64,000 nucleotides of DNA from BD2-11 clade cluster bacterium bin43. Lineage in GTDB: Bacteria; Gemmatimonadota; Gemmatimonadetes; Longimicrobiales; Gaopeijiaceae. The stretch's first letter is position 1; every line of letters starts with the position of its first letter. The DNA lies in assembly GCA_002238605.1 (NCBI GenBank), contig MPMR01000011.1:62001-126000 (forward strand), given 5' to 3'. A program made the position numbers and the translations under genes. Below, in pieces: positions 1-64,000 of the stretch. The notes beneath the pieces are model-generated. The model searched no databases and had not been told where the DNA came from. It saw only the letters and a program-made list of their open reading frames with translations.

Positions 1-258
1 GTAGGGGCTCTTGTCCCTGGAGAAGCGCGTGTCCCGGTAGATGCGGAACAGGGATCCGCCGTTGGCCCTGGGATCCGCGCGAAAACGGGCGCTGATGCGC
101 GCGAGGTGGGGGCCGAAATCCGAGATGAACCGGAGGGCCGGCGCCTTCACATCTCCCTCGTAGCGTGGCTTGTTCAACGCGAACCACTCGCGGTTGTTGT
201 TTGCGGCGAGCTCAGTGAGGAATTCGAAGGTGGCCTGCGTGAAGTGGGCGCGGTCCAT
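1..258 (-). CDS. DUF2461 family protein, N-terminal part (runs off left edge)
   Basis: Reading the minus strand from the ATG at 258 gives 86 uninterrupted codons to the window edge. The translation shows the hallmarks of the DUF2461/TIGR02453 family: an F..FL..LAANNNREWF opening, a basic N-K-P-R-Y motif, and further on NGGSLFRIYRDTRFS and DKSPY, which is the conserved core of that family. The biochemical role of this family is not established; members are small, single-domain and cytoplasmic. The C-terminal half lies outside the window. No other start codon lies closer to the conserved opening, so 258 is a good start. It faces the same way as the CHAD gene behind it. Confidence 0.8.
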   Translation of the reverse strand, partial: MDRAHFTQATFEFLTELAANNNREWFALNKPRYEGDVKAPALRFISDFGPHLARISARFRADPRANGGSLFRIYRDTRFSRDKSPY

Positions 259-337
259 GGGCGTGAAGGAGTTGGAGGGTGATCGATGCGGGCGCCTAAG
301 CTAACACCGTGGACCGGGGTGTCGGGTCAGTGCGCCG

Positions 338-1222
338 TCAGGCCCGGCAACCGGAGTGGGTGTCCCAGTAGGCGCCCATCCGTGCGATGAAGCGGCCCGG
401 CCTCTCCGCGTAGACCAGCCCGCCGACCGCCGTGGCGCGTGCCTCCAGTTCGCGCGACCGACGTTCCGCCGACGCCAGCACCGATTCACGTTCGCGGCTG
501 CCTCCGGCGAGTCCGGGCGACCTTGAAAGCAGGGCGCGCAGCTCGTGCAGATCATGATGATCTCCGAGCAGATCCCCGAGCCGCCGGGCCGTCGCAGCCG
601 CCCCCGTCATGACATCGGGCCACAGGGGGACCAGCAGCTCCAGATGGTGGCGATGGTACTTGACGTCCTTCCGCCACTCATGCAGTTCCGTCGCGGACGA
701 ACCCCGCAGCGCCCGCCGGAAGCCCCGTCGTCCCCTTCGGTAGGTGGCGTGCAGGCCGGAATCGATGACCTCGAACCCCTCTCCGGCGAGGGGCCACTTC
801 GCGACCCGCTCCCCGGCCTCCTCCAGATCGGCCACCAGCACCGCCAGGGAATGGGTGCCCTCGAACTGGAGCCCGCGTCGAGCTTCGTAGCGGGCCTCCA
901 GTTCCCGGCGCAGGGCGGCATCTTCGGGGTCCCCCAGCCGGTCCAGCGTCTCCAGGCTCGCCTGAGCCTCGCGCACACCCGCCAGCTGCCGGGCGGCGTC
1001 CCGATACCAGCGGTTCTCCCGACGGAAGGCCGGCCCGAGCCGGGGCGCCGCGAGCCGAAGCAGCGCGCGAATGGCCTTGAAGCGCTTGCGCGCGTCGTGA
1101 ACGCCTTTGGACCGTCCCTCGCGGGCTCCCTGGAGCGCCTCGATGGCGCGGTCCACGGCCTCCCGCGCGACACGGCGGATTTCATCGGAAACGTCGCGGC
1201 CCGGTCTGATCTCGAACGCCAT
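338..1222 (-). CDS. CHAD-domain protein
   Basis: The 294-residue protein from the ATG at 1222 is an all-helical, highly charged protein with the CHAD (conserved histidine alpha-helical) signature: an H-D-A-R-K-R-F-K-A-I-R-A motif about residues 42-53, a second H-E-W-R-K-D-V-K-Y-H motif in the C-terminal half, and G-D-L-L-G-D-H-H-D-L after it. CHAD proteins bind inorganic polyphosphate through basic helical surfaces and associate with polyP granules; no CYTH triphosphatase domain is fused here. The open frame extends 72 codons further upstream, but those codons have no family similarity, so the internal ATG was chosen. The gene stands alone; the upstream 300 bases also hold the promoter region of the divergent small membrane gene. 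Confidence 0.85.
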   Translation of the reverse strand: MAFEIRPGRDVSDEIRRVAREAVDRAIEALQGAREGRSKGVHDARKRFKAIRALLRLAAPRLGPAFRRENRWYRDAARQLAGVREAQASLETLDRLGDPEDAALRRELEARYEARRGLQFEGTHSLAVLVADLEEAGERVAKWPLAGEGFEVIDSGLHATYRRGRRGFRRALRGSSATELHEWRKDVKYHRHHLELLVPLWPDVMTGAAATARRLGDLLGDHHDLHELRALLSRSPGLAGGSRERESVLASAERRSRELEARATAVGGLVYAERPGRFIARMGAYWDTHSGCRA

Positions 1223-1429
1223 GCAAATCCTGCTGTTCCTGGGCAACTCCCACAGAAGGAGAATGCGGATGAGGTGCCGGATCGGACAACAGTCCGGGCT
1301 TCGGAGGCCGCTGACGGCAAGCTTCACGGCACCCTGGCCTGCACGCTCGTGGAACCCCGTCGCCGCATGTCTGCGGATGCGCGCGGCAACAGGCTCGCGA
1401 GCCCGGTCGCGGGGCCTCCACATCCGTCG

Positions 1430-1459
1430 TTGACACACCTTCCGGCGGTCGGCAGATTC
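1430..1459 (+). promoter_or_regulatory. Candidate sigma-70-type promoter
   Basis: A consensus TTGACA (1430-1435) is followed after 18 bases by AGATTC (1454-1459), a weak -10. It lies 70-100 bases before the small membrane gene at 1531 in the roughly 300-base gap between divergent genes. I see no other gene or structure in 1223-1530. Confidence 0.35.
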
Positions 1460-1530
1460 GACATCAAGAACCCCGTCCCGGCACGTACGGACGGGCTCCC
1501 TCCGCGCCTTCCCAGACGAGAGACCTGTCG

Positions 1531-1701
1531 ATGACCGCTGTTCGCCACAATCCTCTGATCTTCTATGTCCTGCTGATCGCCACCTTCGTGATGTCCGCCG
1601 GGGTGATCTGGTTCGTCGTCAGTTCCAGCGCGGCATCCGTCGGCGTCACCCTGGTGGGCGGGGCGGTCGTATTCCTCACCGGCCGGAAGATCTGCCAGTG
1701 A
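1531..1701 (+). CDS. Small two-helix membrane protein
   Basis: A 56-residue open frame from ATG 1531 encodes a short polar N-terminus, a hydrophobic helix (about residues 9-30, ending WFVV), and a second small/hydrophobic stretch (about 33-50, rich in V, G and A) before a basic GRKIC end. It looks like a tiny inner-membrane hairpin protein. Its TGA stop overlaps the GTG start of the metallo-hydrolase gene (GTGA, 1698-1701), which implies translational coupling. I do not recognise the family. Coding status rests on the overlap, clean start context and protein-like composition. Confidence 0.6.
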   Translation: MTAVRHNPLIFYVLLIATFVMSAGVIWFVVSSSAASVGVTLVGGAVVFLTGRKICQ

Positions 1702-2603
1702 GGCCCGGGGCGCGCTTGCCGCGCGCGATGCTGGTCGCGGTGGCCGCACTGGGGTTTGCCCCGCTGTCGGCCGCGGCCCAGCAGGATTTCTCCCAGGTCG
1801 AGATCCGCACCGAGCAGGTCGCCGACGGGCTGTACGTGCTCTTCGGCGCGGGCGGCAACATCGGCCTCTCGGTAGGAGATGACGGCGCCTTTCTGGTCGA
1901 CGACCAGTTCGCACCCCTCACCGGGAAGATCCTCGCCGCCGTGGCGGAGGTCACCGACATGCCGGTGCGCTGGGTACTGAACACACACTGGCACGGCGAC
2001 CACACCGGCGGGAACGAGAACCTCGGCCGCGAGGGCGCCCTGATCGTCGCGCACGAGAACGTGTACCGCCGCCTGAATCCCGCCGAGTTCGCCGACCTGG
2101 TGGGGCGTTCCCAGCAGTCCGCGCCGGAGGGGCTGCCGGTGGTGACCTTCAACGACCGGGTCAGCTTCCACTGGAACGGCGAGGACATCCGCGTAACCCA
2201 CATGCCCAGCGCCCACACCGACGGCGACGCGCTGGTGTTCTTCACGAACGCCAACGCCGTGCACATGGGGGACACGTTCTTCAACGGGCGCTATCCGTTC
2301 ATCGATGTGGACAGTGGCGGGAACGTCGACGGGGTCATCGCCATCGCCGAGTACGCGCTCGCCAACACGACGCCGGAGACCCGCATCATCCCGGGGCATG
2401 GCGAGATCACCGACCAGACCTCCCTCCAGGCATACCGTGACATGCTCTCCACCGTGCGCGAGCGCGTGAGCGGCATGATCGCCGAAGGGATGTCGGAGGA
2501 CGACGTGGTCGCGGCCGGTCCTACCGCCGACCTGGACGCCATGTGGGGCGAGGATCCCGAGCGCTTCGTGCGCGGCGTCTACGTCAGCCTTACCAGGAAC
2601 TGA
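1698..2603 (+). CDS. Exported metallo-beta-lactamase-fold hydrolase
   Basis: The 301-residue protein has a signal peptide (residues about 1-27, ending AAAQ) and the full zinc-binding set of the metallo-beta-lactamase superfamily: H-W-H-G-D-H at 97-102, S-A-H-T-D-G-D at 171-177, a bridging Asp in H-M-G-D-T (192) and G-H-G-E at 233-236. It resembles the periplasmic MBL-fold hydrolases annotated near quinoprotein or sulfur functions, but the substrate cannot be named from sequence. The GTG start at 1698 overlaps the stop of the 56-aa gene; an in-frame ATG ten codons later is an alternative start that keeps the signal peptide. The peroxiredoxin-like gene follows after 23 bases and is probably cotranscribed. 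Confidence 0.85.
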   Translation: MRPGARLPRAMLVAVAALGFAPLSAAAQQDFSQVEIRTEQVADGLYVLFGAGGNIGLSVGDDGAFLVDDQFAPLTGKILAAVAEVTDMPVRWVLNTHWHGDHTGGNENLGREGALIVAHENVYRRLNPAEFADLVGRSQQSAPEGLPVVTFNDRVSFHWNGEDIRVTHMPSAHTDGDALVFFTNANAVHMGDTFFNGRYPFIDVDSGGNVDGVIAIAEYALANTTPETRIIPGHGEITDQTSLQAYRDMLSTVRERVSGMIAEGMSEDDVVAAGPTADLDAMWGEDPERFVRGVYVSLTRN

Positions 2604-2626
2604 GCCAGATCCATCCCTGGAGGAAG

Positions 2627-3289
2627 ATGATGTCGCGTCGAAGCGCCATGACCATCGTGCTGGCCGTGCTGCTGCTGGGTGGATTCTACCTGGCAGTCGG
2701 CCGCCAGGGCGCCGCGCCACCCTCGGCTGAGGGAATGCCCGAAGCCGGCAGCCAGGCGGCGAACCTGGGCCCCGCCGACGGCCGCGACCTGCCCGGGCAG
2801 GACACCGGTCGCGTCATGGTCGGCAATCCCGCCCCTGACTTCTCCCTCCTCGCCTACTCCGGCGACGTCGTCACCCTCTCCGACTTCCGCGGCCAGAAGA
2901 ACGTCGTCCTCGCCTTCTACCGCGGCCACTGGTGACCATGGTGCGCCGGTCAGCTCGGGGAGCTGAGTGAAATGCTGGACGCCGACCAGCAGGCGGACGC
3001 GGAGATCCTCGCCATCTCCGTGGATGAGCGCCCGGAACAGCAGATGATGATCGACCGGGTCGCCGAGGAGCAGAACCGCACCATCGACTTCCACATCCTG
3101 GCCGACCCGGACCACGCCGTCATCGACCGCTACGGCCTCTTCAACGCCGACAGCCGCCGTCCGGTCCCCCACCCCGCCGTCTACGTGATCGACAGGGAGG
3201 GCGTGGTGCGCTGGAAGTTCATCGAGGTCAACTACCGCATCCGTCCCAGCAACGAGGACGTGATGGCGGCCCTGGCGGAGATCGGCTAA
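2627..3289 (+). CDS. AhpC/TSA-type peroxiredoxin-like protein, probable selenoprotein (in-frame TGA = Sec103)
   Basis: Read straight through an in-frame TGA at 2933-2935, this is one 220-residue protein: an N-terminal membrane anchor (about 9-25), then a thioredoxin-fold AhpC/TSA domain (N-P-A-P-D-F-S-L at 67-74, F-Y-R-G-H-W at 97-102). The TGA falls exactly where homologues carry the catalytic cysteine of F-Y-R-G-x-W-C-P-x-C, giving U103-P-W-C106, a UxxC redox motif. After the TGA the same frame continues with family-like sequence (GQLGELSEML, then A-I-S-V-D, H-I-L-A-D-P and P-A-V-Y-V-I-D) to TAA at 3289. A stem-loop placed like a bacterial SECIS follows the TGA. Strong Shine-Dalgarno GGAGG precedes ATG 2627 (ATG 2630 is equally possible). 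Predicted role: thiol-dependent peroxide reduction at the outer face of the membrane. A nonsense mutation is the alternative. Confidence 0.75.
2933..2966 (+). promoter_or_regulatory. UGA codon and candidate bacterial SECIS stem-loop
   Basis: Fourteen bases after the TGA (2933-2935) lies a perfect 7-bp stem: TCAGCTC (2950-2956) pairs with GAGCTGA (2960-2966), closing a GGG loop (2957-2959). Bacterial SECIS elements sit inside the coding region just after UGA, with a short apical loop that starts with G roughly 16-37 bases from the codon; here the loop starts 21 bases after it. SelB binding is inferred from this placement only. Confidence 0.6.
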
Positions 3290-3335
3290 GCGAGGTTGCA
3301 CGGCCGCGGCGATCGTCGACTAATCTAGCCCAGGA

Positions 3336-3383
3336 ACACGCCATATACGGCGTGTACTCGTCCTTTTTCAGTGATTACACGCC
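3336..3383 (+). promoter_or_regulatory. Candidate operator repeats upstream of the HipB-like gene
   Basis: ACACGCC (3336-3342) and GGCGTGT (3349-3355) form a perfect inverted repeat around ATATAC. The half-site with its flank (ACACGCCATAT) recurs directly at 3377-3387, 41 bases on, about four helical turns. Such spaced palindromes upstream of an XRE/HipB-type gene fit an autoregulatory operator. This is inference from position and symmetry. Confidence 0.45.
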
Positions 3384-3412
3384 ATATCTGACGTTGTGGC
3401 CAACGACACGTC

Positions 3413-3448
3413 CTTGACCTATCTTCGATGTGTTGAAGGGAGGTCAAG
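3413..3448 (+). promoter_or_regulatory. Inverted repeat covering the ribosome-binding site of the HipB-like gene
   Basis: CTTGACCT (3413-3420) is the perfect reverse complement of AGGTCAAG (3441-3448). The second arm contains part of the GGGAGG Shine-Dalgarno just before ATG 3452. In RNA the pairing would hide the ribosome-binding site; in DNA it could be another protein-binding palindrome. The first arm also contains TTGACC, a possible -35. Confidence 0.4.
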
Positions 3449-3451
3449 ATT

Positions 3452-3769
3452 ATGGCTACGATCATTGCCACAAGCCGCACGCCCGACGTCCTGCGCGAGG
3501 TCGGCGCGCGCCTGAAGGCGCTGCGTCTCCAGCAGAACCTGCGGGTCCAGGACCTGGCCGCCGACTCGGGCGTGAGCCCGCGCACCATCGACCGCCTCGA
3601 GGCCGGGCACAGCATCGGCACGGAGAAGCTGGTCCGGGTCATGCGCGGACTGGGTCGTCTCCAGGCCTTCGAGGCCTTCGTCCCGATGCCCGAAGTTTCC
3701 CCCTACGAAATCGCCAGGCTCAGGGGAAGAGTGCGCCAACGGGCTTCGAGGAGGGCGGCCCGTGACTGA
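3452..3769 (+). CDS. XRE/HipB-like helix-turn-helix regulator
   Basis: A 105-residue protein with a classic XRE-type HTH at about residues 25-60 (L-R-V-Q-D-L-A-A-D-S-G-V-S-P-R-T-I-D-R-L-E-A-G), followed by the F-V-P-M-P and basic C-terminal tail common in HipB-type antitoxins. It overlaps the next gene by 8 bases, the usual hipB-hipA arrangement. Expected role: DNA-binding antitoxin and autorepressor. Because the downstream hipA is broken, this is probably an orphan regulator. A strong GGGAGG precedes ATG 3452 and is enclosed by an inverted repeat. Confidence 0.85.
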   Translation: MATIIATSRTPDVLREVGARLKALRLQQNLRVQDLAADSGVSPRTIDRLEAGHSIGTEKLVRVMRGLGRLQAFEAFVPMPEVSPYEIARLRGRVRQRASRRAARD

Positions 3770-4245
3770 CTACGCCGTGGTGCGGGTGCGACTCTGGGAG
3801 CGGGATGTCGGCATCCTGGGAGAGTCCTCGACGGGACGCGTAACCTTCGAATACGATCCGGCTTTTCGCGGGTCCGGGCTCGTCATTTCCCCACTACACC
3901 TGCCCCTCCATCGTCGCGGTCCGGTAGCCTTCCCCGAACTGGCACGCAAGCCGGCGTTTCTGGGCCTGCCCGGTGTCTTTGCCGACGCCCTTCCGGACCG
4001 ATGGTCTTCAACGTCGCGTCAACTTCGACGATCACGTGAAGAACTTCGGGTTTCTGATGGACCCCATGGACGCTGGCGGCTGGCTCCGGCATACGACGAG
4101 GAACTACGACCTTCCGGAAGACGGCGGCACGGTCATCGACGAAGTCGTCGATTCATTGAGCCGTTGGCAGAAATACGCGTCAGCGGCGGGGGTGCCTGAC
4201 AGGATGGTGGAGCACCTGGAGTGCAGGTTCGAGCGGTTCCCCTAG
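3762..4245 (+). pseudogene. hipA-like kinase toxin remnant (deleted and frameshifted)
   Basis: The first 85 or so codons encode the HipA N-terminal subdomain (start M-T-D-Y, then W-E-R-D-V-G, P-L-H-L-P-L and F-A-D-A-L-P-D-R-W). A normal HipA is about 400-440 residues; here the sequence jumps from that motif almost directly into the catalytic-core motif N-F-D-D-H-V-K-N-F in another frame, then back to the first frame for G-R-W-R-L-A-P-A-Y-D, then again to the second frame for a helical C-terminus ending at 4245. So some 200 residues, including the kinase ATP-binding lobe, are missing and at least two frameshifts remain. The kinase cannot be active. Confidence 0.8.
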
Positions 4246-4344
4246 TCGGCGGGACCGTTCTCCAAAGCGTCCGCTGCATCGCGCACGGGTGAAGCATCAC
4301 CAACGAGTACCCGCTCGCGGCGCTGGGAAGGATAGGCTGAGGGG

Positions 4345-6726
4345 TCAGTCCCCGAGCAGCTCGCGCATCTCCTCTTCGGTGAGGCCGATGCTGTCGAAGT
4401 CGATGTCTTCCTCGGGGTCGGCGGGACCGGGAGGAGGAGGAGGGGCGGCTCCGCGTGCGGCTGCGCCGGTTGTGACGCCGGGCATCGTCACGCCGGGTGT
4501 GGTGCGGGATGGCGTCGTCGCCGCTGGCCTGCCGGATGTCGTTGCTCCAGGCCCCGTCGCTGCGGGCGCGCCCCGGGTCGCCTCAGCAGCTTGCTCTGCC
4601 TTCCGCGACCTTCTGCGCTTCTTCAGCGGACGCTGTGATATGGGCCTTCCCCACCACGAGCCCAGCACTTCCGCCAGTTCCGCCGTGTCCCGGCCGCGGA
4701 AGAAGTAGCTGCGTCCCTTGACGGGGCGGAGGTGGATGCCGGGGCGGATCAGCCCGAACGCGAGCGGAGGGCTTCGCAGGACTCCCCGGCTGAGCCACGC
4801 GCCGGAGCCGCGCTCCATCGCGATCTCCTCGATGTCGTCGGCCTTGAGGATGCGCGAGCGCCAGGCGCGCGACTTGATGCGGATGTGGTCCTCGAAGAGC
4901 AGCAGCTTGCGCGGAGGCCACGCCGCGAGGACCGCGACGCCGGCGAGCAGAACGACGAGGAGGCCGCCGATGCCGGCGTGCTGAATGAGGTAGTCGTCGA
5001 CGGGCGTAATCCAGCGGTCCACCCCCCACCCGATCCCGACTGCGGCGATGCGCCCCAGAGCGAGCGCGAACCCCACCATTCCGAGGGCGTACGCCGTCCG
5101 CAGGAGGACGGGCAGTCGGAAATGTGCTACGTAGCGGATCGCCTTCATCTCAACCGGCCGGGTCAGCGCCCACGCGACCACCTTCAGCGTGATCCAGACC
5201 AGCACCGCAACCGCAACCACCGCCATCCCCTGGCTGAGCGGCTGCGTGCGCGTCACCGTCAGCACCTGCCGGGACTCGTCGAATGTGCGGGCCGCGAAGG
5301 ACGCGACCTGGCTTTGGGTCAGGTTCTCGTAGAAGGAGAGGACGTCCGGGAAGTCGGTGAAGGTGGCCGGGTCGTAGAAGAGCTGGCGGGTCCAGGCGTT
5401 GAGGGACTCCGCGGTCTGGTTGGCGCCGCGAAGACGTTCGATCACGGCAGCGCGATCCGTTTCGAACTCGGCGGTGGCAAGCGAGCCTGACCGAAGGTAT
5501 TCGATCTCCTCGTCGATGATGGCCGTGGCGAAGTCGTAGTCGTCTTCGTCGATACGGCTGCTCACCTGCAGGTACGCCGCCGGACCGCGCATGACCAGGT
5601 TGGCACTCGCGCCGTACACGGCCTTGCGTTCCCCGTAGCGCAGTCGCTGGTTGAGCCTGCGGTTGAGGAGGTCGCGGACGAACAGCGCCGTCAGCAGCTC
5701 GTCGGAGTTGGCATAGAAGAGCTTGTGGCGGGATTGGTACTGCGCCGTGGACTGGAAGCCCCAGCGGTAGATGGACTTCCCGCGCCCCGGGTCCTCGGCC
5801 GCCGTCGCCCAGCGCTCGACCGGGCGCGCGGGGATCGATCCGAAGGTGCGCTGGGCGCGGGCGAGCGCTTCGTCGCGGTCGAGGTCGCCGACGATCGTGA
5901 CGGTCATGACCGCGGGCGAATAGTACTGGTCGTAGAAGCCGCGCAGATCCTCCGGGGTGATGCTCTGCAGGCTCCGCCACAGGTCCGGGAACGGGGCGCG
6001 CTGCCGCTCGACGCCGAACTCTCGCTCCCAGAAGTCGGGGGGCGCGAGCCACCCCGGGTTGAGCGCGGCCACAAGGTGGTCGAAGAACTCGCGCGGCCGG
6101 GCGCGGATCTCGTTCTCGACGGGTTGCCGCCCGCGGTCCACCACGGCGGTGTCCATCTCGTGGGGCGAGAGGATGCCGGCCAGCCACTCGATGGCGAAGA
6201 GCCCGTGCTCACGGCCGATGGTGACGTAGTACCAGGTGTGGTCGCGGTAGGTGAAGCCGTTGCGCCGCCCGCCGATCCCCTCCACCGCGTCCTTGATCTC
6301 CTGCTCGGTGCGGCCGTCGTGGTCCGAGAAGAGCATGTGCTCCGTGAAGTGGGCGAGCTGCTCCTTGCCGGGCGGATCGGCGTCCGAACCGACCGGCACC
6401 CCCGCGCTCACCGAGACGTTGGGCGCGCCGGGAAGGTGCTTGAACCAGATCCTGACGCCGTTGGAGAGGAAGTGGGTCTCGAACCCGGCGAAGGGGTTGG
6501 AGGGGGCCGTCCCCTCGGCCTCTACCGCGCCCGCGTCCCCCGCGGAGGGATCGACTTCGGCTGGTTCCTGGCCGGAGCCCGGCTCGGGCAAGAGCGGCAG
6601 CCACGCCAGCAGACCGACAAGAGCGGCACGCCGGTGCCATCTTGAGACAGCCGCCCGGGGCACGCGCACTTCCAACCCTTGTCGAGCGAGTCTCATCTCG
6701 GGTTCCGGTCCGGCCATCTTGCACAT
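4345..6726 (-). CDS. M16-family zinc peptidase with C-terminal membrane and PH-like region
   Basis: The 793-residue protein has a signal peptide (to about residue 52), an M16/insulinase N-terminal domain with inverted zinc motif H-F-T-E-H at 126-130 and the downstream glutamate in V-E-N-E near 204, then an M16C half (Y-S-P-A-V-M-T-V-T-I-V-G-D and on). After about residue 490 it departs from the family: three hydrophobic helices, a compact domain reading L-F-E-D-H-I-R-I-K-S-R-A-W that resembles a bacterial PH-like fold, then a P/T/A-rich linker and an acidic end (D-F-D-S-I-G-L-T-E-E-E-M). Ordinary single-chain M16 peptidases end after the second half. It follows the dienelactone hydrolase gene by 21 bases and is likely cotranscribed. 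Starts at Met4 or Met11 are also possible. Confidence 0.8.
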   Translation of the reverse strand: MCKMAGPEPEMRLARQGLEVRVPRAAVSRWHRRAALVGLLAWLPLLPEPGSGQEPAEVDPSAGDAGAVEAEGTAPSNPFAGFETHFLSNGVRIWFKHLPGAPNVSVSAGVPVGSDADPPGKEQLAHFTEHMLFSDHDGRTEQEIKDAVEGIGGRRNGFTYRDHTWYYVTIGREHGLFAIEWLAGILSPHEMDTAVVDRGRQPVENEIRARPREFFDHLVAALNPGWLAPPDFWEREFGVERQRAPFPDLWRSLQSITPEDLRGFYDQYYSPAVMTVTIVGDLDRDEALARAQRTFGSIPARPVERWATAAEDPGRGKSIYRWGFQSTAQYQSRHKLFYANSDELLTALFVRDLLNRRLNQRLRYGERKAVYGASANLVMRGPAAYLQVSSRIDEDDYDFATAIIDEEIEYLRSGSLATAEFETDRAAVIERLRGANQTAESLNAWTRQLFYDPATFTDFPDVLSFYENLTQSQVASFAARTFDESRQVLTVTRTQPLSQGMAVVAVAVLVWITLKVVAWALTRPVEMKAIRYVAHFRLPVLLRTAYALGMVGFALALGRIAAVGIGWGVDRWITPVDDYLIQHAGIGGLLVVLLAGVAVLAAWPPRKLLLFEDHIRIKSRAWRSRILKADDIEEIAMERGSGAWLSRGVLRSPPLAFGLIRPGIHLRPVKGRSYFFRGRDTAELAEVLGSWWGRPISQRPLKKRRRSRKAEQAAEATRGAPAATGPGATTSGRPAATTPSRTTPGVTMPGVTTGAAARGAAPPPPPGPADPEEDIDFDSIGLTEEEMRELLGD

Positions 6727-6747
6727 GATCCTCGCCTGAGGGATCCG

Positions 6748-7626
6748 TCAGCTCGCGAGGGTGCGCTCGAGGTAGGCCTTGAGCCGCTCCCAGGCATCCT
6801 GTGCTGGGGCGGTGCGCAACTCGGGATCGCCGTCCACGCGCAACCAGAAGCCGTGGTTGACGGCATCGTAGATGTGGACGTCGTTCTCGATGCCCTGGGC
6901 GCGCAGCGCGTCGACGAACTGGTTCACCTGTTCGGGCGGGATGCCGCCGTCCATCTCCGCGAAGGTGCCGTACACCTCGTGGTCGATTCCCGCCAGCACC
7001 GCCGGATCGGTGACCAGCCGCCCGTAGAAGATCGCGGTGGCGTCGTGATGCTCGCCCCCCAGCGCGTAGCTGAGCGCGATGCCGCCGCCGAAGCACCACC
7101 CCATGGTGCCGATCGCACCGGTCACGTCGTCGCGCGCGCGCAGAAAGTTCACCGCCTCGTTCAGGTTGGCGATGACCGCGTCCGGATCGGCGTTCGCTTC
7201 CGCCATGAGCGCACGATTCTCGTCCGGATTGGCTCCGGTGCGGCCCTGGAACAGGTCCGCGGCCAGCGCCACGTATCCTTCATCGGCCATCGCGTCCGCG
7301 ACCTGGCGCACCCGGTCCACCAGTCCGTTCCATTCGTGGATCAGCACCAGTGCCGGAAAGGGGCCTTCCCCCTCGGGCACCGCCAGGTATCCGCGGGTGG
7401 CGTCGTCGGCGGCGAGATAGTGGACGTTGTCACCGCGGGGCGCGGGCGCGGTGCCGAGGATCGCGGCGGGTAGCCCGCCATCATCCGCGGAGCCCATTTC
7501 GACGCGGATTTCCATGCCGCCGCCGTCGGGGCCCTCGCCGCCGTCGGAGGAAGGCGCGCAGGCAAGGAGGGAGAAGAGGAGGACGATGCCGGGGATGCGC
7601 GATCGATGGAGCGTGACGGAGTTCAT
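6748..7626 (-). CDS. Dienelactone hydrolase family lipoprotein
   Basis: From ATG 7626, preceded by GGGAGG, the 292-residue product has a lipoprotein signal with lipobox L-L-A-C (Cys23). The alpha/beta-hydrolase domain carries dienelactone-hydrolase motifs: H-E-W-N-G with Glu98, nucleophile Cys178 in G-W-C-F-G-G, an acid in A-E-M-D-G-G (Asp226), and N-H-G-F with His258. Members hydrolyse lactones or esters; here the enzyme is predicted to be membrane-tethered outside the cytoplasm. The open frame continues 72 codons upstream without similarity, so the internal ATG is used. The M16 peptidase gene follows directly. Confidence 0.88.
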   Translation of the reverse strand: MNSVTLHRSRIPGIVLLFSLLACAPSSDGGEGPDGGGMEIRVEMGSADDGGLPAAILGTAPAPRGDNVHYLAADDATRGYLAVPEGEGPFPALVLIHEWNGLVDRVRQVADAMADEGYVALAADLFQGRTGANPDENRALMAEANADPDAVIANLNEAVNFLRARDDVTGAIGTMGWCFGGGIALSYALGGEHHDATAIFYGRLVTDPAVLAGIDHEVYGTFAEMDGGIPPEQVNQFVDALRAQGIENDVHIYDAVNHGFWLRVDGDPELRTAPAQDAWERLKAYLERTLAS

Positions 7627-7718
7627 CTTCCCTCCCGGTGGATAGGAATGCGGGGACTTGACGATCTTGCACCCTGGCGGAGCCGTGGAATCTCTGGAAG
7701 GCAAGGCCATCCGCGTTT

Positions 7719-8399
7719 CTACCGGGGTTCGGCGCGCTCCCCCCTGTACTCCACATGCAGCCGGGGCGTTCGTTCGTTCACGCGAATCCACATGCGTACT
7801 TCGTCGTGGGGGGGCTCCGGGTTTCCGAACCCCATGCGCCATTCTTCCCGATGATGGTTGTAGACGAAATACTCGCAGTCGGATTCGTAGACGGGCCGAT
7901 GCGCGTTCCTGCGCGAGGGCAACTCGCCCTGTCGCTCAAGCCCGGGATAGGTGCGCTGGATGTCGCGGGTCAGGAGGTCCCAGATGGTCTGGCAGCTCTC
8001 GAGGGGCATCACCATCACGTAGGCGCCCTCGACCAGTTCGCCGGTATCGGGATGGAAGTAGTAGCCGGCGAGGGCCTCCCGGCCCAGCAGCCGCACTGGC
8101 GTCGAGTAGATGCGCAGCCCTTCGCGTTCGCCCACCTGCTCGGTTTCGGCGATCTCGGGGATGTCGTCGACACGGCTGCCCCACGGGTGTCCGCGGAACC
8201 CGTCGACGATGGGTTCCTGCGCGGCGGCGGGAGTCGGCTGCCAGGTGAGGGACGCCGCGAAGACGACGCAGAGGAGCCGCCACCTTGGGGCGCAGCGAAG
8301 GATGGAGCCGGGAATGCCGCCGGGATTCAGGCTCTCCACGAGCCGGATGGGAGCAAGCCGTCCGGAAGTCTCGCGCGCGCGTTCCATGATGTTCGGCAT
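7719..8399 (-). CDS. Exported protein of unknown function
   Basis: From ATG 8399 the 226-residue product has a basic N-terminus, a long hydrophobic stretch (about 45-60, L-C-V-V-F-A-A-S-L) and a likely signal cleavage after A-A-A-Q. The mature part begins V-D-G-F-R-G-H-P-W-G and is rich in aromatic and charged residues (Y-Y-F-H-P-D-T-G, C-Q-T-I-W-D-L-L-T, D-C-E-Y-F-V-Y-N). The F-R-G-x-P-W-G opening recalls short periplasmic proteins of unknown role. I cannot assign a family. ATG 8387 (Met13... in the frame M-E-R-A-R-E) is an alternative start. It is co-oriented with the two hydrolase genes downstream. Confidence 0.6.
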   Translation of the reverse strand: MPNIMERARETSGRLAPIRLVESLNPGGIPGSILRCAPRWRLLCVVFAASLTWQPTPAAAQEPIVDGFRGHPWGSRVDDIPEIAETEQVGEREGLRIYSTPVRLLGREALAGYYFHPDTGELVEGAYVMVMPLESCQTIWDLLTRDIQRTYPGLERQGELPSRRNAHRPVYESDCEYFVYNHHREEWRMGFGNPEPPHDEVRMWIRVNERTPRLHVEYRGERAEPR

Positions 8400-8524
8400 G
8401 TCCACAAAGCTAGCGCTTCGGCCGACGAGGAGCGACCTCGTGTGACTGCAGGATCGTCGCCAACCTGAAGCGGCGCCAGGCAGATCCCGAACTGCGTCGC
8501 GTGGGGGCCTGCGGTCCCGCCGCG

Positions 8525-9280
8525 TCAGTCCGCGTAGTCCTGGCCCTCGGCGTCCAGAACTTCCTTCATGCCCCTGAGGTAGCCCGCTTCGCCCCAGGAC
8601 TCGATGGACAGTTCGGCGTTGTGCTTCGCGGCCGCGATCGGCATCGGGCGAATCTTCCGGCCGGCCTGCAGCACGAGCATTTCGTTCATACACGCGCACT
8701 CCAACTGATAGAGCCAGAGAATCGTCTTTTCGATGGTGTCCCCGACGACGAGCACGCCGTGGTTGGCGAGAAAGAGCACGCGCTTGTCGCCGAGCGCCTC
8801 GGCCATGCGCTCTCCCTCGCCGGACTCGGTGACAAGCCCCTCGTACCCGAAATAGGCGCAGTTCCCGTAGAAAACGGCCGCGTTCTGGCTCCCGCGTTCA
8901 TCCAGTCTCCACCCGTCGATGGAGGCGAGGGCGGTGCTCCAGGGGGCGTGGACGTGCAGCGCGCACACGATGTCGGGCCGCGCGCGCTGGATGGGATCGT
9001 GGATCGCCCACGCGCTCACGTTGAGCCGCCCTTCCCTGCCGACCGGCCTTCCCTTCGAGCCGACCTCGACGAGGCTGCTCGCCGTTACGCGCGAGAAATG
9101 CGTCTGCCCGGGCGTGATGAGCAGGTGTCCGGGTCTGCCGGGCACCTTGCAGCTGAAGTGGTTCCAGGTACCCTCGTGCATGTTCTCGTGCACCACGACC
9201 CGATGCACGGCCGCGAAATCGATACGGCACCGCCTCAACACGCGGGTGTCGCGCGCAACCGGGTCCGTGCCGACAATCAA
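8525..9280 (-). CDS. Class II aldolase/adducin-family protein
   Basis: The translated frame carries the class II aldolase fold signature: H-E-G-T-W-N-H-F-S near the start, L-L-I-T-P-G, zinc ligands in A-L-H-V-H-A-P-W and the third histidine in L-A-N-H-G-V-L-V, with E-G-E-R-M-A between. Family members cleave or epimerise phosphorylated sugars, but related decarboxylase-like proteins also exist, so the substrate is open. No ATG lies before the conserved core; the most economical start is TTG 9280, which overlaps the TGA of the coiled-coil gene (TTGA), giving 251 residues. GTG 9241 is the main alternative. Confidence 0.8.
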   Translation of the reverse strand: MIVGTDPVARDTRVLRRCRIDFAAVHRVVVHENMHEGTWNHFSCKVPGRPGHLLITPGQTHFSRVTASSLVEVGSKGRPVGREGRLNVSAWAIHDPIQRARPDIVCALHVHAPWSTALASIDGWRLDERGSQNAAVFYGNCAYFGYEGLVTESGEGERMAEALGDKRVLFLANHGVLVVGDTIEKTILWLYQLECACMNEMLVLQAGRKIRPMPIAAAKHNAELSIESWGEAGYLRGMKEVLDAEGQDYAD

Positions 9281-9819
9281 AAGACCAGCGTCTCCAGCGC
9301 GACGAGTATTCCCAGCGCCAGACCCACGATGCCACCCAGCTTGATCGTCATGCGGTGTTCGAGCGCGCGCATGTCGGCCCTCAGCGAAGTCTCGGTTTTC
9401 TCCAGATCGCCACGCAATGCGGTGATCTCGGCTCGCAGAGACGCTTCGGTTTTCTCCAAGTCCCCACGCAGCGACGCCTCGGTCTTCCCCAGATCGCCGC
9501 GCAATGCGGTGATCTCGGCTCGCAGCGACGCTTCCGTTTTCTCCAACTCGTCGCGTAGCGACGCCTCGGTCTGCTCCAAGTCGCCGCGCAGCGACGTCAA
9601 CTCCCCACGCAGCGACGTCAACTCCCCACGCAGCGACGCTTCCAGTTCCTGCATTTCCCGACGCAGCGCCTCTTCCGTTTCCTTCACATGGCGCTTGGTG
9701 GCCAGACTCTCGTCCACACACTGCGCGAAGGTGTCCACGAGCACGCGAGCCTGATCCTCGCTGAAGCCCGCTTCCTGCCGCAGTCTGGTGGCTGCGCTGA
9801 GCGTGTCGAAGGCGATCAT
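9277..9819 (-). CDS. DUF1640-like coiled-coil protein with C-terminal membrane anchor
   Basis: From ATG 9819 (GGGAG upstream) the 180-residue protein starts with I-A-F-D-T-L and a helical head (L-R-Q-E-A-G-F-S-E-D-Q-A) typical of DUF1640/CCDC90-like proteins. It then runs into about 110 residues of uninterrupted coiled coil and ends with one membrane helix (G-G-I-V-G-L-A-L-G-I-L-V). The coil is built from blocks that each begin L-R and are either 7 residues (LRGELTS, LRAEITA) or 11 residues (LRGDLEKTEAS and variants). Bacterial homologues are small membrane-anchored proteins of unknown role. The stop overlaps the start of the aldolase gene. Recent internal duplication is plain at the DNA level. 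Confidence 0.75.
   Translation of the reverse strand: MIAFDTLSAATRLRQEAGFSEDQARVLVDTFAQCVDESLATKRHVKETEEALRREMQELEASLRGELTSLRGELTSLRGDLEQTEASLRDELEKTEASLRAEITALRGDLGKTEASLRGDLEKTEASLRAEITALRGDLEKTETSLRADMRALEHRMTIKLGGIVGLALGILVALETLVF
9405..9578. repeat. Tandem 87-bp duplication inside the coiled-coil gene
   Basis: An 87-base unit beginning GATCGCC is present at 9405-9491 and again at 9492-9578 with few differences, encoding 29 residues each (11+11+7). Shorter 21-base direct repeats (CGCAGCGACGTCAACTCCCC type) lie at about 9590-9632. The pattern indicates recent in-frame expansion of the coil. Confidence 0.7.
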
Positions 9820-10161
9820 GGTCTCCCTAATGTTGTCGCTTGCTGCCGCGATTGCCAGAACGCGGGCCCAAAACGGGATCGACGACCAATCGGCGATTCG
9901 CAATCTGGCAGCGCCTTCCCGGCGCGAAAATGGCGGAATGGGACGATTCGAGCATCGATCGTCGCGGAGCGTGATGACGGTGATGGGAACACACCGAGTT
10001 CTCTGAGACCTTCGGTGAACCAGGACGGAAGCGATTTCGACCGCGCGGGCCGGCCGGTCTTGCCGGTGCGCCCCCGCGCGCGCATGGTCATGAAGTTTCC
10101 TGCTGTCAGGTCATGCAGGTTCCGTCATGCAGCTGCTGTCGCACCGTCTGGAGGTTTCGTC

Positions 10162-11019
10162 ATGAAAAACTCATCGCTGGCCACATTTGCGGTCGCCCTC
10201 GGCATCTCTTTCGCGGCAGGCTCGGGAGAGGCCGCCGCCCAGGGAGACAACATGCTCGACATGATGGAGTTCGAGCGTCCCATCGAGGCCCTGGACAACG
10301 TCTGGATCGAGGAGCTGACCATGCTCGAGGTCCGGGACGCACTGCGCGAGGGCACCAACACGGCCCTGATCCTCACCGGCGGAATCGAGGAGAACGGGCC
10401 CTACCTCACGACCGGCAAACACAACCACGTGCTGCGGGTCATGGGAGATGCGATCGCGCGCCGGCTCGGGAACACCCTGGTCGCGCCCATCGTCACCATC
10501 GAGCCCGGCAACCCGGAGACCGCGAGCTCGCCGGGCGGCATCCGCTTCTCGCAGGAGACCTACCAGGCCGTGCTGCGCGACATGGCGGTGAGCCTCAAGG
10601 CCCAGGGGTTCACCCGCATCTTCATGCTGGGCGACAGCGGCGGGAACCAGCGCGGCATGGCGGCCGTGGCCACGGAGCTCTCGGAGACATGGGCGGACGA
10701 GGACATCGTCATCGCCCACATCCGCGAGTACTACAACTACGGCGACGTGCTGACGTATCAGCGCGAGGTGCTCGGGATCGACGAGGATCCCCGGCTGGAG
10801 GGCCTCCACGACGACTACTACATCACGTCGATCATCATGAACGACGACCCGCGGCATGTGCGGCTCCAGCAGCGCATCGCGGCCGACAAGGCGTCGATCA
10901 ACGGCATCAGCATCCTGCCGGTCGAGCGGACCCTGGAGCACGGCAAGAGGCTGATCGAGTTCCGGACCGACGCGACCGTGGAGGCGATCCACAGGGTGCT
11001 GATGGCTCGGGGCGGCTGA
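10162..11019 (+). CDS. Exported creatininase-family (creatinine amidohydrolase-like) protein
   Basis: The 285-residue protein has a signal peptide (residues 1-27, ending A-A-A-Q). The creatininase-family metal-site motif appears as G-G-I-E-E-N-G-P-Y-L (Glu76) with T-G-K-H-N-H following, then S-S-P-G-G-I-R-F and M-L-G-D-S-G-G-N-Q-R-G. Family enzymes hydrolyse cyclic or linear amides with two zinc or manganese ions and include creatininase and MftE-like peptidases; the exported form here has no assignable substrate. ATG 10162 was chosen because the signal peptide starts there, although the frame is open upstream. The 340-base gap before it (9820-10161) shows no gene. The VPS10-like gene follows after 44 bases. 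Confidence 0.8.
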   Translation: MKNSSLATFAVALGISFAAGSGEAAAQGDNMLDMMEFERPIEALDNVWIEELTMLEVRDALREGTNTALILTGGIEENGPYLTTGKHNHVLRVMGDAIARRLGNTLVAPIVTIEPGNPETASSPGGIRFSQETYQAVLRDMAVSLKAQGFTRIFMLGDSGGNQRGMAAVATELSETWADEDIVIAHIREYYNYGDVLTYQREVLGIDEDPRLEGLHDDYYITSIIMNDDPRHVRLQQRIAADKASINGISILPVERTLEHGKRLIEFRTDATVEAIHRVLMARGG

Positions 11020-11063
11020 CTTTCCAGATTCTCGGTGCTTCCAAATCCGGTGGAGCCAGGACC

Positions 11064-14000
11064 ATGACCGTATCCCGCATTTCCGCATTGGTGACCGCGT
11101 TCCGCATGACCACGCCCTCCAACGCAGGCCGTTTCACGCTGGTCGCAGGCCGCTTGCTGTTTGCGGGCCTTGCGGTGGCAGCAGGCCTCTGGCTGTCTGC
11201 GGGCCTTGCGCTCCCGGCAGTCCCGCTATCCGCCCAGGAGGTCCCGGAGGAGCATCTGAGCGGTCTGCGCTTCCGCCACATCGGTCCGGTCGGCAACCGG
11301 CTGGCGTCCGTGGTGGGGGTGCCCGGGAACCGGAACATCTACTTCGCCGGGGCGGCCAGCGGCGGTATCTGGCGCACCGAGGACGCCGGGCTCAACTGGG
11401 AGCCGGTCTTCGACGACCAGCCCGTGCACTCCATCGGCGCGCTCGCGGTGGCGCCCAGCGACCACGCGATCGTGTGGGCCGGGACGGGCGAGTCGTCCAT
11501 CCGGTCGAACGTCTCCATCGGCAACGGCGCGTGGAAGTCCACCGACGGCGGCGACACCTGGGCGCACATGGGACTGGAAGGGACGGGGCGGGTGGGCCGC
11601 ATCGTCATCCATCCCGCCGATCCGGACATCGTCTACGTCGCCGCGCTGGGGCACGCGTACCAGCCGTCCGAGGATCGGGGCGTGTACCGCACCCTCGACG
11701 GCGGCGAGAGCTGGGAGCGGGTGCTCTTCGTGGACCCAGGGGCGGGCGCATACGAGATGGTCATGGATCCGCACAATCCTCGGAAGATCATGGCCAGCAT
11801 GTGGGACCTGGACCTCAAGACCTGGAAGCGGGACAGCGGGGGCCCCGCGAGCGGCATCCACGTGTCCATGGACGGGGGCGACACCTGGCGCGAGATCGAG
11901 GGCAACGGGCTCCCCACGCGCCGCATCGGCAAGATCGGGCTCTGCATGTCGGCGTCCGACTCCGACCGCATCTACGCCCTCATCGAGACGGGAGACGGGG
12001 TGCCCATCGACGGAGAGGAGACCGACTCGGGCGAGCTCTGGAGGACGAGCGACGGAGGCGACAGCTCGCGCCTCGTCTCATACAGCCATGACCTCGCGAC
12101 GCGGCAGGCCTACTACACGCGCTGCGGCGTGGCGCCCGACGACCGCGACGAGGTCTACTTCCTGTCGTCCAGCTACAGCGTGAGCCGAAACGGCGGCGAA
12201 ACGCACGAGACCACCAACTTCCTCTTCGCCGGGGACGCCCCCGGCTGGGATCACCACGACATCTGGAGCGACCCGCTGAACGCGGACCGGATCGCGGTGG
12301 CGCACGACGGCGGATTCTCGGTCAGCGAGAACCGGGGCCGCTCCTGGTTCCGGGTACAGCTTCCGATCGCGCAGATGTACCACGTGACCGCCGACAACGC
12401 GATCCCCTACAACGTGCTGGGCAACCGCCAGGACGGACCTTCGTTCCGGGGGCCATCGAATTCGCGCATGGGCGGGCTCTTCTCGAACGGGCGCATCCCG
12501 CGCGGGGAGTGGCGCGGCGTGGGCGGAGGCGAGAGCGGCTTCGCGACGCCGGACCCGCGCGATCCCAACATCGTGTGGTCGAGCGCATCCGGGGCCGGCG
12601 CCGCGGGCGGGATCGTCGTGCGCCATGACGTCGCCAGGGGACAGTTCCGGGACGTCGAGGTCTGGCCCATGTCGACATTGGGATGGCCCGCGGAGGACAT
12701 GCGTTTCCGCTTCCAGTGGACCTTCCCGCTGCTCCTTTCGCCGCACGATCCCAACACCATCTACGTCACCAGCCAGCACGTGCACCGTACCCGCAACAAC
12801 GGGCAGAGCTGGGAGGTGATCAGCCCGGACCTCTCCACCAACGACAAGTCCCGCCAGACCATCTCCGGAGGACTGACCCCGGACAACATCGGCGTGGAGT
12901 TCTGCTGCGTGATCTACGCCTTTGACGAGTCGCCGGTGGAGGCGGGCGTGCTGTGGGCGGGCACCAACGACGGGCTCATGCAGGTGAGCCGCGACAACGG
13001 CGCCAGCTGGACCAACGTGACCGAAAACATCCCCGATCTGCCCCCCAACGGCGTGGTGCGCAGCATCGACGCCTCGCGCTGGGACGCAGCCCGCGCCTAC
13101 ATCACCATCGAGCACCATCAGGTGGGCGACTTCGAGGCGCGCGCCTACCGCACCGACGACTTCGGCGAGAGCTGGACCCGGATCACCGACGGGGTCGACA
13201 ACTATCCCGTCGACTATACGCGGTATCTGCTGGAGGACGCGGTGCGTCCGGGGCTGCTCTATCTGGGCACCGAGAGCTCGCTCTACATCAGCTACGACGA
13301 CGGCGACAGCTGGCAGCGCTTCATGCCGAACCTGCCGCCCACGCCGTACTACGGCCTCTTCCAGCAGGAACACTTCAACGACCTGGTAATCGGGACGTAC
13401 GGGCGCGGGTACTGGATCCTCGACGACCTCGGTCCGGTGCAGCAGTTGACCGACGAGGTGGCCGCGTCGGCCGCGCACCTGTTCGAGCCGCGCGACGCCT
13501 ACCGCTTCCGCCCCGTGACCGAGCCCGCGACCATGCTCGACGACTGGTCCGACGGCGAAAACCCGGAGGGCGACGCCCCGCTGACCTACTGGCTGGGCGA
13601 TGGCGCCGGCACGGTCCAGCTGCGCATCGACGACAACACGGGTGAGGAGGTCACGACCCTGGACGGTACCAACAGCGCGGGCTTCAACCGCGTGTGGTGG
13701 GACCTGACCGGCGACGGCCCGACCGAGATCCGGCTGCGGACCAAGCCGCTCTACTCGGACTGGTTCCCGATGCCGGACGAGGGCTATCGCGTGGGCGGTG
13801 GGGGCTTCGGCGGCGGCGGCGGACCGCTTCAGCCACCGGGCACGTACACCGTGACTCTGCTCCTCGACGATGAGGAGATGGGAAGCCAGCCGCTGACCGT
13901 GCTGAAGGATCCCAACTCGGAAGGCACGATGGCGGACGTCGCCGCACAGACCGAGCTGGTGCAGGAGATCATGGCCGACCGCAATCAGGCCGCGGAGATG

Positions 14001-14381
14001 GTGAACCGGATCGAGCTGCTGCGCCGCCAGATCTACGACCTGCGGCCGGTGCTCGAGGCCGAAGAGGGCGCGGAGGACCTGATCGAGGCCGGGGAAGCGC
14101 TGGATGCGGCCCTCATCGAGGTGGAGAGCGAGCTGATCCAGCTGAAGGACACAGGGAGCGACGGAGTGCGCTGGCCGTCGATGATCGTGGGGCGGTTGCG
14201 TTACCTGCAGGGGGCGGTGGCGAGCGCAGATTTCCGACCGACGGACCAGCACGGGGAAGTATCCGGTCTATTGCGGGCGCACCTCGGCGAGGTGGAAGAG
14301 GCACTCCAGGAGGTGCTGGCGGAGGACCTGGAGAACTTCAACCGGATGCTGCAGCAGAGGATTGGGAGGGTGATTACGTGA
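11064..14381 (+). CDS. Sortilin/VPS10-type BNR-repeat exported protein
   Basis: The 1105-residue protein has a long N-terminal hydrophobic leader (signal cleavage probably after L-S-A-Q, about residue 56) followed by beta-propeller sequence with many BNR/Asp-box motifs: S-T-D-G-G-D-T-W, T-L-D-G-G-E-S-W, S-M-D-G-G-D-T-W, T-R-N-N-G-Q-S-W, S-R-D-N-G-A-S-W and others. After about residue 800 come beta-rich segments, a glycine-rich stretch, and a helical, charged C-terminus (about 960-1100). Such proteins are very common in Gemmatimonadota and allied groups and are annotated as VPS10/sortilin-like or glycosyl-hydrolase-like, without proven activity. ATG 11064 starts a good signal sequence. Confidence 0.85.
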   Translation: MTVSRISALVTAFRMTTPSNAGRFTLVAGRLLFAGLAVAAGLWLSAGLALPAVPLSAQEVPEEHLSGLRFRHIGPVGNRLASVVGVPGNRNIYFAGAASGGIWRTEDAGLNWEPVFDDQPVHSIGALAVAPSDHAIVWAGTGESSIRSNVSIGNGAWKSTDGGDTWAHMGLEGTGRVGRIVIHPADPDIVYVAALGHAYQPSEDRGVYRTLDGGESWERVLFVDPGAGAYEMVMDPHNPRKIMASMWDLDLKTWKRDSGGPASGIHVSMDGGDTWREIEGNGLPTRRIGKIGLCMSASDSDRIYALIETGDGVPIDGEETDSGELWRTSDGGDSSRLVSYSHDLATRQAYYTRCGVAPDDRDEVYFLSSSYSVSRNGGETHETTNFLFAGDAPGWDHHDIWSDPLNADRIAVAHDGGFSVSENRGRSWFRVQLPIAQMYHVTADNAIPYNVLGNRQDGPSFRGPSNSRMGGLFSNGRIPRGEWRGVGGGESGFATPDPRDPNIVWSSASGAGAAGGIVVRHDVARGQFRDVEVWPMSTLGWPAEDMRFRFQWTFPLLLSPHDPNTIYVTSQHVHRTRNNGQSWEVISPDLSTNDKSRQTISGGLTPDNIGVEFCCVIYAFDESPVEAGVLWAGTNDGLMQVSRDNGASWTNVTENIPDLPPNGVVRSIDASRWDAARAYITIEHHQVGDFEARAYRTDDFGESWTRITDGVDNYPVDYTRYLLEDAVRPGLLYLGTESSLYISYDDGDSWQRFMPNLPPTPYYGLFQQEHFNDLVIGTYGRGYWILDDLGPVQQLTDEVAASAAHLFEPRDAYRFRPVTEPATMLDDWSDGENPEGDAPLTYWLGDGAGTVQLRIDDNTGEEVTTLDGTNSAGFNRVWWDLTGDGPTEIRLRTKPLYSDWFPMPDEGYRVGGGGFGGGGGPLQPPGTYTVTLLLDDEEMGSQPLTVLKDPNSEGTMADVAAQTELVQEIMADRNQAAEMVNRIELLRRQIYDLRPVLEAEEGAEDLIEAGEALDAALIEVESELIQLKDTGSDGVRWPSMIVGRLRYLQGAVASADFRPTDQHGEVSGLLRAHLGEVEEALQEVLAEDLENFNRMLQQRIGRVIT

Positions 14382-14569
14382 GGGGGCCTGACCTAGAGCA
14401 AGCATTCCAGCAGACGCGGCAGCGCCTCTACTCCCTTCCGAAGCAAGCTGAATCGAGCAATGCGATAGCGCACTCGATCCCGCGTCCCCACGGCTGGGGA
14501 GGAAGTACACGCCGTGACTGTCGCTTCGCCCCTAACCTAACCGGCTATTGATCCGAAGACTACTGAGGC

Positions 14570-15403
14570 ATGCCCCGAGCAACTGTTTTTGAGCTATTTA
14601 GGTTGTCTTTGCTTGTCCGCCCACAACTGCACGCATTCAACCAACAAGATGACGCGCAACCACAATCACGAGAGAGTTGGATCAGGCAAGTATTCCAAGA
14701 TCGGCAGCCCTTCGAGCGTCGAGGCATCCGACACGAGTTTGTGGCTCTGGATGGCGACGGAGACGCTATTGTTGGAAAGGTAGGCAAACTGATCAATCGA
14801 GAAGAGAATGAACCCCCCGAACGATCTCTCACTGAAGTAACGAGGGATGCATGGACAGCATCCGTTATGGTTGTAGATCCGACCGAGCATGACGACGGCC
14901 AGAAAATCGCGATTGAAAAGAACCGAGAAATTGGGGCTTCCCGTGCGACGGTTAGAGCGTTGTGTGATGCAATCAACCAACGCTACTCATCGGACCGTTA
15001 CGTCATTGAAGTTGCTCCAATCGTTGATGGAGATGATTTTTGGCGATACGCAACAAAGCACAAGGGTCGCGTTAGGAATGTGACCTTTAACTTCATAGTG
15101 CCCAACATGTTTCGGTCCGTTGACGCTCTCGACAAGGATCTGAAGAAATGGCGAGACGAAGAGAACGCGCAACAGGTGTCGCTGAAACTAAACGCAAACA
15201 ACGGCCTTCGTTTGGAGTCGTCCGAGGTAGCTACCGCCGTGGATTATGTTCAGCGTGGTGGTGGAAGCATCACTGCTCAGGACATGGACGGAAAAGGCTA
15301 CAACTCTAACAACTCAATAAAGAACACGAGAGTAGAAGGTATGATCAAGTCATCTGTTGATAGTATCCGCAATGCGATACAGAGGATAATGGATCGTGAA
15401 TAA
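14570..15403 (+). CDS. Unrecognised protein, first gene of a two-gene island module
   Basis: A 277-residue soluble-looking protein with no family that I recognise. It is charged, with a helical C-terminal third (V-D-A-L-D-K-D-L-K-K-W-R-D-E) and a short Gly-rich turn (Q-R-G-G-G-S). The base composition is clearly lower in G+C than the flanking chromosomal genes, and codon use is more relaxed, pointing to transfer. Its stop overlaps the start of the next gene by 8 bases, so the two are coupled. Location beside IS remnants and the phosphorothioation operon makes a defence role plausible but unproven. The 188 bases between 14381 and this gene hold nothing I can name. The start is the first ATG of the frame and is uncertain. 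Confidence 0.6.
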   Translation: MPRATVFELFRLSLLVRPQLHAFNQQDDAQPQSRESWIRQVFQDRQPFERRGIRHEFVALDGDGDAIVGKVGKLINREENEPPERSLTEVTRDAWTASVMVVDPTEHDDGQKIAIEKNREIGASRATVRALCDAINQRYSSDRYVIEVAPIVDGDDFWRYATKHKGRVRNVTFNFIVPNMFRSVDALDKDLKKWRDEENAQQVSLKLNANNGLRLESSEVATAVDYVQRGGGSITAQDMDGKGYNSNNSIKNTRVEGMIKSSVDSIRNAIQRIMDRE

Positions 15404-15902
15404 ACATGTTGCTCGGCTTGTGTTTATCTCACTAGCTGTCATTTCGGTCATTGTTTCTGTCTTGACCGATTGGTTCAGTGACGAGAGGAATACCTTTCTT
15501 CGGAATTTCGTCAACCAGGAGCTCTTGAATCTACTTGGAGTGGTACTTGCGATCACTTTGGCGTCCGTGGCGAGCTTGCAGGTGGCGTTTGATAAGGTGA
15601 AAGATAACATCGAAGGATTGGAACTCTCTGAGACGCGTAATGCCGTCAAGTCAGCGATCATGTCCCTGAACTGGACGTTCCTAGGCGCTGTACTATTAGT
15701 AGTCATCAAGCCATTGATGCCGACAGGATGCACACCCATCGTGTCGCTTGTGAATGCAACGGCCCTGTTGTTGGTGATATATTACGGAATGACTCTCATG
15801 GAGCTGACAATTCTTACCTTCAAAATGCCGTCTCTAAGAGAACTGAAGGCGATGAGGCGATCCGGTGACGCCAATCCGGAGAACCATGATGACGCCACTT
15901 GA
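15396..15902 (+). CDS. Four-helix membrane protein, second gene of the island module
   Basis: The 168-residue product has four predicted membrane helices: residues about 7-25 (A-R-L-V-F-I-S-L-A-V-I-S-V-I-V), 44-66 (L-L-G-V-V-L-A-I-T-L-A), 88-107 (W-T-F-L-G-A-V-L-L-V-V) and 113-137 (V-S-L-V-N-A-T-A-L-L-L-V), with a charged loop (D-K-V-K-D-N-I-E-G-L-E-L-S-E-T-R) and a basic, polar C-terminal tail. I do not recognise the family. The 8-base overlap with the upstream gene and shared low G+C show that the pair works together. A soluble protein coupled to a small multi-helix membrane protein is a common layout for abortive-infection modules, but that is an analogy only. Confidence 0.65.
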   Translation: MNKHVARLVFISLAVISVIVSVLTDWFSDERNTFLRNFVNQELLNLLGVVLAITLASVASLQVAFDKVKDNIEGLELSETRNAVKSAIMSLNWTFLGAVLLVVIKPLMPTGCTPIVSLVNATALLLVIYYGMTLMELTILTFKMPSLRELKAMRRSGDANPENHDDAT

Positions 15903-16158
15903 CTTGAGGGGTCGCACAAGGTGTCAGAGGTATGGTAATCACCCGACACACCGGCATCGCAGAAGGCTGATTCTGCGCGATGGCATAGAGTTCGCCTCCC
16001 GATGCATACCGGCGTTATTGCGTCGCAGGCGTCCTCCCCTGTTTTTTGCGGATCGGACAGTGGCGGCTATTGTATGTCGCAATCCGCATTGAAGTGGAGC
16101 GGCTGCCGCTCGAAGACTGCTGAACGTGCTCTTCTGGAGTGCTAACCGCAAGCTTGGC

Positions 16159-17042
16159 CTGTACCGGACCGGGTTTTCTGGACAAGTGGACGGCTGAAGC
16201 ATCAGGCCGCCTGTCGGCTGAGCTTCCCGCGGGCACGGGCCGGGGTCATGTACCCCGTGCCGCTGGAGGAGCCAGCCGTTGTTGTAGCGCTCGATGAAGG
16301 TCCCGATCATCACTCTGGCCTCCTCGAGGGTTTCGAGGTGGTGCAGATAGATGCGCTCCTCCTTGAGCGTGCGGATGAAGCGCTCCGCGACGCCGTTGCA
16401 CTCCGGTTCGCCCACGTAGGCGGGCGTGGAGCGGATGCCGAGCCACTTGATCTCGGCCTGGAGCTGCCTGGCCCTGTACTGCGAACCCCAGTCCTGCCGC
16501 AGACCGAGGCCCAGGGCGATTGCCTTGCCGAAGCCGCCCATCTGGGCCCGCACCCCCTGGCGGACCGGCTCCAGCGCCGCCCAGCGGTCGCCCTTCTTTG
16601 CGGCGTGCCAGCCGACGACCTCCGAGGTGCAGTGGTCGACGGCCGCGAAAAACCAGCACCAGCCCTCCGCCTTCGTCCAGAACCGCGACGCGTCCCTGCC
16701 CCAGAGTTCGTCCGGCCGCTCGGTCCGGATCCGACCGCCGTGGCTCCGATCTCCGCGGGGACGCCCCCGCCGCACCGGCGCCGGCAGCCCGTGCTCCCGC
16801 ATCAGCCTCAGCACCCGGTTCTTGCCGGCCCGGATCCCCTTGGCCACAAGCCGCGCCTTCACCTTCCGGTGGCCCTCACCGAGGAACGGACTCGCCTTCA
16901 ACACCGCCCGGATCTCCTGCAACAGCTCCTCGTCGCTCAGTGCCGTCTTCGGACCCCGCTTCCCAGGCTGCCGGCGATCGGAGTCCGGACGCTCTCCGCG
17001 TCGGGCCCGCAGCTCATACACGCTCGAACGTGCCACATGCCT
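16159..17042 (-). mobile_element. IS3-like element remnant
   Basis: A DDE transposase remnant followed by a candidate end beginning TGTACCGGACC at 16159. The other end is missing: the coding frame meets the IS21 terminal repeats at about 17040, so the 5' part (orfA and the N-terminus) was lost or displaced when the IS21 element arrived. The 256 bases between the membrane gene (15902) and this end hold no gene I can support. Confidence 0.55.
16202..17036 (-). pseudogene. IS3-family DDE transposase, 5'-truncated and 3'-frameshifted
   Basis: The frame from GTG 17036 shows an IS3 OrfB protein: a helical region (S-D-E-E-L-L-Q-E-I-R), G-E-G-H-R-K-V and R-L-M-R-E-H-G, then the integrase core with D in W-G-R-D-A-S-R-F, D in R-Q-D-W-G-S-Q-Y and E in G-E-P-E-C-N-G-V-A-E. 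Near the 3' end, after Q-R-H-G, the frame slips at a run of four G; in the next frame the normal ending Y-M-T-P-A-R-A-R-G-K-L reaches TGA at 16202. The lost OrfA and the slipped end make it non-functional unless rescued by frameshifting. Confidence 0.7.
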
Positions 17043-17132
17043 ATTCCGACGAATTCGTCCACCCATTCCGAGCGAAGCCGTCCACCTGTTTCGGGCCAAA
17101 CTGGCCACCGATTCCGAGCCAAGTCGTCCGGG
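17043..17132. repeat. IS21 left-end repeats
   Basis: Four copies of a 22-23-bp unit with core TTCCGA (or TTCGGG) and a GTCC/GGCCAC tail start at about 17043, 17065, 17088 and 17111. Multiple end repeats of this kind are transposase-binding sites in IS21-family elements. Confidence 0.6.
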
Positions 17133-17173
17133 TTGAACGGTGGATCGATGAAGGGGTGCTGGACATGGATGGA

Positions 17174-17584
17174 TCAGGCGTGGTCGTGAGGGTCGTGATC
17201 CTTTTGGGTTGAGTCGTATAGCCGCCTCATGGAACCGCCCTTGAGGGTGATGCGGTGGGCGTTGTTGAGGACGACCCTGTCGAGGATGGTTCCGCGGCGG
17301 GCGTAGCGGTCGTCGAGGACCTCGAGCAGATCGTGGCGTCCCTGGCCTGTCAGCGAAGCGAGGCCCCAGTCGTCGAGGACGGGAGCCAGGTCCTGGCGAA
17401 TCGCTGGACGAGCTTGGGGTATGAGCCGTCCGCGAGCCAGGGCGAGTTGGTCGAGGAGCAGGGAGAGGCGGTCCTCGAAGGCGCGTTCGCGGATGTCGGG
17501 CATGGCGAGTTGCTCCTCGAAGGCCTGGGCCATGCCGGCCCGGCGCAGTTCGTGGAGCAGGTCGAGAGTGGGTTGTCGAAGCAT
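17174..17584 (-). pseudogene. istB-like helper ATPase with two internal deletions
   Basis: ATG 17584 opens a 136-residue frame. It starts like IstB ([16 protein letters not shown]) and reaches D-R-L-S-L-L-L-D-Q, then jumps to the Walker B area ([11 protein letters not shown]), R-R-D-L-type helix and R-Y-A-R-R, and then jumps again to the C-terminal [12 protein letters not shown]. Full IstB proteins are about 250 residues. The missing parts include the Walker A loop and the sensor region, so ATP binding is lost even though the frame is open. Confidence 0.75.
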
Positions 17585-17589
17585 GTTCG

Positions 17590-19088
17590 TCACGACTCCT
17601 TTCCGTTGTGGGAGTTGGCGTAGTAGTCCGGTCCGCGGACGTGGGCGTGATCGGCGGGCAGGGACAGCGAGCGCTGGTCGCCGTCGTCGGTAGCTGTGGG
17701 CGCCGATGTCCAGCGCGCGGCGGCAGGCGGCCTCCAGGCGTTCGGCGGAGTAGGCGCGCAGCAGCTTCATGAGGCCGAGGCAACTGCGGTAGCCCTGTTC
17801 GGGGTGGGGCCGGCTCTCGAGGAGTTGTTCGACGAACGCGCCCGTGTGCGGTCCGGCCTTGCGGCCCCAGGCGATGAGCCGCGACGGTGTCCATTCCGCA
17901 TGGGCGCGGTGGACGGCCGGCATGTGCGACGGTTCGTTCGCGTATCCCCCTCTCCTGTGGATCCGCAGGTGAGCAGCGACGCGGCGGTGCTTGTGGAAGA
18001 TCTCCACGGTCTGGGCCGTGATCCGAACGTCTACCTCGTGGCGGGCCAGCGGGTAGGGGACGCTGTAGAGGGCGCGCCCGGCCTGGATGTGATAGTCGAT
18101 GTTGACAAGTGCCTTGCGCCACTCCGCGTACTCGTAGCGCTGGGCCGGGAGCGGCTTGAGCGCCGGCCGGTCCAGATCCTCGAACCAGCTGCTGCGGCTG
18201 CCTTCGGTCTTCTCGAACGGCCGCTCGTTCAGCACGGCCAGCAGCGGCGCGATGGCGTCGCGGAGTTCGCCGAGCGAGAAGAACGTCTGGTTGCGCAGCG
18301 GCGCCATGATCCAGCGCTCGACGTGCTGGACCGCGGCCTCGACCTTCGCCTTGTCCGGCGGAGCGCGGGGCCGTGCCGGCAGCACCGTGGTGCCATAATG
18401 AGTGGCCAGTTCCTGGTACGTCGGGTTCAGATCCGGCTCGTAGCGGCTGCCTCACGGACCCCGGCCTTCTCGTTGTCCGGGATCACAAGCTCCGGCACCC
18501 CGCCCCAAAACTCGAACATCCGGACATGCGACATCGTCCAGTCCGGCAGCGCACGGCTCCAGGTCACGTCCACGAAGGTGTGGTTCGAGGCGCCAAGGAC
18601 ACCGACGAAGACCATGGTGTCGCGGACCTCCCCGGTGCCCCGGTCCACCACCGGGAACTTGGGCCCCCCGTAGTCGACGAACGCCTTCTCGCCTGTCCGG
18701 TAGACCTGCCGCACGACCACGTCGAGTCGCTTTCGCCACGCCCTGTAGCACTCGCAGAACCAGCTGTACTGACACCCGTTCGGATGAACCGCCCGGTATT
18801 CCAGCCACAACAGCTGCAGCGTCACGCCCTTGTGGCGCTGAAGCTCCCGGTGGACGTGGCCCCAGTCCGGCTCCGGTCCGGGAACCCGCGACGGCGGCGG
18901 GGCCGGGAACAGCGCCGCCTCCAGCGCGGCGTCGTCCAGCCCCTCCGGCAGCGGCCATGAGAAGCCCGCCGCGCCTGCCCGCCGCACGTAGTCGCTCACC
19001 GTGCTGTTGGCGATGCCGAGCGAGGTGGCGATCTCGCGGTGGCTGCGAGCTCGTACTTCAGGCGCAGTAGTTCTCGAATCTTCCGCAT
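17590..19088 (-). pseudogene. istA-like transposase with three frameshifts
   Basis: From ATG 19088 the HTH start (M-R-K-I-R-E-L-L-R-L-K-Y-E-L) slips within about 15 codons into the frame giving H-R-E-I-A-T-S-L-G-I-A-N-S-T-V. The core continues with D-Y-G-G-P and W-S-R-A-L-P-D-W, slips again near 18430-18440 into [12 protein letters not shown], and passes through the DDE-E region ([12 protein letters not shown]). A third slip near 17650 is needed to reach the normal end [12 protein letters not shown] at TGA 17590. The transposase is inactive. Confidence 0.75.
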
Positions 19089-19202
19089 GGACAACCTTCT
19101 CTGCGACACCCTCTTCCTCCTCGTCTCGGGGGACTTCGGCGAGGATGGAAGAAGGCGTCGCTACAACAGGTTCTCCAGCGCTCCTACTCGCTCACTCCAG
19201 GG

Positions 19203-19270
19203 TGATCGGCATGCTCTGGAATCCGTGATCGGCATCGAATGGCATCACTGATCGGCATGCGCCGGAATCA
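19203..19270. repeat. IS21 right-end repeats
   Basis: Three direct copies of TGATCGGCAT followed by a variable 4-5 bases and GGAATC/GGCATC start at 19203, 19226 and 19249, a 23-bp period. They mark the istA-side end. The rest of 19089-19316 shows no gene. Confidence 0.65.
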
Positions 19271-19316
19271 GCAAACGAGCCGGACGTAAGATCCTGTTTC
19301 CCATCGCTTAGCGGTG

Positions 19317-19820
19317 TCAGGTTTGGTGGTCGGATTGTGCTTCATTGGGCAGTTTGAATCTAAGAGAGCGCGCAAACTCCAGTGCCTTGTCGAGAGCGGT
19401 AATGCGTAGGTCAGGATCGCTGAGTTTTCGTATTAGCTCCGAAGAGCCAGCACCGGCGAACCGGTTTCCGACTTCGATGATCTGGCGCGGATCATCTACG
19501 CCGTCATGATCGAGTCCTAGCATTGGCAAGGCGATGACCGCGAGCACTTCGCACAGCCCGTTTGACATTTGCACAGATCGGGTATCGGCGAACTTGTAGC
19601 CCCAGCGAATAGAGGGTTCCTTGAGCGGTGGGGTTCCAGATGCGATGGCCGAGGTAACGGCAAAAGCCCAGAAGTCCAACTGGCGACGGAAAGGGGCCAT
19701 CTCAGGGCTCGTGGACCCCGATTGGTGCTGTTGCACGAACCGCTGGATGTCGTCTCTGGACTTACGCGGAAGACGCAACGAATGAGCCTGAGACGACAGA
19801 AGGGTTGTGAAGTAGTTCAT
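19317..19820 (-). CDS. Small protein, last gene of the phosphorothioation-linked operon
   Basis: From ATG 19820 (AGGAAGAAG upstream) the product is 167 residues: M-N-Y-F-T-T-L-L-S-S, a basic stretch R-L-P-R-K-S-R-D-D-I, then a helical region with D-F-W-A-F-A-V-T-S-A and W-G-Y-K-F-A-D-T. The K-S-R-D-D and later F-A-G-A-G-S-S-E-L-I segments have no family I can name; by position and size it could play a DndE-like accessory role, but I see no clear DndE motif. The frame is open 31 codons further upstream, which would overlap the ATPase gene; the internal ATG leaves a 10-base gap and has the better ribosome site. Confidence 0.65.
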   Translation of the reverse strand: MNYFTTLLSSQAHSLRLPRKSRDDIQRFVQQHQSGSTSPEMAPFRRQLDFWAFAVTSAIASGTPPLKEPSIRWGYKFADTRSVQMSNGLCEVLAVIALPMLGLDHDGVDDPRQIIEVGNRFAGAGSSELIRKLSDPDLRITALDKALEFARSLRFKLPNEAQSDHQT

Positions 19821-19830
19821 CCGCTTCTTC

Positions 19831-22065
19831 CTAGTTGCGCCTGCTCCAGCCTGGCGAGTCGGCCTGACCAGTTCTTTCGCAGATTTCGCAGTATTGACGT
19901 GGACCGCACGCACACACGAGTGCCACTGGGCGCGTCACGGTCCGTTTGAGAACATCTCCCCCTTGGCCAGCATCGATCGCATCCCACTGTCCGGTGAGGG
20001 TAAACGTTGCGCCAGCGTATCGAGCTACGATCTCCGCTTCCGACGATGCTCCAAGGTCGGATCCGGTCAGCAGAAGGATAGGCTGACTGGAAGTTGTTGC
20101 GGTCACGCGCAGTGTGTTGCGTCGTACGGCGCCAGACATGAAATTCAGCAGTGAGTCAGCGACGAGCGGTGCCTGGGTCTTCGACTCAGTGCATAGCGCG
20201 AGGACAAACGACAGCGCGAGCACGCGCCGGGACGCTCCGTTAATCTCAATCGGTGGCATGGCACGAGCCCGACTATTCATCGCACAGATTTCGTAGTCCT
20301 CGCACTTTGAATCGACGGGGCGAAGACCGACTTCGGCGATCATCTTGAGCGTTGCTTTGTTGCCCTGAAAATTGACGAAGTCGTCGTCTGATACATTGGC
20401 GGCCATCCGTGCGAAAAGGCGGTTCATCCGCTGAGAGAGCTCACTGACCTGTTTGGCCCGGATCGTTCCATATGCCCGGTCGAGCGCCTCAGCGACGCGC
20501 TTCGCCATGCCTTCAGCCGCTCTCTGATCGGCAGCTGCTCGTTCGTTCCGGTGGCGTTGTCGGATTCGCTTCTCGCGTGAGCCAATGTCGGCGACGAGTG
20601 GTGGAAGAGCGACCTCGTCAACGGCCAACTTGCGGTTGAGGGTTTCCACTTGAGTTTCTAGCGCATCGATTTCATCTCGGATCACATGAATCTTCTCTTC
20701 ATCAATCTTGTCGAGCTTGTTGTCAATATCTTGCTTCTCAAGACTTAAATCAGAGAGATTCTGACGAAGGGCGGAAAGGTCCCCGGTAAACCGCGTACTC
20801 TGGTCTTCCCAGTGGTTGGCAGCAGCTCGCTGCATGAGCGACTTGGCGGCGTCATGGAGTAGACCGTGGTAATTCGCACGCTCCTCCTGCTCTGCGGACT
20901 CCGCAATACGATCTTCTACATGTGCGCGATGGATGCCATCGTCGGAGAGGTTCTGACCGCAGACGCAGACCCCCGACTCAAGGAGTTCACGTACGAAGTT
21001 GACGTGTTTGAGTGGGATATAGCCTTGTTCGTAGAGAGGGCGTAGCGTCGCATATGCGTTGGCGATCTTGCTTCTTGCCAGGGAAGCCAGAAGATCGGTT
21101 GACTCGATGTGACTAACGAGGCGCGCAAGAGTTGTTCTCTGTGTATTGATGGCTCGTTCGTAGTGGCGGCGGTTTTGGCTAAGACGGACCCTTAGTTCGT
21201 CGGCCGCTCCAACACCCTTGAGTTCTGTCTCAAGATCGTCTTGACGGCGACGGAGCCGGTCTTCGAGTTCGGTCTTCTGAGTTCGCTGGTCCGAGATCTT
21301 ATCTGTGAGCTCCGTCTTCTCTGCGCGCAGTTGATCTAGTTCTTTTTGGAGCATGTCGAGGTTGGCATCGCCGATAGCCTTAGTAGCCTGCGCACCGAAA
21401 TCTCTCGCGATCTTCTTCACGCGTTCCGAGGCCGCCTTGAATACATCGATACCCAAGAGGCTGTGAACCGCCGCTGTCGTCTTGTCGATTACGGCTCGGC
21501 GGGACATCACCTTGTTCTCGCTACCACCGACGAAATCCGCTGCTTCGTCTGCATCCATCACGAAAAAGTCGCGGAGGTCCCACGGGAGAAGCCGTTCGAT
21601 GACAAGATCAACTCCCGAGGTATGTGGGTTCCATCTGCCATCGTCCCCTTTGGTCATTAGCTGAGCTTGTTCGTTAATGCGACGGAAATCGGGCTCGTCA
21701 TCGCGCGATGCAGGCTTGCCAATCGTCGTTACGGAGCGCACGAGATGGTATACCGTGGACGTTGCGTTGCCCTGCATGTCGTGTCGAGTAGATCCATCGG
21801 TCTCGAATTCAATCTCGACCTCAGTCTTGATTCGGTCGTCGTTTGGACGCCACCAAGCAGGATGGACAGAAAACCTCGCGGAATCTCCCGGCAATCCCTT
21901 TTCGCCATACATGCCCCATCGGAGCGCCCGAAGAAAGGTGGTCTTACCTGAGCCATTTTCGGCGCGGATGACCGTGAGCGGACGTTCGGAATCGATTGAA
22001 GGCTCGATCACGATGTTGTCGAAGCACGCAAACCTAGTGATCTCAACTCGACGAAGTCTCAGCAT
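19831..22065 (-). CDS. DndD-like SMC/RecN-type ATPase with CxC motif
   Basis: A 744-residue ABC/SMC ATPase: Walker A A-E-N-G-S-G-K-T at 36-43, then a long charged coiled coil (about 210-310 and 385-500) interrupted by a Cys motif C-V-C-G at 367-370, where SMC/Rad50-type proteins have a hook. The C-terminal half has the signature and Walker B area (N-G-A-S-R-R-V-L-A-L-S, P-L-V-A-D-S-L-L-N). The tail adds C-A-C-G and C-E-I-C, a likely second zinc site. DndD in the double-strand phosphorothioation system is built the same way. Here it follows the 72-aa gene by 5 bases within the ssp operon, so it probably senses or processes DNA in the restriction arm. Confidence 0.8.
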   Translation of the reverse strand: MLRLRRVEITRFACFDNIVIEPSIDSERPLTVIRAENGSGKTTFLRALRWGMYGEKGLPGDSARFSVHPAWWRPNDDRIKTEVEIEFETDGSTRHDMQGNATSTVYHLVRSVTTIGKPASRDDEPDFRRINEQAQLMTKGDDGRWNPHTSGVDLVIERLLPWDLRDFFVMDADEAADFVGGSENKVMSRRAVIDKTTAAVHSLLGIDVFKAASERVKKIARDFGAQATKAIGDANLDMLQKELDQLRAEKTELTDKISDQRTQKTELEDRLRRRQDDLETELKGVGAADELRVRLSQNRRHYERAINTQRTTLARLVSHIESTDLLASLARSKIANAYATLRPLYEQGYIPLKHVNFVRELLESGVCVCGQNLSDDGIHRAHVEDRIAESAEQEERANYHGLLHDAAKSLMQRAAANHWEDQSTRFTGDLSALRQNLSDLSLEKQDIDNKLDKIDEEKIHVIRDEIDALETQVETLNRKLAVDEVALPPLVADIGSREKRIRQRHRNERAAADQRAAEGMAKRVAEALDRAYGTIRAKQVSELSQRMNRLFARMAANVSDDDFVNFQGNKATLKMIAEVGLRPVDSKCEDYEICAMNSRARAMPPIEINGASRRVLALSFVLALCTESKTQAPLVADSLLNFMSGAVRRNTLRVTATTSSQPILLLTGSDLGASSEAEIVARYAGATFTLTGQWDAIDAGQGGDVLKRTVTRPVALVCACGPRQYCEICERTGQADSPGWSRRN

Positions 22066-22070
22066 TGCTA

Positions 22071-22289
22071 CTACTCCCCGGAGGTCGGTCGGATTACCGC
22101 AGTCGTTTCGATCTTCCTCTTGATCTCCTGGTTGATGCCGTGAATGTGTTTGGTCCGGTGCTGATCCACAAGATCGACGATGTCCATAGTCAAGATGACG
22201 AGCGCTTCTGGCTCGATTCCGTCCTCATGAACGAGGTGTTGCGCTTCCTTCTTGATTTCCCTGTAGATCCGGTCGTAGTTGCTTACCAT
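22071..22289 (-). CDS. Small acidic protein of DNA-modification operon
   Basis: A 72-residue, helical protein (Y-D-R-I-Y-R-E-I-K-K-E-A, then a central V-I-L-T-M-D-I-V-D-L-V-D-Q-H). It begins at ATG 22289, overlapping the helicase stop by 7 bases, and ends 5 bases before the ATPase start, so it is tightly embedded and very likely translated. I recall families of similarly sized proteins described as small partners of DNA-modification systems, next to CxC ATPases, but cannot confirm membership here. A binding-partner role for the helicase or ATPase is the simplest guess. Confidence 0.7.
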   Translation of the reverse strand: MVSNYDRIYREIKKEAQHLVHEDGIEPEALVILTMDIVDLVDQHRTKHIHGINQEIKRKIETTAVIRPTSGE

Positions 22290-24532
22290 GGTCTCCCTCG
22301 CGGCGTTGCTGAAGCTACGGCTTGGTCACCGGCCCGCCGAAGGATAGGTGAGTTCATCCCGTCGGGCCAGTATGCGATCCTAATCCGTTCTAGGTCGGAT
22401 AGCACGCCATCTCGTCCCGCAGCGTTTCTGGCGTGTGAGGCAAACGAGTACGCACGACCCAACTCGGTCCGGATGATCTTCTTCATGCTAGTTGCTTCGT
22501 CAGATCGAAGCGTCTGTGCTGGGGGTAGTGCGAGAAAATCGTGAACGATCGCCCAAGGTTTATTGGGGTGGCGGCGGAGCACGCGGCCTCTCCGTTGGAT
22601 CCATTCTCGTTCAACCGTCGAAGACGCTACGATGAACGCTTCTCTGATGCTGGGGATATCTACCCCTTCATCCAGGACCTTCTTAGCCAGGAGGACTTGA
22701 TAACCACCGTCGGCAAATGCCGTTAGAGTCCGGGCTAGGAGTCTTGGTACAGCAGTGGTATCCTGAGTGACAGGAGCCCATCGAATCTCAAGATTCGTGA
22801 GCATAGCCGCAATATCGTTGAATTGCTGTGGGTTCTTGGATGAGGCGTAGATCAGTACTTGTTTCAACGAGCGCGGTTTGCGTTGCTCGAGCACTGTTTG
22901 CAGCAGCGGCAGCTTGGACCACGCAGTCTCCACAATCCTTCGCCTCGCGATCTTCAGGCTGGTCAGCGTATCGTCGTCATCCTTGATGCCGCTACCGATG
23001 GCGGCCCCAATGCGGCGGGTGAGGGCACGGAACTCCTCGAGCTCGGCGCTGTCGAGTGTTGTTGCATGGACGTAGTAGTTGTACGGAGACAGGCAGAACC
23101 CGATTGCCCGATCAAGCCCAAACTCATAGACCGGCGGCCCCATGAACTCAAACACTTCTTCGGTTCCGTCGGGGTCGTATTGGCGTTCAGGAGTGGCTGA
23201 GAGGGCGAGCCGACGCCCAAAGAAGTCTGGCTTTTGCGAGAGGAATCCCTTTGCACCCAGTGTGTGAGCTTCGTCAGCGATCAACATTGTGGGCACTGGA
23301 GTGTCGTTCCGTCCGATCTTGAGCTCGACAGTGGATTGGAACTTCGCTGAGCAGAGGAGGTTATTCGTGACGATCGCCACATGGGTTCCACCTGCAGCTA
23401 GTCCTCGGAACAGGTTGGTCAGGGCGTAGTCGGTGTTAGGCTCTAGGCTTGGTGCGACGGCCTTGAGCCCGAATGCCAAGACCTCCTTTTGCCACTGCGT
23501 AACAAGCGGTCGTGATGGTGCAGAGATAACTATTAGGAGGGGTTTGTCAGCGAGTCGATTCTGAACGCGGGTTGCACATATCAGGGCCGTAATCGTCTTC
23601 CCAGCACCTGTTGCCATGGAGATGGTGCCACGTTGGGGTTCTGGTCGTGATTCCCACGCTATGACGGCCTCGCCCTGATGAGCGTAGGGTCCCTCCTGCC
23701 ATTTCAACTCTTTCGGGATTGCTAGGCGACGGGGATTTGGATCGACGCTCGGCGCGAGCCTTGCTCGGAGTCTTTCGGTCGGATCGATCGCCCACGCGGG
23801 ACTGCGGTCCTCGCTCACTGCTCCCCTGTAATCTGATTGACCTGGTGCCTTCTCGGGGGCGGTGTGAATAATGTCCTGCTCGAGTGCTTCAGGAAGCTCG
23901 ACCACGCGATCAATGCCCCGACTGCGTCCGTTGGCCCAATCGTCGAGGATTCCCATCCCCTCCCTCACGCGAGCCCGACTGTGCGCAATCCAGGTTACGT
24001 CAACATCAAGGTGCTCGACACCGCTGGCTACGCCGTGCGCGGTGGCGTTGCCGGATCCACGTGCAAGAACCTGGTGCACACCATCGTCAAAAAGCCAAAT
24101 CTTCGGGTGGTAGTTGGATTCAGGAGTGGGGACGGCGATGCGAAGGCGCAACCGTGCAGTGGCGATCATCCAGGCAAGGCAGTCCAATGCGTGACGCCCG
24201 AGTGCGGATGCTTGTGCCCTTCCGTCCACGAACACATCGGTGACCCTTTGTGACGCTTCGTCCGCTGACATGCCGTACGCGTCTTCAATGACTGTTCGCT
24301 CGGCAGCAAACAGCGTGGGCGCAACGGTGAATGTGATCGGGGTAGTGTCTTGGCGATTGATGTATTCGGCGAGGCCGGGGGCTAGCCTGCCAATCCATCC
24401 GGCCGAAAACCAGCCAAAGGCTCCCCGGACCGATGTGGCAGACGCAAATCCTGGAATGAGCACGCGCGGGCCGACGGGGTCGTCCGGGAGTCGGTACAGC
24501 CCCGGACGAATGGTTTGGCGGCCGACAAGCAT
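22283..24532 (-). CDS. PLD-domain plus superfamily 2 helicase
   Basis: The 749-residue protein begins with a phospholipase-D-like region: the HxK motif is H-P-K-I-W (residues 142-146) with R-G-S-G-N-A-T about 15 residues on, the pattern of PLD nucleases fused to helicases. After it comes a full SF2 motor: Q-type and Walker A (M-A-T-G-A-G-K-T), D-E-A-H box (I-A-D-E-A-H-T-L), L-S-A-T-P motif III, and R-R-G-R-V-L-R-R motif VI. It most likely translocates on and cuts DNA. It starts 2 bases after the sigma-like gene ends. This type of enzyme is the natural effector for restriction of unmodified DNA. Confidence 0.85.
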   Translation of the reverse strand: MLVGRQTIRPGLYRLPDDPVGPRVLIPGFASATSVRGAFGWFSAGWIGRLAPGLAEYINRQDTTPITFTVAPTLFAAERTVIEDAYGMSADEASQRVTDVFVDGRAQASALGRHALDCLAWMIATARLRLRIAVPTPESNYHPKIWLFDDGVHQVLARGSGNATAHGVASGVEHLDVDVTWIAHSRARVREGMGILDDWANGRSRGIDRVVELPEALEQDIIHTAPEKAPGQSDYRGAVSEDRSPAWAIDPTERLRARLAPSVDPNPRRLAIPKELKWQEGPYAHQGEAVIAWESRPEPQRGTISMATGAGKTITALICATRVQNRLADKPLLIVISAPSRPLVTQWQKEVLAFGLKAVAPSLEPNTDYALTNLFRGLAAGGTHVAIVTNNLLCSAKFQSTVELKIGRNDTPVPTMLIADEAHTLGAKGFLSQKPDFFGRRLALSATPERQYDPDGTEEVFEFMGPPVYEFGLDRAIGFCLSPYNYYVHATTLDSAELEEFRALTRRIGAAIGSGIKDDDDTLTSLKIARRRIVETAWSKLPLLQTVLEQRKPRSLKQVLIYASSKNPQQFNDIAAMLTNLEIRWAPVTQDTTAVPRLLARTLTAFADGGYQVLLAKKVLDEGVDIPSIREAFIVASSTVEREWIQRRGRVLRRHPNKPWAIVHDFLALPPAQTLRSDEATSMKKIIRTELGRAYSFASHARNAAGRDGVLSDLERIRIAYWPDGMNSPILRRAGDQAVASATPRGRPW

Positions 24533-24534
24533 TG

Positions 24535-26106
24535 CTAGACACCTCTTCGCCGATTCTTGATGCGTTCAAGCAGTGCATCCCCCGATGGGGTCAGACTGCC
24601 CGCAGACGTTGCATCGCTCACGCTATCGCGCCGAAGTTCACAGACCTCGCGGCCTTTGATCACTAACTGAACGCGGTCTCCACGGCTGACACCAAGCTTT
24701 TTGAGTGGCCCAGCAAGATAGCCAAGACTGGGGCCATTGGGCGAGGTGAGCCGCCAGTGAACAGAGACCTTGCCACACCCCTCAGGGTGAGTGACCCGTA
24801 CTTTTATACTACTGTTTGGTTCACAGCCTAGCTCTCGGGCAAGTTCGGGTGGAAAGGCCATCAGACTGTATCCATCGAAATAGAGCTTCTCAACACCAAA
24901 CGTCCAGTATGGGTCGCCGCTAGCGGTGTACCCGTGGATCACGTCGTAGAGATCACGCAGGACGATGGATGACTCGTCTGCCATACTAACATAGCCATCT
25001 TGGATCAAGAACTGCGGAGTTCGGACGTATGCCATGACGCTCGCGATGCTGATACCAAACTGTCTCGGCAACTCCTCTAGTAGCCTATCTAGAGAAGTGG
25101 CACCTCCGTCCTCATTGATACGCTGGATGATCTCAGCCGGGGTTCCTTCGTACACGTCGTCGACCCAATCCGCGAGGCCCCAACGAGTCTTGTCGGCTCT
25201 AACTACGGTGTTCATCACGGACAGTTGGCCGCTAACTTGTTTCGGAGCAAGGCCGGACATCGCCACTATCTCTTCTTTCGTGGCTACTCGACCGAGATCA
25301 AGGAGAGCCGCCTTCACTCGCGCTCTGCCAGTGGGCCGCAACGCTAACCACTTGCCGATTCGATGAAGCTCACATCGCGGGAGAAGACAGGCCCAGTAGC
25401 GATCCCAATCTTCCTCTGGGAGCAGCGAACGAAGCTTGGTTTCGTCAATGAGGCCCACCTCATCCGCGAGAGCCTTAGCATCGCTCCTTAACTGCTCGAC
25501 AACCACTTGAGCTTCGTTGTCGAGACAAATCCCGTGTGCGCAGGAATAACCCAGCTCCTTGGCGATCATGCGGACCGCTAATCCCGCGACTGGCTCGGCA
25601 TAGCCCAACGATACCAACCTGATGTCTTGATCATACTCCTGCTGGATGGCGACTGGCCCAATCCGCAACCGGAGCAGGCCGGCAATGGCCCGAACGGTGG
25701 GAAGAATCGTCGTCTCGATTCGCTGGATCAGACGATTTGCGAGCTGCCTTATTCTCTCTCGAGACACGCCCAGTTCCTCGGCGATATCCTGAAGAGTCCT
25801 GGGGTTCGAGCAATAAAGGCGTTCCTCAAGAATCAGATGATCCCTAGCCGTCAAGCTTTCCAGCATCGTGACGATGTCGGCAATTAGCTTGTCGGCAGGG
25901 CGCCGCCCGCCGGTGAGAGCCCGAATCGGGATAGCGTCCAGCTCAGATGTCAGATCCATAGCGGACGCAATCGATCCCAAGTCAGCCTGTAATGCCTCAG
26001 CGAGTGTGCCAACTCGCTTGAACTCGCCGACGGCGACCAACAACTGCGCGATAAGAGAAGAGGCTCTTTCCCAAGCATGCGAGCCAGAACCGACGGGTGT
26101 AACCAT
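24535..26106 (-). CDS. Sigma-70 region 4-like DNA-binding protein
   Basis: The 523-residue protein contains a sigma-70 region 4-type HTH at about residues 88-135 (L-T-A-R-D-H-L-I-L-E-E-R-L, then I-A-E-E-L-G-V-S-R-E-R-I-R-Q-L). No regions 2 or 3 are present, so it is not a complete sigma factor. The middle has a second winged-helix-like module (K-E-E-I-V-A-M-S-G-L-A-P) and the C-terminal third is beta-rich. Proteins of this kind recur in anti-phage and modification loci, where they may recognise DNA or control the operon. It sits 21 bases after sspD and 2 bases before the helicase. Confidence 0.75.
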   Translation of the reverse strand: MVTPVGSGSHAWERASSLIAQLLVAVGEFKRVGTLAEALQADLGSIASAMDLTSELDAIPIRALTGGRRPADKLIADIVTMLESLTARDHLILEERLYCSNPRTLQDIAEELGVSRERIRQLANRLIQRIETTILPTVRAIAGLLRLRIGPVAIQQEYDQDIRLVSLGYAEPVAGLAVRMIAKELGYSCAHGICLDNEAQVVVEQLRSDAKALADEVGLIDETKLRSLLPEEDWDRYWACLLPRCELHRIGKWLALRPTGRARVKAALLDLGRVATKEEIVAMSGLAPKQVSGQLSVMNTVVRADKTRWGLADWVDDVYEGTPAEIIQRINEDGGATSLDRLLEELPRQFGISIASVMAYVRTPQFLIQDGYVSMADESSIVLRDLYDVIHGYTASGDPYWTFGVEKLYFDGYSLMAFPPELARELGCEPNSSIKVRVTHPEGCGKVSVHWRLTSPNGPSLGYLAGPLKKLGVSRGDRVQLVIKGREVCELRRDSVSDATSAGSLTPSGDALLERIKNRRRGV

Positions 26107-26127
26107 GTAAACGCTAGTCGTTGGTTT

Positions 26128-26976
26128 TCAAAGTGCACACACCGTACACGGCGTCGCATCATCCTCTTCGTCTAGTGCCTCGCCCAACACCTCCATGAGG
26201 GGGAGATTCACGCGCTTCTTGGCAGCCCGTGAAACGGCGGCTTCGTGCCGCTCCAGAATCTCGTCCCGCCGGGATCTCAGTTCCAGCAGGGTTTCACCTC
26301 CTGACCAGGTGTACTGCCGACCGCGCATGGCGTGGCTGCCAAAGTCTGCATCGCCGTAAACGCCCGCATCGGAAAGCACTTTCCGTTCGATGGCGACAGC
26401 TCGCTCGAACAACTCGGGATGCCGCTCGGCAAGGCCGATCCACTCAGCCTTCCGCTGGTAGAAGCAGAAGTAACACCCAGATCGGGTCCGCCAATCGTAG
26501 TACTCCGGGAGTCCGATACCAGCATCCGCGAGTATCCGCATTACCCCATCGCGGTCGATGCCGTCCTCGATGAAGGGGAACCGGGTTTGGATGTTGGATT
26601 TAGTGGAGATGTAGCCCTTCCGGTTCGACTCGTCGGCGCGTATCGCCACGTAAGATGTCGCCGGCGCGTCACCGATCCATTCCTCGATCGGTTTGATCTT
26701 CATGTTTTTTGTGCACCACCGCATCTGGGGAGAAGGCAGGGTCCCGCGAAACACCTCAAACCAGTGGTCGAAGCCCCGTAGCGCGTTGAGGCGGGCGATC
26801 GGCTTGCCGAGGATGACCTCCAAGCGGGTAAGGTACTCGTATGTCTCGGGGAGTTCGGCACCGGTGTCACAGAAGAAGTACTCCATCTCGGGCACCGTTT
26901 CCCGAAGGTACACGGCGAGCGCGCTGGAGTCTTTACCTCCCGAGATGCCGCAAATGTGGCGAGTGGTGTCAGCCAT
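26128..26976 (-). CDS. sspD: PAPS-reductase-like PP-loop protein of the phosphorothioation system
   Basis: The 282-residue protein opens with the PP-loop S-G-G-K-D-S at residues 12-17 of the ATP-pyrophosphatase/PAPS reductase superfamily. It continues with F-F-C-D-T-G-A-E-L-P-E-T and M-R-W-C-T-K-N, a Cys pair in G-C-Y-F-C-F-Y-Q-R-K, and ends C-T-V-C; these cysteines could hold an iron-sulfur cluster, as in DndC. In the SspABCD system SspD is the ATP pyrophosphatase that activates the DNA backbone for sulfur transfer. The start overlaps the end of sspC by 8 bases, and the gene order after cysteine desulfurase, DUF4007 protein and ATPase is the diagnostic one. Confidence 0.85.
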   Translation of the reverse strand: MADTTRHICGISGGKDSSALAVYLRETVPEMEYFFCDTGAELPETYEYLTRLEVILGKPIARLNALRGFDHWFEVFRGTLPSPQMRWCTKNMKIKPIEEWIGDAPATSYVAIRADESNRKGYISTKSNIQTRFPFIEDGIDRDGVMRILADAGIGLPEYYDWRTRSGCYFCFYQRKAEWIGLAERHPELFERAVAIERKVLSDAGVYGDADFGSHAMRGRQYTWSGGETLLELRSRRDEILERHEAAVSRAAKKRVNLPLMEVLGEALDEEDDATPCTVCAL

Positions 26977-29900
26977 TTTCTATCCTCTTGGTACACGAAT
27001 CTATCCGGTCTTCCGGCTGTCCGCACGTTTGTTCTGGTAGGAGTTGTTCGCCAAGCAGTGCGAGCACCGCCTGTTGCGCGCGATGCCGTGAACCCATCCT
27101 TCTTGCTAACTCGTCGAGGGTGAGGTCAAGGGCTTTGGCTACGTCTTCACGCTCGTGGTGATCAACTCCCACTAGCCGGATGTGCTCACTACCATCCGGG
27201 CGAGTGAAGGCTACGCGGATCGCGCTGAACGGGCCGCCACCGTCGGCTCGGCGCTCGGCGTGAAGCGCAACGAGTCGCTGAAATGCGGCTATTTGCCGGG
27301 CGAGCTCGTGGTCAAAATGTGACTTGTCGCCGTCGGTCCATTCTGCGGGAGCCTTCTTTGCCACGACGGTAGCGATGGCGCTGATCCAGTCCTTGTCCGT
27401 GTCCACGCTGTCGTTGGCGAGGGTTAGGACAAATGCCCGGATCTCTGGGTTCAGGACCTCGTTCTTGAGAGCAGCCGCTTGGCCGCTGACGGCGAGCGGC
27501 GAAATCTCGGCGGCGGTCTCAAGAAGAAGTGCGAGGAGCTCGCTTAGCAGTCGGTCGTAGCGGCCCCCAAGTTCGGCGAGGGCTTCGGCGAGACGCTCGG
27601 CATACTGATCTGTCCAGGCGTAGGTGCCTGTGTCTGGAGGAACCGTTGGAAGTCCGAGGGCACTCGGAAGGCTTCCGAATAGCAGTTCGTCAGGTTCTAC
27701 TGCAGCCAAGAGGGCCTCTCTCGCTCTCAGGGTCGCGGGACTCAGGTCGCGCGTGTGCAGGCTGAAGTTGGCGAGCCGCCGAGCTTGGGAGACCAGGTGA
27801 CCGACAATGGCGAGGACGTTTGCAACTCGGTGTCTTCGGAACCCCGGCCGCACCCCGAGCCGTTCTGCGAGTGCATCGACAACCTGCTGACGTGCACCCG
27901 TCGTATTGGCAAAGTGCTTCACGTCGAAGTGACGTGGGTTGCGGACCAGCCGCTCCGACATCTCGGTAGTAAGCAGGGGTATGAAGGTGCCATGTTCGTA
28001 GATCGCGATCTCGTCGCTGAAGGCGAGTAGCGCCGCTGTGACGAAGACCGGAATGACGCTGGCCTTCATCCCCACGGGGGGAGAGAGCAGCGCCGCGTAG
28101 ATGTCGTTGAGGTTGATGCGGCGAGTCCTGGCGCGCATGAACTCGCCTTCGAGGACTCGCCATGCGGGCTGAAGCGAGACATCGGTGGGCATGCGGAAGA
28201 CCGCGCCCGTGTCGGAGTCGCCACCGTGAAGTCCGGTGCGTTCCAGAAACGCCCTGTACATGGCGACCTCCGGTCCGTAGCCATCTAGCCCCAAGCCTGG
28301 CTCGGAACCCTGCTCAATCATGGCCTTGAGCAGGAGACGCCGGGCTTTCGCTCCTTGGGAGGTCAGGGCAGTACGGTTGAGCATTTCATTGCGGACCGTC
28401 GGTGTGAACGGATACGTAGCATCGGCTGCCTGCGATAGTGCGGTGCTGCCACGACCGGCTCGCAGCTCCTGCACACCGGAGGCCTCGAGCAGAACCCACA
28501 TGCAGGCATCAGCGCTGAATGTGGCATTGAGGAAGTGTTCGAGTGCTATGCGTGTCTCCGCCAACCGCTCCCCAAGTTCGCGCCGGGCCACCCAGTCCTC
28601 TTTGACCGATGGATCCTCTAGTACGCTCGTCACGACCGCGACCTCACGCGCCGCTTGGTCTAGCGCGGTTAGGTCTTGCGGGATTGCAGCGACTGTCGGC
28701 TTTGCCGCCGTCGAGGAGCGGGTAAGGCCGAGTTCTTGGTGAAGTGACCCAACGACGAGCAATGCTTCGCCGTCATAGGGGGAAAACGGATCGAGAGGCT
28801 CGATGCGCTCACTGCCATCCACATAACGTCTGGAGAACACACGCAACACATCGTGCTTCGCGCTATGCCGCGCCGCCACTACCGGGCGGGGCTTGCTGTT
28901 CGCCGACAGGATATCAACCAGGGGCCGGAGCTGCACTCTCCTCCGGGCGGCGTCGAGCAGGCGCCGGATGTCGATATCGGTTCCTTGCCAAAGCCGGTAC
29001 TCGTCGGCGTAGTCCCGATAGGTAACGATGCCTGCCGTCTCAAGTTCGGCGAGCGTATCGCTCACATGGGTGCCGGTGTGGGCGAGCACGGGGCGGGACG
29101 CCCGAATCACGCCCGTGGTCGACACCAGATTGAGTATGGCGATCGTCTTGGCCAGCTGCGTCTGTCGCTTGGAAAAGCCGTGGATGTCCCGCAGTCGGGT
29201 TGCTACCTCAGTCCAGCGGCTCGATTGGCGGTCGGACAGAGTCCCCAGAGTACCGCTGGCGACAAAATAGTCGTAGACGGTGTCGAGACCGATTGATGGA
29301 AGCCGTCCCCGCTTCGGCAACTTGGTGCTTTCCAAGAAGAATGCCGCGCTTGCCGGCTCCGGGCTGGTCAGGAAGGAGAACATGGTACGTTCGTGCTGCC
29401 CGTATCGGCTGCACAATTCGGGCAAGATGGCGGCGGCAAGAGGATGAAGCGGATAGCAGGACGCCACGACGCTCGGGTCCGCGAGGTCCGTGATGCCGAG
29501 TGAGCGCATAGTCCTGGCCTGGACCCGGGCCCAGCGAGCGATGCGGTTGTTGAGTCCATCGTCTTGGACTCTGAAGACGGTCCCGATGAGAGCGCGGCTC
29601 TGGTTACCCGATTCGATGTAGGCGATGTTCTCGAAACGCCCCTGCACCTTGGCCCACTCCCGCCGTTGCGGACCGTCGGTATCAGCCAGATAGTCCTCGA
29701 AGGAAAGGTGCTGCAGCGTAAGCATGAAGATGGGAAGCCCCACACCTTGGCCTGCTTCCGCGAGTTGCTGGAGCAAATAGGGGTCGGCGTCGCTGCTGTC
29801 TCGAATCGCTTCCAGGTTTTTGCCGAATTCGTCAATCACCAGCAGCAGCGGTGCATCGCTTGCCAAGCAAGAGGCAACTTCGACTAGTGCCGCTGGCGAC

Positions 29901-30436
29901 GGTCCGGTTCGTCGGGGATCGTGGGTCGCTGCATCCTTTAGCGCTCCTCTGAGCGCAGCGGCGGCGCGGAACCTGGTGGCCGGAGGAATCTCGCCATAGG
30001 TGCCCAGGACGGCTTTATGGAGTCCCCGGAGTACAGTATGGCTGAGGGGTTCGCGGTTGGCGGTAACCAGACCACGATGAAATCCGGTGACAAGGGTCTG
30101 GTGACGCTGGTGGACCTGCCGCATCAGCTCTGCAATGTGCGGGGAGGAGTCGCCCATCAGCTTCCATGCGACATCTCGCGTCGGACTGGCGGGGCCGAAT
30201 GCGGCGTCAAGCACCAAAGCAAGCGACGATTTGCCGGAGCCGTAGGGTCCGGTGAGCGACCAAGCGCCTCCCGATGGCTCAGCTGCCGCAACCGCCGTAA
30301 TCCGCGTAATGGCATCGAGTGCGCGCGCGGTAAGGATGTATCCGTCGAGCGGTTCGGGTCGGCCGGAATCACGTTCGAGATTCGCGGAGCGAGAGAATCG
30401 GGGAAGGACCCGAATGTAGTCGGCGAGGACTTCCAT
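26969..30436 (-). CDS. sspC: Large P-loop ATPase of the phosphorothioation system
   Basis: An 1155-residue protein with Walker A G-P-Y-G-S-G-K-S at 63-70 and Walker B L-L-L-V-I-D-E-F-G-K around residue 200. The rest is largely helical without a motif I recognise; the C-terminus contains a T-C-G and S-C-T pair. By place and type it is the SspC ATPase, thought to drive the DNA transactions of the SspBCD complex. BREX BrxC proteins have a similar build, but no pglZ, pglX or brxL is near. It begins in a TAATG overlap with the sspB stop at 30436, so the two are coupled. Confidence 0.8.
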   Translation of the reverse strand: MEVLADYIRVLPRFSRSANLERDSGRPEPLDGYILTARALDAITRITAVAAAEPSGGAWSLTGPYGSGKSSLALVLDAAFGPASPTRDVAWKLMGDSSPHIAELMRQVHQRHQTLVTGFHRGLVTANREPLSHTVLRGLHKAVLGTYGEIPPATRFRAAAALRGALKDAATHDPRRTGPSPAALVEVASCLASDAPLLLVIDEFGKNLEAIRDSSDADPYLLQQLAEAGQGVGLPIFMLTLQHLSFEDYLADTDGPQRREWAKVQGRFENIAYIESGNQSRALIGTVFRVQDDGLNNRIARWARVQARTMRSLGITDLADPSVVASCYPLHPLAAAILPELCSRYGQHERTMFSFLTSPEPASAAFFLESTKLPKRGRLPSIGLDTVYDYFVASGTLGTLSDRQSSRWTEVATRLRDIHGFSKRQTQLAKTIAILNLVSTTGVIRASRPVLAHTGTHVSDTLAELETAGIVTYRDYADEYRLWQGTDIDIRRLLDAARRRVQLRPLVDILSANSKPRPVVAARHSAKHDVLRVFSRRYVDGSERIEPLDPFSPYDGEALLVVGSLHQELGLTRSSTAAKPTVAAIPQDLTALDQAAREVAVVTSVLEDPSVKEDWVARRELGERLAETRIALEHFLNATFSADACMWVLLEASGVQELRAGRGSTALSQAADATYPFTPTVRNEMLNRTALTSQGAKARRLLLKAMIEQGSEPGLGLDGYGPEVAMYRAFLERTGLHGGDSDTGAVFRMPTDVSLQPAWRVLEGEFMRARTRRINLNDIYAALLSPPVGMKASVIPVFVTAALLAFSDEIAIYEHGTFIPLLTTEMSERLVRNPRHFDVKHFANTTGARQQVVDALAERLGVRPGFRRHRVANVLAIVGHLVSQARRLANFSLHTRDLSPATLRAREALLAAVEPDELLFGSLPSALGLPTVPPDTGTYAWTDQYAERLAEALAELGGRYDRLLSELLALLLETAAEISPLAVSGQAAALKNEVLNPEIRAFVLTLANDSVDTDKDWISAIATVVAKKAPAEWTDGDKSHFDHELARQIAAFQRLVALHAERRADGGGPFSAIRVAFTRPDGSEHIRLVGVDHHEREDVAKALDLTLDELARRMGSRHRAQQAVLALLGEQLLPEQTCGQPEDRIDSCTKRIENG

Positions 30437-31434
30437 TACGGCAGCCTTGCGACAGCAGGATGCATCAGTTTGTTCCCCTTCATGCCAATTTGGCAGTTGT
30501 CGGCTGGTTCTCTATAGTACGCATCCAGGACTTTGTTGGCGACCTGGTTTGGCTCTTCCGACCACGAGAGTTGGGAACCGGCCGTGGTGCCCACCAGGTC
30601 CAGCTCGTCCGTGCGCGCAACGGCGGGCTCTAGCCCGGCGAGGAATTCGCCTTCGGTAAGCTTGAACGCCCTCCCCGGAGCACCTGGCTCACGAGCCAGA
30701 CGACTGAGCGTGATCGTGTTCCCGCCCGTCTTGGTGCGGCTGATGTAGTCCAAGGCGGTGTAGGTCAGAATTTCCGACGGCAGAGTGGGCTTCTCACCCA
30801 GCGTGAACCGGTAGCCCTCCGTCGTGGCCGAGCGTCCGATCAAGTTCAGTTCACGAAGAGGACAGTCCAGGATGTCGTCGATGCCGGTGCGCTTGCGCTT
30901 GGAGTGGTCCGGCGAAGCATATGTACGCAGCAGAGCGCTCACGTCTTTCTTTATTGAGGATGGATGTGGCTTGGTCCACTCGGCGGCGTCGAGCTGCATG
31001 TTGATGGCCGCCTGGAGGTCGTCGTCCGTGAACTCGACGGCATGGAATTCGTGGAAGGCAAGCCACCACACGGGCAGCCGCGAGGGTGGCGCTAGTAACA
31101 TCCAATGCAACAGCCAAAGTGTCCCCGGATCTTCCATGTACCGGTCCCATCCGGCGTTGCCGAACAACCTATGGCCTAGATCGGTGGGAATGAGATTGGG
31201 CACGCGCCTGCTGCGAGACCTCTTGTCTTCCCTGATGAGCTTGGCGGCGAGGCCCCAGAAGCGGATGGCCCGAACCATGTTCTTGCCAACTCCGATCTCA
31301 ACGGTGGCGTCCCTCCGGAGGAAGACGCCAGGGTCTTTCTCCACGAAAGCGTAGGCCTTGCGAAACCACCCGTAACGGGGATGGAACGTCTCGTGTCTAG
31401 CGAACGACTTCACGGCCGCTTCGACTAATCGCAC
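30436..31434 (-). CDS. sspB: DUF4007 protein of the phosphorothioation system
   Basis: The 332-residue protein has the DUF4007 opening (F-A-R-H-E-T-F-H-P-R-Y-G-W-F-R-K-A) and G-V-G-K-N-M-V-R-A-I-R-F-W, W-L-L-H-W-M-L-L, then S-I-K-K-D-V-S-A-L-L-R-T-Y. DUF4007 is the domain of SspB, described as the DNA-nicking component that opens the way for sulfur insertion in one strand. The GTG start at 31434 directly follows the TAG of the cysteine desulfurase gene, and its stop overlaps sspC. The strict order sspA-sspB-sspC-sspD supports this naming. Confidence 0.88.
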   Translation of the reverse strand: MRLVEAAVKSFARHETFHPRYGWFRKAYAFVEKDPGVFLRRDATVEIGVGKNMVRAIRFWGLAAKLIREDKRSRSRRVPNLIPTDLGHRLFGNAGWDRYMEDPGTLWLLHWMLLAPPSRLPVWWLAFHEFHAVEFTDDDLQAAINMQLDAAEWTKPHPSSIKKDVSALLRTYASPDHSKRKRTGIDDILDCPLRELNLIGRSATTEGYRFTLGEKPTLPSEILTYTALDYISRTKTGGNTITLSRLAREPGAPGRAFKLTEGEFLAGLEPAVARTDELDLVGTTAGSQLSWSEEPNQVANKVLDAYYREPADNCQIGMKGNKLMHPAVARLP

Positions 31435-32595
31435 CTAGGCTACCTCCTCGGTCATCCTGCGAACGAATTCAACCGCCGCGACAGCGCGCTCGACACCGGC
31501 TTCGATGTCTTCCGGTGTAGTGAAGCGGCCTAGGCTGAACCTAACCGCTTCGTAGGCCGCGGCACGAGATAGTCCCATGGCGAGGAGTACCCGGGAAGGT
31601 TCGATTGAGCCCGAGCTACAGGCGCTACCTGTAGACACCGCGACGGGCTCCATGTTGATCACGACCGCGTCTGCATCGGCGCCACGAAAGAGGACGTTGG
31701 CCGTGTTCGGAAGCCTGCGTGAGACGTCTCCGATGTCTGAAACGCTGGGCAGCTTCGATTTCAGGACAGCCGTAAGACGATCACGGAGCTTAGCAACACG
31801 AGCCGACTCGCACTCTCGGTCTTCGGCGGCAATGCGGGCCGCCACACCGAACCCGGCGATGCCGGCGACGTTCAACGAGCCCGACCTCAGCCCCCGTTCG
31901 TGACCGCCTCCGTGAATGATCGGTTCCAGCCGCCGTAGGCTGTGGCGAGTTCCCACGAGGGCCCCGACACCGCTCGGGCCGCACATCTTGTGACCGCTGA
32001 GCGACACGAGATCCGCACCGGAACGCTCCATATCGAACGGAAGTCTACCGGCAAACTGCGTGACATCAGAATGGACCAACGCCCCGACCGAATGGGCTCG
32101 CTCGGACACTTCCCGAACCGGATTCAGCACTCCGGTTTCGCCGTTCGCCGCCGTCAGCGACACTAGCTGCACGTCGATATCGAGCAGCGTATCCAAGGCT
32201 TGAAGATCAACGAACCCCCCGGCGGTCACTGGGATGATGTCCAGCTTCGCCAGCCCCCGGTCTTCGAGCCATCGGGCGGTTCGCAAGACGGAAGCGTGCT
32301 CGACCGCTGAGATCACGATCCGGCGCCGGTTTGTCGGTGCCCTTTCCATGAGGCCGCGGAGAGCGAGGTTGTTGGCTTCGGTCGCGCTCGCCGTAAAGAC
32401 TGTATCCGCAGGGCGACCGCCGACGAGCGCGGCGACGCGTTCGCGGGCCTCGTCAACTCTGGCGGTCTGGCGCCGCCCGAATCCATGCGTGGAGGATGCG
32501 TTGCCGGTGCCTTCCATGAGGATTGGCACCATGGCCTCGGCCACACGCGGATCGAGCGGCGCCGACCCGTTGTAATCGAGGTACACTTCTTTCAT
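31435..32595 (-). CDS. sspA: Cysteine desulfurase (sulfur donor for DNA phosphorothioation)
   Basis: A 386-residue class V aminotransferase-fold, PLP-dependent cysteine desulfurase. The cofactor lysine is Lys203 in S-G-H-K-M-C-G-P, the substrate histidine is in A-V-E-H-A-S (His100), and the persulfide cysteine is Cys326 in S-T-G-S-A-C-S-S-G. Length and motifs are those of the IscS/DndA/SspA group. Placement directly before the DUF4007 gene shows that it is the dedicated sulfur donor of this operon rather than a housekeeping IscS. It starts at ATG 32595, 51 bases after the Fic gene ends. Confidence 0.9.
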   Translation of the reverse strand: MKEVYLDYNGSAPLDPRVAEAMVPILMEGTGNASSTHGFGRRQTARVDEARERVAALVGGRPADTVFTASATEANNLALRGLMERAPTNRRRIVISAVEHASVLRTARWLEDRGLAKLDIIPVTAGGFVDLQALDTLLDIDVQLVSLTAANGETGVLNPVREVSERAHSVGALVHSDVTQFAGRLPFDMERSGADLVSLSGHKMCGPSGVGALVGTRHSLRRLEPIIHGGGHERGLRSGSLNVAGIAGFGVAARIAAEDRECESARVAKLRDRLTAVLKSKLPSVSDIGDVSRRLPNTANVLFRGADADAVVINMEPVAVSTGSACSSGSIEPSRVLLAMGLSRAAAYEAVRFSLGRFTTPEDIEAGVERAVAAVEFVRRMTEEVA

Positions 32596-32646
32596 CGTGC
32601 CATCATGCGACCTCCAAACGCGCCCTTGGCCAGAGTCCTCAGGAAT

Positions 32647-34215
32647 CTACGCAAACCGAGTTGCAGCCGTCGAGCATTTCCCGGGATTTACCACTTCCTT
32701 GCCGAAACATCGCCTGTACAACTCCTCCACCCACTCCACCTCCTCCGTGGACAGCCCCTTGAACTCGCAGGCACGCGCCCTCTCGGACAACCTGCCGTGG
32801 TTCTGCCGGAGAAACTGCGCCAGCAGGTTGGTGGTTGTCTCCGGCATGTCTGCAATGTCCTCCTGGACGCGTCGCGCAAACTCTTCGTATCCCTCCAGAT
32901 ACGCGATTTCCCCGGGAAGATCCCGGGTCACTGTCTCCTCGACACACTTGTAGAGGAACTCGGCGTGGGCCGTTGCGTCGAAGAAACGGTAGTAATCGAC
33001 CGTGTCGTTCAGGACCTCGACGTTGTGTCGCCTCGTCGTGCGCCAATCGACCAGAGGGAGTACCTCCCGGGAATAGCTGGTTAGAACCTCACGGTAGTCA
33101 GTGAGTCGCCTCAGCATCGCGACGCTCACCGGGAACACCATGTCCGGCGGGTTGTAGCCGGCGCGGGCCAGCACATGGTGGATCAGCCAGCGGTGGAGGC
33201 GTCCATTCCCGTCCTCGAACGGGTGGATGTAGACGAAGCCGAACGACAGGGCGGCCGCCACTACAACGGGATCGAAGGGCGTTGCCTGATTCTGCTGCGC
33301 GTATTCTACGAGCCCCCGGATGAGGTCGGGCAGATCCTCCGGACGTGCGCTGACGTGCACCGGGATGGGATCCATGGTCGCCCGGTCACGCACCCCGATC
33401 CATCCACCTTCGGTCCTGAGCCCAAGCTGCACGAACCGCGCATCGCCTATCACGATCTTCTGCAGGCGCTCGAGTTCATCGTCGGTGAGGTCGCGACGGC
33501 CGGCGTCGGCGGTCGCCCAGGCCCAACGCAGGCGTCGATCTTGCCGCGCGTGTTCTCCCTCGATCTCAAAGGACGCCTTGCTGTCGTCGTAGGGAAGAAG
33601 CTGGGCAGCGCGGCGGACGATTTCAGGGTGGGTCCGTCCGACGATCTGCCGGGCTTCCGCATCGAGCCGCATCCGCGCATAGCGATCGAGTTCGGGGGTC
33701 CGGCGCACCATCGGACAGAAGCGCTGCGTACCCGGGAGATTGTTCCGGACTCGGTGGCGTCGCGAGAGCGGGCCGCTCTCGGGAGCAAACTGAAGTTCGG
33801 GATCCACCACCGGAACGGCTTTCACCTTGCCGGCGTCCGGCAGATCCAGCCGCACGTCCATCAGCCACTCGTAGAGGAACCAGATCCGACGGGTGTACTT
33901 GCCCGTAGGCTTGTCGCGCACCATCCGGACGATGTCCGCTGGCCCGACTCGCCGGAAGAGCGCGCGCAGCACGGCGAGGCTTGCGCCCTCCCATTTCACG
34001 GCAAACTCGAGTTGGTCCGCGAGGCTCTCTTCGGGTGCGAGACTCGGAGCGAACATGCGCCACTGGCGCGTGGAGTCGGGATGATGGCGGTTTGCGATCG
34101 CTACCAGGCGTGACGGAGGTGGTACCCGAAGATCGTACTCGGCGATGAGCGCCGCGTAGCCGGCAGGCGTTCCCGGTTCGGGTAGGGCTGGCCATCGGTG
34201 GTTCACGACCGACAC
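32647..34215 (-). CDS. Fic-family AMPylator with N-terminal inhibitory motif
   Basis: The 522-residue protein carries the Fic catalytic motif H-P-F-E-D-G-N-G-R at 331-339 and an N-terminal inhibitory helix motif S-x-x-x-E-G at residues 215-220 (Ser215, Glu219, Gly220), placing it among class II, self-inhibited Fic proteins. Fic enzymes usually transfer AMP to hydroxyl side chains of target proteins. The C-terminal 130 residues are helical. It is encoded first in the same direction as sspABCD with a 51-base gap, so it may be cotranscribed. The start is GTG 34215, about 17 bases after the nearest Shine-Dalgarno; an in-frame GTG three codons later is an alternative. Confidence 0.85.
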   Translation of the reverse strand: MSVVNHRWPALPEPGTPAGYAALIAEYDLRVPPPSRLVAIANRHHPDSTRQWRMFAPSLAPEESLADQLEFAVKWEGASLAVLRALFRRVGPADIVRMVRDKPTGKYTRRIWFLYEWLMDVRLDLPDAGKVKAVPVVDPELQFAPESGPLSRRHRVRNNLPGTQRFCPMVRRTPELDRYARMRLDAEARQIVGRTHPEIVRRAAQLLPYDDSKASFEIEGEHARQDRRLRWAWATADAGRRDLTDDELERLQKIVIGDARFVQLGLRTEGGWIGVRDRATMDPIPVHVSARPEDLPDLIRGLVEYAQQNQATPFDPVVVAAALSFGFVYIHPFEDGNGRLHRWLIHHVLARAGYNPPDMVFPVSVAMLRRLTDYREVLTSYSREVLPLVDWRTTRRHNVEVLNDTVDYYRFFDATAHAEFLYKCVEETVTRDLPGEIAYLEGYEEFARRVQEDIADMPETTTNLLAQFLRQNHGRLSERARACEFKGLSTEEVEWVEELYRRCFGKEVVNPGKCSTAATRFA

Positions 34216-34538
34216 CGTCGAATCACGATTTGCCCTCCTCTTCAGAAAATCGTCACAACACGTAAGATATCGTCACGGTACTGACAATGGCAGAGAATAT
34301 AATCACTTCTTGCACGTACAGGGAAAACCGTTCACCCCAGTCCTGGACCGTGGGCCCTCCACACCCACCCCCTGTCTCAACGAACGCGATTCCCGTATTC
34401 TGGGAATGCATGGCTGTCCAGCAAGCGCGCTCGCCCCCTCTGGCCGAGCTTCTTCGTCGGGCTCGTCGTCTTCGGACAGCGCAGTAGCCGCGATGCAGGA
34501 GCGGCCGGCGGGTGTTGCGCGTGGAACCGGCGAGTAGT
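34216..34538 (-). promoter_or_regulatory. Leader of the Fic-ssp operon with direct repeats
   Basis: This 323-base gap holds no convincing gene. ATCGTCAC occurs at 34249-34256 and 34269-34276, exactly 20 bases apart (two helical turns), just upstream of a GAGGAGGG ribosome site, as expected of an operator. On the minus strand that site is 7 bases from a GTG opening an 8-codon frame (MIRRCRS and stop) whose TGA overlaps an internal GTG of the Fic frame; a tiny coupled leader peptide is possible. Confidence 0.4.
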
Positions 34539-35670
34539 CTATGGGCTCTCTCGCATTCGAGCTAGCTCGACTTCCAGGTGCCCGACGTCGTACCAGTCGA
34601 TTTCCCTTTCGGGGATCCCATCGGCGTCATCCGACGCCACCTGGCGATCAGCCAGCACGGCAAGCGTGGAACCCAGGACATCAAAGGCCGCCGCACGGCC
34701 CGCTACTCGCACAGTGCCCGCGAATCCGGCAGGGTAGAAGACATCCAGATACGAGAAGCCGGCGTCGTTGCGGTTTGTCAGCACCCAGATTCTCTCCTGC
34801 TCATCAAAGCGGAGTGTCCTGAGATACGGCTTCGGTGTACGCGCGTACTCCTGTACAGACTGCGGAGGCACAAAGCGGCCGCTCCGGGCCGCATCCCGCC
34901 GGCTTCGACGGTAGGCTTCCACCTCCCATCTGTCGGGTAGCCTCGGAACATGGTCGTCGGCTCTTAGCAGAACGCCCTGTGGGTCGTCGCGGTCCGTGAA
35001 GACAACCAGATGACCGTCGCAAACAGGGAACACGAGGCTCCCGCCCCGAGAGGCCCTCCCGTAGGAGAATCCGCCTGTGGCGGATGATGTCTCACATCCT
35101 GCCTCGCTCCTCTGTGTGTCCGGAAAAGACCCTTTCCCATACTGTCGCTCCGGAAGAGACATCCGCCTCACCTTGCCATGGCTCGTACACACGACCACGG
35201 CTGCCTCTCTTCAGGTACGTTCCAACCACGGTTGAAGAGAAGGAGGAGCTGGCCAGGACAAATGCGATTCCGGGCAGCTTCAGCTGAAATGCGAATTCAC
35301 CGTGCGGCTCGAATACCGACATGCGCCCGAGATCCATGTCGATGACGCCCAGGGTTTCGCTGGGACCGCGCACAACGGAGAATGGCGTACGAAACTCACC
35401 CGGGCCCTCCCCTCTGCGACCGAATACCCCCACGCTGACGCCGGATCGCCGACTGCAGTGGATCTGCACCTCATAGGAGTCTATCACGCACGCGGTGGTC
35501 TCGTTGACCAAGGCGATCGAGGAGATGCCACTCAGAGGAGCGACCGTGGAAGCATCCTGGGTCAGACGGACCGCAGCGTCCCGACGCTCCGGCTCCCCAC
35601 ATGAGATGCAGAGGAATCCGCCCACCAGGGTATGGAAGAGCCGGCGTACCGCTCTTGTCGGGATCCTCAT
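34539..35670 (-). pseudogene. Six-bladed beta-propeller lipoprotein, frameshifted
   Basis: From ATG 35670 the frame has a lipoprotein-like signal (L-V-G-G-F-L-C-I-S-C), then propeller sequence with F-G-R-R-G-E-G-P-G-E-F and R-G-P-S-E-T-L-G-V-I-D, the pattern of the six-bladed (NHL/TolB-like) propeller lipoproteins common in Gemmatimonadota. That frame ends at 35092. The continuation, with S-G-G-F-S-Y-G-R or A-T-G-G-F-S-Y-G and R-T-L-R-F-D-E-Q-E-R-I-W-V-L, is in another frame up to TAG 34539, overlapping around 35092-35198. One indel is needed to join them. It could be a true pseudogene or a sequence error. Confidence 0.65.
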
Positions 35671-35764
35671 AGTACTCCATGGCCGCAGCGTGGCAGCCAG
35701 GCCAGCATTGTTTGGGCTCATCGGTATCTCTGGGCTTCCAGACGCACGCCACCAAGAAGAGTAA

Positions 35765-36070
35765 CAGGACGGTGCCCTAGCCCACCCACGGGACACGCCC
35801 CGGAGCGGTCGCGACAAGACCTCGATCTGCTTCGACTTCAGCGAGGACGCGGCGGGAATCCTCCACGGGGCTCTCGAGGAGCTGGCCTCCCGCGACATCA
35901 ACATGATCAAGATCGAATCCCGGCCGGACCGCCGGAGTCTCGGTCGTTACATCTTTCTCGTTGATATCGAGGGCCATCGCGAGGACGCGATTATTCGAGC
36001 TGCGCTGAAGGGAATCCAGGCCCGGGCGACGATGTTCAAGGTGCTGGGGTCTTACCCGCGCATTCGATGA
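35765..36070 (+). pseudogene. pheA: Prephenate dehydratase ACT-domain fragment
   Basis: An open frame without a start codon encodes about 85 residues identical in layout to the regulatory ACT domain of prephenate dehydratase: K-T-S-I-C-F-D-F, I-L-H-G-A-L-E-E-L, the phenylalanine-binding E-S-R-P motif (K-I-E-S-R-P), F-L-V-D-I-E-G-H and V-L-G-S-Y-P at the end (TGA 36068-36070). The catalytic PDT domain is absent from the whole window. A stop codon at 35762 closes the frame upstream. The fragment sits at the right edge of the island and looks like a scar of a deletion or insertion that removed the gene's 5' part. Confidence 0.8.
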
Positions 36071-36206
36071 TCCCGCCTGCACGGTCTCGGCCCGCCGCGC
36101 GCGCGGCCTGCGGTCTGTCCGGCTCATCCTTGCCGCAGTACGTTTTGACGACCCCGTTGGACCACTGCCGGCCTCGATGCCCGGTAGCCCCTGAAGGTGC
36201 ACGCGC

Positions 36207-37037
36207 ATGGCTGAACCGAGATCGGCAACGCCCCTCTTCCGACGCATCCTGCGCGAACCGACCTCCCACTTCGTGCTGTTGGCGGCCGTCCTGTTCGCCG
36301 CGAACGCGGCGCTTGAATCGTGGCGCGGCAACGTCATCACGATCGATCCGGTGCAGATTTCCGTTCGGATCGCGGAGCTGGAGGCGATACGCGGCGCTCC
36401 CCTGAGCCCGGAGGAGCGGCAGCTCGTCGAGGATGCGTACATCGACGAGCAGGTTCTCGTCCGCGAGGCGCTCGACATGGGGCTTGAAGCCGATCGCAGG
36501 ATCGACGACATCCTCGTGCAGAAGATGCTGCATGTCCTGAGCGGGGATGTCATTCAACCCACCGAGGACGAGCTCAGGGAGTTCTATGAGGCGAACCGGG
36601 CGAGCTATACTCCCGAGTCGACGCTCACCATCGAGGAGGTCGTCATCGCCGGGGACTCGCCCGCAGCCGGAGACCTGGAGGAGCAGCTGCGGGCCGGCGG
36701 GTCCGCCCAGGAGCTGGCCGAGAGCCCCGACGTGCGATCGTCCGTGTTGCGCGAGGTGACGGGCGGCGACCTGAGGAGGCTTTTCGGGCCAGTGACGGCC
36801 GAGCTTATCCTCAGTGCGAACACTGAAGGCTGGATCGGGCCTCACGGGACGGTTCGCGGCCAGCACTGGTTCCGGATCGTCGAGCAGACGACGCCCGAGC
36901 TTCCGCCCCTCGACAGCGTGCGCGAGCGGGTGCGTCTCGACTGGGTCGCCAGCCAGGAGGCCGCCAGGCTCGACCAGGCGGTCCGGGGACTGCGGGAGCG
37001 CTACAACATCGTCATCGAGGAATCGGAGGGGCGATGA
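36207..37037 (+). CDS. Membrane-anchored PpiC/SurA-like peptidylprolyl isomerase
   Basis: The 276-residue protein has one N-terminal membrane helix (about residues 21-38) and a helical SurA-N-like part (E-R-Q-L-V-E-D-A-Y-I-D-E-Q-V-L-V-R-E-A). A parvulin-like region follows (T-L-T-I-E-E-V-V-I, then L-R-E-V-T-G-G-D-L). The rotamase core is degenerate, so chaperone activity is more certain than isomerase activity. Its stop overlaps the ATG of the HupE-like gene (ATGA, 37034-37037). Such PpiC-HupE pairs suggest help in folding or inserting the metal transporter-like partner. Confidence 0.75.
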   Translation: MAEPRSATPLFRRILREPTSHFVLLAAVLFAANAALESWRGNVITIDPVQISVRIAELEAIRGAPLSPEERQLVEDAYIDEQVLVREALDMGLEADRRIDDILVQKMLHVLSGDVIQPTEDELREFYEANRASYTPESTLTIEEVVIAGDSPAAGDLEEQLRAGGSAQELAESPDVRSSVLREVTGGDLRRLFGPVTAELILSANTEGWIGPHGTVRGQHWFRIVEQTTPELPPLDSVRERVRLDWVASQEAARLDQAVRGLRERYNIVIEESEGR

Positions 37038-38044
37038 TGAAGATCGCCGGTCTCGCAGCGCTCCTCGTGCTCATCGGCGTGTCCCCAACCCCCGTTCCCA
37101 CCCACGACGTGGACGTCACCTCCGTCGCCCGCGTCTACCTCGACCAGATCGGCGACACCCGGTACGTGTTCTCCATCGTCGATACCCAGGTGTCGCCCAT
37201 CATCGACCTGCGCGGGGTGCTGCCGGAGCGCTGCGAGCCGATTCGCTCGGAGGCCGCGGGTGTGCTCGTGAGCGCAGGCTTCGCGTTCGAGTGCGCTACC
37301 GAACTGACCTTCGACGACAGCCTCGAGCTGCCTTGGTCGCTGGCCGGGGTGGTCGCGCTGGTGCGCTGGGGCGACGGCACCGAGGCGTCGGCCTACTTTC
37401 GCGGCGACGGCCGCTCGGTGCCCATCCGGCTGGCGGATCTGCGCGCCGGAGGCGGCACCACCGGCCGGCTTGCGGGCACGTACTTCATTCTCGGGGGGGA
37501 GCACATCCTCTTCGGGATCGATCACCTGCTCTTCGTGCTGGGACTGCTCCTGCTCGTCGGGGGATTCTGGTCGCTGGTCAAGACCATCACCTCGTTCACC
37601 CTGGCGCACAGCATCACGCTGGGGCTGGCGGTGCTCGGCTACGTGCCCGTGGACCGCGCGCCGGTCGAGGCCGCGATCGCCCTCTCCATCGTGATGCTGG
37701 CCCGCGAGATCGTGGTCGGGCACCGGGGCCGGAAGAGCTTGGTGCACCGGTATCCGTGGCTGGTGGCCTTCGTCTTCGGGCTACTGCACGGGCTCGGGTT
37801 CGCCGGCGCCCTCGGCGAGATCGGGCTCAGGGCCAGCGACGTTCCGGTAGCCCTCCTGTTCTTCAATCTGGGCGTCGAGGCAGGGCAGCTCGCGTTCGTC
37901 GTGGCGCTGATCGCGCTGGCGAAGATTGCCGGGCGGGCAAGGCAGATGGCCGTGCAGCGGGTCGAGCCCGTCCTTGGCTACGCGCTGGGCGCCTTCGCCA
38001 CCTTCTGGTTCCTGGATCGCCTTCCGGCGCTCTGGGGCGCGTAA
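37034..38044 (+). CDS. HupE/UreJ_2-family membrane protein
   Basis: The 336-residue protein has a signal peptide, an exported N-terminal domain of about 130 residues, then six or so membrane helices with the HupE/UreJ_2 hallmarks: G-x-E-H-I-L-F-G-I-D-H-L-L-F-V (metal-type H-x-x-x-D-H motif), S-F-T-L-A-H-S-I-T-L and F-G-L-L-H-G-L-G-F-A. HupE/UreJ proteins are nickel or cobalt permeases in some bacteria; this longer subfamily has an N-terminal soluble part and no proven substrate. It is translationally coupled to the upstream PpiC-like gene. Confidence 0.85.
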   Translation: MMKIAGLAALLVLIGVSPTPVPTHDVDVTSVARVYLDQIGDTRYVFSIVDTQVSPIIDLRGVLPERCEPIRSEAAGVLVSAGFAFECATELTFDDSLELPWSLAGVVALVRWGDGTEASAYFRGDGRSVPIRLADLRAGGGTTGRLAGTYFILGGEHILFGIDHLLFVLGLLLLVGGFWSLVKTITSFTLAHSITLGLAVLGYVPVDRAPVEAAIALSIVMLAREIVVGHRGRKSLVHRYPWLVAFVFGLLHGLGFAGALGEIGLRASDVPVALLFFNLGVEAGQLAFVVALIALAKIAGRARQMAVQRVEPVLGYALGAFATFWFLDRLPALWGA

Positions 38045-38108
38045 GCGCTTCGCCTCACAGAATATGGCATACATGAGGACTTGGTACATGACTGGAATCG
38101 AGGAACAC

Positions 38109-39821
38109 ATGCGTCGCTTGCTGATCGCCGTCTTGCCGCTCTCGCTGCTCCTGCCCGCCGCCCGCGTTCAGGCTCAGGAACCCGCTTCATTCGACGTGCT
38201 CATCACCGGAGCCCAGGTCCTGGATGGCACCGGCAACCCCTGGATCTACGCGGATGTCGGCATCCGGGACGGGATGATCGCGGCCGTGGGCGACCTGGCC
38301 GACGCGCCGGCCGAACGGGTCATCGACGCCCGGGGCAAGGTGGTTGCGCCCGGCTTCATCGACCTTCATTCCCACGGCGCTCCAGGTCTGGCGTCGCCGG
38401 ACGAGCGCCGCCGCGCCGCCACCAACCTGGTCACCCAGGGCGTGACCACCGTCGTCATCAACCAGGACGGCCGCAGCCCCGTGGACATCGGCGCGCAGAG
38501 GTCACTGCTGCAGAACCTGCGCACCGGTCCCAACGCGATCCTCATGGTGGGCCACAACTCGATCCGCGCGGAGGCGATGGGCGACGACTACCGGCGGCTC
38601 GCGACGCCCGGGGAGGTGCAGCGCATGCGGGAACTCGCGCGCGCAGGGATGGAGGCGGGAGCCTTCGGGATGTCGGCGGGACTCGAATACGTGCCCGGCC
38701 GCTGGAGCGACACCGACGAGGTGGTCGCGGTCGTGGAGGAGATCGTGCCCTTCGGCGGCGTGTTCATCGAACATGAGCGCAGCAGCGGCACTTCGCCGAT
38801 GTGGTGGCGGCCCAGTCAGGACGAGCCCGGTCCGCCGACCATGCTCAATTCCATCCAGGAGACCATCGAGATAGGCGAGCGCACCGGGGCAACGGTGGTC
38901 GCGACCCACATCAAGGCGAGGGGCGCCAACTACTGGGGATCGAGCGGGGCCATCATCGCGGCGATCCGCCGGGCGCGGGACCGGGGCGTCGCGATCTTCG
39001 CGGACCAGTACCCGTACGCGACCAGCGGCAGCGACGGCAACGTGAGCCTCATTCCGGAATGGGCCGTGGGCGCGGCCGATGAAGCTGCGGGCGGCGGTCC
39101 GGACGCGGCACCCGACTACGCGGAAGCCTTGCGAGCAACCCTCGCAGACCCGGCGCGCGCCCGCATGCTCCGGCAGGACATCGCGTACGAGACCGAATTT
39201 CGGGGCGGCGCGGAGAACATCGTCGTCTTCGACTATCCGGACCGCACGCTGATCGGCAGGAGCGTCGCCGAGATCGCGGACGATCGCGGCATCTCGGCCG
39301 TCGAAGCCGCGATCCAGCTCCAGTTGGAAGGGATGCCGGCCCGCCGCGGCGGCGGGCGCCTGCGCAGCTTCTCCTTTTCGGAGGAGGACATCGAGAACTT
39401 CTCTGCCCAGCCATGGGTGGCGACGGCCTCGGACGGTGGCATCTCACTACCCGAGGACGGGCCGGCCATCCACGCCCGCTTCTACGGCACCTTCCCGCGC
39501 AAGATCCGGGAGTACGCGCTCGATCGCGGCGTCCTCTCCGTCGAGAACGCCATCCGCTCCATGACCACCCTGCCCGCCCATATCCTGGGGCTGCGCAACC
39601 GCGGCCAGGTGCGCGAGGGCTTCGTGGCCGATGTCGTCGTCCTCGACCTGGAGCAGATCCGCGACATGGCCACCTTCACCGACCCGCACCAGTACGCGAC
39701 CGGAATCGACTACGTGCTCGTCAACGGCAGCTTCGTTGTGGACGAGGGTGCACCGACCGGGATGCTCCCCGGAACCGTGATCACTCCATCCGAGGGCAGG
39801 AGGCCGCCCGCAACAGATTGA
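38109..39821 (+). CDS. Exported D-aminoacylase-like amidohydrolase
   Basis: A 570-residue amidohydrolase-superfamily protein with signal peptide (to about residue 22, V-Q-A-Q). Domain motifs follow the N-acyl-D-amino-acid deacylase group: D-V-L-I-T-G-A-Q-V-L-D-G-T-G, metal site D-L-H-S-H-G-A-P (the usual D-x-H-S-H-S-D lacks the last Asp here), A-T-H-I-K-A-R-G, D-Q-Y-P-Y-A-T-S and A-S-D-G-G-I. Predicted to hydrolyse N-acyl amino acids or short peptides in the periplasm. ATG 38109 with GAGGAA upstream gives the best signal; the frame is open further 5'. It lies 64 bases after the HupE-like gene. Confidence 0.82.
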   Translation: MRRLLIAVLPLSLLLPAARVQAQEPASFDVLITGAQVLDGTGNPWIYADVGIRDGMIAAVGDLADAPAERVIDARGKVVAPGFIDLHSHGAPGLASPDERRRAATNLVTQGVTTVVINQDGRSPVDIGAQRSLLQNLRTGPNAILMVGHNSIRAEAMGDDYRRLATPGEVQRMRELARAGMEAGAFGMSAGLEYVPGRWSDTDEVVAVVEEIVPFGGVFIEHERSSGTSPMWWRPSQDEPGPPTMLNSIQETIEIGERTGATVVATHIKARGANYWGSSGAIIAAIRRARDRGVAIFADQYPYATSGSDGNVSLIPEWAVGAADEAAGGGPDAAPDYAEALRATLADPARARMLRQDIAYETEFRGGAENIVVFDYPDRTLIGRSVAEIADDRGISAVEAAIQLQLEGMPARRGGGRLRSFSFSEEDIENFSAQPWVATASDGGISLPEDGPAIHARFYGTFPRKIREYALDRGVLSVENAIRSMTTLPAHILGLRNRGQVREGFVADVVVLDLEQIRDMATFTDPHQYATGIDYVLVNGSFVVDEGAPTGMLPGTVITPSEGRRPPATD

Positions 39822-39884
39822 GCGTCAGCAGCCCGTGAATCCACGGCGAGCCGCCGAACTCTGCGAGGCGCCCGACTGGCCAGG

Positions 39885-39900
39885 CGCCCTCTGAAGGGCG
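39885..39900. terminator. Weak hairpin between convergent genes
   Basis: CGCCCT (39885-39890) pairs with AGGGCG (39895-39900) around CTGA in the 103-base gap between the amidohydrolase and the CapA-like gene. There is no T-run on either side, so terminator function is a guess. Confidence 0.3.
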
Positions 39901-39924
39901 AATAGCTGCCGGGCGGGCTCGCGA

Positions 39925-41397
39925 TCAGCGCCGAGAACCCGACCCGTCCGTCCGCACTGCGCCCGGCCCGCGGATCACGCCCTCATCCCCGACAACCTCG
40001 ATGCTCGTGCCGAACGGCTCCGAGAGGGCGGCCAGGAGCGTAAGGATCCGCTGCGCGTCCTCGCCCGAAGCGGCCACCGGCCGGCCACGCTGCGGGCGAG
40101 GCAGCCCGTACCCCAGCACCGTCGGCACCAGCCGGATCTCGTACAGCTCTCCCTCCCGGAACTCCGACAGCGCCACGACTCCGTCCCACCAGTAGTCCGC
40201 GGCGGGGCGCCCGCCCCCGGAGGCCACTTCCCTGCCATCGTAGAAATCGGACGGCAGGCCCCGGAACGCGTCGACGTCATAGCGGGCATAGTTGTCCCAG
40301 GGCTGGAATGGCGGGGTCTCGTTCTGGAACAGGAAGTCGTCCAGGGAATAGAAGATCGGCTTTTCCTGGTATATCTCGATGCCGCGAAGCACGTGCGGAC
40401 CGTGCGCGTAGAAGGCATCGGCACCAGCATCGATCGCGGCTCGCGCGAACGTCACCAGCGCATCCGCGGGCACGTAGCTGCTCTCGTTGCAGTCGTCCTG
40501 ATAGAGGCCGAGGCAGCCCGGCTCGTCCCCGGCCCGACCGGGGATGTAGTTGTTGCCGCCGCCCTGGTGGGTGTGGCTGGTCACGACCACCCAGTTGGCC
40601 TGCCGGCGGGCGTCGCGGACGGTGGCCAGCAGCTCCTGCAGGTCGCCCTGGTGCGGGGTCGTGATGGTTCGATATCCATCGCCCGACTCGAAGTTGCCCT
40701 GGATTCCTCCGACTCCCTGAGCGCGCGCCTCTTCCAGGCTCTCGTAGACATCGCCCGGCACCACGTACGTCGTCTCGAAACGCATCGGCGCCAGCCCGGG
40801 CCGCCCACGCAGGTCCGGACGCTGATGGCCGGCCCTCATGTGCTCCGAGAAGCTCGAAGACACGGCGATGAGCGCCACCCGGCCATCCATCGTTTCCATG
40901 TACGCAGGCGCCCTCGCGAGCGCGAGATTCTCGCCCGAGCCCGCGACCTTGATCCCCGCCGCGGCCAGGGCCCGCTGCGTCGAGCGCATCCCGCCCGCAC
41001 CCCAGTCCATGGTGTGGTTGTTGGCGAGCCCCAGCATGTCCAGCCCCATCCACGCCAGGTCCCTGGCCAGGTCCGGATGCCCGGCCATGTACGTGCCCCC
41101 GCTCTGGGCCGAGGGGATGATGTCGGGGCCGTACTCGTGCAGCAGCATCTCCATGTTGCCGAAGCCGACGGTGCTCCCCCCAATCAGGTCCCGCAGCTTC
41201 AGGAACTCGGGCTCATCATAGGGCATCAAAGCCCGCGTGATGATGAGGTCCCCCACCATCGCCATGGTGATGTCCCCTTCCCCGTCGCGATGCTGCGCCT
41301 CGGCGGGCGAGGCCGTGAGCAGGGGCAGGATGAGAAAGGAGAGGCGGAGTGCGTGTCCTGCCTGGATCCCGATTCGGGCCGAAGTCGATCCGCGCAT
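39925..41397 (-). CDS. Exported CapA/PgsA-type metallophosphatase-fold protein
   Basis: From ATG 41397, preceded by a strong GGAGGTG, the 490-residue protein has a signal peptide (S-P-A-E-A-Q) and the CapA fold: M-V-G-D-L-I-I-T-R near the start of the domain, G-N-M-E, the catalytic-type motif L-G-L-A-N-N-H-T-M-D-W-G, S-H-T-H-Q-G-G-G and A-H-G-P-H-V-L-R-G-I-E. CapA proteins belong to the calcineurin-like phosphatase superfamily and take part in poly-gamma-glutamate or capsule export in some bacteria. There is no pgsB/pgsC here, so a stand-alone phosphatase or hydrolase is more likely. Confidence 0.82.
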   Translation of the reverse strand: MRGSTSARIGIQAGHALRLSFLILPLLTASPAEAQHRDGEGDITMAMVGDLIITRALMPYDEPEFLKLRDLIGGSTVGFGNMEMLLHEYGPDIIPSAQSGGTYMAGHPDLARDLAWMGLDMLGLANNHTMDWGAGGMRSTQRALAAAGIKVAGSGENLALARAPAYMETMDGRVALIAVSSSFSEHMRAGHQRPDLRGRPGLAPMRFETTYVVPGDVYESLEEARAQGVGGIQGNFESGDGYRTITTPHQGDLQELLATVRDARRQANWVVVTSHTHQGGGNNYIPGRAGDEPGCLGLYQDDCNESSYVPADALVTFARAAIDAGADAFYAHGPHVLRGIEIYQEKPIFYSLDDFLFQNETPPFQPWDNYARYDVDAFRGLPSDFYDGREVASGGGRPAADYWWDGVVALSEFREGELYEIRLVPTVLGYGLPRPQRGRPVAASGEDAQRILTLLAALSEPFGTSIEVVGDEGVIRGPGAVRTDGSGSRR

Positions 41398-41577
41398 GTT
41401 CACCTCCTGCCGCGGGAAAGAGCCGACTTGCAACAGTCAGATTACGGCGCGGCGGGACGCGGCGGCAAGGGGGTTGGCGACAGACGCGGGACGACCATTG
41501 CGGCCTGGCTCGTCGCGTATCGCAACCGCACGGTCAGGTGCTAGGTTAAGGCATCTGTCCCGCCTCCGGAGGATCCC

Positions 41578-41961
41578 ATGCGGTATCTCATCCTCTCCCT
41601 CCTTCTCGTATTCTCCCTCGAAGGCTGCGCATCCACGGGCAGCGGCCCCGGCACCTCCCGCAACCTCATTACCCGCGCGCAGATCGAGGAATCGCAGGCG
41701 ATCACGGCGTACGACGTCATCCGCGCACTGCATCCCCAGTGGCTTCGGGCCCGGGGTCAGACGGTGGGCCTCGCGAACGCGACGCCGGTAACTCCGACGG
41801 TCTTCATGGACGGCACCCGCATGGGTGAGCTGGACGTCCTGAACGCGTACCAGGTGCGCGACATCGAGGAGATCCGCTATCTCGATCCGGGCCGGGCCGC
41901 GAGTCGGTATGGGATGGGGTATCCGAGGGGCATCATCGAGATCATTTCGCTCAGGCGATGA
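41578..41961 (+). CDS. Small lipoprotein with TonB-plug-like C-terminus
   Basis: A 127-residue lipoprotein (lipobox L-E-G-C, Cys17; GGAGG before ATG 41578). The C-terminal half, T-P-T-V-F-M-D-G, then Y-Q-V-R-D-I-E-E-I-R-Y-L-D-P-G and A-S-R-Y-G-M-G-Y-P-R-G-I-I-E-I, looks like the end of the plug domain of TonB-dependent receptors (V-D-G, D-I-E-x-I-E-V-L-K-G, Y-G-x-x-x-x-x-G-V-I). There is no barrel. The N-terminal half is unknown. It might present a signal to or block a receptor. The DUF3179 gene follows after 27 bases in the same direction. Confidence 0.7.
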   Translation: MRYLILSLLLVFSLEGCASTGSGPGTSRNLITRAQIEESQAITAYDVIRALHPQWLRARGQTVGLANATPVTPTVFMDGTRMGELDVLNAYQVRDIEEIRYLDPGRAASRYGMGYPRGIIEIISLRR

Positions 41962-41988
41962 ACGGTTTCGTGCCGGACCTGACGACCA

Positions 41989-43236
41989 GTGCCTGATTCC
42001 AGGTCCGTCCGCGGGCTGGCGAGTGGTCCTGGCCGGCGGCCGGCGCGGTCCGGGTGCGCCGCCATCCCCGCGAGGCGGGCAGACGGTCGGTCGAACTGGA
42101 GCATCGCGGGCATCCTCACCACGTGCGGCATCCTCACCGCATGCGGCATCCTCACCGCGTGCGGCATCTTCGACGCGACCTCGCCGTTCGACGGCGACGG
42201 CAGCAACATTCCGCCCGTGCCCGAGGACTCCTTCTGCAGCATTCCCGAGGAACTGGTCGTCTCCGGGGGCGTGGGCCGGGACGGCATCCCGGCTCTCCGC
42301 AACCCGTCGCTGGTGCCCAGCCACCACGCCGAGGCCACCTACCTCGGGGAGGCCGACCGGGTGATCGGGATCGAGGCCGACGGGCGCTTCATCGCGGTGC
42401 CGCACAACATCCTCTGGTGGCACGAGATCGTGAACCTCGACGACTTCGGGAGCCCCATCGCCGTCACCTACTGTCCCCTCACCGGGTCGAGCATGGTCTT
42501 CGACCGCTCTGCCATCGAGGGTGCCGACCTGGGCGTGTCGGGCCTCCTGTTCCACAACAACCTGATGATGTTCAACCGCCGCAGCGACGGGACCCAGGAA
42601 TCACTCTTCCCGCAGATGCTGCGGAGTGCTCGATGTGGTCCGCTGGACGGCCAGCCGCTCGAGTTGCTTCCGTCGATGGAGATGCGGTGGAACGCCTGGA
42701 AGGACCTGCACCCCGAAACCCTGGTTGTCTCGGGTATCCGGGCCCGCGGCGGGGACTACGAGCACTACCCCTACGCCGACTACGAAGTGGTCGACAACGG
42801 CCAGACCCTGTTCCCGAACCCCGAGTTCGACACCCGGCGGCCTCCCAAGGAGCGCGTTCTCGGTATTCCGCGCGACAACGGGCACGGCATGGCCTATCCG
42901 TTCATCGTGCTCGAGAGCAGGGGCGATGTCGTGGTGGTGCACGACGACGTGCAGGGGACTCAGCCGGTGGTGGTGTTCTGGTCCAGCCAGGCCCAGGCGG
43001 CGATGGCCTACGAGCCAATGGTCAACGGCCGAGACCTTGCCTTCGAGGTCCGCGACAGCGGGTTCTTCGATGTGCAGACCGGCAGCAGATGGACCCTCGG
43101 GGGTCGTGCCGCCGACGGGCCTCTCGAGGGCTCGGCGCTCCAGCCGGTGCGCGACGCCTACGTGGCGTTCTGGTTCGCGTGGGCGACCTTTCACCCGAAC
43201 ACCGAGGTCCTGTCAGGCCCGCTCAGGATCTCCTGA
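41989..43236 (+). CDS. DUF3179 domain protein, probable lipoprotein
   Basis: The 415-residue frame from GTG 41989 contains the DUF3179 domain (about 75-410): V-G-R-D-G-I-P-A-L, V-I-G-I-E, H-N-I-L-W-W-H-E-I-V-N, V-T-Y-C-P-L-T-G-S and F-D-R-S-A, with a G-L-L-F-H-N-N-L-M-M and W-x-E-L-type end. The role of DUF3179 is unknown; the C-P-L-T-G-S motif is strongly conserved. The N-terminus is odd: three copies of G-I-L-T-x-C before F-D-A-T-S, each readable as a lipobox. The long basic segment before it looks non-signal-like, so the true start may be nearer the repeat. Confidence 0.75.
   Translation: MPDSRSVRGLASGPGRRPARSGCAAIPARRADGRSNWSIAGILTTCGILTACGILTACGIFDATSPFDGDGSNIPPVPEDSFCSIPEELVVSGGVGRDGIPALRNPSLVPSHHAEATYLGEADRVIGIEADGRFIAVPHNILWWHEIVNLDDFGSPIAVTYCPLTGSSMVFDRSAIEGADLGVSGLLFHNNLMMFNRRSDGTQESLFPQMLRSARCGPLDGQPLELLPSMEMRWNAWKDLHPETLVVSGIRARGGDYEHYPYADYEVVDNGQTLFPNPEFDTRRPPKERVLGIPRDNGHGMAYPFIVLESRGDVVVVHDDVQGTQPVVVFWSSQAQAAMAYEPMVNGRDLAFEVRDSGFFDVQTGSRWTLGGRAADGPLEGSALQPVRDAYVAFWFAWATFHPNTEVLSGPLRIS
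42109..42180 (+). repeat. Four 18-bp tandem units encoding a repeated lipobox
   Basis: GGCATCCTCACC plus a variable six bases (A/GCGTGC or GCATGC) is repeated at 42109-42126, 42127-42144 and 42145-42162, with a diverged fourth unit at 42163-42180. The units keep frame and encode G-I-L-T-T-C, G-I-L-T-A-C, G-I-L-T-A-C and G-I-F-D-A-T. Confidence 0.8.
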
Positions 43237-43247
43237 CGGAGCACACG

Positions 43248-45319
43248 ATGCTGAGGTTCGCCGAGGAACTTCTGGTTCTCGTGCTGGACGAAGGCCGTGG
43301 CGAGTTCGCCCCGAGCCTGCCCTCCCGGTCGCTCAATCTGGCGCTCGCCGGAGCCGTGCTGATGGACCTCGCGCTCGAGGACCGCATCGACACGGATCTC
43401 GACCGGCTCATGCTGATCGACTCAACGCCGCTCGGTGACGATATCCTCGACCCGACGCTGGCCGAGATCGCGCGCGATGGCCGGTCGCGAGACACGGCAT
43501 ACTGGCTCCCGGGCAGCCCCCCGCCCCGCCGCGGGCGGGGACCGCGCGGGAGGCGGGCCCGGGAGACACGGCATACTGGCTCGGGCGGCCCGCCGGGCGG
43601 GGGGCCCGCATCCGGCGCGCCGCGCTCGCCCGCCTCATCAAGCGCGGTATTCTGAGATCCGAGGCGCAGGGGCTGCTGTCCCTGGTTCCCGCCGTGTCCC
43701 GGTCGCGTCGCTATCCCGCCGCCGACGGGCAGCCGGTCGAAGAGGCCAGGCTGCGCGTGATGCGGATCCTGTTCAGCGACGATGTTCCGGACCCGCGCGA
43801 CATCGCGATCATCGCTCTCTCAAACGCCTGCGGCGTGTTCCGCACGATTCTGTCGCCGGAGGAGCGGGCGCAGGTCCGGGATCGCATCGATCTGCTGAAG
43901 AATCTCGACCTGATCGGCCGGACGACGAGCCTGGCGATCGAAGGACTCGAGGCGTCCGACGAGCCATCTTCGGAGCGTCGGCGATCGACGGAGATACCGG
44001 TGGTGCCGGGCCTTCCGTGGCTCGGAAACGGCCTGGCCATGCGGAAGGGACTCGTGACCTTCCTCGCCCGCCAGTACCGCGAACTGGGCCCGATCTTCAG
44101 GATACGCGCCCCGGGACGCCGGTTCGTGTGCATCGCGGGGCCGGAAGCGGCCAATTTCCTGACCTCGCACGGGAAGACCGTCTTCCGGTCGCTCGAGCCG
44201 ATGGCGAACTTTCACAACCAGATGGGCTCGTCGCGCTCGATCCTGACCATGGACGGGATCGATCACGTCACGACGCGGAAGGCCCAGGCCAGGGGATACG
44301 CGGTCCGGGTCATGAGGGACCGGTCACAGGAGGTCGTCGACATCACCCGCGACGAGATCCACAGGTGGCCGGTGCGGGAACCGTTCGAGGCGTTGCCGGC
44401 GTTCCAGAACGTGATCGCCGAGCAGATGGGCCACATGATGGCGGGCTATTCGCCGCAGGGTTACACGCACGATCTGTCCACGCTCCTCGGCGGGCTGCTC
44501 CTCAGCGGCGCGACGATGCCGCACTTCATGAAGCTCCCGCGCTTCCGCCGCGCCCGCGAACGAGGCCGGGAGCTGGCCCGGGCGGTCCTCGCGCACAAGC
44601 GCGAAGTGGGTCCGCGCAGATCGACGCCGGACTTCATCGACCTGATGCTCGAGCTGCGCGACGCCGATCCCCAGCTTCTTCCCGAGACCAACCTGCCCCT
44701 GACGCTGCTCGCGCCCTATATGGTCGGACTGGATACTACGGCGAGCACGTGTTCGTTCATGATCTACAACGTGCTGAAGCGCCCGCAGCTCATGGAGCGC
44801 ATGACCGCCGAGGCGGACGCCCTGTTCGATCGGGGCCGCGTGACCGGCGAGGCCCTGAAGGAGCTCGACGTCTCGCGCCGCGTGGCGATGGAGACGCTGC
44901 GGCTTCATCCGGTCTCGCCCGCCGTGCTTCGGACGACCTCCAACTCCTTCGAGTTCGCGGGTCACAGGGTATCCGCGGGCACCCAGGTCATGATCGGTAC
45001 GGCGGTCGGGCACACGCTCGAGGAATACTTTCCCGACCCGGAGCGTTTCGACATCGACCGCTACACGGCGGCTCGCGGCGAACACCGGCAGCGCGGCGCC
45101 TACGTCCCCTTCGGGGCCGGCAACCACCGGTGTCTCGGCAGCGGTCTTGTCCCGGCCCAGCTCGGCCTCACCATGGCCACGATACTGAGGGAGCTCGTGC
45201 TGGAGCCGCTCGCGCCCGACCATGCGCTGCGCGTGAGATCGTTCCCGACCATGCAGCCGATAGGCTTCAGAATCCGCGTCCTGCGCCGACGCGCACACAA
45301 CGTCCCGACGACGAGATAG
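43248..45319 (+). pseudogene. GPP34-cytochrome P450 fusion, frameshifted by a 74-bp duplication
   Basis: From ATG 43248 the first frame is a GPP34/GOLPH3-like domain (F-A-E-E-L-L-V-L-V-L-D-E, A-L-A-G-A-V-L-M-D-L-A-L). It breaks at 43491-43564 and resumes in another frame with I-R-R-A-A-L-A-R-L-I and V-S-R-S-R-R-Y-P, completing GPP34 (R-D-I-A-I-I-A-L). A complete P450 follows: I-helix V-G-L-D-T-T-A-S-T, E-T-L-R motif and heme motif F-G-A-G-N-H-R-C-L-G. Removing 74 bases gives one 665-codon frame. GPP34 binds phosphoinositides in eukaryotes; bacterial versions are unexplained. The downstream frame could start at GTG 43694 and still make the P450 alone. Confidence 0.75.
43491..43582 (+). repeat. 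Imperfect 74-bp tandem duplication in the GPP34 domain
   Basis: GACACGGCATACTGGCTC occurs at 43491-43508 and again at 43565-43582, 74 bases apart. Between them lies a stretch made almost wholly of G and C. Only the second copy continues in the frame of the rest of the protein, so the extra 74 bases are the cause of the frameshift. Confidence 0.8.
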
Positions 45320-45324
45320 ACCCC

Positions 45325-46596
45325 GTGACCGGCGCTCGCCCGCGAGTCAGCCTCCCGCGGTATCACTCCCTCGACCGGCTGCGGGCATCCATGATGCTGC
45401 TCGGGGTGGTTCGTCACGCCGCGGTGAGCTACGTGCCCGTCGTCTTCTTCGAATGGCCCTACCGGGACCCCCAGGCCGACATGCTCTCCTACTGGCTGGT
45501 CCTCTTCATCCGAGTGTTCAACCTGCCGGTCTTCTTCGCGATTGCGGGGTTCTTTGCCGCGTACCTGATCGAGACGCGCGGCACCCGTGTATTCCTCCGG
45601 CATCGATGGAGCCGGATCGGGGTGCCGTTCCTGGTGGCCTGGCCCGTCCTGGCGGTCACGATGTTCCTCATCGTGCCGTTCGCCGCCCGCTTCAGCTCCG
45701 CGCCGCCGAACGCCGCCTACAGCCTTGTCGAGTTGACCTCTCCCAGGGCTCTGGACCACCTGTTCATGCACCTGTGGTTCCTCTACCACCTGTTGATTCT
45801 CTGCCTGGTCGCGAGCGCACTGCGCCCGCTGGCCGCCCGGATTCCCGCAGACGTGCGCGCCCGGGCGATGGATCTCTTCGAGCGCTGGGTGCACCGTGGA
45901 GGCATCGCGGTGCTGATTGTGGCCGCGGGCCTCATACTGTACCGGATGGAGTCGTGGGCGATCGACTACTACGCCGGTCCGTTTCCCGCCCCGCGCCAGC
46001 TGGCGCTGTACGGCCTGTTCTTCGGATTCGGGTGGATGCTGTTTCGCAGGCGCGAGACGCTTGAGGGCTTCAGGAGTCCCGCCTGGGTTCTCCTTGCGGC
46101 CGGGGTCCTGTGCTTCTTCGTGTACCGGCACTTGTTCGAAGTCAATTGCCCTCCCAGGCCGGACAGGATGTGCACGGGCATTGACGAGGGACATCACCTG
46201 TCGGCGGTCGTCTTCCTCGCGCTTTCCATGTGGTTCATGGCATATGGCCTGATCGGACTCTTCCTGCGCTACATGGACAGGCCGAGCCGGCGCTGGCGGT
46301 ACATGGCGGACGCCTCGTACTGGATCTACATCGTCCACGTGCCGTTCGTCATGCTGCTGCCCCTTCTCCTGGCGAGCGTTCCGCTGCCCGCGATCCTCAA
46401 GCTGGCGCTGGTCTCGGTCACGGCGATCGGCCTGATCCTGTTGACCTACAAGTACTTCGTACGGCCGACATTCATCGGCAAGCAACTGAACGGACACCGT
46501 TACTCTCAAGGCGCGGCCTCCTCTCCCTCGGAACCCTCGAGGTGCCGGCGCGGACGCCCGAACGATCTTCAGCGAGAACCTGCGGGCATGAAATAG
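45325..46596 (+). CDS. Membrane acyltransferase (acyltransferase-3/OpgC-like)
   Basis: The 423-residue protein from GTG 45325 has ten or so membrane helices, with the acyltransferase-3 start R-Y-H-S-L-D-R-L-R-A, active-site-type histidine in V-V-R-H-A-A-V, F-A-I-A-G-F-F and H-L-W-F-L-Y-H-L-L. The end of the protein has A-S-Y-W-I-Y-I-V-H-V-P. These enzymes transfer acyl groups to sugars or glycans outside the cytoplasm. It begins 5 bases after the P450 frame ends and is probably cotranscribed. Its 3' end overlaps the convergent sensor-kinase gene by 28 bases. Confidence 0.82.
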   Translation: MTGARPRVSLPRYHSLDRLRASMMLLGVVRHAAVSYVPVVFFEWPYRDPQADMLSYWLVLFIRVFNLPVFFAIAGFFAAYLIETRGTRVFLRHRWSRIGVPFLVAWPVLAVTMFLIVPFAARFSSAPPNAAYSLVELTSPRALDHLFMHLWFLYHLLILCLVASALRPLAARIPADVRARAMDLFERWVHRGGIAVLIVAAGLILYRMESWAIDYYAGPFPAPRQLALYGLFFGFGWMLFRRRETLEGFRSPAWVLLAAGVLCFFVYRHLFEVNCPPRPDRMCTGIDEGHHLSAVVFLALSMWFMAYGLIGLFLRYMDRPSRRWRYMADASYWIYIVHVPFVMLLPLLLASVPLPAILKLALVSVTAIGLILLTYKYFVRPTFIGKQLNGHRYSQGAASSPSEPSRCRRGRPNDLQREPAGMK

Positions 46597-48932
46597 CCAA
46601 CCCCGCGCTCGTTGCATATGTAGGCCGGGTTGGCCGCATCGTCTCCCAGCTTGCGACGCAGCCGCTTTACGACGGCCCGCACGAGCTTGGGGTCCGGCGC
46701 GCGTCGATCTCCCTTGCGCCACGCCTGGCGCAGCAGCGACTCGTGTGTCAGCACCCGCCCCACGTTGACCGACAGCACGCGCAGCAACTCGTACTCGGTG
46801 GGGGTCAGTTGCACCGACCGGCCGGCAACCGCGACGTGCCGCTGGTCGTACCGAATGGCCAGTTGCCCCAGGAGGAAGGGCTCGGGCCCGGCTACACGCC
46901 GCAGGGCGGCCCGCACTCTGGCCGTCAACTCCGATGGAGAGAACGGCTTGACGATGTAGTCGGCCGCGCCCGCATCCAGCGCCCTGACGATCGTCTCGTC
47001 CCGGCCGTAGGCCGAGATGAAGATGACGGGCAGGTCGCTCAGTTCCGGAACCCGCTCCATCAACGCGATGCCGTCGGTCCCGGGCAGCAGCAGGTCCAGC
47101 AGGACCAACCCGGGCTTGTGCATCGCGACGAGGTTGGCCACCTCCTCCGCGTCCCCGGTCACTACCGGGGCGAAGCCCGCCTCGGTGAGCGCGTCTCGAA
47201 GGTACCGCAGTATCAGGGGATCGTCGTCTACCACCAGGATGCGCGTCTTCTCCTCCCTTTGCCCAGCCGCGCCCGGGCCAGCCGATGCGAGACCTTCAGA
47301 GGCGGTTTCCGGCTCCTCGGCCAAGGGCAGCGTAAAGGTGAACCTCGTGCCTTGTCCCACACCTCCGCTTTCGGCCCGGATTCGCCCCCCGTGCGCCTCC
47401 ACCAGTCCCTTGCAGATGGTCAGGCCGAGCCCGGCACTCGCCCCGCCTCGCTCCCGGTCGCCGCCGACCGGCGCGGCGTACTTGCGGAACAGGTGGGGCA
47501 GTCGGTCCGGCGGCACGCCACGGCCCCTGTCGCTCACCGAGATCGCCACATGCACGCCTTCGCGCCTCGCGTCGATCCGGATGGGCGACGATTCGGGAGA
47601 GTACTTCGCCGCGTTGGACAAGAGGTTGCTCAGGACTTGAACAATGCGCGTCCGGTCCGCCATCACCCGCGGCAGGTCTTCCGGCAGGTCGATGTCGAGG
47701 TCGTGCCTTCCCGTGCCGCTCACGAACGTGCTCCGCGCCTGGTCAACGAGAGCCGCGACGTGCGCCGGCTCGGGCGACACCGACAGTGTGCCCGTCACGA
47801 TGCGCCCGTGGTCGAGCAACTCGCCGATCAGGCCGCGCATGCGGTCGGCTTGGTCGTCGATGACCCGGAAAAACTGCAGCATCTCAGCCGGGTCCGGCGC
47901 CGGCGAGGCGCCCAACACGGTTGCCGTGGAGCCCTTGATCGAGATGAGCGGTGTTCGCAACTCGTGGCTCACGATGCCAAGGAACTCTGCGCGCATGCGC
48001 TCCAGTTCCTCCAGCGGCTCCAGATCCTGCAGCGTGACCACGACTGACACGACCGTGCCGTCGTCCGCCTGGATCGGCGTCGAGTTGACCAGGCTGGTCA
48101 CGCTCCGGCCATCGGGGACCGAGAGCGTGATTTCCTCGGCGCGCACGGTCTCGGGCGTCCCCAACAGCTGCGCCAGCGGAAACTCCGCCAGGGCAACCGC
48201 CCGCCCGTCCGCGCGGTGACAGGTGATCGCTTCCAGCAGTTCCAACGGAGTGGACCCGGACATGTTCAGCGCGTCGACGATCCGGCGCGCCTCCCGGTTG
48301 AACGACATCGGCTCGCCGGTTCGCCCATCGAAGACCACAACGCCGACCGGCGAAGTCTCGATCAGGGTCTCCAGGTCCGCCCGCGCCCTGCGTTCCTCCC
48401 GGTGCGCGCGAGCGTTGGCGATCGCGGTCGCCGCCTGGGCGGCGAACAGCGTCAACACCTCCTCGTCGTCGGTGTTGAACTCCTGACCGTCCTCCTTTTC
48501 GGCGAGGAAGAAGTTGCCGACGTTAAGGTTGCGGTGTCGCAGCGGTGCCCCCACCATCGCCCTCGACTCCATCACTTCCGAAGAGAGGCCCAGCGCGCGG
48601 ACATAGGCGGTCAGATCCGCCACGCGAACGGGCGCCGCAAGACCCCTGAAGTGCTCGAAGAGCCGTGGGCCGTCCGGCCAGGCGATCAGCTCTTCCTTCT
48701 CGGCCGGCGTAAAGCCGGAAAGCACGAATTCCCCGGGCTTTCCAGCCCCGTCGACGGTGGCGATCACGCCGTAGCGCGCCCCGGTCAACGCACGCGCGCT
48801 CTCGACCACCTCCTGCAGCACGGTGTCGAGGTCCAGGCTGCTGTTTGCGCGCAGCACGGCAGCGCTCAACCTGGACACGCGCTCGCGAAGCGCCTCGATC
48901 TCTCTCCTCAACTCGACAGAATCGCCCGCCAT
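46569..48932 (-). CDS. One-piece histidine kinase, receiver and winged-helix regulator
   Basis: The 787-residue protein has in order: an N-terminal coiled coil (about 5-30), GAF domain (about 35-180), PAS-like domain (185-305), HisKA with His323 in S-H-E-L-R-T-P, HATPase (about 430-545; N-L-L-S-N-A-A-K, D-R-G-R-G-V, G-L-G-L-T-I), receiver domain (from about 572; V-V-D-D-D, phospho-Asp in L-L-D-L-L-L-P-G), and an OmpR-type winged helix (about 685-787; L-T-P-T-E-Y-E-L-L, Y-I-C-N-E-R-G-V-G-Y). It has no membrane segment, so it senses in the cytoplasm. Kinase, phosphoacceptor and DNA-binding output are in one chain. Near it no cognate regulator is seen. Confidence 0.88.
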   Translation of the reverse strand: MAGDSVELRREIEALRERVSRLSAAVLRANSSLDLDTVLQEVVESARALTGARYGVIATVDGAGKPGEFVLSGFTPAEKEELIAWPDGPRLFEHFRGLAAPVRVADLTAYVRALGLSSEVMESRAMVGAPLRHRNLNVGNFFLAEKEDGQEFNTDDEEVLTLFAAQAATAIANARAHREERRARADLETLIETSPVGVVVFDGRTGEPMSFNREARRIVDALNMSGSTPLELLEAITCHRADGRAVALAEFPLAQLLGTPETVRAEEITLSVPDGRSVTSLVNSTPIQADDGTVVSVVVTLQDLEPLEELERMRAEFLGIVSHELRTPLISIKGSTATVLGASPAPDPAEMLQFFRVIDDQADRMRGLIGELLDHGRIVTGTLSVSPEPAHVAALVDQARSTFVSGTGRHDLDIDLPEDLPRVMADRTRIVQVLSNLLSNAAKYSPESSPIRIDARREGVHVAISVSDRGRGVPPDRLPHLFRKYAAPVGGDRERGGASAGLGLTICKGLVEAHGGRIRAESGGVGQGTRFTFTLPLAEEPETASEGLASAGPGAAGQREEKTRILVVDDDPLILRYLRDALTEAGFAPVVTGDAEEVANLVAMHKPGLVLLDLLLPGTDGIALMERVPELSDLPVIFISAYGRDETIVRALDAGAADYIVKPFSPSELTARVRAALRRVAGPEPFLLGQLAIRYDQRHVAVAGRSVQLTPTEYELLRVLSVNVGRVLTHESLLRQAWRKGDRRAPDPKLVRAVVKRLRRKLGDDAANPAYICNERGVGYFMPAGSR

Positions 48933-49088
48933 TATTTCACCCCGTCCGAACCGGAGAACCCCGCGCGGAAATGCGCCCGGATGCGGGCCGTCCCGCTATC
49001 GCCCACTTGTCACGAAAGTATATCAGACTCGTCGCGCGACAAGCGAGGGGAGGGGTTGGGGTTGGGCTTCGCGACCGGGCCGCGCAAC

Positions 49089-49121
49089 GCCCCAACCCTG
49101 ACGCTACGTCAGGGTTGGGGC
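49089..49121 (-). terminator. Perfect 15-bp hairpin after the SusD gene
   Basis: GCCCCAACCCTGACG (49089-49103) and its exact reverse complement (49107-49121) surround a CTA loop, 9 bases beyond the susD-like stop. No T-run follows on the minus strand, so it is a terminator or 3' stabilising hairpin by position and strength. Confidence 0.6.
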
Positions 49122-49129
49122 TGTTCCGC

Positions 49130-50599
49130 TCAGTTGGGGTCCCAGAACAGCGGTGTGTTCCAGGGCTCCGATCCCAGCCCCTGGGCCGACTGCGCGGCCA
49201 TCAGGTTGGCGTTGTTCACCGACTCCTCGCTCTGCGGATACGGCAGCCGTACCGGGATGAGACCGTTGTTCAGGTTGTCGGGACCCGCCACCAGGCCGGG
49301 ATGGTTGGCGCGCCGGAAGTACGCCCACGCCTCCGGGCCCTGATCGTAGAGCGCGAACCACATCTGCTGGGCGATCTGCGCCAGCCGGGTGTCCATATCG
49401 GCCGCGAAAGCCACCATCGGCTGCGCCAGATACGCGTCGATGTCGTCCGACGAGATGTCGTACGTCTCCATGGATGCCCGGATGCCGGCCTCGTAGAGGG
49501 CCGCCGCATCGCCCCCGGCGTAGCCTCTGACCACAGCCTCGGCCTGGAGCAGCGCCACCTCCGCGTAGGACTGGATCCAGGTGGGCGTGTCGGGCTGCAG
49601 GAACCACGTGCCGACCCGGGACACCTGCTCGAACTCGATCCCGTGGCTGTCGTCCAACCCGTTGGGCATCCCGCGGAATTCACCGGTCTCCCTGGCCGGA
49701 TCGGCGTAGATGGGGAGCCTGGGGTCGTTGTGCTCGATCAGCGCGTCGACCATCGCCGCGCTGATGCGGAAGTCGCCGGGGCGGGAGATGAACGCGGGCG
49801 CCATCGGGTTCTCGTTGGGCGGAGAGCCCAGCCAATCCAGCTTGGCCTCGTCCTCGCGGCTCTCGAAGACGCCCGCGGAAATCGCGCTCGAGGCCTCCGA
49901 CGCGCTCATCAGGCGCATCGCCATGCGCAGCCGCAGCGAGTTCGCAAACCGCTGCCACTTGTACATGTCGCCCCCGAAGATCAGGTCCGGGCTGCCGACC
50001 GTTCCGCGGAACGCGTCGGGGAAGAGCCCGCTCATGGGAGCGATCTGGGAGCTCGCCGCGGACAACTCCGCGAGCAGGGCGCTGTAGATCGACTGCGCGT
50101 CATCGTACTTCGGCGTGATGTTGCCGGCCTCAAGCCCGCCCAGCGCTTCGGTGTAGGGGATGTCGCCCCACAGGTCCACCATGTTGTGGAACATCCACGC
50201 GCGCAGGATGCGCCCGACCGCTTCCTGGTTGGCCAGGCCCCTCTCGGCGGCCTTCTGGACCACCCCGTCGAAGTCCACCAGGGCCCCGGTATAGAAGCCG
50301 GCCCAGAGCCCGTCCGAGAAGCTGCCGTCGATCTCGTAGCGATCGATGGAGCCGTACTGGAGGCGCGCGTAGTGCTGCACCCAGACCGAGGCGGTGCCCC
50401 GGTCGAAGCCCGTTCCCAGCAGGCTGGTAACGGCGCCCACGATGCCCGCGGGCAGCAGGTACTGAGCCCCCACGTCGGTGGGCGCGTTGGGGTTGGTGTT
50501 GATCCCGGTGAAGTCGTCCGTGCAACCGGAGGCGCCCAACCCGATCGCCACGATCAGACCGGCCGCGAGGCCTCGGTGCATCATTCTCTTCGTATTCAT
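49130..50599 (-). CDS. SusD/RagB-family outer-membrane lipoprotein
   Basis: From ATG 50599 the 489-residue lipoprotein (lipobox G-A-S-G-C) shows SusD features: T-D-D-F-T-G-I-N-T-N-P-N-A-P at the mature N-terminus, tetratricopeptide-like helices with W-V-Q-H-Y-A-R-L-Q-Y, R-I-L-R-A-W-M-F-H-N-M-V-D-L-W-G-D-I-P-Y and A-N-S-L-R-L-R-M-A-M-R. SusD proteins capture ligands at the cell surface and close over the SusC pore. It belongs to the SusD-like/DUF-type set found paired with SusC in Gemmatimonadota and Bacteroidota. The SusC gene is directly upstream, 70 bases away. The open frame extends upstream but lacks similarity. Confidence 0.9.
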   Translation of the reverse strand: MNTKRMMHRGLAAGLIVAIGLGASGCTDDFTGINTNPNAPTDVGAQYLLPAGIVGAVTSLLGTGFDRGTASVWVQHYARLQYGSIDRYEIDGSFSDGLWAGFYTGALVDFDGVVQKAAERGLANQEAVGRILRAWMFHNMVDLWGDIPYTEALGGLEAGNITPKYDDAQSIYSALLAELSAASSQIAPMSGLFPDAFRGTVGSPDLIFGGDMYKWQRFANSLRLRMAMRLMSASEASSAISAGVFESREDEAKLDWLGSPPNENPMAPAFISRPGDFRISAAMVDALIEHNDPRLPIYADPARETGEFRGMPNGLDDSHGIEFEQVSRVGTWFLQPDTPTWIQSYAEVALLQAEAVVRGYAGGDAAALYEAGIRASMETYDISSDDIDAYLAQPMVAFAADMDTRLAQIAQQMWFALYDQGPEAWAYFRRANHPGLVAGPDNLNNGLIPVRLPYPQSEESVNNANLMAAQSAQGLGSEPWNTPLFWDPN

Positions 50600-50669
50600 T
50601 CTCGATCTCCCGCTCGGTTCAGCTGTCTTCGGCATCATCGGTTTCTCCTGTCGACACATGTGCGCCTCC

Positions 50670-53600
50670 TCAATGCACGACGGAGATGTTGATCCCGAAG
50701 GATCGCGGCGTCGGGAACTGCTTGTCTTCGATGCCGGCGAGATTCGCTTCGGTTGTGCTGCCCTCGATGGCTGCAGTCTCCGGATCGATGTGGGGAATCG
50801 CGGTCCACAGCCACACATTGCGGCCCACCAAGGTGATGCGTGCCTGCGACACCGGTAGATTGTCCAGGTAGGCCGGCGGCAGATCGAAGGCGATCGCGAC
50901 CTCGCGCAGCTTGGTGAAGTTGTTCTCGAAGAGCCACTCGGTGTCCACGTCGTCGAGGCGCGTGGCGAGCGTGCGCGGCGCGACGGCCACCGTGTTCGCC
51001 GATCCGCCCTCGGTGACTCCGGGGAAGACTACGGGGCCCCGTCCGGTGACGCGGTCCGGATCCCAGTCCCTGGGCGTCGGATTGGCCGACTCGTAAAGCA
51101 CGCCCGTGCGGTAACCCAGGCGGCAGGAGCCGCAGAAGATCTGTCCGCCGTTGTGCGTGTCGACCTGTGCGCTCACGGTGAAGGAGCCGTACGAGAGCGT
51201 GCTGCGGACGCCGCCGATCCAGTCGGGCTGGTAGGTGTCGATGATCTCGGACGACCCCCGGATCGGGAGACCATTGGAGCCGACGATGATGTTGCCGGCG
51301 GAGTCCCTCTCCCACACCGGACCGAAGAAGATGCCGTACGGATGCCCGGGCCGCGCCTCGACGGCGCCGCGAATCCCTCCGGCCCGCCCGATCACGATCG
51401 ACTCGAGGCCGGGAGCCAGCTCGAGCACCTCGGAGGTGTTCTTCCCGAAGTTGAACGTCACGTCCCATCCGAGGCCGCGTGGCTGGTTGAGCAGATCGAC
51501 CGTCAGCAGCGCCTCGATGCCCTTGTTCTGTACCGAGCCCGCGTTCAGCACCTGACGCGTGTAGCCACTCGCCTCCGACACGTCCACGCCCAGGATCTGG
51601 TCCCTGGTGATCGAGTTGTAGTAGGTGAGGTCCACGGCGGCGCGATCGAACCAGAAGCGCAGGTCCGCCCCGATCTCCCACGACCGGGTCTCCTCGGGCC
51701 TGAGGTCGGCGTTGGGAATCGTGTTGCTGGTCGTATAGCCGGGGATGTTCCCGAACTTGTCGACCTCGGAATAGACCGAGGTGAGCTGATACGGATCGGC
51801 GTCGTTGCCGACCTTCGCCCAGCTCGCGCGCAGCTTCCCGTAGGTGAGGAAGTCGGAGTCGATCTGCAGCGCGTCGGTGAACACGAGGCTGCCCGAGTAG
51901 GACGGATAGAAGTACGACCGGTTGTCCTCGGGCAGCGTCGAGGACCAGTCGTTGCGGGCCGTGACGTCGATGAAGGCGAAGTCCCGGTACCCGACGGTGA
52001 ACAGGCCGTAGAGGCTGTTCACGTGCTTCTTCTGGATGACGTAGTTCAGGAGCGGTGGAGCCGCGGAATTGCTCACGTTGTAGATGCCCGGAACGTTGAG
52101 CTTGCGGCTTCCCGCCTCCTGCAGATCGAAGTCGTTGCGCCGCATGTTCGCGCCGCCGCTGACGTTGAGCGAGAAATCGGTGGTCAGCTGCCGGTTCGCC
52201 GTGACCAGCGCCTCGATGTTGGTCTCCTGGTGGAACGAGGCGGCCTCCACGAAGCCTCCCTCAGGGGTGTCCTGGGAGTAGAACGGGTAGACCTCCTTGT
52301 TGGACTGCTCGAACCAGTCCGTCCCCAGGCGCACGCGCGCGTTGAGCCACTCGCCCGCCAGCTTGTAGTTGCCGGTGACCTGGCCGAGGACGCGGTTGCG
52401 CCGGTCGTCGTTGCTCCGGTAGTTCTGGACCCAGTACACGTTGTCGTGGTAGTTGTGGTTCCAGTTGGGGGTCAGTACGCCGGAATTCGGATCCCACTCC
52501 TCGTTGGCGCGCTGCATGCGCTTGGCGTCGACCTGGCGCTGGAACCAGTTGAAGATGTGGATGGCGTAATAGGACCCGTTCCCCGGCGCCGGGCGGTTGT
52601 GCCCCTGCGTCTGCGTGTACTGGAACGAGCCGTCAACGTCGAACCGGTCGGTCACCTGCACGCCGGCGTTGAGGGCCAGCTGGGTGCGTTCCATTTCGTT
52701 CCGGGGGGCCATCCCGGTTGCGTCCAGGCGCAACGCCGAGAAACGCACGTTGGAACGCTCGGTGGCGTGGGAGATGGCGAAGTTGGTGGTGAGGTTGTTC
52801 CCGGTCTGGAAGTACTCGCGCACGTTCATCGGAGAGGGAAGCCAGGGCTGGGCGACGCCGCCCGACCACCACTGGGGATAGAGGCGCCCGTCGAGGGGCG
52901 GGCCCCAGCTCTCGTCCACGCCGTCGTTCTCGCCGCCGCCTCTGCCGTCGACCCAGTTGTAGCCGTCGTCGGTGGCGCCGCCGCCATAGATGTTCTGGTA
53001 CTTGACCATGCGAAGCGGGGACTCGACGACGAAGTTGCTGCTCGCCGTGATGGTCGTGCGGCCGATCGCGCCCCTGCCCGACTTGGTGACGATCTCCACC
53101 ACGCCGTTGGAGGCGCGCGAGCCGTAGAGCGCCGCCGCGTTCGCGCCCCGGAGCACCGTCACCGACTCGATGTTCGAGGGGTCGATGTCCTGGGCCATGT
53201 TGCCGTAGTCGATGCCGCTCCGGTTGCGCACGACCGCGCCCCGGGTGCCGCCGTTCGCGGCCGTCTCGCGCCGGCTGTTGTCGATGGGTACCCCGTCCAC
53301 CACGATGAGCGGCTCGTTGTTCCCGGAGATCGAGGCGATCCCCCGCAGGACCATCTTCGCGGTGCCGCCCAGGACCGCGGGCGGCGTCACCCTGAGGCCC
53401 GCCACCTTGCCGGTCAGGCTGCTGATCACGTTGTTGTCGCGGACCTCGGCCAGTTCGTCGCCGTCGATGCCCTGCACCGAGTAGCCGAGGCTTCGCTCCG
53501 CGCGGGTGATGCCGAGCGCGGTGACCACCACTTCCTCCAGCAGCAGGGCTTCGCTCTCGAGCGCGAAGTCGGCGACGGCCGCGGCATCGGCGGTGACGGT

Positions 53601-53879
53601 GACCACCGCGGTCTGGGTCGCGTAGCCGAGCCGCCCGGCCTGGATGGTGACCTCGCCGACCGGCACGCCGGTGATGAGGTAGCGGCCCTCCGCGTTGGTC
53701 GCGGCCCCCGTGCCCTGGCCCACGATGGACACCTGGACGGCGTCGAGGGGAGCCAGGGTCGCCGCGTCCGTGACCAGGCCGGTGATGCTGCCGGTCTGCG
53801 CCCGGAGCAGCGACGGGGCCGCCAGCAGGGCCAGCGCCAGAAAGGCGAGTGGCACGGTCCATACGTTAAAGCGATTCAT
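50670..53879 (-). CDS. SusC/RagA-type TonB-linked outer-membrane receptor
   Basis: From ATG 53879 the 1069-residue protein has a signal peptide (to L-R-A-Q, about residue 28), a carboxypeptidase-regulatory-like domain (about 30-112; G-S-I-T-G-L-V-T-D), the plug with E-E-V-V-V-T-A-L-G and the SusC signature V-L-R-G-I-A-S-I-S-G-N-N-E-P-L-I-V-V-D-G-V-P-I-D-N, then V-T-V-L-R-G-A-N-A-A-A-L-Y-G-S-R-A, and a 22-strand barrel ending in an aromatic-poor N-I-S-V-V-H. It imports a polymer fragment or peptide with its SusD partner; no hydrolase in the cluster reveals the ligand. The large plus-strand open frame opposite is a G+C artefact. Confidence 0.92.
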   Translation of the reverse strand: MNRFNVWTVPLAFLALALLAAPSLLRAQTGSITGLVTDAATLAPLDAVQVSIVGQGTGAATNAEGRYLITGVPVGEVTIQAGRLGYATQTAVVTVTADAAAVADFALESEALLLEEVVVTALGITRAERSLGYSVQGIDGDELAEVRDNNVISSLTGKVAGLRVTPPAVLGGTAKMVLRGIASISGNNEPLIVVDGVPIDNSRRETAANGGTRGAVVRNRSGIDYGNMAQDIDPSNIESVTVLRGANAAALYGSRASNGVVEIVTKSGRGAIGRTTITASSNFVVESPLRMVKYQNIYGGGATDDGYNWVDGRGGGENDGVDESWGPPLDGRLYPQWWSGGVAQPWLPSPMNVREYFQTGNNLTTNFAISHATERSNVRFSALRLDATGMAPRNEMERTQLALNAGVQVTDRFDVDGSFQYTQTQGHNRPAPGNGSYYAIHIFNWFQRQVDAKRMQRANEEWDPNSGVLTPNWNHNYHDNVYWVQNYRSNDDRRNRVLGQVTGNYKLAGEWLNARVRLGTDWFEQSNKEVYPFYSQDTPEGGFVEAASFHQETNIEALVTANRQLTTDFSLNVSGGANMRRNDFDLQEAGSRKLNVPGIYNVSNSAAPPLLNYVIQKKHVNSLYGLFTVGYRDFAFIDVTARNDWSSTLPEDNRSYFYPSYSGSLVFTDALQIDSDFLTYGKLRASWAKVGNDADPYQLTSVYSEVDKFGNIPGYTTSNTIPNADLRPEETRSWEIGADLRFWFDRAAVDLTYYNSITRDQILGVDVSEASGYTRQVLNAGSVQNKGIEALLTVDLLNQPRGLGWDVTFNFGKNTSEVLELAPGLESIVIGRAGGIRGAVEARPGHPYGIFFGPVWERDSAGNIIVGSNGLPIRGSSEIIDTYQPDWIGGVRSTLSYGSFTVSAQVDTHNGGQIFCGSCRLGYRTGVLYESANPTPRDWDPDRVTGRGPVVFPGVTEGGSANTVAVAPRTLATRLDDVDTEWLFENNFTKLREVAIAFDLPPAYLDNLPVSQARITLVGRNVWLWTAIPHIDPETAAIEGSTTEANLAGIEDKQFPTPRSFGINISVVH

Positions 53880-53999
53880 CGTAGTCCTCCTTGCAAGGTA
53901 CTGCCCTTGGAATTGCTGATCGGATTCGAGCATTGGCTGTCCCGCCGCCGACACGCTGCCGGGAGCCCGTGGGCCCTCCGCACACCGGGTCCCTTCCGG

Positions 54000-54593
54000 C
54001 TAACCGCCCCAGCGGTAGCCGAATCCCACGCTGAACGACGCGTCCATCTGTGATTCGTCCACGACGTGGTTCTGGTAGGTCCAGCTCGTGACGTCCGCGA
54101 AGACGAAGGCGTTGGATTCGAGGAGAATCCGCACGCCCGCGCCGAAGACGCCCGTGAACTCGGTGACGTCGTACGCGTAGCTGTTCGTGGCTTCGCCCTG
54201 CCGGTCCACGACCACCAGTCCGCCGCCTCCGAACACGTACGGTTCCATGTTGCCGTCGGTCATGAGCAGGACCTCGACGCCCCCGCCGTAGTACTGCCGC
54301 CCCAGATCGACCGACTCGTTGATGCCCCCGGTATTGTCGGTCCCGGACTTGGAGGTGAGGCTGACGTCCCCGCGGATCGAGATGCGCTCGTAGAGCTGAA
54401 GCGTCGCCCCGGCGCCGAAGCGGACGCCCATCCCGAAGGACACCGAACGATCGGCGTCGTAGCCCGCGGGGTTGTTGATGAGTCCGCCGTGGGCGGAGAG
54501 AGAGAAGCTGCTGACGGGTTCCTGCGCGTTGGCGGGCAGGACCGCGAAGGCACCCGCAAGCACTGCGAGGACAAGTCTCCGTACACCTGACAT
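54000..54593 (-). CDS. Outer-membrane beta-barrel protein
   Basis: From ATG 54593 (AGGAGGG upstream) the 197-residue protein has a signal peptide (L-P-A-N-A-Q) and alternating beta-strand sequence with many aromatic ends and glycines (S-F-G-M-G-V-R-F-G-A-G-A-T-L-Q-L-Y, G-V-E-V-L-L-M), finishing with the barrel terminus S-V-G-F-G-Y-R-W-G-G. It fits the eight-stranded OmpA/OmpW-like class (outer-membrane beta-barrel superfamily), likely a structural or small-ligand porin. It lies upstream of the SusC gene with about 120 bases between, and may not be in the same transcript. Confidence 0.8.
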   Translation of the reverse strand: MSGVRRLVLAVLAGAFAVLPANAQEPVSSFSLSAHGGLINNPAGYDADRSVSFGMGVRFGAGATLQLYERISIRGDVSLTSKSGTDNTGGINESVDLGRQYYGGGVEVLLMTDGNMEPYVFGGGGLVVVDRQGEATNSYAYDVTEFTGVFGAGVRILLESNAFVFADVTSWTYQNHVVDESQMDASFSVGFGYRWGG

Positions 54594-54818
54594 GGAGCCC
54601 TCCTTACTGCTGGCGAGGCGACGACCTGAGGAACCGGGAGGGCCGGCTGGTCGAGCCTCGGAAAACCTCGGAAAACCCGTATTATGGGGTGAGCGAAGGC
54701 CCCACGTCAAGAGGTTTTGGATGTCGTGCCGCGCAGGCGCACGCTATACTTGTTCGGAAGGCGTGTCGGGACGCGGAGAGCGCGCCGGGATGCGCTTGTC
54801 ACACCAGCCGGGGACGCG

Positions 54819-57158
54819 ATGCTGCCCATCCTCCTGAGCGTGCTCAGCGCCGCGCCAGCACTGCAGGAAGCGCAGGCATCGGCGTATGCGGGCATCCGCG
54901 ACGAGACCGAGGTTGCAGTGCCGCGCCTGGAGCAGGACGCCGACATCGACGGGTTCCTGGACGAGCCCGCGTGGCTCGCCGCCTCGGTGCTCACGGGCTT
55001 CTCCCAGTACGAACCCGTGGACCAAAGGCCGGCCGCCGACACCACCCAGGTCCTGGTCTGGTACTCGCCGACGGGCATCTACTTCGGCATCAGGGCCTTC
55101 GACGCCTCGGGATCGGTCAACGCCACGCTCGCCGACCGGGACCGGATCGAGGGCGACGACTACGTCCAGCTGCTGCTCGACACCTTCGACGACCGGCGCC
55201 AGGCCTTCCTCTTCGGCGTCAACCCGTTCGGCATCCAGCAGGACGGCAACCGAACCGAGGGCGAGCAGGGCCGGGCGAGCCGGGGCGTGGAGGTGAGCGA
55301 GACCAACCTCACGCCGGACTACGTCTTCGACTCGAGGGGCAGGCTCACCGACTACGGCTACGAGGTCGAGATCCACATCCCCTTCCAGAGCATCAGCTAC
55401 CAGGCGTCCGACGTGCAGAGCTGGGGCATCAACGTCATCCGCAAGGTGCAGCACTCGGGGTACACCGACACCTGGACGCCAGCCCGGCGGGGCGCCGCCT
55501 CGTTCCTCGCCCAGTCGGGGCGGCTGTTGGATCTGCGCGACCTCACCCGGGGCATGGTGGTCGACTTCACGCCGGCGGTGACGGCGGCGCTGAACGGCGC
55601 GCCCGACGCGAGCGACGCCTGGAGCTACGGCTCGGACGCGGAGATGGGGGGCAACCTGCGCTGGGGCGTAAGCGCCAACCTCACCCTGGACGCCACCGTG
55701 AACCCCGACTTCTCCCACGTCGAGGCGGATGTGGGGCAGGTCTCGAGCAACGAGCGCTTCGCCCTCTTCTTCCCCGAAAAGCGCCCCTTCTTCCTCGAGG
55801 GCATCGATCGCTTCGACGCTCCCAACCGGCTCATCTACACGCGCCGGCTGCAGAATCCGTTGACGGGGGTCAAGCTGACCGGGAAAGTGGCCGGCGTGAA
55901 CATCGGCCTGCTCTCCGGCATCGACGGGGCCGTCCCGAACAGCGGCGGCGTGGACTCGAACCCCTGGTTCAACGCGCTTCGGCTGCAGCGCGACGTCGGC
56001 GGGCAGTCCACGGTCGGAATGGTCTACACGGACCGCATCCTGGGCGGCGACTTCAACCGGGTGGCGGCGGCCGACACCCGCCTCGTCTTCGGGGGCGTCT
56101 ACACGATGTCCCTGCAGGGGGGCGCGAGCTTCACCCGGGCGGCGGGAACGACCACCGGGGCGCCCATCTGGGAGGCGGTCTTCCAGCGCACCGGACGCCG
56201 CCTGGTGCTCGACTATCGCATCACCGGCATCCATTCCGACTTCGAAACCCAGGCCGGCTTCGTCAACCGCCCCGGCGTCATCCACACCCGGACCAGCAAC
56301 AGCGTCAACTTCTACGGGGGCCCGGGCGCCGTCATCGAGCGCTGGACACCGGGATTCAGCACGATGGGCTGGTGGGGATACCACGGGTTCGGCAGCGACG
56401 CGCCGGAGGAGACCAAGACCTTCCTGTCGAGCACATTCCAGCTTCGCGGCGGATGGTCGATGCGCGTGAGCCACGGATGGGAGAGCTACGCCTTCAAGCC
56501 CGAGTGGTACGCCGACTACGGGGTGGTCCGGCCGGGGCCGGCGGGCGCCGACACGGTGTTCTGGGACGCCCCGGACCGCATCACCGACGTGCGCGGGTGG
56601 ATCACCAACGTGACCACGCCCGAGTTCTCCTCGTTCTCGGCCAGAGTCGGCGTGAACGTGTGGCAGGACGTGGGCTTCGCCGAGGCGCGCGGCGTCTGGC
56701 TCTTCCGCCCCAACATGACGGTCAACTGGCGCCCCACGGACCAGTTCCGCCTCAACTTCCTCTACAACCAGCTCACCCTCGACCGCCGCTCGGACGGGTC
56801 GAACATGTCGATCCAGCGGATTCCCCGGCTCTCGCTCGAGTACCAGATCTCGCGCTTCCTCTTCGTGCGCCTGGTGGGCCAGTACGACTCCCTCGAGCGG
56901 GACGCGCTCCGGGCCGGCGACACCGACGAGCCCATCTTCCTCCGGGACCCGGGCACGGGCGGATGGATGCCCTCGCGCGCTACCGAGGACAACCGGTTCA
57001 CCGGGGACGTCCTGCTCTCGTACCGCCCGACCCCCGGAACCGTCGTCTTTCTCGGCTACGGCGCGGCCGTGGATGACCCCGACGCCTTCCGGTTCCAGCG
57101 CATGGTGCGGGGCGAGGACCGGTTCTTCATGAAGCTGAGCTACCTCTTCCGGCGGTAG
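54819..57158 (+). CDS. DUF5916 exported protein with CBM9-like domain
   Basis: From ATG 54819 the 779-residue protein has a signal peptide, then a carbohydrate-binding-module 9-like sandwich (about 25-200; P-R-L-E-Q-D-A-D-I-D-G-F-L-D-E-P-A-W, A-F-D-A-S-G-S-V). The remainder is DUF5916: H-V-E-A-D-V-G-Q-V, R-F-A-L-F-F-P-E-K-R-P-F-F-L-E-G, then beta-barrel-like sequence to the end (F-F-M-K-L-S-Y-L-F-R-R). The final stretch suggests an outer-membrane barrel. Very frequent in Gemmatimonadota and relatives, function unknown. The 225 bases before it are a divergent promoter region. The frame is open upstream of the chosen ATG. Confidence 0.82.
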   Translation: MLPILLSVLSAAPALQEAQASAYAGIRDETEVAVPRLEQDADIDGFLDEPAWLAASVLTGFSQYEPVDQRPAADTTQVLVWYSPTGIYFGIRAFDASGSVNATLADRDRIEGDDYVQLLLDTFDDRRQAFLFGVNPFGIQQDGNRTEGEQGRASRGVEVSETNLTPDYVFDSRGRLTDYGYEVEIHIPFQSISYQASDVQSWGINVIRKVQHSGYTDTWTPARRGAASFLAQSGRLLDLRDLTRGMVVDFTPAVTAALNGAPDASDAWSYGSDAEMGGNLRWGVSANLTLDATVNPDFSHVEADVGQVSSNERFALFFPEKRPFFLEGIDRFDAPNRLIYTRRLQNPLTGVKLTGKVAGVNIGLLSGIDGAVPNSGGVDSNPWFNALRLQRDVGGQSTVGMVYTDRILGGDFNRVAAADTRLVFGGVYTMSLQGGASFTRAAGTTTGAPIWEAVFQRTGRRLVLDYRITGIHSDFETQAGFVNRPGVIHTRTSNSVNFYGGPGAVIERWTPGFSTMGWWGYHGFGSDAPEETKTFLSSTFQLRGGWSMRVSHGWESYAFKPEWYADYGVVRPGPAGADTVFWDAPDRITDVRGWITNVTTPEFSSFSARVGVNVWQDVGFAEARGVWLFRPNMTVNWRPTDQFRLNFLYNQLTLDRRSDGSNMSIQRIPRLSLEYQISRFLFVRLVGQYDSLERDALRAGDTDEPIFLRDPGTGGWMPSRATEDNRFTGDVLLSYRPTPGTVVFLGYGAAVDDPDAFRFQRMVRGEDRFFMKLSYLFRR

Positions 57159-57242
57159 CGAGGGTGGTTGAAGCATAAACGCCGGCCGCGCGTTGTGTGT
57201 CCCTGATGTAGGAGCGCGCTCGCATCACGGCTGGAGGATTCG

Positions 57243-58496
57243 ATGAACTGGTTCCACTCCCCTCGGCTCTCTCGGCGCCGGCCGAGAACCCTCGCCGTCG
57301 CCTGTTTCCTCGGGATGGCGGCGGCCGCCGTCCTGACCACCGGCGCAACACCCCCTTCGGCCGGCAACCCGCAGGAGGAGCTGGGGCGGCTGCTGTTCTG
57401 GGATCCGGTTCTGTCGGGTCCCATGGACGTATCCTGCGCCACCTGTCATCACCCCGACTTCGCATACGCCGACGGGCGCGCGCTGTCGCTGGGTCCGGGA
57501 GCGGTGGGCCTCGGTCCGGACCGGGTCGACCTGAGCGACGGCGCGATTCCGGTCGCGCAGCGCAACTCCCCCACCCTGCTCAACGTCGCGTACAACGGGC
57601 TCGACAGGCAGCGCAGGCGGCGGCGCGGCGGGCCGCGCTTTACGCCGCTGCCCGCGGACCTCGAGACCGTCAATTCCGAGCGAGCTCCCATGTTCTGGGA
57701 TCGCCGGGCGCGGAGCCTGGAGACGCAGGCGCTGCTCCCGCTCACCATCCGCGAGGAGATGCGGGGCGACGCCTACTCCGAGGAGGTCGCGGTCGACTCG
57801 GTCGTGGCCCGGCTGCGGGCGATCCCCGAGTACGTAAGCCTGTTCCGGGAGGTGTACGGCGAGGAGACCTCCATCGACGCCACGCAGATCGCGGGCGCCA
57901 TCGCGGCCTTCGAGCGCACTCTGGTCGCGCGCAACAGCCCCTTCGACCGGTTCCTGGCGGGGGATGAGGACGCGCTCACCGTCCAGCAGCGCCGCGGCCT
58001 GGACGAGTTCAACGAGGCCGACTGCTCGGACTGTCACCGGGGCCCGATGCTTTCCGACTTCAACATGCACGCCGAGGGGGTGGCCGAGAACCCGCTCCTG
58101 GCCGAGCCGGACGCCGGCGACGGACGCTTCCGCTTCCGAACCCCGACCCTCCGCAACGTCGCCGTCACCGCGCCCTACATGCACAACGGCATGCTGGGCA
58201 CGCTGGAGGAGGTCCTCGCCTTCTACGACCGCGGGCGCTCCGAGAACCCCAACGTCTCCAACCGGCGGCGGCGGCGCGGCGACGACGACCGCAGGGACGA
58301 CGCTCCGGCCACGCCCGGGAGGCTCTCCGGCCGCTTCCGCGGCGTGGACGACATGACCGTGCAGGAGCAGGAGGACATCATCGCCTTCCTGGAAGCGCTC
58401 ACCGATCCCGACTTCGACCGCACGATCCCGGCGCGGGTGCCCAGCGGCCTGACGCCCGGGGGGAGCATTTCGATGGCGGAGGTCACGAATCGGTAG
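57243..58496 (+). CDS. Di-heme cytochrome c peroxidase/MauG-like protein
   Basis: The 417-residue protein (GGAGG before ATG 57243) has a signal peptide (to about 36) and two c-type heme sites: C-A-T-C-H at 65-69 and C-S-D-C-H at 261-265. Between them are the F-W-D-R-R-A, E-x-Q and A-x-x-A-F-E-R-T-L motifs of the bacterial di-heme peroxidase family. After the second heme come T-P-T-L-R-N-V and M-H-N-G, which hold the axial ligand region. It reduces hydrogen peroxide with electrons from small cytochromes, or acts as a MauG-type oxidase. An Arg-rich insert (R-R-R-R-R-G) appears twice. It follows DUF5916 by 84 bases. Confidence 0.9.
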   Translation: MNWFHSPRLSRRRPRTLAVACFLGMAAAAVLTTGATPPSAGNPQEELGRLLFWDPVLSGPMDVSCATCHHPDFAYADGRALSLGPGAVGLGPDRVDLSDGAIPVAQRNSPTLLNVAYNGLDRQRRRRRGGPRFTPLPADLETVNSERAPMFWDRRARSLETQALLPLTIREEMRGDAYSEEVAVDSVVARLRAIPEYVSLFREVYGEETSIDATQIAGAIAAFERTLVARNSPFDRFLAGDEDALTVQQRRGLDEFNEADCSDCHRGPMLSDFNMHAEGVAENPLLAEPDAGDGRFRFRTPTLRNVAVTAPYMHNGMLGTLEEVLAFYDRGRSENPNVSNRRRRRGDDDRRDDAPATPGRLSGRFRGVDDMTVQEQEDIIAFLEALTDPDFDRTIPARVPSGLTPGGSISMAEVTNR

Positions 58497-58583
58497 CTGG
58501 AGGTAAGCCCGGGCGAAGCCCATCCCGGGGGCGACTTGCGCCCACGCTGGCCAGCTACTCGCTTCCCGGCTTATCCTCAACCC

Positions 58584-59192
58584 ATGTCCATCCGCGAATA
58601 CGCGTTGCGAGCTCTGGTTCCGGTTGCGTTGCCCTTCCTGTCCCTCGGGTGCGAGAGCTACGCTCCGTCCCCGGAGGCCCTTGCCGCCACCACCCGCGAG
58701 GCCCGGGCCGCCATTGAAGCTTACGTGGATGCGGTAAATGCCCTGGACGTCGACTCGGCAGGCACCTTCTACTCGGCCGCGGGCGACTTTGTCTGGCTTG
58801 AAGAGGGCGTGATCAGGTACCGGTCCGCCCGCGAGTCGCGCGAGTCGCTGGCCGGATTGGCACAGATGGCGTCGTCGGCGACCCTCACTTTGTCGGACCT
58901 CACCGTGACCGCGCTTGGCCCGGAGGCAGCGGTGGCGTCGTGCCACTTCGTGCAGGAAATCGGGATGGACGGCGGGGCTGGCTTCTCCTTCTCGGGGGCG
59001 ATGACGATCGTGCTCCTCAAGGAGGATGGCCGCTGGCTCTTCGTCTCCGGTCACACCTCGTCCTCACCGGCGCAGCCGGAAGCGAGCGCGACCCGGGGCG
59101 GCGACTGGCTGAACGTCCGCGTCACCCCATGGACTCCGGCGGATGATCGCCAAAAGGATCTCAACACTGATTCGCCACTATATCAACAGTGA
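58584..59192 (+). CDS. SnoaL/DUF4440-like lipoprotein
   Basis: From ATG 58584 the 202-residue lipoprotein (lipobox L-S-L-G-C) has an NTF2-like fold: I-E-A-Y-V-D-A-V-N-A-L-D-V, Y-S-A-A-G-D-F-V-W, then beta strands with A-V-A-S-C-H-F-V and G-R-W-L-F-V-S-G-H-T-S. These proteins resemble SnoaL-like cyclases or DUF4440 binding proteins; without catalytic residues a binding role is more likely. It stops at 59192, just before the amidohydrolase gene. Confidence 0.72.
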   Translation: MSIREYALRALVPVALPFLSLGCESYAPSPEALAATTREARAAIEAYVDAVNALDVDSAGTFYSAAGDFVWLEEGVIRYRSARESRESLAGLAQMASSATLTLSDLTVTALGPEAAVASCHFVQEIGMDGGAGFSFSGAMTIVLLKEDGRWLFVSGHTSSSPAQPEASATRGGDWLNVRVTPWTPADDRQKDLNTDSPLYQQ

Positions 59193-59207
59193 AGTTGTCA
59201 CTATATC
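59176..59207 (+). promoter_or_regulatory. Candidate operator repeats before the amidohydrolase gene
   Basis: CACTATATC is present at 59176-59184 and 59199-59207, 23 bases apart (about two turns), within the A+T-rich 50 bases before ATG 59227. The first copy lies in the last codons of the lipoprotein gene. A repressor site is plausible; no regulator is nearby. Confidence 0.35.
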
Positions 59208-59226
59208 CCCAGTAGACACCAGTACC

Positions 59227-60819
59227 ATGAAGCCACAAAACTCCCGCCGACCGGACGACAAGACCCGCGACCCGGACCACCCCCGCAACCCCGGCGACCT
59301 CACCCGCCGCGAGTGGCTCGCCGGCGCCGGAGCCGGCACGGCGGCGCTCCTGCTCGAGCGCGACCCTCTTCGGGCGGCGGTGCGGTCGGGTGGGACGCCG
59401 GTCCAGCAGGCGAGCACCGTGGTCTTCACGAACACCACCGTCGCGAACCCGGACACCGTCCAGGACGACGTGGCGCTCGCGGTCGAGGGCAACCTCATCG
59501 CGGCCATCGGTCCCACCGACGAGGTGCTGGAGCGGTATCCCGGGGCCGAGACCTACGACGGACGCGGCAAGGCGCTCTTCCCCGGCCTCATCAACTGTCA
59601 CGCCCACATGCGGGCGGTCGTCGCGCGCGGATTCAACGAGGACTTCGGCTTCCCGAACACCGCCAACCTGGCCATCTCGCCCGCGAGCCTCCTCGAGGGT
59701 GAGGAGGGCAACCTCATGGTGCAGGTCGCCGCGCTCGAGGCCATTACCACCGGGACGACGACCATCGTCGAGTACACGGGGAACGTCCAGCGCCAGGCCG
59801 GGGTGCTGGCCGATTCGGGGCTCCGCTGCGTCCTCGCCGAGGGGATCCGGGACGCGGAGAACGTTCCCGGCCCGATGTCCACTCAGGCGATGGCGCGGAC
59901 GGTCAGCGAAACGCCCCGGTTTTCGGAGAGGCTCCGGGATGAGGGCATGCAGCGCATCAACGACCTGTTCAGCAGCTGGCACGGCGCGCGAAACGGCCGC
60001 ATCACGGTGTTTCCGGCGGCCTCGCTCGTCGAGACTTCGTCACCCGAGCTGCTGCGGGCGGTGCGCGACTTCGCCGAGACGAACGATCTGGGCTACACGA
60101 TCCACCTGAACCAGAGCCGCGCCGAGTACGAGTTCATGGTCATGCACCACGGCCTGCGCCCGTCCGAGTACCTGGACCGGCACGACTTCCTCGGCCCCCG
60201 GCTGTTCGCCGCGCACGCGCGTTACGTCAACCACGAGGAAATCGCGCTGCTGGGGAGCTCCGGCACCATCATCTCGCACCAGGCGGGGATGGCGGCCAAC
60301 CGCGGCATCAGCCCGCCGATTCCGGAGCTGCGCACGGCCGGCTGCCCCATCGCGCTCGGCACCGACAACAACACCAACGATGTCTTCGAGGTGATGCGCA
60401 CGGCTCTGCTGACCGAGCGGATCCGGCGCAATCGCGACGGGGACGAGGTGCCCGGCCTTCAGCCTCAGCCGGAGGACATCCTGGCGGATGCGACGCAGGG
60501 CGGAGCGCTGGCGGTGCAGCAGCCGGACGCCCTCGGGACGCTGGAAGTCGGGAAGAAGGCCGACCTCATCGTGGTCGACACGCTGCGGCCCCACCTCGTG
60601 CCCGCAGGACGCATCATCTCCGCGCTGGTCCACTGCGGCCACCCGGGCGACATCGAGTCGGTCATGGTGGACGGCCGCTTTGTCATGCGCGACCGCGAAG
60701 TCCTCACCATGGACGCCGGCGCCATCCTCCGGGAAGCCGACGCGGTGGGCCGGAGGATCTGGGGCCGGGTGCTGGAGGCGAGCCCGCTCAACGTGCCGAG
60801 ACTTACGCGCAACGGCTGA
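59227..60819 (+). CDS. Tat-exported amidohydrolase (cytosine deaminase/chlorohydrolase-like)
   Basis: From ATG 59227 the 530-residue protein has a twin-arginine signal (L-T-R-R-E-W-L-A-G-A-G-A-G) and an amidohydrolase fold of the chlorohydrolase/deaminase subtype: D-D-V-A-L-A-V-E-G-N-L-I, G-L-I-N-C-H-A-H-M (HxH metal site), A-A-H-A-R-Y-V-N-H, and the late G-T-D-N-N-T-N-D aspartate. H-L-N-Q-S in place of a strict H-x-E may reflect a changed metal set. It probably deaminates or hydrolyses a ring amide in the periplasm. The frame is open upstream to 59143; ATG 59227 was chosen because the Tat signal follows it closely. Confidence 0.82.
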   Translation: MKPQNSRRPDDKTRDPDHPRNPGDLTRREWLAGAGAGTAALLLERDPLRAAVRSGGTPVQQASTVVFTNTTVANPDTVQDDVALAVEGNLIAAIGPTDEVLERYPGAETYDGRGKALFPGLINCHAHMRAVVARGFNEDFGFPNTANLAISPASLLEGEEGNLMVQVAALEAITTGTTTIVEYTGNVQRQAGVLADSGLRCVLAEGIRDAENVPGPMSTQAMARTVSETPRFSERLRDEGMQRINDLFSSWHGARNGRITVFPAASLVETSSPELLRAVRDFAETNDLGYTIHLNQSRAEYEFMVMHHGLRPSEYLDRHDFLGPRLFAAHARYVNHEEIALLGSSGTIISHQAGMAANRGISPPIPELRTAGCPIALGTDNNTNDVFEVMRTALLTERIRRNRDGDEVPGLQPQPEDILADATQGGALAVQQPDALGTLEVGKKADLIVVDTLRPHLVPAGRIISALVHCGHPGDIESVMVDGRFVMRDREVLTMDAGAILREADAVGRRIWGRVLEASPLNVPRLTRNG

Positions 60820-60872
60820 CCCCGACGAGTCTCGACGGGATGCAGCGGCTCCGATGTCTGGCGGAATCGGGC

Positions 60873-61766
60873 TCAGCCGCGCAGGTGCTCGTTGAAGAAC
60901 GCGATGGTCCGCTCCTGCGCGAGGCTGGCGGCCTCCTGATCGTAACGTGGCGTGGTGTCGTTGTGGAAGCCGTGGTTCGCGCCGTCATAGACGTGGACCG
61001 CGAACTCCTTCCCGTTTGCCTCGAGCGCTTCCTGGTAGGCCGGGTAGGCGGCGTTGATGCGCTCGTCCAGGCCTGCGAGCTGGATCATGAGGGGCGCCTG
61101 TATCGAGGGCACGTCCTCCAGCGCCGGCGCCGATCCGTAGAACGGCACGCCGGCGGCCAGATCGGGAAGCCGGACCGCAAGCTGATTCACCACTCCGCCG
61201 CCGTAGCAGAAGCCGACGGCCCCGACTCGCCCGGTGGTCGCGTCGTGGTCCCGCAGGAACCGGAACGCGGCCAACCAGTCCTCCATCATCACGTCCCTGT
61301 CGAGTTGCCGCTGCATCTCCCGGCCCTCGTCGTCGTTGCCGGGATAGCCGCCCAGGGGGGTGAGCGCGTCCGGCCCCAGCGCCACGAAATCGGCCGCGGC
61401 GAACCTGCGGACGACGTCTTCGATGTAGGGGTTGAGGCCGCGATTCTCGTGGATGACGAGGATGGCGGGCATGGGCTCCGTCGCGCCGGCGGGCACGGTC
61501 ATGTAGCCACGCATGGTCCCCGAGCCGTCCGGTGAAGGGTAGGTGACGTACTCCTGCCGGATCCGGGCGTCGTCGGTCGCCACCTGCCGCGCCCACGCGT
61601 AGTTGGGACGAAGCGCCTCGAGGACCGCCAGGGCCGCCGCGCCGCCGCCCAGCACCTTGCCGGCCCCCTCCAGGAAGTCCCGGCGCCGAATGAACCCGTG
61701 GACGTAGCCATCGAAGAGGGCCAGCACCTCCTGGGGAAAATCGCTCGCCTGCTTTCGTGTGCTCAT
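60873..61766 (-). CDS. Exported dienelactone hydrolase family protein
   Basis: From ATG 61766 (GGAGG upstream) the 297-residue protein has a Tat-like leader (I-R-R-R-D-F-L-E-G-A-G-K) and a dienelactone hydrolase domain with H-E-N-R-G (Glu107), G-F-C-Y-G-G (nucleophile Cys187), L-D-E-R-I (Asp234) and N-H-G-F (His265), the complete Cys-Asp-His triad plus Glu of the family. It differs from the lipoprotein homologue at 6748-7626 in its export route. It is convergent with the amidohydrolase gene, with a 53-base gap between stops. Confidence 0.88.
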   Translation of the reverse strand: MSTRKQASDFPQEVLALFDGYVHGFIRRRDFLEGAGKVLGGGAAALAVLEALRPNYAWARQVATDDARIRQEYVTYPSPDGSGTMRGYMTVPAGATEPMPAILVIHENRGLNPYIEDVVRRFAAADFVALGPDALTPLGGYPGNDDEGREMQRQLDRDVMMEDWLAAFRFLRDHDATTGRVGAVGFCYGGGVVNQLAVRLPDLAAGVPFYGSAPALEDVPSIQAPLMIQLAGLDERINAAYPAYQEALEANGKEFAVHVYDGANHGFHNDTTPRYDQEAASLAQERTIAFFNEHLRG

Positions 61767-61902
61767 GGGAGATCCTCCGCAAATCGTGTGACGATCGTTC
61801 ATACCGGGTCTCACCCGCGACCATGGCCTCGGGAATGAACAGGATGCGGCCCGCGATCGAAGCACACAAGCACCGGGAGCGATGCACCGGGACCGGTCCG
61901 TC

Positions 61903-64000
61903 CTACGGCAACTTGATTCTTCCGCGGACGCGCACCGAGTGTTGCGCCCCACTGAGCCCGCTCTCGCGCCGCGTGCCCTCGAGGCGCAGTCCGACGCCCG
62001 AGCCCAGATCGTAGCGCACGCCGCTCGAGAAGGCGCGCACGCCGCCCTGGCCGAGGTAGAAGCCGCTGTAGGGCGTCCCCTTCAGGCCGGCGATGCCGTA
62101 GGCCACCTCGCCGTCCACGTTGGGACCCATGCCCGGGCCATGGCCGCCCATCGCGTCGGACACCCCGCGCTCCCACAGCTGGCTCACCCCGCTCATGTGG
62201 TCGCCGTACGAAGGCGCCACCCGGATCGAGAGTCCCTGGCCCCGGGCCGCCGGATCGAACATCAGCGTGCCGCCCAAGCCCCATTCCTCGTAGCCGTCGT
62301 GCCCAGAGATGACGAACCGTCCGCGGCCCTCCGCCGTCAGCCCCAGACTGGAGTTCGTGTAGCGGAGCCCACCGCCGACTTCCGCGCTCGCGCCGTTCAC
62401 ACCGTCGCCGTTGTCGTAGCGCATCCCGCCTTCGAGCAGGAACGCCATCTCGTGCCCGGTGTCGGAGCGGAAGCCCTGTGCCAACTCGAGAGCCAGCTTG
62501 CCGCGCTGCATATCGAGCGTCACCGCCTCGATCCGCTCGGAGCCGTCGACCTTGACCCGGCCGTACCAGCCCTCGGCCTTTACGCGGATACCGCTCAGGC
62601 CGCTCGAGAACAACTGGTAGCTGGCACCCCCCGCTCCCGTCAGCATGCCGGCGGGGCTGGTGCGGAGCCCTTCCCGTACGTCGTCCACTTCGATGTCGCC
62701 CCGTCCGAGCCCGGCCGAACCCCAAACCGAGGTGCCGCGCGCGCCGGAGAACCAGGCCAGGTAGGGATGCACGCTGGTCATGGTGGCCCCGTAAGTGCCC
62801 TTCACCGCGCTGGCGCCGGTCCTGTCGGTGAAGTCGAAGCTGCCTGAGGAGTGCGAGCCCGCGACGCCCGCCAGGATGTCCGGCCCGACGCGCACGTCCA
62901 CGCCGACGTGGCCGCTCACCATGTTGCCCTTCCAGTCGACGCCGCTCGCGCCGGGTTCGCCGAGGTGGTGGTACTCGCCCGCGCCCCAGCTCGCCAGCTG
63001 GGTCCCCGTGGCGGATTGCTGCGGCGCATCCGTGGCGCCGAAGGGCATCGTAAAGGAGGTGCCGCCGAAGAGTGCGGCCAGACCGGCCTGGTCGCCCTGG
63101 GCGAGGCCGAGTCCGCCCGCGCCCGGCGCGGACAGGCTCGCGGCCATCGACGAGAGCCCGTTCGTCTCCGCGCGCCGCTCCATGCCCATCCCGGTGGCCA
63201 CAACGTCGACGCGGCTTGCGATCGCCGAAACCGTGCTCGACGTCATCGCTGCCGCCACATGCGGCAGGACGCGGGTGTTCAGCCGTCCCGCGCGCTGCAT
63301 GGGATCGTCGGTCGCCGCCGTTGCGCTCGCCGACGCGGCGCCGGTGCCGGCCCGGTTGATGGCCGACACCCGGTAGTGGCGCACGCTCCCCGGCAGCAGG
63401 CCGGTGTGCGAGAAGGCGCTGCCCCTGGAATCGGTGTTGGCCACCAGATCCGTCCACGCGGCTCCGGTCTCCGAGACCTCGATGCGATAGCCCGTGATGG
63501 GGGCGCCGCCATTGTCGGCGGGCGCGACCCAGGCAAGGTCGATCTGCGTGGGCGTGACCGCGGTCGCGACCAGCCCCGTGGGCGCGTCGGGCACGGTCGC
63601 GTCGGTCGTGGAGCCCGCGACCCGCGACGCATCGCCCGCGCCGATCCGGTTGATCGCCGAGACGCGGTAGTGGCGCGTCGAGGCCGGCGCGAGCCGGCTG
63701 TGCGTATGGACGGTGGCCGTGGTGCGCGTGTTGGCCACCAGGTCCTCCCAGCTCCTGCCCCCGTCTGCCGACACCTCGATGCGGTAGCCGGTGATGCGCG
63801 CGCCCCCGTCGTCGGAGGGCGCCTGCCAGGAAAGGTTGATCTGCGAGGTCCCGGCCGCCTCGGCGCTGAGACGCCGCGGCACCCCCGGCAGGGTCGCGTC
63901 GGTGGTCGCACGCGCCGTGTTCGAGTAAGGCCCCGGGCCCGCGAGGTTTCTCGCCGCGACCCGGTAGTGCCGCGTGGTCGCGGGCCGCAGGGTCACGTCG
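61903..64000 (-). CDS. FN3-repeat protein with C-terminal autotransporter-like barrel (5' end outside window)
   Basis: The frame enters from the right edge and ends at 61903. It contains at least three fibronectin type III repeats (R-H-Y-R-V-S-A-I-N-R, D-A-P-T-G-L-V-A-T-A, G-Y-R-I-E-V-S repeated), then a linker (about 63300) and a region that reads like an autotransporter barrel: W-G-A-G-E-Y-H-H-L, G-H-V-G-V-D-V-R-V-G, L-L-E-G-G-M-R-Y-D-N-G-D-G and the terminus V-R-G-R-I-K-L-P. FN3 repeats probably display on the surface for adhesion or polymer binding. The N-terminus and signal peptide are not in the window. Confidence 0.8.
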   Translation of the reverse strand, partial: DVTLRPATTRHYRVAARNLAGPGPYSNTARATTDATLPGVPRRLSAEAAGTSQINLSWQAPSDDGGARITGYRIEVSADGGRSWEDLVANTRTTATVHTHSRLAPASTRHYRVSAINRIGAGDASRVAGSTTDATVPDAPTGLVATAVTPTQIDLAWVAPADNGGAPITGYRIEVSETGAAWTDLVANTDSRGSAFSHTGLLPGSVRHYRVSAINRAGTGAASASATAATDDPMQRAGRLNTRVLPHVAAAMTSSTVSAIASRVDVVATGMGMERRAETNGLSSMAASLSAPGAGGLGLAQGDQAGLAALFGGTSFTMPFGATDAPQQSATGTQLASWGAGEYHHLGEPGASGVDWKGNMVSGHVGVDVRVGPDILAGVAGSHSSGSFDFTDRTGASAVKGTYGATMTSVHPYLAWFSGARGTSVWGSAGLGRGDIEVDDVREGLRTSPAGMLTGAGGASYQLFSSGLSGIRVKAEGWYGRVKVDGSERIEAVTLDMQRGKLALELAQGFRSDTGHEMAFLLEGGMRYDNGDGVNGASAEVGGGLRYTNSSLGLTAEGRGRFVISGHDGYEEWGLGGTLMFDPAARGQGLSIRVAPSYGDHMSGVSQLWERGVSDAMGGHGPGMGPNVDGEVAYGIAGLKGTPYSGFYLGQGGVRAFSSGVRYDLGSGVGLRLEGTRRESGLSGAQHSVRVRGRIKLP

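What the first reader, a model, noticed from the sequence alone, without database searches (positions are those of the whole stretch)
26128..32595. Complete SspABCD-type single-strand DNA phosphorothioation operon
Seen: cysteine desulfurase (K203, C326), DUF4007 protein, large P-loop ATPase and PP-loop protein (S-G-G-K-D-S) in that order with overlaps or no gaps. Known: this is the sspABCD order for backbone sulfur modification on one strand. Inference: the organism marks its DNA with sulfur and restricts unmarked DNA.
Basis: partly seen in the sequence, partly recalled or inferred. Interest (0 to 1): 0.75.

Follow-up and report, generated by a model that had tools for sequence, protein, structure and literature searches.

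The report
Sulfur-marking DNA defence operon, two modules
A bacterium carries, twice, a gene set that should tag its own DNA with sulfur on one strand, joined in one operon to a DNA-attacking module so far described with a different (double-strand) sulfur-tagging system, which fills part of a known gap: what most such tagging systems are paired with.

Summary
In detail: 32595-26128 (-) encodes SspA, SspB (DUF4007), SspC and SspD, overlapping or abutting, with intact motifs; profiles prefer Ssp over BREX and Dnd. The same genome holds a second, rearranged Ssp-Pbe cassette and no DndC match, so Pbe is not serving a Dnd system there. In 395 genomes of the phylum, 6 of 8 full-length PbeA loci lie beside sspD; in a wider collection 20 of 53 sspD loci with enough flank carry PbeA and PbeC. 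In the papers I could search, PbeABCD is described with DndCDEA or near methylases, SspABCD with SspE or SspFGH; I found no Ssp-Pbe pairing. Best reading: single-strand phosphorothioate self-marking coupled to Pbe restriction, the B3/sigma protein probably reading targets (inferred). Neither modification nor restriction was tested. New variant of a known kind.

The parts
31435..32595 (-). sspA, cysteine desulfurase (K203, C326)
   Evidence: PADLOC SspA 407 bits; Aminotran_5; motifs. DndA profile is close behind (396 bits), so the SspA label rests on context
30436..31434 (-). sspB, DUF4007 triple winged-helix protein, predicted nickase / target selector
   Evidence: Pfam DUF4007, PADLOC SspB 345 bits, solved SspB 6juf/6lb9 E=6e-66
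26969..30436 (-). sspC, large ATPase
   Evidence: PADLOC SspC 1019 bits against 321 for BrxC; Walker motifs
26128..26976 (-). sspD, PP-loop sulfurtransferase (SGGKDS)
   Evidence: PADLOC SspD 362 bits; PAPS_reduct
24535..26106 (-). 523-aa DNA-binding protein: sigma-70 region 4, winged helix about 258-314, B3-like domain about 395-498; lacks the N-terminal alpha-CTD-like part of its relatives
   Evidence: Pfam Sigma70_r4 39.8 bits; family alignment; AlphaFold model pLDDT 88; LlaJI.R1 B3-like Z 9.0
22283..24532 (-). pbeA, HKD nuclease fused to SF2 helicase
   Evidence: PADLOC PbeA 493 bits; NCBIfam dnd_restrict_1 310.7 bits, below its cut-off of 600; HPKIWLFD...GSGN
22071..22289 (-). pbeB-position small protein, 72 aa
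   Evidence: ORF between pbeA and pbeC; ORF of 67-75 aa with the same pattern in all 11 loci with this Pbe type
19831..22065 (-). pbeC, coiled-coil ABC ATPase with CxC hook (CVCG)
   Evidence: PADLOC PbeC 158 bits, DndD 79; CxCG in every full-length relative
19317..19820 (-). pbeD, DndE-like protein (ORF open from 19913; conserved start at 19820)
   Evidence: Family alignment; model aligns best to DndE 5wtu, Z 7.4 over 98 of 98 residues

Best explanation
It is one nine-gene phosphorothioate (PT) defence operon. Modification: SspA takes sulfur from cysteine and hands it to SspD; SspB with the SspC ATPase selects and nicks the site, so that sulfur enters one strand at a short motif (unknown here). 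Restriction: the coiled-coil ATPase PbeC with DndE-like PbeD scans DNA; the HKD nuclease-helicase PbeA, perhaps held in check by small PbeB, blocks replication of or cuts DNA that lacks the mark. The sigma4-winged-helix-B3 protein between the modules most likely supplies target recognition to the Pbe module. Shown here: gene content, order, intact motifs, recurrent coupling of the modules. Known for homologues elsewhere: sulfur mobilisation and the SspA-SspD complex, SspB nicking, PT-dependent block of viral replication by PbeABCD. Inferred: that this copy is active, that Pbe reads the single-strand mark, and the role of the reader protein.
For: Profiles and motifs for all nine genes. A second Ssp-Pbe cassette with another gene order in the same genome and no DndC match there. 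20 of 53 sspD loci with at least 6 kb downstream carry PbeA and PbeC. 6 of 8 PbeA loci over 400 bits in 395 genomes of the phylum lie beside sspD. Correlated divergence, e.g. SspA-PbeA 0.80, SspD-PbeA 0.68, reader-PbeC 0.94. Literature on the homologues: PMC7188994, PMC6459918, PMC10853773.
Against: No PT, restriction or expression data. Pbe modules also occur without Ssp (L100 with Dnd, L101 with neither in view), and Ssp without Pbe, so the pairing is not obligatory. PbeD rests on a middling fold match (Z 7.4). The divergence correlations use 9-11 related loci and partly reflect common descent. In archaea PbeABCD was described with a double-strand mark, so reading a single-strand mark is an extrapolation.
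Confidence: 0.72

Rival explanations
1. Two independent systems sharing a defence island: SspABCD is a solitary PT-modification operon, and the Pbe (CxC) module beside it works on its own or with another mark.
For: Pbe and Ssp each occur without the other; the CxC system is argued to be independent of PT modification in many genomes (PMC10853773); the divergence blocks SspB-SspC and PbeA-PbeC are each tighter than the link between them.
Against: Nine genes in one strand with gaps of at most 21 bp; same coupling with different gene order in a second cassette of the same genome; 6 of 8 PbeA loci of the phylum beside sspD.
Confidence: 0.15
2. Same operon, but the sigma4/B3 protein is a transcription factor that controls the operon, not the target reader of the nuclease.
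For: Sigma-70 region 4 in all 17 relatives and an alpha-CTD-like stretch in some are RNA-polymerase-linked modules; the relative in the second cassette sits on the opposite strand.
Against: C-terminal B3-like domain closest to the restriction endonuclease LlaJI.R1 among others; co-divergence with PbeA (0.89) and PbeC (0.94); window copy lacks the alpha-CTD-like part.
Confidence: 0.35
3. Same operon, but the effector works by cell suicide: PbeA cuts host DNA when a phage product displaces PbeB, and PT is a brake rather than a self-mark.
For: Proposed for CxC systems by PMC10853773 because PbeA has a real HKD nuclease; HKD motif intact here and a conserved small PbeB-position protein.
Against: In the archaeal system viral DNA replication is blocked and loss of PT is not toxic (PMC6459918), which fits a mark-dependent block better.
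Confidence: 0.2
4. A type 4 BREX system, which shares SspB-, SspC- and SspD-like parts.
For: SspC scores 321 bits against BrxC and SspD 38 against BrxP; PMC12839542 describes the shared components.
Against: Ssp profiles score far higher, and none of the ten proteins scanned in the operon and its flanks hits a PglZ or BrxL profile.
Confidence: 0.02

Closest known systems
SspABCD-SspE and SspABCD-SspFGH (Vibrio, E. coli, Streptomyces)
   Same: The four modification genes in the order A-B-C-D, with the same families and catalytic motifs
   Different: The partner genes: here a sigma4/B3 protein plus PbeABCD; no SspE- or SspFGH-like gene in the operon. SspE-type DUF262 proteins exist elsewhere in the genome but not beside either cassette
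DndCDEA-PbeABCD (Haloterrigena jeotgali A29; the CxC ABC-ATPase/DndE system of Aravind and colleagues)
   Same: PbeA HKD-SF2 helicase, small PbeB, CxC-hook PbeC and DndE-like PbeD, in that order
   Different: Modification module is Ssp (single-strand mark in the studied homologues), not Dnd; an extra sigma4/winged-helix/B3 protein
CglI / NgoAVII restriction systems
   Same: PLD-type nuclease, DEAD-family ATPase and a B3-like recognition domain work together (PMC4267653, PMC5737866)
   Different: There nuclease and B3-like domain share one protein and the mark is methylation; here nuclease and helicase are fused and the B3-like domain is in a separate protein. Analogy only; no membership claimed

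Membership tests
SspABCD modification module | sspA cysteine desulfurase, sspB DUF4007, sspC ATPase, sspD PP-loop protein in one cluster | tested here: met
SspABCD modification module | Catalytic residues: PLP lysine and cysteine of SspA, SGGKDS of SspD, Walker motifs of SspC | tested here: met
SspABCD modification module | PT on one strand (5'-CpsCA-3' in studied systems) made by nicking SspB | not testable with these tools
   Needs LC-MS or strand-resolved sequencing
SspABCD-SspE / SspABCD-SspFGH | sspE (DUF262-DUF1524) or sspFGH beside the modification genes | tested here: not met
   No such gene in the operon; DUF262 proteins lie only on other contigs than the two cassettes. SspFGH has no profile here; judged from gene content
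PbeABCD / CxC ABC-ATPase system | PbeA: HKD nuclease fused to SF2 helicase | tested here: met
   493 bits, HPKIWLFD...GSGN and helicase motifs
PbeABCD / CxC ABC-ATPase system | PbeC: coiled-coil ABC ATPase with CxC hook | tested here: met
   158 bits PbeC against 79 DndD; CVCG
PbeABCD / CxC ABC-ATPase system | PbeD: DndE cognate with two ribbon-helix-helix units | tested here: inconclusive
   No sequence hit; DndE is the top fold match at Z 7.4 and 6.8, a middling value
PbeABCD / CxC ABC-ATPase system | PbeB: small, fast-evolving protein between pbeA and pbeC | tested here: met
   72-aa ORF, counterparts in 11 loci; not compared with archaeal PbeB itself
PbeABCD / CxC ABC-ATPase system | PT-dependent block of virus replication | not testable with these tools
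   Known for the archaeal system only (PMC6459918)
Type 4 BREX | PglZ and BrxL present | tested here: not met
   No PglZ or BrxL profile hit among the ten proteins scanned in the operon and its flanks

The most novel reading that the evidence does not exclude
A PT defence type in which a single-strand (Ssp) sulfur mark licenses a CxC/Pbe nuclease-helicase, with a sigma4/winged-helix/B3 protein as its own target-recognition subunit; two differently ordered copies in one genome suggest that the two modules were joined more than once.
Probability: 0.4. Interest if true: 0.7.

Novelty: new variant of a known kind. Interest (0 to 1): 0.52.

Why it matters
83.9% of sspBCD loci had no SspE or SspFGH partner in the published survey (PMC8092258). 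This names a partner that can be tested now, shows that Pbe is not tied to the Dnd double-strand mark, and poses a clean question: how one effector family can read both a mark on two strands and a mark on one.

Tried and rejected
Sequence-profile search for PbeD: no hit in PADLOC, Pfam, PHROGs or the PDB; only the fold gave a lead, and Foldseek alone gave no PbeD match below E=1. CCA counts in the window say nothing about PT, because composition drives them. Promoter and terminator scan: at or below shuffled expectation. The Fic gene upstream (32647-34215) was considered as a tenth member: 51 bp from sspA, but no relative found at any of the 80 sspD loci, so left out. BREX type 4 rejected on profile margins.

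Full report
Check of the observation. PADLOC profiles identify SspA (407 bits), SspB (345), SspC (1019) and SspD (362); the nearest competitors are DndA at 396 for SspA, BrxC at 321 for SspC, and BrxP at 38 and DndC at 27 for SspD. SspB is DUF4007 by Pfam and matches the solved SspB structures 6juf and 6lb9 at E=6e-66. K203, C326, SGGKDS and the Walker motifs of SspC are present.

The operon is longer than reported. Downstream on the same strand, with gaps or overlaps of 2 to 21 bp, lie a 523-aa sigma-70 region 4 protein (26106-24535), PbeA (24532-22283), a 72-aa ORF in the PbeB position (22289-22071), PbeC (22065-19831) and a small protein whose conserved start is at 19820 (19820-19317). PbeA keeps HPKIWLFD...GSGN and the helicase motifs; PbeC keeps Walker A and the CxC hook (CVCG) that marks the CxC ABC ATPases (PMC10853773). 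All 11 loci with this Pbe type have an ORF of 67-75 aa between pbeA and pbeC with a shared pattern (MVSNYDRI at the start, a central EIV or KIVD block). For PbeD no sequence profile hits, but the AlphaFold model (pLDDT 82) aligns best to DndE, 5wtu, Z 7.4 over all 98 residues, in line with PbeD being a DndE cognate (PMC10853773). That Z is middling, so I count the fold as probable only.

The extra protein. All 17 relatives have sigma-70 region 4; two of them score against the RNA polymerase alpha-subunit C-terminal domain, in an N-terminal part that most relatives have and the window copy lacks. The model (pLDDT 88) shows a winged helix at about 258-314 (Z up to 9.4) and at about 395-498 a B3-like domain that matches the restriction endonuclease LlaJI.R1 (Z 9.0) and plant B3 domains; BfiI also appears in the Foldseek list. 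B3-like domains do sequence recognition in restriction enzymes, and CglI/NgoAVII combine a PLD-type nuclease, a DEAD-family ATPase and a B3-like domain (PMC4267653, PMC5737866; in part my own knowledge). I therefore think it is the target reader of the Pbe module, at about 0.6; a transcription factor remains a live rival.

Are the two modules linked by function? Five lines. Second, the genome (97% complete) has no DndC match, so neither Pbe copy is likely to serve a Dnd system. The 80 are the closest relatives by SspD, so this fraction is not a survey of all Ssp loci. In two Nonomuraea loci the Pbe genes lie upstream of sspA instead. Fourth, in 395 genomes of the phylum there are 8 PbeA matches over 400 bits; 6 lie beside sspD; of the other two, one sits beside Dnd-type genes and one has neither in view. 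Fifth, divergence is correlated between modules (SspD-PbeA 0.68, SspA-PbeA 0.80, SspC-PbeA 0.68) and is tightest inside each block (PbeA-PbeC 0.93, reader-PbeC 0.94, SspB-SspC 0.89). With 9 to 11 related loci these correlations partly reflect common descent.

What is known. SspABCD is described with SspE and with SspFGH, and 83.9% of sspBCD loci had neither (PMC8092258). PbeABCD was described with archaeal DndCDEA, where protection needs PT, virus DNA stays intact and PT loss is not toxic (PMC6459918); Rakesh et al. reread it as a CxC ATPase system with a real HKD nuclease and suggest DNA cleavage or suicide (PMC10853773). Searches for papers naming Pbe together with Ssp found 9, and the ones opened list them as separate branches. 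I found no report of the Ssp-Pbe pairing in this library, which lacks most subscription journals, so the claim is limited to it.

Where it lives. Contigs of relatives in the same GTDB family as the window genome are the same DNA as records titled Gemmatimonadetes (L103=L030, L105=L020, L102=L061), so the genome is probably Gemmatimonadota. Many of the record names point to marine-sponge bins (my reading of the names). Record titles are not reliable: L059, titled Gammaproteobacteria, is the same contig as one of the window's own genus (L104). The apparent spread over phyla at 80-88% SspD identity suggests horizontal transfer, but mis-binned contigs would give the same picture.

Verdict. A real, apparently intact, extended PT defence operon; parts known, combination not described in what I could read; function inferred. 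New variant of a known kind.

Noticed in passing
L005:11036-19641 with L007:1-4501 (window genome, contig C62): Second Ssp-Pbe cassette in the same genome, order sspB-C-D-A-pbeA-pbeB-pbeC-pbeD, with a 601-aa relative of the sigma4/B3 reader converging on it.
   Followed up: yes
L042:10933-15406; genes of similar size after sspD in L029, L047, L053, L068, L070, L074, L080, L085, L086: Another recurrent partner of Ssp: SF2 helicase (about 540 aa), MORC/GHKL ATPase (about 630 aa, weak MzaB hit) and a roughly 300-aa protein with a weak DrmC/PLD hit. Families checked in L042 and in part in L080 only; the rest by gene size.
   Followed up: partly
   Followed up: partly
window 32647-34215 (-): Fic-domain protein, 604 bits to the candidate defence family PDC-S24, 51 bp upstream of sspA; no relative at the 80 sspD loci.
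   Followed up: partly
window 15939-18999 (-): IS21-like and IS3-like transposase pieces directly downstream of the operon; the G+C content also drops to 0.56-0.58 over 20-26 kb, as in a mobile island.
   Followed up: no
window 14570-15902 (+): Two-gene pair of unknown function: 277-aa protein and 168-aa protein with hydrophobic stretches, in a low-G+C patch (0.54); no Pfam hit over cut-off.
   Followed up: no
window 19831-22065 (-), C-terminus of PbeC: Besides the CxC hook, every PbeC relative that reaches its C-terminus has a four-cysteine cluster there, CxC-x5-CxxC; possibly a second zinc site.
   Followed up: partly
L081:3619-4464: A contig binned as the archaeon Cenarchaeum carries an sspD 72% identical to the window's: interdomain transfer or mis-binning.
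   Followed up: no
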